DNA from: a virus
Virus record (IMG/VR): IMGVR_UViG_3300036716_001542
Location: 1 to 25,447 of that record
Direction: 5' to 3' (one strand)
DNA: 25,447 bases
This document shows positions 1 through 25,447 of the stretch, piece by piece (within the stretch, counting starts at the first letter, position 1; every line of letters starts with the position of its first letter). The notes beneath the pieces are model-generated. The model saw only the letters and a list, made by a program, of their open reading frames with translations. It searched no databases and had not been told where the DNA came from. Made by a program: the position numbers and the translations under genes.

Positions 1-1676
1 CCCATTGTTACTCCTGATAAATCTTTAACAAAAGGAATAAATTCTTCAGGTAGTTTAAAATTTAAAACATCGTCTATTCCAACTCCTACTCCCGTTACTT
101 GTATTTGGCTAATATAAGATTCAGTTCCAGGAAGAGGATAAATATCTTTTATAACATCTAAAACTTGCCCGGAATTATCTTCATCTGGGTTTGGAAGTTT
201 ATCAATTTGTTCTGAAATAGAAACGCCTTTATCTCCCTTACTTACCTCTGATTTAGTTTGATATGTGCTAGAGTTTTCAGATGATATCGCAGTTCTTTCT
301 CCAAACAAACCTTTCTCTGTTCTTTCCCCTATCTCATTAGACTTTAAATATCCTTGCTTTGCAGTCTCAGCTTTTGTGGCATCATACTTAGGGCTAACTG
401 CAGCCATTAAAGAAACAGCAGTCTCTTCCCTAGCCTCTACACCGTCTCTCATTATTTTTTCAATAGTCTTGTCTGAAGTGCCATCATTATATTGAATAAC
501 ATACGAAGTATCTGTCTCGTAAACATTACCTATGGAGTTGTTATTGGCTTTAATTTTTTGTAAAGATTCACCAGCAACTGCACCACCAGAAGTTAAATCT
601 AAAGCCAAACCATAGCCTATCTCTCCTTCTTGTTTAGAAATTCTTTCACCAGGACTTGGTCTTGACGGAGTAGGCGTAGGCATAGCCGTTTGAACCTTAT
701 CAATCCGTGACTCAAACTCTTGCTCTAGCCTTTCTCTTACCGCCGTCTCTTGAGCATCGGTTAACTTAGGGACTAAATTACCAGAGCTTGGCTGTCTAGG
801 GTCAGGCGCTAAAAGTATCTTGGAAGCATCCCCTTCGGCTTGAAAAGAATTTTGAGTAAAGCCATATCCACCAATCCAATCCGTAAGCATACTACCTACG
901 TTCGTAGAATTGGTCATCATTGAATCAATCCAATTTTTTTTAGCGGTTATGTATTCATCACTTAACCTAGCGTTTTCCTCTGTTTTTACTCCACCCACAT
1001 TTTGAGCTAACACTATTTTGGCTAAATTATCTACCCCTTGCTGTACGTTTGCGTTCCAATCGTACTTATCTATTTTTATGTTAAGCCTATTTTTTAAAGC
1101 TTGCATGGTAGAAAAGTCATTAGGGTCTTTACTAAGTTCGTTAATACCTCCTTTTCCGGGAACTGTTTTGCCTATGCTGAATTGTCCATTGGTAGGGTTT
1201 ACATATAACCTGTGGTTTTGAAAGTTAGAGAACCCTTCAATCTGCTCCATTAAATACTGTTCTTGAGCAGCACTAACTCCTGATTGCAGGCGCTCCATCT
1301 TTTCTTTGTACTTGGTATCGTATCCTTTAACCAGAGCTAACATTTCATTAGTTCCGTCTATAGCGTTTTGCCTCTGTACATTATAATCTTTTAATCTTAA
1401 CTGACCACTTCTCAATAGTCTATCTTGCATTAGCCTAACCTCTTGAATACTGTTAGCTCCATCTAAAAAGAATTGATTAATACCAGTGTGTCCACTTCCC
1501 TCTGCTTCAGTAAGAACTTTAGAGAACTCCCTTGAGGCATCGTCTATTTCTTTTTTCTTAGTTTCTCTTGCATCTCTTTCCTCAAGAAGCATATCACTAA
1601 TGCCACTTCCAATAGAAGACCAATCTATTTCATTGGCAACTTCTCTTTTAACGTAACCTGCATATGTCTTTGCCAT
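1..1676 (-). CDS. Large internal-virion-type protein, N-terminal part (runs off left edge)
   Basis: An open frame of 558 codons starts with ATG at 1676 (MAKTYAGYVKREV...) and has no stop before the left edge, so the C-terminus is missing. It is largely hydrophilic, with long predicted helices: residues 1-170 are rich in E, K, R and Q (for example EERDARETKKKEIDDASREF). A short Pro/Thr linker (MPTPTPSRPSPGE) lies near residue 335. There is no signal peptide or membrane segment. Its place after the nozzle, cupin-like and Ala/Gln-rich proteins, and the start MAKxYAGYVxR followed by a DxASREF-type helix, resemble the large internal or ejected virion proteins of short-tailed Bacteroidota phages. 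That is recognition from memory, not a search. No enzymatic motif (for example a lytic transglycosylase) was recognised in the visible part. It lies 9 bases after the upstream gene, so it is probably co-transcribed with it. Confidence 0.8.
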   Translation of the reverse strand, partial: MAKTYAGYVKREVANEIDWSSIGSGISDMLLEERDARETKKKEIDDASREFSKVLTEAEGSGHTGINQFFLDGANSIQEVRLMQDRLLRSGQLRLKDYNVQRQNAIDGTNEMLALVKGYDTKYKEKMERLQSGVSAAQEQYLMEQIEGFSNFQNHRLYVNPTNGQFSIGKTVPGKGGINELSKDPNDFSTMQALKNRLNIKIDKYDWNANVQQGVDNLAKIVLAQNVGGVKTEENARLSDEYITAKKNWIDSMMTNSTNVGSMLTDWIGGYGFTQNSFQAEGDASKILLAPDPRQPSSGNLVPKLTDAQETAVRERLEQEFESRIDKVQTAMPTPTPSRPSPGERISKQEGEIGYGLALDLTSGGAVAGESLQKIKANNNSIGNVYETDTSYVIQYNDGTSDKTIEKIMRDGVEAREETAVSLMAAVSPKYDATKAETAKQGYLKSNEIGERTEKGLFGERTAISSENSSTYQTKSEVSKGDKGVSISEQIDKLPNPDEDNSGQVLDVIKDIYPLPGTESYISQIQVTGVGVGIDDVLNFKLPEEFIPFVKDLSGVTM

Positions 1677-1685
1677 AATACTTTA

Positions 1686-2474
1686 TTAACCTCCTATAGT
1701 TGGAGCGATTTGTTTAGCGGGAATATTCTGTAACTGAGGTAAAGTAGAAACCTGGTCTATTGAATTTGTAAAATTTAAACCATCTCCAAACACATCTGGT
1801 AAAAACACATTTTGCCCTTGATATTGTCCGTATAACGTTGGGTTTGCTGCTATAGCATTTTGACTTACCATATTCCCTCCAACACTTGAAAAATCAGGAC
1901 CTTTGCTTTGAAACAAAGGAAGCAATTCATTTTTATAATCTAAAGCTGTTTTTCCCATATTTTTTAATCCTTGAAACCCTTGCTGTACAGCTTGCATTTG
2001 AGACATTTGTGCGTCTCTTGCTGCTTGCTGTGCTCCAGCCACACCCATCATTTCTAAGTTAGCTAAACCAGTTTGAAGCCTAGCATCTTCTTTTGCTCCC
2101 ATCATCTCTAATTCTAAAAGCCTATCCGCTTGAGCTGTTGCAATATTTCTTTGTCCCGCTTGTTGTGCCATTTGAACTCTACCAGCGGTAGCCGCAGCTC
2201 CTCTTCCCTCGGCTTCAGCACCTGCCCGTAAGGCTTGTTCTCCTGAGCTCAGTAGCGCTTCTCGTTCTCGCTCATACGTTTCTTTAGGAAGAGAAATTCC
2301 TTTTAAGTAATTCGTTTCCAGTATTTTTTCTGCTGCTTCCATTGACTTTGCCGCTTCGTCTTCAGCTTTTCTTCTAAGCTTTCCTTGTTTACTGGCTTGA
2401 GCGAAAGACATTCCTGTCCCTGCTGCTGAAAGCCCTAAAGCCGCTATAGTAAAACCTATACCTACTCCTGCCAT
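1686..2474 (-). CDS. Ala/Gln-rich internal-virion-type protein
   Basis: This 262-residue protein starts with ATG at 2474. Residues 1-25 are a hydrophobic, Gly/Ala-rich stretch (MAGVGIGFTIAALGLSAAG) that could be a membrane-insertion helix. Residues 30-170 are a long Ala/Gln/Glu/Met-rich helical region, probably coiled coil, followed by a Gly/Asn/Gln-rich tail. This layout is typical of small ejected internal virion proteins of short-tailed phages (the T7 gp14-like role of moving DNA through the envelope). The homology is inferred from composition and position only. The start overlaps the end of the upstream cupin-like gene by 13 bases, which suggests translational coupling, and the next gene is another internal-virion-type protein. 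It could instead be a tail-attached protein. Confidence 0.75.
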   Translation of the reverse strand: MAGVGIGFTIAALGLSAAGTGMSFAQASKQGKLRRKAEDEAAKSMEAAEKILETNYLKGISLPKETYEREREALLSSGEQALRAGAEAEGRGAAATAGRVQMAQQAGQRNIATAQADRLLELEMMGAKEDARLQTGLANLEMMGVAGAQQAARDAQMSQMQAVQQGFQGLKNMGKTALDYKNELLPLFQSKGPDFSSVGGNMVSQNAIAANPTLYGQYQGQNVFLPDVFGDGLNFTNSIDQVSTLPQLQNIPAKQIAPTIGG

Positions 2475-2980
2475 GATTTTTTTATTTTATTAATAGTTTT
2501 TTTTGGCAAATCTTTATAGTCATTAGTATAAACATCAGCCTCTGCTTGTTCAAAATTTTTTGCTTTAGTTTTATATACACAAGACCAATCTGTATCTTCA
2601 TGTATGTAAAAAACTCTCTGAGCTCCTGCCTTTGTAAATATTGTTTTAGGAGCCTCTATGGTATTAATATCTCCATCATCCCCCAAGTAAGAAACCTTAC
2701 CTCGAAGTAAAAAAGACGGATGGTTTTGTTTATGAATCATAGTTACTACAAACGAACCTTTAGGCATAAAAACTTCACGAGTGTATAAGCCTCCTTCAAT
2801 GTGTTGTTTCAAAGGGAAAAGCTCTTGCATCTCTTTGGACTGAACATCTCCAGATTTGTGTGTTACAACACCTTGCAACTGTTCTAATCGCTTAGAAAAC
2901 TCTGCAATCTTTTCCCACATCATACCTCTATAGGTGGTAATGTTGCTTATTATTTCTACAGGTAAAGCTTCTACACTCAT
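2462..2980 (-). CDS. Cupin-like phage protein
   Basis: This 172-residue protein starts with ATG at 2980. Residues 1-55 are helical. Residues about 57-135 form a beta-rich segment with the pattern of phage cupin (jelly-roll) proteins: LKQHIEGGLYTREVFMPKG, then MIHKQNHPSFLLRGKVSYL, IEAPKTIFTKAG and QRVFYIHEDTDWSCVY. His residues in IHKQNH and YIHED sit where cupins often bind metal. Similar proteins are common in the structural or late regions of many podovirus genomes, where their function is unknown; both a structural role and a sugar- or metal-binding role are possible. A TATCTTTG box lies just upstream. The last 13 bases overlap the start of the next gene. Confidence 0.75.
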   Translation of the reverse strand: MSVEALPVEIISNITTYRGMMWEKIAEFSKRLEQLQGVVTHKSGDVQSKEMQELFPLKQHIEGGLYTREVFMPKGSFVVTMIHKQNHPSFLLRGKVSYLGDDGDINTIEAPKTIFTKAGAQRVFYIHEDTDWSCVYKTKAKNFEQAEADVYTNDYKDLPKKTINKIKKSWQE

Positions 2981-2987
2981 TTAACCA

Positions 2988-2995
2988 CAAAGATA
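2988..2995 (-). promoter_or_regulatory. Possible Bacteroidota -7 box before the cupin-like gene
   Basis: On the minus strand the gap before the ATG at 2980 reads TATCTTTG, a perfect match to the Bacteroidota TAnnTTTG element, ending 8 bases before the start. No TTG was found at the expected 17-23 base spacing upstream, so promoter activity is uncertain. Confidence 0.4.
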
Positions 2996-3001
2996 CTAAT
3001 T

Positions 3002-4816
3002 TTAGGGATAGCTTTTCATTACTTCCGACTCTACTGCAAATAATTCAGTAGGTGTGCTGTCTGTGTTTGTTATTGTGAACTCACAGTAATGACCTAGCAC
3101 CCCATTAGATTCTGCTACTTGGTTTTTAATATACATTATAAACCCGTCTTGTATAGGTAATGCAACAGCTCCACTGATGCTATTGTCTATAACTATATTA
3201 TTAGTAGCATTCTGCAAATCTATGTTAATTGCCTCAACCTTTCCAACCATTTGTATAGCGTTGTACGGAGGTGGAGCATAATACATAATATCGCCAACAC
3301 TCAAGTCACTTCCTATTTCTATAAGAGGATTAGTAGAAAAGTTTATAATAGTACTTGTTCCCACGACACTCACCGAAGAACTTCTTCCGATACCGTTAGC
3401 TGAACGCATAACATATTCATCCGAGCCAGCTGGTTGCGTACCATTATTCCGTATAAAAGCAAACCAAGCCCCTTCTTTCTTTTCAAAAAACGTACTGTCT
3501 ATTGTAGCTCCTGTTTGTATATCACTGTCTAGTGTAACACCCCAAGTAGCATCCGACTCTAAGTTTATAGTTTTAAACAACTTATTCTCTAAAGGCATTT
3601 CATTAAATACGCTCGTAACGGTAGAGTTATACTGTACGTTATAATAATTGTTTCGTAAAGAGTTAGTGTTGTGTCTGTATAAATTACCAGCCTTTAACGA
3701 ATAGAAATAGTTGTTCATTCCAATCATCCAGTCAGCAAAGTAAGAGTAGAATGAAGGCCATCCTTTTGCACTATCGCTATAGCTTAAAGTATACTGTTTG
3801 TCTGGGTCTCCCTGAGGAGGTATTACTGGAGGCTGTAAGTTTGGACAAGTTACGTTGTCAAACTGTAAGTTGTTTTGACCACCCATATATCCGTGGTAAT
3901 AACACTCGTAGCTAATAGTACCATAATTTCCAGTTACGGTTACGGTTACATCTCCATAAAAATACTCATATGTATTTCCATCTAGCCCTGTTTTTAAACC
4001 TGCGCTCGTAGTTCCTGTATAGCTTATCTGACCTGTCTTACCAAAGTTGTGTATAGCAATAGGATGTGTTGAAGGAACTCCTGTCAACACAAAAATACCA
4101 GTTCCTGTTCCGTATAAACCATAGTTACCACCAAACACATAAGAGTTGATTCCTCCAATAGACTGAAATGTTACTGCATTTGTACCGCTTAAACAATAAT
4201 CAGGTGAGGTTGGTATAGGAGTTGGTGTGGGCGTGGGTGTAGGTGTGGGCGTAGGAGTTGGCGTAGGAGTTGGCGTAGGCGTAGGCCCTCCTCCGCATAA
4301 GTTAAATCCTGAGCAATCATATTTATGAGTAACTACACCATTGTTTGCTAACAATAAAGACCCCGTTCCAGTTGCTGGCGTTGAGCCAGGTGTAGCTATA
4401 TAAAACTGATTGCTACCACTAAAAGGAGTATTTAGATTTGCATCTAACCAAAAGTGTTGTGTGCCGCAAGATATACTTGCGTAATCTTGTACGTCGGAGT
4501 ATACTGTTACGGGAGCATTAACACAAACTGTTGGCTTTACAAAAGAACCATTTCCCTGAACCGCATTAAACTGCCAAGCATATGAAGTTACCGGCCCTGG
4601 AGTCGGTGTGGGGGCTGTACATTGAGAACAGCCATTTAAACCATAATAAGAACTATATGCTACTTGTTGACCGCTATTTCTTTGAGCCGTTACTTGCCAG
4701 CAATAACCATATATAGAATATACATCCAAAAGAGTTAGCTGAGGATTCCCTGGAAATGTCCAGTCGTTTTTTACACTAGAGTCATCACAGCGAGTAAATT
4801 CATAATAAAAAGACAT
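3002..4816 (-). CDS. Tail protein: Pro-Thr-linked modules fused to a nozzle-like C-terminal half
   Basis: This 604-residue structural protein starts with ATG at 4816. Residues 1-65 are a small Cys-containing module, followed by a short linker (CTAPTPTPGP) and a second module starting VTSYAW and ending in Cys-rich CSGFNLCGGG. An 11-unit Pro-Thr stalk at about residues 178-199 leads to a third beta-rich module (residues about 205-325). From about residue 338 the sequence changes to a pattern I associate with the C-terminal half of short-tailed Bacteroidota phage nozzle/stabilization proteins: LSYSDSAKGWPSFYSYF, NNYFYSLKAGNLYRHN, RNNYY, FKTINLESDATW and FFEKKEGAWFAFIRNNG. Residues about 490-570 look like a small beta domain (IGSDLSVGDIMYY...). 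The matching N-terminal nozzle half is in the gene at 8005-13677, so this may be the second half of a split protein. The gene follows the glycosyltransferase by 22 bases. Confidence 0.8.
   Translation of the reverse strand: MSFYYEFTRCDDSSVKNDWTFPGNPQLTLLDVYSIYGYCWQVTAQRNSGQQVAYSSYYGLNGCSQCTAPTPTPGPVTSYAWQFNAVQGNGSFVKPTVCVNAPVTVYSDVQDYASISCGTQHFWLDANLNTPFSGSNQFYIATPGSTPATGTGSLLLANNGVVTHKYDCSGFNLCGGGPTPTPTPTPTPTPTPTPTPTPTPIPTSPDYCLSGTNAVTFQSIGGINSYVFGGNYGLYGTGTGIFVLTGVPSTHPIAIHNFGKTGQISYTGTTSAGLKTGLDGNTYEYFYGDVTVTVTGNYGTISYECYYHGYMGGQNNLQFDNVTCPNLQPPVIPPQGDPDKQYTLSYSDSAKGWPSFYSYFADWMIGMNNYFYSLKAGNLYRHNTNSLRNNYYNVQYNSTVTSVFNEMPLENKLFKTINLESDATWGVTLDSDIQTGATIDSTFFEKKEGAWFAFIRNNGTQPAGSDEYVMRSANGIGRSSSVSVVGTSTIINFSTNPLIEIGSDLSVGDIMYYAPPPYNAIQMVGKVEAINIDLQNATNNIVIDNSISGAVALPIQDGFIMYIKNQVAESNGVLGHYCEFTITNTDSTPTELFAVESEVMKSYP
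4220..4285 (-). repeat. 11-unit Pro-Thr coding repeat
   Basis: Eleven consecutive 6-base units of the form ggNgtN (plus strand) encode (PT)11 in the 604-residue tail protein. Unit spelling varies (ggcgta, ggagtt, ggtgtg, ggcgtg, ggtgta), so the dipeptide is conserved better than the DNA. The tract links two compact modules and probably forms an extended stalk. Confidence 0.9.
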
Positions 4817-4833
4817 ATGGTTTTATTTAACTA

Positions 4834-4841
4834 CAAATTTA
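4834..4841 (-). promoter_or_regulatory. Possible -7 box before the 604-residue tail gene
   Basis: The minus strand reads TAAATTTG, a match to TAnnTTTG, about 17 bases before the ATG at 4816. It overlaps the stop codon of the glycosyltransferase. No upstream TTG lies at suitable spacing, so it is a weak candidate. Confidence 0.3.
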
Positions 4842-5702
4842 CGAATTTAATTGCTTTGTCTTTTTACACTCATCGCAATCCTTCTGAATCAAATCAACCC
4901 ATCCTTTTACAGTTCTATTCGTCTCTTTTGTTTTTAATGTATTAATGAAATCCAAATTGTATTTTATTTGTTTTGGATTAAATAAATCTCTGTAAGAATC
5001 ATTTACAATATACTTATGCCACACTACATTTTGAGGTATAGCGTATATATCTAAGCCATATAAGTATATAAGAAGCGAGTATATCTCTTGTTCTTTGTTA
5101 TGTAAAAAAGAATAATCATTCAGAGTAATTGCTTTTGCTAGTCTTGAATCTCCAAAAATATTACCTCCAGATATAGACATCACCTTCTCATATCTTTCTG
5201 TGGTAGTTTTTTGACAGTATGTAAAATCATTTACTAGAGGAAGTTTATCTGGAGTGTATATCGTAGTTATATTTCTTTTGCTATACTGCTCATAGGTTTG
5301 ATTAAAATCAAAAGGTTGTGGAAATGCACTTAACACTGCATTTACAGGAGCTTCTTTATAAGCGTCTATGTAAACACTATCCCATTTTTTTAAAAACCTA
5401 GAATGAGAATCTACACACATAAAATAATTTTCATCATCATACAGTTCTTTTAGTATAATGTTTCTAGCCCATCCGCATCCCATCGCTTCTTCTGACGGTA
5501 TCGTTTTAATTTTAATATTAGTCTTAAATAAAAAGCTCGAAAAGAAACTACATATTCTTGATATCTCCTCTGGAGTGTCTTGTAAAAATAAACCCACCCA
5601 AACCCTACTGGGAAACTGAGCTTTGTCATATAAATCTACAATGGTATTAATTACATCTACATCTTTATACGACGCAATGCTTACAAGTATATTGTTATTC
5701 AT
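4839..5702 (-). CDS. GlcNAc-transferase-like glycosyltransferase (GT60 / PF11397 type)
   Basis: The best start is ATG at 5702 (MNNNILVSIASYKD), giving 287 residues. The frame stays open to a GTG at 5777, but the family-like sequence begins exactly at this ATG. Motifs match the GlcNAc-transferase family that contains Dictyostelium Skp1 hydroxyproline GlcNAc-transferase and trypanosome mucin Thr GlcNAc-transferase: ILVSIASYKD at residues 5-14, DLYDKAQFPSRVWVGLFLQD at 23-42, GCGWARN at 75-81, FMCVDSHSRF with the metal-site-like DSH at 98-100, AVLSAFPQP at 122-130, SGGNIF at 178-183 and NVVWHKY at 225-231. There is no signal peptide, so it acts in the host cytoplasm. The start overlaps the stop of the radical SAM gene by 8 bases (ATGAATAA), which implies coupling. 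The neighbouring hydroxylase and Pro/Thr-rich tail proteins suggest that its acceptor is a Pro-hydroxylated or Thr-rich virion stalk. The acceptor and sugar donor are inferred, not shown. Confidence 0.82.
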   Translation of the reverse strand: MNNNILVSIASYKDVDVINTIVDLYDKAQFPSRVWVGLFLQDTPEEISRICSFFSSFLFKTNIKIKTIPSEEAMGCGWARNIILKELYDDENYFMCVDSHSRFLKKWDSVYIDAYKEAPVNAVLSAFPQPFDFNQTYEQYSKRNITTIYTPDKLPLVNDFTYCQKTTTERYEKVMSISGGNIFGDSRLAKAITLNDYSFLHNKEQEIYSLLIYLYGLDIYAIPQNVVWHKYIVNDSYRDLFNPKQIKYNLDFINTLKTKETNRTVKGWVDLIQKDCDECKKTKQLNS

Positions 5703-6603
5703 ATTTAAATATTGCAGACGAACAAGATGTGCAGATACTATTAAATGCAGTCTGTAAAACTCTTTTACGTTTATCACTCATCCATATATCTTTTAAAGGT
5801 GTTGTCTTTAAATCACCAAAAGTGTAATCCATATGGTAATCATTACAACATAAGAAGACCTCTCCCCTTGGACTTACATGAAGCCACTCTGTGTCTCTTT
5901 TTGTAGAGCAACCGACTACATTACCACTAGGTAATTTACTCTCCATTACATCATCCATAAGCCCTGCCCTATCTATAAGATTCCATTGTTCGTTTATTTT
6001 TATATTCGGAAAAAGCATTTTAGCTATATTAACCTGGGCTTCAAACTCATCTGGTTCTAGCTCTGGAAAGTTTTTTTTCTTGATTATGTTTGACCTTTCA
6101 TTGATACCATTTATCTGAAGTACCAATATGTCTGGATTTAGTAAATTTTGTTCAGCGTATTTAATATTAGATATTAAAGTATCAAACAGAACCTCTTTCA
6201 TTCCTGTTCTTTTTGAAAACAATCTTTTCTCATAAACAGGAGCGTTAATAGCAATCTGCGATACTACGCCAGGGTATTTATTTATAAGGTCTATTTTGTT
6301 TGGCGTAAGAGGCACACCATTGGTTAGAACACAAAGAGTAAGATTATATTTTTGTAAAGCTTGTAACATCTGCTCAAAATACCTATAAAGCAATACCTCA
6401 TTATAGTGAGAGGCATATACAAAATATAAACCTGGGTTTACTAAGTCTCCCTTTAGCTCGCTTATCTGTCTTATTATATCTTCATAAAGCTCAGGAGACA
6501 TTTGACTTATATGTTCTTTAGGATTGCCAATTAAAGATACAGGACAAAACCAACACCCCGCATTACACAGTCCATTAGGGTCTATCTGTATAAAATTTAT
6601 CAT
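5695..6603 (-). CDS. Radical SAM protein with SPASM-like C-terminal cysteines
   Basis: This 302-residue protein starts with ATG at 6603. The radical SAM cluster motif CxxxCxxC is at Cys13, Cys17 and Cys20 (LCNAGCWFC). The following core contains MSPELYEDII, a TNGVPL strand near residues 94-99 and LQINGINE near 162-169. The C-terminus has Cys232, Cys252/253, Cys291 and Cys294 in a SPASM-like layout (VSPRGEVFLCCND, then FGDL, ending ICTSCSS), suggesting an auxiliary iron-sulfur cluster. SPASM enzymes often modify peptides or small molecules, but the substrate here cannot be read from sequence. The ATG overlaps the hydroxylase stop by 4 bases (ATGA), and the stop overlaps the glycosyltransferase start by 8. 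It therefore belongs to a three-gene cassette and probably works on the same substrate, or makes a sugar or precursor for it. Confidence 0.88.
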   Translation of the reverse strand: MINFIQIDPNGLCNAGCWFCPVSLIGNPKEHISQMSPELYEDIIRQISELKGDLVNPGLYFVYASHYNEVLLYRYFEQMLQALQKYNLTLCVLTNGVPLTPNKIDLINKYPGVVSQIAINAPVYEKRLFSKRTGMKEVLFDTLISNIKYAEQNLLNPDILVLQINGINERSNIIKKKNFPELEPDEFEAQVNIAKMLFPNIKINEQWNLIDRAGLMDDVMESKLPSGNVVGCSTKRDTEWLHVSPRGEVFLCCNDYHMDYTFGDLKTTPLKDIWMSDKRKRVLQTAFNSICTSCSSAIFKYE

Positions 6604-7166
6604 TCTATAATTTTATAGTGAGCAAAAAAGTTTCTATAGTATGTGCCTTGAAAATGCTCTAGCCTTCCGTGTGGACAAATAGCAGATTCATATAATAGCA
6701 TATCGCCAGGCTCTAAGTATACCTTATACCATTCTCCATCATGCCCTTTTATATCTAAAGGCCAGTCATCCCCGTTTTCTTTATTTTGGCATCCACATTT
6801 TAAATCCTTATCCACAAGTATTACCGAAGCAATATGATGTGTTTCTATCCTATCTGTATGCTCAATCAAACTTGCGCCTCTAAGATATGACCTTATTCCG
6901 TACATTGCTGAAGGCTCAATATCTACACCCGCAAACTCCCTGTGTATAGGCAGCAGCTGGTTGTGTATTAAATTCCTTATATGTGGTATATGGTCGTAGG
7001 ATATAAGCTCACTATCTCCTTTTATAAAATGGTCCTTGCCTTCAAAAACTTCATTTACTCTTTTATCCTTCAAAAGTTCATAGGAATCTTGTATAATATT
7101 CCATATATACTCCGGAACTTTTACAACATCAAAACCTTTCTCTGTTAATTTAGGTATATCTTTCAT
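6600..7166 (-). CDS. 2-oxoglutarate/Fe(II)-dependent oxygenase, prolyl-hydroxylase type
   Basis: This 188-residue protein starts with ATG at 7166. The double-stranded beta-helix iron site is visible: His103-x-Asp105 (LIEHTDRIETHH) and a distal His166 in CPHGR, followed by LEHFQGTYYRNFFAHYK. The HGR...G..Y.N.F.HY pattern is characteristic of prolyl-4-hydroxylase-like oxygenases. Arg178 is a candidate for the 2-oxoglutarate carboxylate contact. The segment LEPGDMLLYES just before the distal His is also typical. The expected reaction is Fe(II)- and 2-oxoglutarate-dependent hydroxylation, releasing succinate and CO2. No signal peptide is present, so it is cytoplasmic. The gene opens a coupled cassette (4-base overlap with the radical SAM gene) lying between two genes for Pro-Thr-rich tail proteins. 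Proline in those stalks is the obvious candidate substrate, but lysine, a nucleotide or a sugar cannot be excluded. Confidence 0.85.
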   Translation of the reverse strand: MKDIPKLTEKGFDVVKVPEYIWNIIQDSYELLKDKRVNEVFEGKDHFIKGDSELISYDHIPHIRNLIHNQLLPIHREFAGVDIEPSAMYGIRSYLRGASLIEHTDRIETHHIASVILVDKDLKCGCQNKENGDDWPLDIKGHDGEWYKVYLEPGDMLLYESAICPHGRLEHFQGTYYRNFFAHYKIIE

Positions 7167-7181
7167 TGAATTTAATTTGCA

Positions 7182-7189
7182 TAAAGATA
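7182..7189 (-). promoter_or_regulatory. Imperfect -7 box before the enzyme cassette
   Basis: The minus strand reads TATCTTTA, 7 of 8 to the form TATCTTTG seen elsewhere in the window, about 15 bases before the ATG at 7166. It has no TTG at proper spacing. It is a weak candidate for separate transcription of the enzyme cassette. Confidence 0.2.
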
Positions 7190-7193
7190 CAAA

Positions 7194-7994
7194 TTAGTAA
7201 CAACTACCTGATAATGTAAAGCTTGAACCTGTCCAAAATCTATATGAACCACCTACTGTAAAGTATCCCGATGGGTGTAAAGTAGTGTATGTAGCATCAG
7301 CATAAGCCACTGTGGCTGAAGCAAAAGATGGATTATCGAGATATATATTTCCATAACTTCCAGAACATACCGAAGAAGAGCTATACTGTCCAAATAATAC
7401 ATACCCAGGCGCTGGTGTAGGCGTAGGAGTGGGAGTGGGAGTTGGCGTAGGCGTAGGCGTAGGAGTGGGAGTTGCTTGACAAGCCGCACAATCATTATAA
7501 TAATCTTGTGGCGATATAGCTTGAGCTGTTCCTGTAGGCGAACCTATAACTTCCCAACATACAGACTGCCATTTAATAGAAGAACCAGTACTAACTGCTT
7601 GAGGTAGTGATACGTTTTCCTGAAGTCCGCTACTACAGTTTTGTATTTGATACTGATTAGGCACTGGACTAGGCGTTGGACTAGGTGTAGGCGTAGGCGT
7701 AGGCCCAGGTGTAGGGCTAGGCGTTGGACTAGGGGTAGGCCCTGGCGTAGGCGTAGGCGTAGGCGTAGGCGTAGGTGCAGGTGTAGGAGTGGGACTAGGT
7801 GTCGGTGTAGGAGTAGGAGTGGGCACTGCACAAGATTGACCTGCAAACAACACTCCGCTCACCTGTTCTCTAACTATAGAGTTATCAGAATAAAAACCAT
7901 TGGCCGATACCACTGTTAAATCAGCATCATCGTAAATCGTTGTTGCATTTGCAAAGCTTGCAGTATCAAAATAATATGTTCCTAGTGTTGCCAT
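7194..7994 (-). CDS. Small tail-fibre-like protein built of Cys-ended modules and Pro-Thr stalks
   Basis: This 266-residue protein starts with ATG at 7994. It consists of three compact modules and two stalks. Module 1 is residues 1-56 ([20 protein letters not shown]... ending GQSC). A 53-residue stalk of PT/PS/PG/PA repeats follows at about residues 58-110. Module 2 ends in CAACQA near residue 174, then comes a (TP)10 stalk. Module 3 (residues about 197-266) contains [20 protein letters not shown] and ends at the C-terminus with SGSCY. Modules 1 and 3 clearly resemble each other and modules in the two neighbouring tail proteins. It has no enzymatic motif, signal peptide or membrane helix. It probably forms an extended decoration or fibre on the tail. 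It lies 10 bases after the 1,890-residue gene. The function is inferred from architecture. Confidence 0.8.
7413..7472 (-). repeat. (TP)10 coding repeat
   Basis: Ten consecutive 6-base Thr-Pro units precede APGY in the 266-residue protein. Codons are mixed (ACG/ACT/ACA with CCT/CCC/CCA). Confidence 0.9.
7665..7823 (-). repeat. 53-residue Pro-x stalk repeat (PT/PS/PG/PA)
   Basis: Every second residue is proline over about 53 residues of the 266-residue protein. The alternate residue is mostly Thr, interrupted by Ser, Gly and Ala. It is less pure than the TP tracts in the neighbouring proteins, which suggests an older or differently constrained stalk. Confidence 0.9.
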
Positions 7995-8004
7995 TTTTTA
8001 TAAT

Positions 8005-11000
8005 TTAAGGACAAGTTTGAAATCCTATAACTTGCCCGCTACTATTTAATTCAAATCCTTGTCCATTACCGTTTCCTCCGCAAGGCGCTGGATTGTACCA
8101 TATTCTTCCATAATAACCTCCTGAAATATCTGCAAATGTTCCGTTTTTATCAAGGTCTGCATATAGATATGATGCCGACTGTAAACAAGTCCCGCTTGAT
8201 TGAGTTGAATAAGCCGTGACAGTTGCAGCAGATGGTCCATTATTACAAGCATCTAGTCCTGATGACCAATATGTTGATGGAGATGTAGTTGTTACTGCGG
8301 TCATACAGCTTGAATAAAAACTTGAACTTATTGCCTGTAAAACTCCAAGATTACTTATGCGTATAACAAAACCAGGGGACGTTCCTAATCCTGAAGCCTG
8401 ATAAGAAGCAGCTCCAAAATAATTATTAGCTCCATTATAAATCGACAAACCATCAGCAGTATAAGCTGTGATTGTTTCTCCGGCTGTATATGCACTATCT
8501 AATCCTGCTATAGTTGTAATTGTTCCGCTCGTAGAGCCTGTCAATAATATTCTGTTAGTGTCTATAGTACTTGCTCCACCACAAGCGTTAGTTATGCTAG
8601 TATATCCATTTCCTGCAAGACTGTTTAAAGCCCATATAGCTCCAGGTATAGGAGTTGGAGTAGGGGTCGGCGTTGGAGTTGGAGTAGGTGTAGGCGTTGG
8701 AGTCGGTGTTGGAGTCGGTGTTGGAGTCGGCGTAGGAGTCGGCGTAGGAGTCGGCGTAGGAGTCGGTGTTGGAGTCGGCGTAGGAGTCGGTGTTGGAGTT
8801 GGAGTAGGTGTTGGAGTTGGAGTAGGGGTAGGCGTAGGAGTAGGTGTTGAACTACAAACTCCAGAAGTATCAATATTTGAAGCTGTCCCTTGGTTTGTCA
8901 TTCTAAATATACCCTGAGATATTCCATACCCTTGGTTTGGTTCTCTTACTCCAAAATAATTATCTCCGCCTTGGAATAATGTTGTTAAAGCTGCATCTGT
9001 ATAGAAGAATGTACTATTAGCAAATGTTGTGTTAAATGAACTAGACGAGCTATATAACGGTACTGTTGCAAAAGGACAAGTAGATGGACTCGTTGCGCTT
9101 CCTGAGCCAGCCTCTATAAGCCATCTATATGATGTTACAGGCGTAGGCGTAGGTGTGGGAGTTGGAGTCGGAGTAAATGTACAACCAGTGCACGCATCTG
9201 ATTTACTTGTTATAGAGTGACACAGCTCAGCGCTAGTTGATTCTCTATAGTCCCAAACCAAATACAAGAAACTACCACCAGATGGCATGATAAAGTCAGC
9301 AACAAATTGAGTTGGATTTGTTTGAGCAACTATAGGCGTAGCATCAGTAGAAGCGGCCAATAATGCGTTTATATCCGCTCCTGTGTTACCGTAGAAAGTA
9401 TTAGTTCTTAAATACTTTAATTTATTTTTATTGATATTAAATACAAAATTATCAATATTGCTTTTTCTACTAATAATAGAAACATTAGCAGCGTCTCCAG
9501 GAATAAATCCGCCTCCTTGTTGTCCTGTTACTTGATTGTATAACGATACAATCGGAGCGTTTGTTCCAGATGAAAACTCAACATTTGGATATGTTTTTGT
9601 TGGAGATGTAAATGTTCCATCAGTCCATCTAAACTCATTTGTTATAAAGTCTCCAGCATCTGCATTACTTGTAACGGCAACACTAACAATTGTTATTGTT
9701 TGCGCGTCAGGACAAGAAGTGTTAATGTCAATAATGCTTGCAACAGAACTGTCTTGAGTTACTGTTATTTCTACCGTATCAGTATTTACATCGTTTTTAT
9801 TAAATGATAAAGTTCCGCTATCATACACTGTTCCTGTAGTATGCGATACCCCATTATATGTTGCTGTTATAGTGTAGCCAGTAGTTGAAGCATCACTCTC
9901 TGATACTATTTCATCAGACAATCCTTCACTGACGATATTATCATTAAGCTCACTAATCATTTCAGTAAACCCTCCAGTAGGAATTGTAAAGTCTATATCT
10001 ACTATTCCTAATAAATCACCAACATTTACACAATATGTAAAAGTGGTTGCTGGATTTATTGTAATGTTTTTTGTTGAATTACAGCCTACACATTCTACAA
10101 CTGGCTGTGGCAATTGAACATTGGAATGTAAAACATACTCATTCATGTAAGGGTCAAACCCTCCCATTTTTTGAGTATTAAAAGTGTCTATAAAAAGGTC
10201 TCTAAACCACGAACGCATTCCCGCTTCTGATATAACCTGAAGCTGTTCGTTGTTATACGCACCTCCTATTAAGTTTATTACCGCTCCACGCTTGGCGTCT
10301 GTAAAATATTTGTTAGGACCATATGAAGCATAACTCTCTGGATTTTCACTAATACCGTAATCCTCTAGTCTTGCTATTTGCTGTCCTAAAACTTCAGGTA
10401 CAGATGTAACAGCACCGCCTCCAGTAGAATCGCTAAGTAAATTTTTACCAGCTAAAACATAAGATATCTTATCTTCTTGCAAAGTAAGTATATCTGTTTT
10501 TCTTCCGTCTAGTAATTGAATAGGGCCATAAGAGTCTTCTAATGGCTTAAAATTAAGAAGACCTAGGTTGAACTCGTTTAGTTTATTTACGTTGGTCTCA
10601 TCGTTATAAACCCCACTATACGTTAAATCAGCAAACCTATGTGACTCTTTGTAGTCCATATTAGAGGTAGAGGTTACTCGCTCTCCTATATTTTTAGTCT
10701 TACCTACAATTGAATCTAATATCTTATAACTTTCTACACCATTACCAAACGCAAAACAATCAGAAAACTCTGTATCAATTATTGCGGGCAGGCTTGAAGT
10801 TTGTGTCTGCACGTTTCCAGAATGAATTCCATCTGCACTTACATTAAATGAAAGGTGGTTTTCATACCATACATTATCAAGTGCGTCTGTAGGCTGTGTT
10901 TCAAAAACAATAATAGAATCTGCTCTATATACTTGTATATCGGCTGTAACCGTAGAGCGTCTCTTTGCTCTTGACAATGTACCTCCACATCTGTTAGTAC

Positions 11001-13677
11001 CTGTAATTAATAACGCCAATTCATTAGTTGTGGTGTCTCTAAAAAACTTGTAGTAGTTTGTTCCTGCGGCAGTAGATATATCTGTTTTAGTTGCGGCTGT
11101 AGCCGATTCATAAGTGTTTGTTATATCTCCGCCACCGTCACCTACTTCAGTTACCGCGTCTTCTAAAACCGCTTCTACATTATCTCCATTCCACCAATCC
11201 TGCATATTATCATATGTAGTGGAAGACACAAGGTTTACGTTTAATTCACTAATTCTTCTTTCACATTTACCATTTCCTTTTCCTGGACCTAATCTTTCTT
11301 GTCTTATAGATATTACAATTCTGCTTCCCGCAGGGACATTATAATCTGTGTGTGTGCTACCTGCAATATTAGGGTCAGGTACATTAAGATTCATTGGATA
11401 GTCCAATATAGGATAATCTCCCGCATCGTTTTCAATTGCTGTATTAGAGCCAGGCGTTATTATATCATTATCCTCTTTAACTGTAGAAAAATTATTTGGA
11501 TTAATTTTCATATATGTTCCAGAAGGAACTGATGAACCATTTGAAGGAATAATAAAGTCTTCTTCTTTAGTTTCTTTTTCTAAAACTGTAGCTTCTACAC
11601 ATCTAAGTATAGGTCCATTACTGTCAGACTTAACAAAGTATCTATCTCCCTCTTCTACCTTATTAGCGCTCTCACCTTCTAGTAAAAAGTATGTTGCATT
11701 ACTTCCAGGGTCTTCAAAATAAATACTAGAGTAAATAGTATCGTATGTAGTCTCTGTTGGTTTTAATACAAACTTATATCTAGTAGCCCAGCTTGGAGCT
11801 AACTGCTGAGGTGGTATAGTAACCTGTAATTCGTTTTTATTTATAGAGTTAGCGCAAGGTATCTGTATCGTATTATTTGGGCTTACAAGCGCCGTAGATG
11901 AGCGGTTAAATTCATCCATATATACTATACCAACTTCATAACCTCTGTTACTATGAAGACTTCTAGCTGTATCAGTATTTCTAAAACTAGCAGTTGCACT
12001 GTTTACTTCATAAAATTCATAAGCGTTATTAGCCCCGTCAACATAGTTCATTGCTATCAGTTGAAGACCAATAGTGTTGCTTGCTGGAGACGATATAATT
12101 GCAATAGGTTCTCCGGTATTACTTATACCACTTGCTGTTTTTGTATATGTACCTAATGTTGATGGCAACGCACAATTAACCTGGTCAGTCAAAGTAGTTC
12201 CATTACAAGCGTCAGTTACAGTTTGTATATTTGCAATTGTTCCTATTTTCTCAATAAAATCAGTGCTTGTAGCAAGAGAGTATGCGTTAGGAAAATATGT
12301 TGGCAAAGTATAATCAAATACTATGTCGATATTTGAAGTTGTTGCTCCAGGTGTAGTTCCGGTAAATTGACCGTGTACTATCGTAAAGTCTAAAGTTATG
12401 CTAGAACCAGCGGTTAATTCCAATGTAGTTCCATCTTGATTTGATAAATCAAAATATACTATAGAATTATTTATTGTAGAAGGAGTTGGTCCAATCGAGT
12501 AATATCCAGGGCCAGTCGAGTCTATCAAGTCAGATGTAGCTATTGTCGTACTATTTAAACTGGCAAAAAACTCTAATCTTAAATCTTGATTAAACTTATC
12601 TTTTAAATTATATCCTTCTTTATAGTTTCCGTATACGAGCCTATTGCCCATAACTGTCTGAGCCTTAGCTATATTAGGTACGTTGTCGTATAGTCTTAGT
12701 ATTTCTGAATCAGGTAAAAGAGTAAATATCTTTCTGTCATCAAAGGTATATGTATAGTCTGTATTATCAGAATACCCTAAATTAGACTTGTCAAGAAACT
12801 CTATAACCTTTATATTATTAGTTGTAGACTCTTTAAATAAAAGCTCTATACCTGTGACTAAAGAACTTCCTGTATTAAAAGTTATTATTGCAGCGTTCTT
12901 GGTATTTTTCATACCCTCATTTAAATAGCTGTTATAACTAAAGTCAAATGATGAAGGTGTAAATGCGTCTTCACTAAACTGTGAAGTTGCAGAATATTGA
13001 TTATCGTTATACTTATACCTATAAGCAAAAGATATAAACCTTTCCTCTAAAAAGTCGTCTTGTTGCCCTTGAAGATTTAATGTTTGAATAGATGGAGCTG
13101 CGATAGGAGGTCTCTTAATTACCAATAAAGCCTCAGCAGAAAAACCATCAAAGTAAGAAGGTGATGAAGCGGGAGCATTGTAACTCCTGTTTATATTTAT
13201 ATATCTAGGTGGATTTGTATTGTCTGTAAAAAACAGTAAATCATCTATTAAATTTACACCTGTAATTAAATGATAAGGACTAAAGTTTAGTGTGGTTTTT
13301 AAGTTAGTACCGTCATTTGCACTTACTACATTATAATTTGTGTTGGCAGTATTAGTATTATAAGAAACTATTAAGTCTAGTTTATTGGTTGGGCTATTTG
13401 TAAAAGCTGGGTCATGAACAAACCAATATATGGTCTCGTTAGCCCCATCTTCAAAAGCTCCAATACACCTAGCATTATTGCTTAATTCGATATTATCAAA
13501 CATTAATGTTGTAAGAATAGTATTACCCTTAGAGTTCTCTACAGAACCAACTTCAGAGCCTTCGGTAGAACCAAGTCTTACATTTAACGCATCAATATAC
13601 TCACCATTTGGAACAAGCCTTTCATCAAGGCTTTTGTTCATACGGCCAGCAATAAAATTTCTTTGAATGTTTGCCAT
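8005..13677 (-). CDS. Giant nozzle/stabilization-like tail protein with C-terminal Thr-Pro stalks
   Basis: This 1,890-residue protein starts with ATG at 13677. The N-terminus ([20 protein letters not shown] then [10 protein letters not shown]) is the hallmark I associate with P22 gp10-like / podovirus nozzle proteins of Bacteroidota phages, with a beta-propeller-like body to about residue 1190 that ends in a conserved-looking segment ([16 protein letters not shown] near 1176). The region after residue about 1195 ([10 protein letters not shown]) differs: Ig-like beta domains to about 1500, (TP)6 at 1502-1513, a module starting VTSYRW and ending SGVCSS, 33 TP units at 1611-1676, then two further modules to the C-terminus, which ends QTCP. 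The second nozzle half expected after MNEYVL is absent here but a match occurs in the 604-residue protein at 3002-4816. It lies 2 bases after the neck/ring gene, so it is in the same transcript. The virion location is inferred. Confidence 0.85.
8650..8847 (-). repeat. (TP)33 coding tract with 12-bp and 18-bp higher-order repeats
   Basis: Thirty-three uninterrupted Thr-Pro dipeptides (198 bases) are encoded. Within it, 8699-8794 (plus strand) is eight tandem 12-bp units of form ggagtcggygtw (ggtgtt or ggcgta as second half). Bases 8795-8830 are two 18-bp units that differ in their last hexamer. This indicates growth by duplication of blocks, so tract length probably varies between relatives. 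Confidence 0.95.
9139..9174 (-). repeat. (TP)6 coding tract
   Basis: Six Thr-Pro units lie between CTGCTF and VTSYRW in the 1,890-residue protein. They form a short linker at the start of its module-and-stalk region. Confidence 0.9.
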
Positions 13678-13679
13678 CT

Positions 13680-14597
13680 TTATTTAATCCACTTATTCTC
13701 TCCTCTAAGATTCATTAGTAATCTTCCAGGATGAATATTGCTTAATCTAATTTTTGCATTTCTAAGTAAAGCTGATTTTCTTTTTCTAGCTCTATTGATA
13801 ATATACTCTTGAACATTAAATTTGCTATTTAAAATAGCATACTCAATATAAGCATAAACATAATCTTCAAAAAGTTTGTTTACTGAAACTTGAGAATCAT
13901 CTCCTCCTTCCATTCCATCAGAGATGTATTCTAATATACAACTTTCGTTAAGCATTGTAGAATCAAAATTTATAACTCCTGCTTTTTTATCTATCCTAAA
14001 TGTAGGATTTATATTAGCGGTTTCTGTATTTAAACCATAACGCGCTCCGATAGTATAATCTGCATACCAATTTGCTTGTGTGTCAGCAGGTATTTGGTCG
14101 TCAGCATTATTCTGATTTAAATATATACTGTTTTGTTGACCGTTTTTTCTTTCAGTGTCGAGCTGCGATTCAGTAGTAATTACAGTTCCGTCTGAGTTAA
14201 ATGTTAAAGTTCCTCCTGCACCTTGCAAGTATGATTGAGCAGAGTTAACTTGAATGTTCTCATTCAGAGGTCTAAGCCAGCCGTCTTTATATAAAGATAT
14301 ACGAATCCAGTTTACATAATCGTTAGGTAAAACAAAAGTAAGATTATCAAATACAGTTAGCTCTAAAGCTTTTATCTCCATAAAAGCATCATAATTAAGT
14401 TCCTGTATCCCACGCTTTGCGTGAAACAATATCTTGTACCTATCTTCGTTATTAACTAGCGAATGGTTTCCAGAATACATTAACTGAAAATTATTTACTA
14501 TATCTTCCAAGCTTACATACTGGTAAGACCCCCAATTTTTATTGGTAGGAGCCGCTCCTGCATTTTCGTAATATTGATATTGTGATAAATATGCCAT
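13680..14597 (-). CDS. Neck/ring-type structural protein 2
   Basis: This 305-residue protein starts with ATG at 14597. Its sequence ([15 protein letters not shown], then [44 protein letters not shown] and a basic, helical C-terminus [17 protein letters not shown]) is one I recognise as widespread in short-tailed and crAss-like Bacteroidota phages between capsid and nozzle genes. There it is regarded as a neck, ring or tail-adaptor protein that joins portal and nozzle. The order here (neck protein, neck protein, nozzle) fits that role. It is 1 base from the preceding gene and 2 bases from the nozzle-like gene, so all three are co-transcribed, probably from the promoter at 15573-15600. No enzymatic motif is visible. 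The exact position in the virion is inferred. Confidence 0.75.
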
Positions 14598-14598
14598 A

Positions 14599-15558
14599 CT
14601 ATTGTTCTTGGTTTTCTTGTTGTTCTATAGCTTGACCAAACTGCACTGTGGCTATCTCTCTAATAGACATACCTGCGTATTGTAATATTCTAGCCACTAA
14701 GTTATTTACATCATCTGGAGGCAACTCAAAGTCTTGATAGTCTGATTGAGACTGGTCAAATATAGGCTCTCCTCCTGTTAATGATACATAAGTCCACTTA
14801 GGGTCTTTAGGGTATCTTATATACTGCGATACCACTCTTCCTATTTCGTTTAGTGAATCAGGGTGTAGTGTTAATATATTTCCTTGTTGAGTGTAAGCAG
14901 GGAAAGTAATGTTAGGAGCAGTAAGCATAGACTTATTAAGCATAGTTATTTTACTATGATTTACTTGCTCTGCTTCATTTTTTAAATCAGATTTCTTGTA
15001 AATAGAATATGAAACATTGGCAGTAACTAAAGATGCCACACTAACAACTAGAGTAGTTTGATTGGTTATAGAGACAACACTTAAATTAGTCACCACTGAA
15101 TTAGCTAGAACTACCGATACCACATCTCCAACAGATACTCCGTCAGACTGAAATGTTGCGGATGAATCTATTAATTCTGTATTACCTCCTCCAGTAGATG
15201 TAGTAACTCCTGAAGAAGTTACGGTACTATAAATTAATATTTTATTTAATAAATAATAGTCTGAACCTGTAGTAGCTGGTGTAGGAACTACATATTCATT
15301 TAATATGTTTTTAGATAAACTGGCTGTAATTGAAAAAGTATCTATTACCTCTTCGTATCCTTTTTTTATATCAGCATATCCGCTTCCTGATACCCTTCCA
15401 TTCTCTTTATTAATCTGATTATTATATGCTATAAAATATTCATCAAAAATATCTAACTGTGCTTGTTTTGCAAACAAATTAAAATCTGATGGAGATATAT
15501 AGCCGTAATTATTCTTATTAAGTATAGCAAGAACTGTATTTCTAACAGCATTTATCAT
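14599..15558 (-). CDS. Neck/ring-type structural protein 1
   Basis: The best start is ATG at 15558 (MINAVRNTVLAILNKNNYGY), giving 319 residues. The frame extends to a TTG at 15600, but that codon lies in the stem of the upstream terminator and before the -7 box, so it is rejected. The N-terminal helical region (ISPSDFNLFAKQAQLDIFDE and SGSGYADIKKGYEEVID) matches a protein commonly paired with the next gene in Bacteroidota short-tailed phages, taken to be a neck/ring or head-completion component. Residues about 128-189 look like an inserted beta domain (DSSATFQSDGVSVGDVV... TTLVVS... YSIYKKS) of a type frequent in phage virion proteins. The C-terminus is acidic and Gln-rich. It is the first gene after a terminator and a well-formed promoter. 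Confidence 0.78.
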   Translation of the reverse strand: MINAVRNTVLAILNKNNYGYISPSDFNLFAKQAQLDIFDEYFIAYNNQINKENGRVSGSGYADIKKGYEEVIDTFSITASLSKNILNEYVVPTPATTGSDYYLLNKILIYSTVTSSGVTTSTGGGNTELIDSSATFQSDGVSVGDVVSVVLANSVVTNLSVVSITNQTTLVVSVASLVTANVSYSIYKKSDLKNEAEQVNHSKITMLNKSMLTAPNITFPAYTQQGNILTLHPDSLNEIGRVVSQYIRYPKDPKWTYVSLTGGEPIFDQSQSDYQDFELPPDDVNNLVARILQYAGMSIREIATVQFGQAIEQQENQEQ

Positions 15559-15572
15559 CGCTTTCTTTTTTA

Positions 15573-15600
15573 CAAAGATAAGCAAAAAAAAAGAGGTCAA
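15573..15600 (-). promoter_or_regulatory. Bacteroidota-type promoter, TTG-N17-TATCTTTG
   Basis: On the minus strand TTG (15600-15598) is followed after 17 bases by TATCTTTG (15580-15573), matching the flavobacterial consensus TTG-N17-23-TAnnTTTG. The -7 box ends 14 bases before the ATG at 15558, giving a very short leader. It follows, and partly overlaps, a terminator, which is just where a new transcript would need a promoter. It would drive the neck and nozzle genes. Confidence 0.65.
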
Positions 15601-15616
15601 TTATTTTTGACCTCTC
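15584..15616 (-). terminator. Rho-independent terminator after the 248-residue gene
   Basis: The minus strand has a perfect 9-bp stem (AGAGGTCAA / TTGACCTCT) with a 6-base loop, followed directly by a run of nine T (including the last stem bases). It begins 11 bases after the stop codon at 15627 and overlaps the -33 region of the next promoter. Confidence 0.88.
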
Positions 15617-15626
15617 TTAGCAATCA

Positions 15627-16373
15627 CTAATCTTCTAGTAATTTTTCTAACATTTTTAAAGACTCTATTCCGTCATCACTCTGTAAATATGACGATACAA
15701 TATACATAGGGTCTTCTCCAAAGGGCACGGTCAACATCTTCTTTTTGTTTGATGATGTATTAAACCATACTTCTTTTTGTTTGTTCCTAAACGATAGCAA
15801 TCCTTTATCAAAGAATAACTGTACATTAGAGTGTAGCTTTAACATAGGGTCATTAACCATTTTTAAGAACGTATCAGGTTCTCGCTTAACAAAGATTAAT
15901 ATATCTCTACGAAGCTCTGCTGTGCTCATTTGCTCTGTATTTCTTCCTAGCAAAACTCTGGATATAGTTTCCACCTGGTCTACTGAAAGCTTTCTAGCTT
16001 CAATAAGAGCATCTGCCTCTATATTTAATTGTTCAATTTCTGCTGCTGCATCTTTTTCTTCATTCACCTCAATAAACTTTTTACCATTCAATGGGTGATA
16101 ATATAAAAACTCTTGCAATACAGGATTGTTTTTTGGAACTGATAAGAAACCATCTACAAAGTCAATAGGTTCTCTAACTACTTGTCCATCTTGCTCATCT
16201 TCAAAACAAGACCTTTGGTTAGGAGAATATCTCAACACTCGGTTGATTCCTTTGTCTTCGTCAAAATGTAATAAGGGTTGTCTTCTTGAGCCACCTGAAG
16301 GTAATAAAAAAGATATTGGGGCTCTATCTCTAGTAAGTTTGTAGACTTTATCTACTAATGTGTTTTTTTTCAT
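15627..16373 (-). CDS. Conserved-type phage protein of unknown function between capsid and neck genes
   Basis: This 248-residue protein starts with ATG at 16373. Residues 1-100 include LTRDRAPISFLLPSGG, VLRYSPNQRSCFEDEQ and FVDGFLSVPKNNPVLQEFLY. The middle (about 105-160) is a charged helical region (AAEIEQLNIEADALIEARKL). The C-terminal part contains LLSFRNKQKEVWFN and ends in an acidic helix. I do not recognise an enzyme or fold. It is isolated by terminators on both sides, one after the capsid gene and one after its own stop, so it may be expressed at a level different from its neighbours, either by read-through or from a promoter I cannot see. Its position suggests a head-decoration, head-completion or assembly role. 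Confidence 0.75.
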   Translation of the reverse strand: MKKNTLVDKVYKLTRDRAPISFLLPSGGSRRQPLLHFDEDKGINRVLRYSPNQRSCFEDEQDGQVVREPIDFVDGFLSVPKNNPVLQEFLYYHPLNGKKFIEVNEEKDAAAEIEQLNIEADALIEARKLSVDQVETISRVLLGRNTEQMSTAELRRDILIFVKREPDTFLKMVNDPMLKLHSNVQLFFDKGLLSFRNKQKEVWFNTSSNKKKMLTVPFGEDPMYIVSSYLQSDDGIESLKMLEKLLED

Positions 16374-16395
16374 TATATATAAATTTAATTAGATT

Positions 16396-16427
16396 TAAAA
16401 AAAAGGGAGGCGGTTAAACCTCCCTTG
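16396..16427 (-). terminator. Strong rho-independent terminator after the major capsid gene
   Basis: The minus strand has a perfect GC-rich 8-bp stem (AAGGGAGG / CCTCCCTT), an 8-base loop and a run of eight T starting in the last stem bases. It lies 10 bases after the capsid stop codon at 16437. It would cap the abundant capsid transcript and reduce expression downstream. Confidence 0.92.
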
Positions 16428-16436
16428 GTATTAATA

Positions 16437-17858
16437 CTACTCTTGGAATAAGAAGAAGTTGTTTGCACCTAACGTACATACAGCTCTCTCAGACAAGAAG
16501 TGTACTTCCATAGCATCTAAGCTAGAAGTTGCAGCACCGCCAGCAGAACCTGTAATCCAAGTTTTGTAACGTCTGTCTTCTGTTTCAGAAGCTCTGTATC
16601 GAACATGCAAGAATGGTCTCTTCGCGTTCTTACCTAAAATCTGGTCGTATACTGTAGTAGAACCAGCTGGTACTAATAGTCCGTTGATACGGCCTGAGTT
16701 AGCTCCAGTAGGAAGACCACCACGCATAGTTGGGTCATTTAAGTATTTCCAGTCAGACTTGTAGAAGTCATATCCTCTACGGAATCCAGTGAATCCTAAG
16801 TTTAATGCCATGTCTTTGTCATTGTCAAATAAACCATAAGATGTTCCACCAGCTCCATAAGAGTTTTGAGCTGCTAACATATCATCAATATCAAAGCTAA
16901 AATCTCTATCAACGAAAATTACATTTTCTTCAATAGAACCTTGCTTATCTAAACGAGAGATTACTGCATCAAAGTCAGCTAGTGCAGCTGGGTTTCCACC
17001 GCCCCACACATTTCCACGATTCTCAACTGCATAGAAGATACCTTCAGAACCTTTGTTCCCTACATCTCCTCCAGCTGCGATTGCTCCTGACGCAGCTTCT
17101 GCTGGTACAGCTTCAATCATTGCTGTTTCTAAGTAGTCGTCAAAACGTAGACGAGTTTCGTGCTCTGATTTAAGATACCATAAGTATCCAGATGCTCCGT
17201 TTTCAGTAGTTACTTCTACCCATCCAATTTGCGCCATGTCAGACCCGCTTACAGCGTATTTGTCTTTGATGATAATTGGTGAGTTATCAAAGATAACGTC
17301 ATCAGCTTCTAATGAGCCTACCATTCCACTAGTTCCTTTTTTAAATTCAGAACCATAAATAAACACTGTTCTTGTAAGTCCAGCTGCACCAACTTGTCCA
17401 GCTGCTTCATAATAAGCTACATCAAAAGTTGCTGCTCCCGTATTCACGGCTGTAACAATACCTTTGTTTAATCCAGCTCCTGCATTATCAGAGATAACAA
17501 CAGTCTGTCCTACTCTAATTGCAATGCTTCCAGTACCAGGTACTAATGCATCACCTACTGTGATTGTAGCTGTATCGTCACCAGCTGCTCCTGCTGATGC
17601 ACAGTTAGTATATTTAGTGTGTAATCTTCCTTGCTCTGCCCATTTGATAAGGTCAGAATTAGAAGGCATCTCTGCTCCTACTAAACGTAAGAAAGATGCG
17701 ATTGTACGATTTCCATATCGCTCAAACTCTTTTTCATAAGTATCAGGTAAATACTGATTTAAGAAATCAAAGTTTGTAATGTAGTTAGTTGCCAAAGGCA
17801 CCTGTTCTGCACTCGGTTGTAAAGCAAACCCAGGGGTTGCTTGAACTGCTCCTGCCAT
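16437..17858 (-). CDS. Major capsid protein
   Basis: This 473-residue protein starts with ATG at 17858 after an A/T-only leader. It lies directly after portal and scaffold-like genes and is followed by a strong terminator, as expected for the most abundant virion protein. The N-terminus (TNFDFLNQYLPDTYEKEFER then YGNRTIASFLRLVGAEMPS) and later segments (FVDRDFSFDIDDMLAAQ, YDFYKSDWKYLNDPTMRGGL, FLHVRYRASETEDRRYKTW) fit a HK97-type capsid of Bacteroidota short-tailed phages. Residues about 96-168 are a Gly/Ala/Val/Thr-rich beta segment (TATITVGDALVPG... RVGQTVVISDN...) that looks inserted and may be surface exposed. Its codon choice looks more GC-rich and uniform than in neighbouring genes, which is common for highly expressed capsid genes. 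The family assignment is from pattern and context. Confidence 0.88.
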   Translation of the reverse strand: MAGAVQATPGFALQPSAEQVPLATNYITNFDFLNQYLPDTYEKEFERYGNRTIASFLRLVGAEMPSNSDLIKWAEQGRLHTKYTNCASAGAAGDDTATITVGDALVPGTGSIAIRVGQTVVISDNAGAGLNKGIVTAVNTGAATFDVAYYEAAGQVGAAGLTRTVFIYGSEFKKGTSGMVGSLEADDVIFDNSPIIIKDKYAVSGSDMAQIGWVEVTTENGASGYLWYLKSEHETRLRFDDYLETAMIEAVPAEAASGAIAAGGDVGNKGSEGIFYAVENRGNVWGGGNPAALADFDAVISRLDKQGSIEENVIFVDRDFSFDIDDMLAAQNSYGAGGTSYGLFDNDKDMALNLGFTGFRRGYDFYKSDWKYLNDPTMRGGLPTGANSGRINGLLVPAGSTTVYDQILGKNAKRPFLHVRYRASETEDRRYKTWITGSAGGAATSSLDAMEVHFLSERAVCTLGANNFFLFQE

Positions 17859-17877
17859 AATAATTAATTTTTAAAAT

Positions 17878-19035
17878 TTATTTTCGTTTAATACTTCTTA
17901 TTTTTAAGCCGCGTCCCGAATCAGGGTTAACTGACTTGACTTGAAATCCTCCTTTATTAGTTACTTCAGGTGCTCTACGCTCGCTCATATTTATATTTTT
18001 AGTTTTGCGTATTACATCTTCAGTAGCCTCAGACTTGCCTTGCTCATAAAAGAACTTAGCAAATTTGTCAGGATTCATTGCAATTGATAAAGCTCGATGG
18101 TATCCGGCAGCATCACTAACCAAACCTTTATCATCCAAATACTTATTTATAAAGTTCATTGGAGTTTCTTGGCTCTTCTTGATTGTCTGCACATCACCGG
18201 GAGAGAAGGTTACTGTTTTGTCGTCAAGCACGAAATCAAAACCTTTGAAATCTTCAGTAAAAACTTTATCGGTTTCTTTTAAAAACCAATTACGTTTTGC
18301 CTCACTTTCCTGTTGTTGAGTTTTAACAGATTCTAAATATTGCCTATACTCTTGAAGTTCTTCATTGTTGCTCTGAGAATCAACAACCGGTCTTGACTCA
18401 AGTGGTTGTTTGTATAATTCTTTTTGCTCATTAAAATACTTCTTTGCTTTAGCAATAGTTTTCTTTTTTGCTAATTTTGTTTTTTTAATTACAGATTCTT
18501 CATCTAGTTCTTCATCCCAAGAATAATCCTCCATTAGAGAATCAATATCTTCAGCGTCTAAACCTTCGCCTTCTGTAACTGTCAAATACTCTCTTAGCAA
18601 AGAATCAGGATTCATAGCACTAAAGTCTCTTTGTAATTTTACATAGTCTTCAATACCTCTTCCCGTTTCTTTTTTATACTTAAAGTAAGCCGCAACATCT
18701 TCTGGAAGCTGTTCAGCCTCTTCTCTTGTTGCATTTAATTCATCTAATGAATTAATTTCCTTACCATATCTTTTTCCAATATATGAAAGAACGTCTTCTT
18801 CTGATAACTCTGCCTGCTCTTGAACTGGCTCTGGTGTTTCTTCAGAAGTTTCTTCTGCTTTAGGAGTGTCTTCTACGACACTCTCTTCAGCAAAATCCAT
18901 TTTTACTTGAGGATTATTTTCTTTTGTCTCGCTAGAGTCACTAAACTTTTCCTCATGCTTATCAAGAAGCTCTTGTTCAACCTCTTGTACTGATTTTTCT
19001 TCAACGGCATCTACCGCTCTTACTTTTAATTCCAT
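17878..19035 (-). CDS. Scaffolding-type head protein
   Basis: This 385-residue protein starts with ATG at 19035. It lies between portal and capsid genes. The first 200 residues are very rich in Glu, Asp and Ser and look disordered or helical (VEQELLDKHEEKF, SEETPEPVQEQAELSEEDVL). A coiled-coil-prone Gln/Glu/Lys segment covers about 190-265. The C-terminus is basic (GRGLKIRSIKRK). An acidic, helical body with a basic C-terminal tail, encoded just before the capsid gene, is the usual design of phage scaffolding proteins, whose tail contacts the capsid protein. No protease motif was recognised. A TAAATTTG box precedes the gene. The function is inferred from composition and order. Confidence 0.72.
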   Translation of the reverse strand: MELKVRAVDAVEEKSVQEVEQELLDKHEEKFSDSSETKENNPQVKMDFAEESVVEDTPKAEETSEETPEPVQEQAELSEEDVLSYIGKRYGKEINSLDELNATREEAEQLPEDVAAYFKYKKETGRGIEDYVKLQRDFSAMNPDSLLREYLTVTEGEGLDAEDIDSLMEDYSWDEELDEESVIKKTKLAKKKTIAKAKKYFNEQKELYKQPLESRPVVDSQSNNEELQEYRQYLESVKTQQQESEAKRNWFLKETDKVFTEDFKGFDFVLDDKTVTFSPGDVQTIKKSQETPMNFINKYLDDKGLVSDAAGYHRALSIAMNPDKFAKFFYEQGKSEATEDVIRKTKNINMSERRAPEVTNKGGFQVKSVNPDSGRGLKIRSIKRK

Positions 19036-19053
19036 TTAATTTAATTTAGATTA

Positions 19054-19061
19054 CAAATTTA
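19054..19061 (-). promoter_or_regulatory. Possible -7 box before scaffold and capsid genes
   Basis: The minus strand reads TAAATTTG in the 45-base gap between portal and scaffold-type genes, about 18 bases before the ATG at 19035. No TTG was found at proper spacing. A promoter here would make sense for raising scaffold and capsid expression over portal. Confidence 0.35.
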
Positions 19062-19080
19062 CTTAAAATTTTAACGCTCA

Positions 19081-21516
19081 TTATCGGGGTGAAAACTCAG
19101 ATAAATCAAAGCCGTCAAGGCTATCTTCATTAGATTCAAAATTCTGTGGAGGTAAATTATTTTTACGTTGTGAAATCAATTTACTCTGTTCAGTATTTTG
19201 CTGACTAATTCTATTAGACTTAGCTTTCTCTCTTGAATCTTCCCTGTTTGATAAAGACTGCTCTGTCATACCATGCATTTGTAAGTTATAATTAAACTCT
19301 TGTTGCATTAAGTTAGACTTGAGTTGAGCTTCCGCTTTTTGTCTTTCAATTTCAAAAGCTACTTCAGCTTGCTTCACTTTCATTTTAGATTGTGTTTCAA
19401 GCTCTATCTTTTGCATAGCTGTTTGTGCAGCCATTTCTTGAGACTTGAGTTGTTGTTGAGCTGTCATCGCTTGCTTTTGCATAGCCATTTTATCATCACG
19501 CTCTTGTTTAGCAAGTCTCTTAACTTTCAATAATTGATTAGCAAGTTTCAAGTTTTTAATCTCACGAATATCAATAGCATCTTCAAGATTAATATCTTGT
19601 TTAGATAAAGCCATTTGTATATTCTGTTCGAGCATAGCTTTTTGCTCTTCGTCTGGAGACAGTTCTATAAATACACCGAAGTCATAAATATATAAATCAG
19701 ATATTTCCCCAAGTATACTTACGTTGTATTTACCAATCTTATTTATAAAGTCCTCCTTAAAGTCTGCATACTCTAAAATATCTGCGATACGATAAGTTAA
19801 AGCTTCTGATAAACTTCTGTATATATATAGACTTCCGTCTAATATATGTCTTGTTGCTGTATTTGAGTTTAATGCAGCTAACTTCTGAACACCAACCAAA
19901 GCATCTGGAGATGGTGTAGAGCCGTCTCTCGCTTCATTTAAGCCTGTTACAGAACGAATCATACCTAAGTAATGATTATAGTTAGCTATAAGCATTTGCG
20001 TCTTAGAAGCTCCAGAACTGCTTGTAAGCTGTTGAATAGGAACTTTACCTTGATTGTATTCTCCGTCTTGAGTATAACTTCTACCAACTACACTACCAGT
20101 TTGGAAGTATAGCCTTAATGCATCCGAAGGGTCATACGAAGCTCCTGTTCCCAAGTCAACCTCATTCAATCCATCGGCATCAATATAGACTCCATCAGGT
20201 ACAGTTCTAGCAATAACTTGCTGCAACTTTAAATGAGTTATCTGTATTAAATCAGCAAAAGGAATCATTCGTCTTACTAGAGACTCAATAACTCCTTTGT
20301 ACATTCTTGGTGCTACGGCAACATAATTTGGTAAGGCGTGCTGAGAAGAAGACTTTGGTCTAACCATATTCTTTGCAAGCTCCCACTTGAGAATAATATT
20401 AGTTCCCATAACCATCACCCCATCATACCATACATCAATAGTCTTTTCTATTTTCTCGAACTTTCCGTCTTCCATCATTTCTTGTGGAGGATTAAAAGTA
20501 TCGTCTTTTTCTATCATTTTAGAACCACCGCCCTCAAGTATTCTTTTCTTATAAACCATCTTCTTAGTGGTTTTATAATTAAAATACATTAGAGTACAAG
20601 TATCTCTATAAAAAATATCATTCTCATAAAACTGAGCTACATTATAATAGTCATACCAACTCTGACTATATTTAGATATCTCTTCTAAATCTTCACGAGT
20701 AAGGCTTGGGTCTATCTTTAATAGTTCAGCAATAGGTAATGTTTTAATCTCTCCCCAATAAAAACAATCTTTAAAGTGAGGGTCTTCAGTGTAACTGTAC
20801 ACAACATTAGCCGGGTCTACATATGATATTTGAACTCCAGCTCCAGGTAGGAACTCGTGTTTTGCAACAGACATACCTATAACTGTAGAATCATAGTCTA
20901 TTTGTTTACGAATATCATCATAATGATTTTCAGAAAACATAGTGTCTATTGCCTCTTCCTCCGCAATTTCAATTGCAGGCTTATAGTTTAGGTTCATGTA
21001 AAGAGACAACTCCTCATCAGATGACGGAAGCTCATCGGGGTCCATAATAAATGGGTCTACACCTGTCTGCTCTTGTATCGTAGTCAAGATATCTTTAGCA
21101 GCCATTTGGCCCTCTATCATATCTTGATACTTACTTCTTTTTGCTTGAGATAATGCGTCTTGAGCATAAGCCTTAACCTTAAACTCTCGGTCTTGCATAC
21201 CATTAACAACTATATCTACAAACTTTGGCAATATAGGGACTGGTGTCCAATCTAAGTTTAGATAAGATAAGTCTCCATCTACTGCAATTTCGTTTTTATA
21301 TTTAGCAATTGATTGCTCCCCTCTTGCGTATAAACGCAGTTTGTGAAAGTCTCTCCATTGATTGTAGTATCTACACTGGTTTCCGTCTTTTTTAAACCAT
21401 TCGTATTGAATAGCTTGTCCTATCTGTAAACCAAATTCGTTCGTAGCTTTTTCAGCATCAGAAACAAATTGACTTGGAAAGCCTGTAGATGCAATGTCTA
21501 TTGTAACATCCTTCAT
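19081..21516 (-). CDS. Portal protein
   Basis: This 811-residue protein starts with ATG at 21516, directly after the large terminase stop. Length and position (terminase, portal, scaffold, capsid) fit the large portals of short-tailed and crAss-like Bacteroidota phages. Portal-like segments include WTPVPILPKFVDIVVNGMQD near residue 90, YVDPANVVYSY near 225, LVRRMIPFADLIQITHLKLQ near 415 and MIRSVTGLNEARDGSTPSPD near 515. Residues about 620-755 form a long Gln/Lys/Glu/Met-rich helix (LAKQERDDKMAMQKQ, ELETQSKMKVKQAEV) that probably makes the C-terminal barrel or a coiled coil. The tail is polar and ends in an acidic stretch (SNEDSLDGFDLSEF). It acts at the head vertex as the dodecameric DNA channel. 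The subunit number is family knowledge, not visible in the sequence. Confidence 0.88.
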   Translation of the reverse strand: MKDVTIDIASTGFPSQFVSDAEKATNEFGLQIGQAIQYEWFKKDGNQCRYYNQWRDFHKLRLYARGEQSIAKYKNEIAVDGDLSYLNLDWTPVPILPKFVDIVVNGMQDREFKVKAYAQDALSQAKRSKYQDMIEGQMAAKDILTTIQEQTGVDPFIMDPDELPSSDEELSLYMNLNYKPAIEIAEEEAIDTMFSENHYDDIRKQIDYDSTVIGMSVAKHEFLPGAGVQISYVDPANVVYSYTEDPHFKDCFYWGEIKTLPIAELLKIDPSLTREDLEEISKYSQSWYDYYNVAQFYENDIFYRDTCTLMYFNYKTTKKMVYKKRILEGGGSKMIEKDDTFNPPQEMMEDGKFEKIEKTIDVWYDGVMVMGTNIILKWELAKNMVRPKSSSQHALPNYVAVAPRMYKGVIESLVRRMIPFADLIQITHLKLQQVIARTVPDGVYIDADGLNEVDLGTGASYDPSDALRLYFQTGSVVGRSYTQDGEYNQGKVPIQQLTSSSGASKTQMLIANYNHYLGMIRSVTGLNEARDGSTPSPDALVGVQKLAALNSNTATRHILDGSLYIYRSLSEALTYRIADILEYADFKEDFINKIGKYNVSILGEISDLYIYDFGVFIELSPDEEQKAMLEQNIQMALSKQDINLEDAIDIREIKNLKLANQLLKVKRLAKQERDDKMAMQKQAMTAQQQLKSQEMAAQTAMQKIELETQSKMKVKQAEVAFEIERQKAEAQLKSNLMQQEFNYNLQMHGMTEQSLSNREDSREKAKSNRISQQNTEQSKLISQRKNNLPPQNFESNEDSLDGFDLSEFSPR

Positions 21517-23781
21517 CTATCTAATTAATTCACTTAAATTTCCCTTATTTGTATACCTTGCAAAGTTAAGGTTTATTTTTGATTGTTTTTTCTCTACTTG
21601 ATACATATGCCTTTGTGTTGCCATAACAGCTAATCCAGAACTAATACTTGCATCAAATTTAGTTCTATTATTTATATCAAACTTTGCCCAGTCTTCTAAA
21701 GTCCTTGTAAACAACATATTACCCATATCTCCAGATTCCCTAAATTGTCCTTCAAAATCTATACCTACATTTTTTTCTATGTAAGATTCAATTGCAGCAG
21801 CGTGAGACTGCTTTACATCCTCAGAACTATTAGGTATACCTCCTAGCTCTTTCTCTGTTTTTGATAGCTTGGACATATGCTTGTCAGGTCTGTTCATGGA
21901 AAAACCTCTATATCCTCTGTTCTTAAAATGATACAGTAATCTAGGCTTGTTATTCTCCACTAATATTGGCATACCATAAAACACACAAGCCATCAATACT
22001 TCTTCAAAAAATATCTCAGCTGTTTGCGGCCTAGCTACATACTCTAAGAAAAACTCATTAGCAGGAGCTTCCTCCATACTAAACTTAGTCATTCCATGTA
22101 AAGCTCCATTAGAACCTCCACCGCCGACAGTTCCAGATATATCATAAGAGTCACATCCAAACGCTCCCATATGGTCATTGCCTGGAAACTTAATACCTCT
22201 CCTATCAATAACATTATTTTGCAATCCCTTTGATGGTGTCCAGCTAATTAAAAACCTACCTCTCTTGTCAGGACTAAAAGCCACCTTAGTATCTTTAATT
22301 CCATTCTGCCAATAAAAGTTCCCTCTTGTTAAGTGGTGTTCTAGTATTAAAGAATCGTTATAGTCTATCTGTTGGTATATCTTTGTAAGATTAAAAAGAG
22401 AAGACTTACTCTCATCTCTAAATGCGTGTGACTCTGTTCTAGGAAACTGTCTGTAAAATTCGTTCAGTGCATCCGCATCTGATTTTAAAGAATCTACTTC
22501 AGCCTGCCAATAGTCTATAGCTCCGTTAGTAATCCATTCTCCATCAACACCCTTTCGTTTTTCTTTAGGAGCTATAAGAACTGGCTGCCCATACACATCT
22601 ATAAATCCTTCCATGTTCATTTCCATAGGAATAAACAAAGAATACATGCCGCTTTTAGTTTGTCCGTTAGCGTTTCTTTTGTTTACATCAGAATCTTCAT
22701 AGAGCTTTTTAAAATTACTACCGCCTTTATCAAGAGCATTTGAAGTAGAGCCCATCAAACACTTACCTATTATCTTACTACCTAACCTCAAACAAGTCTT
22801 AGTGACTCTCCAGTTGTTGAGTATATTATTTGGCTTTATCCACTTACCACTTTCATCATGGACTAACAGCATAAGTTTTTCACCATCATAGGAGTTGTCA
22901 TCTGTATTTTTCCAATCAATAGTGGTATCAAGACCCGTAAGCTCTTCATTAACACTATCGTACATATTTTTCTTTGTAATCTTAGATGCAGGTATCCTAA
23001 AGGCTAGTTCAGTCTTTGGTTTATCCATACCATCCTGTATGGGTTTAAAAAAGAACGGAAGTCTATTAGATATAGGAACTACCTTATCGGTAAACATCTT
23101 TTTAGAATCCGCTCCAGTTTTTGATAATATGCCTACCCTAGAATCTTTTGCTAATGTACCTGCGTTTACACACTCTGAAGAACCCATAAATGAAAACCCT
23201 GAACGTCTAATCTTTAAATATATCATACCAAAGGCTCGCTTATCTGCTTTACACGCTTCCCAAAAAATATAAAATATTCTGTTAGCCTCTCTATAATCTG
23301 GATAACCTACATCAATTGCTGACCATTGTAGATACATATAATGTGAGCCAGTAATGTAAGTTGGTTTTCCATTATTCATAAACCAATGCCCTTCTTCCCT
23401 ATTGTCAAATTCAGACTCTATATAATCTACCCATCTTGATTTAAAAGGAGTAGGCATTTCGTTCCATTGAAATATAGAATATATTCTCGACAGCTCCTTT
23501 GGGAGTTCTTGTCTTTCCCAATATTGCTCTGATATATTCTTAGACCTTGAGAAACAATCCTTAGGAAGTACAGGTAAACCTACTTTAAGACCTGATATTT
23601 CTACAATATCTCCGAGCGTACCATTTTTAGAAATACAAACAAAGTCATACTTGTCGTTATATCCATACTCCCAAGTCTTAGCTCTATTTTTATTAGCCAA
23701 AACACCTTTAGGTATGTATCCCTCTAAAACCTTATAGATGCTACCTTGAGCGTCTTTCTGCAAATCCTTGTTTTGTTTCAA
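21517..23781 (-). CDS. terL: Terminase large subunit (packaging ATPase/nuclease)
   Basis: This 754-residue protein has a TTG start at 23781 (TTG AAA CAA AAC). The frame is closed by a stop ten codons upstream, and the first in-frame ATG is at residue 109, so a non-ATG start is likely. The ATPase domain has a degenerate Walker A-like segment IRRSGFSFMGSS (191-202), Walker B LMLLVHDE (303-310, catalytic Glu310) and a coupling-motif-like CLMGSTSNA (341-349). The nuclease domain has acidic residues at expected spacing: Asp544 in GCDSYD, Glu609 in PILVEN and Asp710 in KFDASISSGLAVMA. It cuts and translocates phage DNA into proheads at the portal. The start overlaps the upstream 93-residue gene by 41 bases, consistent with coupled translation. 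The canonical GKS/T of Walker A is absent, as is usual in this branch of phage terminases. Confidence 0.9.
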   Translation of the reverse strand: MKQNKDLQKDAQGSIYKVLEGYIPKGVLANKNRAKTWEYGYNDKYDFVCISKNGTLGDIVEISGLKVGLPVLPKDCFSRSKNISEQYWERQELPKELSRIYSIFQWNEMPTPFKSRWVDYIESEFDNREEGHWFMNNGKPTYITGSHYMYLQWSAIDVGYPDYREANRIFYIFWEACKADKRAFGMIYLKIRRSGFSFMGSSECVNAGTLAKDSRVGILSKTGADSKKMFTDKVVPISNRLPFFFKPIQDGMDKPKTELAFRIPASKITKKNMYDSVNEELTGLDTTIDWKNTDDNSYDGEKLMLLVHDESGKWIKPNNILNNWRVTKTCLRLGSKIIGKCLMGSTSNALDKGGSNFKKLYEDSDVNKRNANGQTKSGMYSLFIPMEMNMEGFIDVYGQPVLIAPKEKRKGVDGEWITNGAIDYWQAEVDSLKSDADALNEFYRQFPRTESHAFRDESKSSLFNLTKIYQQIDYNDSLILEHHLTRGNFYWQNGIKDTKVAFSPDKRGRFLISWTPSKGLQNNVIDRRGIKFPGNDHMGAFGCDSYDISGTVGGGGSNGALHGMTKFSMEEAPANEFFLEYVARPQTAEIFFEEVLMACVFYGMPILVENNKPRLLYHFKNRGYRGFSMNRPDKHMSKLSKTEKELGGIPNSSEDVKQSHAAAIESYIEKNVGIDFEGQFRESGDMGNMLFTRTLEDWAKFDINNRTKFDASISSGLAVMATQRHMYQVEKKQSKINLNFARYTNKGNLSELIR

Positions 23782-24022
23782 CTTTAGTATCTGTGTTATG
23801 TGATAAGTTTATATTCTCCTGCTCCTGGTCTATCTTATTTAGTATGTCAAAAGCATCAAAGATGGCTAACTTTTTTGTGGCAGCTGCGTTTTTTAATCTG
23901 TCTGCTGCTAATTCATCTTCTGGGTCGTGCTTAATAATATCTTCCTTAGCAACTTTAATAAGCTGTTCAACAGCTTTTCTACCAGCTTGAATTATCTGTT
24001 TCTTTAGTTCTTCTGAGTTCAT
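23741..24022 (-). CDS. Small helical protein, candidate small terminase subunit
   Basis: This 93-residue protein starts with ATG at 24022. It is almost entirely helical by composition (ELKKQIIQAGRKAVEQLIKV; DELAADRLKNAAATKKLAIF; DAFDILNKIDQEQEN) with a basic, polar C-terminus. It sits directly before and overlaps the large terminase, the standard position of a small terminase subunit, but no helix-turn-helix was recognised and it is short for that family. Other possibilities are a packaging accessory protein or a conserved late protein of unknown role. Confidence 0.6.
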   Translation of the reverse strand: MNSEELKKQIIQAGRKAVEQLIKVAKEDIIKHDPEDELAADRLKNAAATKKLAIFDAFDILNKIDQEQENINLSHNTDTKVETKQGFAERRSR

Positions 24023-24050
24023 TTTCTTTTACTGCATTTAATTGAATATT

Positions 24051-24614
24051 TCACAGAACCATTGTAATGTGATTATCAAACATTCGATACAACTTTTGAC
24101 CATCTACATTAAATTCATATTCAGTATCTGGTCTAAAGGTAACTAGGTCGCCTTCTTTTATACCACGCTCTTGTAATGTTTTATTTATATATTTCATTTT
24201 ACCCATAAGGGGCTCTTCAGCAAAAGGCTTATGTATATAAGATTCAGTAACTGGCACTGGCTCTACAAAACAATACTTATCATGGCAATGCCACTTATTG
24301 TTTTTATTATACATATAAAACTGCTGATTGTCTATAAAAAACAAATCATCCATGAAAAAACTTTTGCCGCTTTTCTGCCGACCCTTCATGTCATTATAAA
24401 ACTTAAAAACATTATGGTGCACTAAAAGAGTATCTCCTGGCTCTATATCTCCTTCGTATCCTAAAGGAGTAGAAACAACAATAGCTTCTCTATTAGAAGC
24501 TATATGGTTTTCTTCTGAGGTACTAGTTATAAAATCTACACCTCCTATTTCTTTTGAGTTATTATATCTCTTACCCTTTGTGGGTTTTACTATAAAATAA
24601 AAAGGTGACCTCAT
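24051..24614 (-). CDS. GroES-like (Cpn10) co-chaperonin-type protein
   Basis: This 187-residue protein starts with ATG at 24614, overlapping the upstream stop by 1 base (TAATG). Features resemble Cpn10: an N-terminal strand FYFIVKPTKG, a mobile-loop-like EIGGVDFITS (residues 22-31, compare GGI in GroES), then AIVVSTPLGYEGDIEPGDTL followed by LVHHNVF (44-70), and at the C-terminus GIKEGDLVTFRPD with DGQKLYRMFDNHITMVL (151-187), which mirrors the closing strands of GroES. It is almost twice the GroES length, with about 80 extra residues between the two GD-containing motifs, so it is either an expanded Cpn10 or two half-repeats. By analogy with T4 gp31, a phage co-chaperonin could adapt host GroEL to fold the capsid protein. 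This is a pattern-based assignment. Confidence 0.6.
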   Translation of the reverse strand: MRSPFYFIVKPTKGKRYNNSKEIGGVDFITSTSEENHIASNREAIVVSTPLGYEGDIEPGDTLLVHHNVFKFYNDMKGRQKSGKSFFMDDLFFIDNQQFYMYNKNNKWHCHDKYCFVEPVPVTESYIHKPFAEEPLMGKMKYINKTLQERGIKEGDLVTFRPDTEYEFNVDGQKLYRMFDNHITMVL

Positions 24615-24838
24615 TAAAAGTTTATATTATATTCCACAGAAATAGGCATAGTTGAATTAAACTCTTTCCATAAAAACACTTCATCTGCTTTTTGAATCCA
24701 TATTTTTATTGAACCTTTATGCTCGTCTTCTTTTATTAAATGAATGCTGTGTGAACCCCCAAGTATTTCTTGCCCTACAATATAGTGCATTGCACTAGAC
24801 TTATAGTCCGGACCTATTGATATTTTTCTAATATGCAT
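24614..24838 (-). CDS. Small conserved-type phage protein of unknown function
   Basis: This 74-residue protein starts with ATG at 24838. It is beta-rich: MHIRKISIGPDYKSSAMHYI, then GQEILGGSHSIHLI, GSIKIWIQKADEVFLWKEF and a C-terminal PISVEYNINF. It has no membrane helix or known motif. Its stop overlaps the GroES-like start by one base, so the two are probably translated together and may act together. A TATATTTG box lies upstream. I have an impression of having seen similar proteins in marine phage packaging regions but assign no function. Confidence 0.65.
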   Translation of the reverse strand: MHIRKISIGPDYKSSAMHYIVGQEILGGSHSIHLIKEDEHKGSIKIWIQKADEVFLWKEFNSTMPISVEYNINF

Positions 24839-24857
24839 TGTATTAAATTTATTAATA

Positions 24858-24865
24858 CAAATATA
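24858..24865 (-). promoter_or_regulatory. Possible -7 box before the packaging block
   Basis: The minus strand reads TATATTTG in the 31-base gap between the holin and the 74-residue gene, about 19 bases before the ATG at 24838. No suitable TTG was found upstream. Confidence 0.3.
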
Positions 24866-24869
24866 TGAA

Positions 24870-25292
24870 TTATTTACCTGGAAGTTTTACTCCTATCTTA
24901 TCTGCCGTTCTCGCTCCGAAATATCCGCAAAGGACCCATGTCAAAAGAGAGGCTGTATCTGAGGTGTCTAATCCCATATACCATCCCCCAACATAAGCAA
25001 GTACTAACACCACTAGAGTTAGCGGCCTTACATTTCTAGCAAGCCAGCTCTGGCTTCCAGAGTCTGCAACCCAACGTCTAGTAACACCATCTATTTCAGC
25101 GCGCTCGAGTCTAAGTTTTTCAAGAGCTATTCTTTTGTCTCCTTCACTAAGCTCGTTGTTTCCGCTGATAAGCTCTGAGATAACATTGCCTGGAAGTATA
25201 GCATCACCAACAATACCTAGTATTGAAGGCGCTTTCTCAATGAGAAACCTTCCCACACCTGTTTCTTTAAACGGTTTTTTTTCTTTACTCAT
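24870..25292 (-). CDS. Holin-like membrane protein (GTA 3TM holin type)
   Basis: This 140-residue protein starts with ATG at 25292. It has a hydrophobic N-terminal segment (APSILGIVGDAILPGNVI, residues 19-36), a charged helix (GDKRIALEKLRLERAEIDGV), then the marker region WVADSGSQSWLARNVRPLTL and two C-terminal membrane segments (LTLVVLVLAYVGGWYMGL and ASLLTWVLCGYFGAR) before a basic tail. This arrangement matches the family described as holin of three TMs for gene-transfer release. It would form lesions in the inner membrane that release the endolysin. It overlaps the M15 peptidase gene stop by 4 bases (ATGA... in opposite order: peptidase stop TGA within the holin start), a classic lysis pair. 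Confidence 0.82.
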   Translation of the reverse strand: MSKEKKPFKETGVGRFLIEKAPSILGIVGDAILPGNVISELISGNNELSEGDKRIALEKLRLERAEIDGVTRRWVADSGSQSWLARNVRPLTLVVLVLAYVGGWYMGLDTSDTASLLTWVLCGYFGARTADKIGVKLPGK

Positions 25293-25447
25293 ATCACTCG
25301 ATATGTAGTTTTACCATTTGTTCGCTCTGCTCTTAGGCAGCGCTTTCTGTTTTCATCTGGGTGGACATAGCTTACATGAATCCAATCTGGATTAGTGTCG
25401 TCACCAAACTCCCATATGAGTTGGTCAAAGCTTAAATTATCTTTTAT
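25289..25447 (-). CDS. Endolysin, M15-type peptidase, C-terminal end (runs off right edge)
   Basis: A 52-codon open frame enters from the right edge and ends at TGA 25291-25289. The residues read LSFDQLIWEFG then DWIHVSYV and later NRKRCLRAERTNGKTTYRVI. FDQLIWEFG followed by WIHVSY is the C-terminal signature of phage M15 family zinc peptidases (D-Ala-D-Ala carboxypeptidase or L-alanyl-D-glutamate peptidase), in which this His is a zinc ligand. The fragment overlaps the holin start by 4 bases, as expected for a lysis cassette. The upstream zinc ligands lie outside the window. The gene was found by reading the edge, since no start codon is inside the window. Confidence 0.85.
   Translation of the reverse strand: MKDNLSFDQLIWEFGDDTNPDWIHVSYVHPDENRKRCLRAERTNGKTTYRVI

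Follow-up and report, generated by a model that had tools for sequence, protein, structure and literature searches.

An open reading frame of an uncultivated marine phage (24051..24614, minus strand, with its ATG at 24614 and its stop at 24051) encodes a 187-amino acid protein that is predicted to consist of two Cpn10-type barrels arranged head to tail. We consider it fairly probable that this tandem protein is a two-Cpn10 phage co-chaperonin with the architecture of Cpn20, which caps GroEL to fold virion proteins, possibly in a mixed ring. The viral record that carries the gene is evidently a fragment, and its full 25,447 bases are referred to here as the window.

Gene, family and predicted fold

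The sequence-only reading of the window had located a GroES-like gene at 24051-24614; these coordinates were correct, the coding strand being the minus strand, and the plus strand over the same interval is full of stops. The segments on which that reading relied, IGGVDF, GDIEPGDTLLVHH and GDLVTF...DGQKLYRM, were all found in the 187-amino acid protein. Compared with close relatives, the gene showed dN/dS values of 0.04-0.10; it is a real open reading frame under strong purifying selection. Its proposed relatedness to GroES also extends well beyond chance, with PHROG 13932 ("co-chaperonin GroES") matching residues 1-181 (E 4.9e-19) and relatives being encoded in 599 of the 600 candidate stretches listed in a scan of IMG/VR, such that the family has at least 599 relatives and is very common there.

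We modeled the full protein with AlphaFold2 from a 53-sequence alignment (pLDDT 84). Its best full-length match in the PDB was 7ekq_R, a chloroplast "Cpn20 co-chaperonin subunit" (Foldseek E 1.9e-5, Z 10.6, 161 residues over 1-187). Single GroES-type chains aligned almost end to end with residues 107-187, running from 103-108 to 187 (Z 7.3-8.8), and when residues 1-122 were modeled alone (pLDDT 88), complete GroES chains aligned over approximately residues 1-105 (Z 5.2-6.8). T4 gp31 was structurally similar as well (Z 6.0-7.4). The top 13 structural rows for the residue 1-122 model were all co-chaperonins, with unrelated rows appearing at Z 4.7, and the best Foldseek match for domain 1 alone reached only E 0.034. 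Since the Z values for domain 1 were middling (6.8), sequence was brought in as a second test.

In this second test, the canonical phage GroES profile, phrog_3188, matched the first half of elemo-type relatives (L168, residues 14-65, E 5.5e-6; L177, E 3e-6; L176, E 1.1e-5; a fourth member, E 1.4e-4) and the second half of Callevirus-type (Cellulophaga) relatives (L201, residues 109-193, E 1.9e-7; L199, E 8.8e-7; a third member, 1.1e-4). Since one profile matches the first half in some relatives and the second half in others, both halves are GroES-like. Family profiles, a check proposed in the sequence-only reading, gave a divided answer: PHROG 13932 matched strongly, and the second halves of L199, L200 and L201 scored over the curated cut-off of Pfam Cpn10 (PF00166), but Pfam Cpn10 did not match the window protein itself. 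This Pfam profile matched 11 of the 53 family members, and its match in L200 covered profile positions 8-92 of 93. In L200 and L201, mobile-loop-like segments could be seen by eye in both domains (GDVSIVVNST and IGSIIVxNS).

Other searches with the window protein were less informative. PDB GroES was matched by profile at residues 142-186 (E 0.033), phmmer against the PDB returned nothing relevant, NCBIfam gave only an unrelated match below its cut-off, and the sub-cut-off Pfam matches (e.g., DUF1967/Obg on residues 142-169) were unrelated. Aligning domain 1 with compact GroES and with domain 2 using hhalign yielded nothing convincing (Prob 1.9, or else a shared 13-residue overlap). Because no similarity was detected when profiles of the two halves of the family alignment were compared directly, the argument for duplication comes from structure and from the relatives. 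With a compact-GroES HMM built for this analysis, domain matches were marginal and shuffled sequences reached E 0.03, so only PHROG and Pfam scores were relied on. Taken together, the Cpn10 beta-barrel is predicted twice, at residues 1-105 and 107-187, and the tandem probably arose through duplication of a Cpn10 domain.

These results support the GroES-like fold claimed by the sequence-only reading, both through PHROG 13932 and through predicted barrels that match GroES chains, and the model contains the beta barrel (twice) and the mobile-loop-like segment (in domain 1) that such a fold should have. They differ as to the number of domains. Cpn10-like segments near both ends of the protein had been taken to indicate a single Cpn10 whose roof was replaced by an insert of ~80 residues, a reading that we now regard as very improbable because whole GroES chains align independently to each half, two-domain Cpn20 matches the full length, and L200 and L201 hold a complete second Cpn10, including a mobile loop. 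The extra length is instead a second Cpn10 domain plus a hairpin of ~20 residues (about 69-90). GDIEPGDTLLVHH and GDLVTF, previously assigned to one Cpn10, represent a single strand region that occurs once in each of the two consecutive Cpn10 domains, and KWHCHDKYC, the suggested roof replacement, forms the interdomain junction (residues 107-115).

Domain 1 (residues 1-106; 24297..24614, minus strand, as for the protein features and the neighboring genes from 16437 to 24838 given below) was delimited by the residue 1-122 model, the GroES-chain alignments and the phrog_3188 matches in elemo-type relatives. Its first strand in the model (residues 7-11) leads into a mobile-loop-like segment (residues 12-42; 24489..24581) marked by conservation and by a dip in pLDDT to 66-71. 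Within this segment, the GGVDFI motif (residues 24-29; 24528-24545) aligns by eye with the GroES GGIVL loop and is conserved as GG[IV][DE][FL]I, with a hydrophobic-acid-hydrophobic pattern at residues 26-28 in most of the 53 members, supporting the earlier proposal of a mobile loop and giving it a conserved hydrophobic docking motif. A short turn at residues 49-61 takes the place of the GroES roof; the roof hairpin is absent from both domains, as in T4 gp31. HHN (residues 66-68; 24411..24419), where the GDTLLV strand (62-65) ends, is invariant in 53 of 53 members. The hairpin that follows (residues ~69-90; 24345..24410; short strands at 72-74, 80-82 and 86-88 in the model) is the one insertion of appreciable size compared with GroES and precedes the closing strands (91-110). 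At the junction, C115 and the adjacent F116 are present in nearly all members and W108 in most, while H109 and C110 vary; a metal site in KWHCHDKYC was rejected because H109, C110 and H111 are not conserved.

Domain 2 (residues 107-187; 24054..24296) is defined by the GroES-chain alignment, the PDB GroES profile and PF00166 in L199-L201, and its model comprises a strand at 114-119 and a closing hairpin at 166-186 without a roof. The loop at its mobile-loop position (residues 120-136; 24207..24257; pLDDT 58-73) is similar in length to the GroES mobile loop and carries a conserved ESYIxKPFxEEPLMG, but it lacks the GG-hydrophobic docking motif; the same loop reads IGSIIVxNS in L200 and L201. The docking motif of domain 2 has been lost in the window lineage, with loop length kept.

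The annotated relatives, named "chaperonin cpn10", come from Flavobacterium elemo phages and from Cellulophaga phages (29-37% identity), and the tandem protein is 63% identical to that of MW202828. A scan of genome contigs returned eight matches, all in MAGs of inconsistent taxa (Aliivibrio, Nitrosomonadaceae, Cytophagales and an archaeon), which are most likely binned phage contigs; no host is assigned from them. A match to an E. coli phage (anhysbys, E 3) was attributed to chance and set aside.

Genes surrounding the tandem gene

The position of the gene in a packaging/morphogenesis block, proposed from the window alone, was borne out across relatives: the terminase large subunit gene (TerL; 21517..23781; PHROG 6681, E 1.5e-181) lies downstream of it in all 151 loci whose sequence extends far enough. 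The portal protein gene (19081..21516; PHROG 6547, E 4.6e-142) was present in 106/106 loci. Between the tandem gene and the terminase is a 93-aa open reading frame in the position of a putative small terminase (23741..24022; 158 of 185 loci), which is missing from elemo- and Callevirus-type phages. The probable major capsid protein, a candidate client, is encoded at 16437..17858 (PHROG 13704 virion structural protein, E 1.1e-104; weak Crass_capsid Pfam match, E 0.18). Directly upstream, a 74-aa open reading frame (MHIRKISIGPDYKSSAMHYIVGQEILGG...; 24614..24838) overlaps the tandem start codon by one base and occurs in 170 of 176 testable loci; it had no Pfam or PHROG match and is a possible functional partner of the tandem gene.

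With TerL as its neighbor, the tandem gene could also have a packaging role. The two-barrel protein might not be a GroEL lid but might have been co-opted for packaging or for the virion (e.g., as a terminase or portal accessory), or it might cap another ring such as ClpP. The invariant position beside TerL, the invariant HHN and the loss of the second docking loop would suit these functions, and the closest structure derives from a ClpP complex (7ekq) capped by a Cpn11/20/23 ring. "Chaperonin cpn10" is furthermore a core protein of the Pervagoviridae, whose core proteins are mainly structural (PMC8776804). We nevertheless consider a non-lid function improbable, given that domain 1 has kept its conserved hydrophobic mobile loop across lineages and that most well-covered relatives encode GroEL. 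Small terminases are helical, unlike the predicted beta-barrels, and for this reason small terminase identity for the tandem protein was rejected.

Elsewhere in the window (4839-7994), open reading frames for a 2OG-Fe(II) oxygenase-like protein (7166-6600; 34% when compared with the phage S-SCSM1 protein annotated as a 2OG-Fe(II) oxygenase), an enzyme of the radical-SAM/SPASM type (6603-5695) and a glycosyltransferase of GlcNAc type (5777-4839; PF11397, E 5e-33) lie among Thr-Pro-repeat virion-type proteins. Long (TP)n repeats occur in three open reading frames (8005-13677, 7194-7994 and 3002-4816); the run in the 1890-aa protein exceeds 60 residues, and such coding simple repeats could vary in length. 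PF11397 includes transferases that act on hydroxyproline, so one idea open to testing is that the (TP)n regions are hydroxylated and glycosylated. The oxygenase-like open reading frame (6600-7166) was also matched by phrog_2954, whose name, "ferrochelatase", is probably a mis-annotation in cyanophages.

Phage GroEL and the composition of the lid

Neither GroEL nor compact GroES was found in the window, a 25,447-base fragment too short to tell whether the phage has them. Among 38 related records, 26 encode GroEL and 27 a compact GroES of about 85 aa, the latter being present in all 26 GroEL-positive records, although the set holds near-duplicates and these figures count records rather than independent lineages. 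With the exception of G019, the records lacking these genes are 19-54 kb contigs in which absence is uninformative. Both genes are located elsewhere in the relatives' genomes, away from the tandem gene. Of the long relatives, G001 is the closest; its tandem protein is 88% identical, and it encodes GroEL and compact GroES as well. In G019 (the L200 record, 72.8 kb), which encodes compact GroES and the tandem protein, no GroEL was detected; the lid proteins of G019 may therefore use host GroEL. Since most well-covered relatives encode compact GroES and GroEL, the tandem protein comes on top of an ordinary GroES and is not the sole co-chaperonin of the phage. The parallel with T4 gp31 drawn by the sequence-only reading is supported as structural kinship, but it is complicated by the separate compact GroES and GroEL of most well-covered relatives.

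Apical helices H and I of GroEL bind GroES and substrate. In the phage GroEL these helices read IENVLKPI and NTLAAN, compared to LLPILE/LLPVLE and ATLVVN in the aligned references, and the substitutions are common to eight phage GroEL genes (L182, L183, L184, L185, L202, L203, L139 and L081; mostly ENVLKPI, with NTLAAN or NTVAAN). To judge from the aligned residues, these changes suggest altered co-chaperonin or substrate specificity, and their conservation would fit a co-evolved private lid.

From the conserved gene, its predicted two-domain fold, its synteny and its co-occurrence with GroEL, we infer how such a lid might work. A group I chaperonin would receive the mobile loop of domain 1 in its apical groove, and a single tandem chain would fill two adjacent positions of the lid ring. 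The tandem protein would thereby cap GroEL in late infection, most likely the phage-encoded GroEL found in relatives, and virion proteins would be folded beneath it. If one chain takes two ring positions, three tandem chains and one compact GroES could fill seven, and since the phages encode the two kinds of chain that chloroplasts pair, together with GroEL, a mixed lid is plausible. The more specific proposal is that GroEL, compact GroES and the tandem protein form a complete private set whose mixed lid draws its seven domains from, e.g., three tandem chains and one compact chain, the docking loops being fewer than the domains. Such a lid would be a viral invention, convergent with chloroplast Cpn10/Cpn20 and dedicated to virion assembly; we advance this proposal only tentatively, as doubtful in its full form. 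The missing docking motif in the second loop and the lack of a detected GroEL in G019 count against our preferred reading of a GroEL cap, possibly a mixed one.

The main rival to the mixed lid is a homo-oligomeric, gp31-like lid, in which tandem chains alone form the ring, either as three or four chains (six or eight domains) or as a heptamer of two storeys. This ring would take the place of GroES on GroEL of the host or the phage and enclose a large capsid protein, leaving compact GroES to serve other clients. Such a lid would be consistent with the roofless, gp31-like structure (Z 6.0-7.4), with the placement of the tandem gene in the morphogenesis block while GroEL and compact GroES lie elsewhere, and with G019, where the absence of a detected GroEL fits use of the host protein; Cpn20 homo-oligomers and six- and eight-domain concatamers do function with GroEL (PMC5780408). 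However, every GroEL-positive relative also encodes compact GroES, as do mixed-ring organisms, and the window lineage has a single docking motif per two domains. We view the homo-oligomeric lid as a possible but rather unlikely arrangement.

Comparison with known co-chaperonins

The same family is present at full length, and in the same place before TerL, in PHROG 13932, in the "chaperonin cpn10" of Cellulophaga phage Calle_3, in the homologue of phi38:1 (Pervagoviridae) and in Flavobacterium elemo phages. The Calle_3, phi38:1 and elemo homologues are annotated as ordinary GroES or as hypothetical, and we found no mention of two domains. For marine Bacteroidetes phages, Nishimura et al. reported phage-encoded GroEL in 36 of 78 genomes (2017, PMC5332604). 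The relatives studied here belong to the same phage group (phi38:1 "group 2"), and the main text of that paper is silent on GroES and on a tandem co-chaperonin. The phi38:1 GroEL has been detected, in methylated form, in infected cells (virocells) and free virions (PMC13288928).

Thus, the "cpn10" annotation was already known (PMC8776804), while the tandem architecture and the Cpn10-Cpn20-like three-gene set appear undescribed; we found no report of either in the full-text literature, which is weak evidence because subscription journals lay largely outside the search. A widespread phage version of the two-domain protein, beside the phage's own GroEL and single-domain GroES, offers an independent, genetically tractable case for asking how a seven-fold chaperonin is capped by a chain with an even number of Cpn10 domains and for what reason certain phages encode a whole chaperonin themselves. 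Direct testing is feasible in the cultivated relatives (phi38:1, Calle and the elemo phages).

T4 gp31 resembles the tandem protein in being phage-encoded, in its roofless Cpn10-type fold and in its morphogenesis context. However, gp31 has a single domain and is T4's only co-chaperonin, working with host GroEL, whereas the tandem protein has two domains and is accompanied in relatives by a separate phage GroES and GroEL.

The closer likeness is to chloroplast Cpn20/Cpn23, which share the two head-to-tail Cpn10 domains and include the best full-length structural match (Z 10.6); in both settings a single-domain Cpn10 and Cpn60/GroEL co-exist with the two-domain chain, on the phage side in 26 of the 38 related records, including G001. 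Two-domain co-chaperonins have been regarded as chloroplast-specific (PMC5780408). The window protein nonetheless shares only about 10% identity with Cpn20, has no roof hairpins, has lost one docking motif and carries an extra hairpin in domain 1, and it is probably an independent duplication. L200 and L201 have an intact second mobile loop, but this loop is degenerate in the window lineage, where a docking motif in only one domain makes the protein an analogue of Cpn20 rather than a member of the Cpn20 family. In chloroplasts, Cpn20-type chains pair with single Cpn10 chains in seven-domain mixed rings (PMC5780408), and the Chlamydomonas Cpn11/20/23 ring, seen in 7ekq as two Cpn20 chains, one Cpn23 chain and one Cpn11 chain totaling seven domains, provides a precedent for two-domain and single-domain chains together making seven positions.
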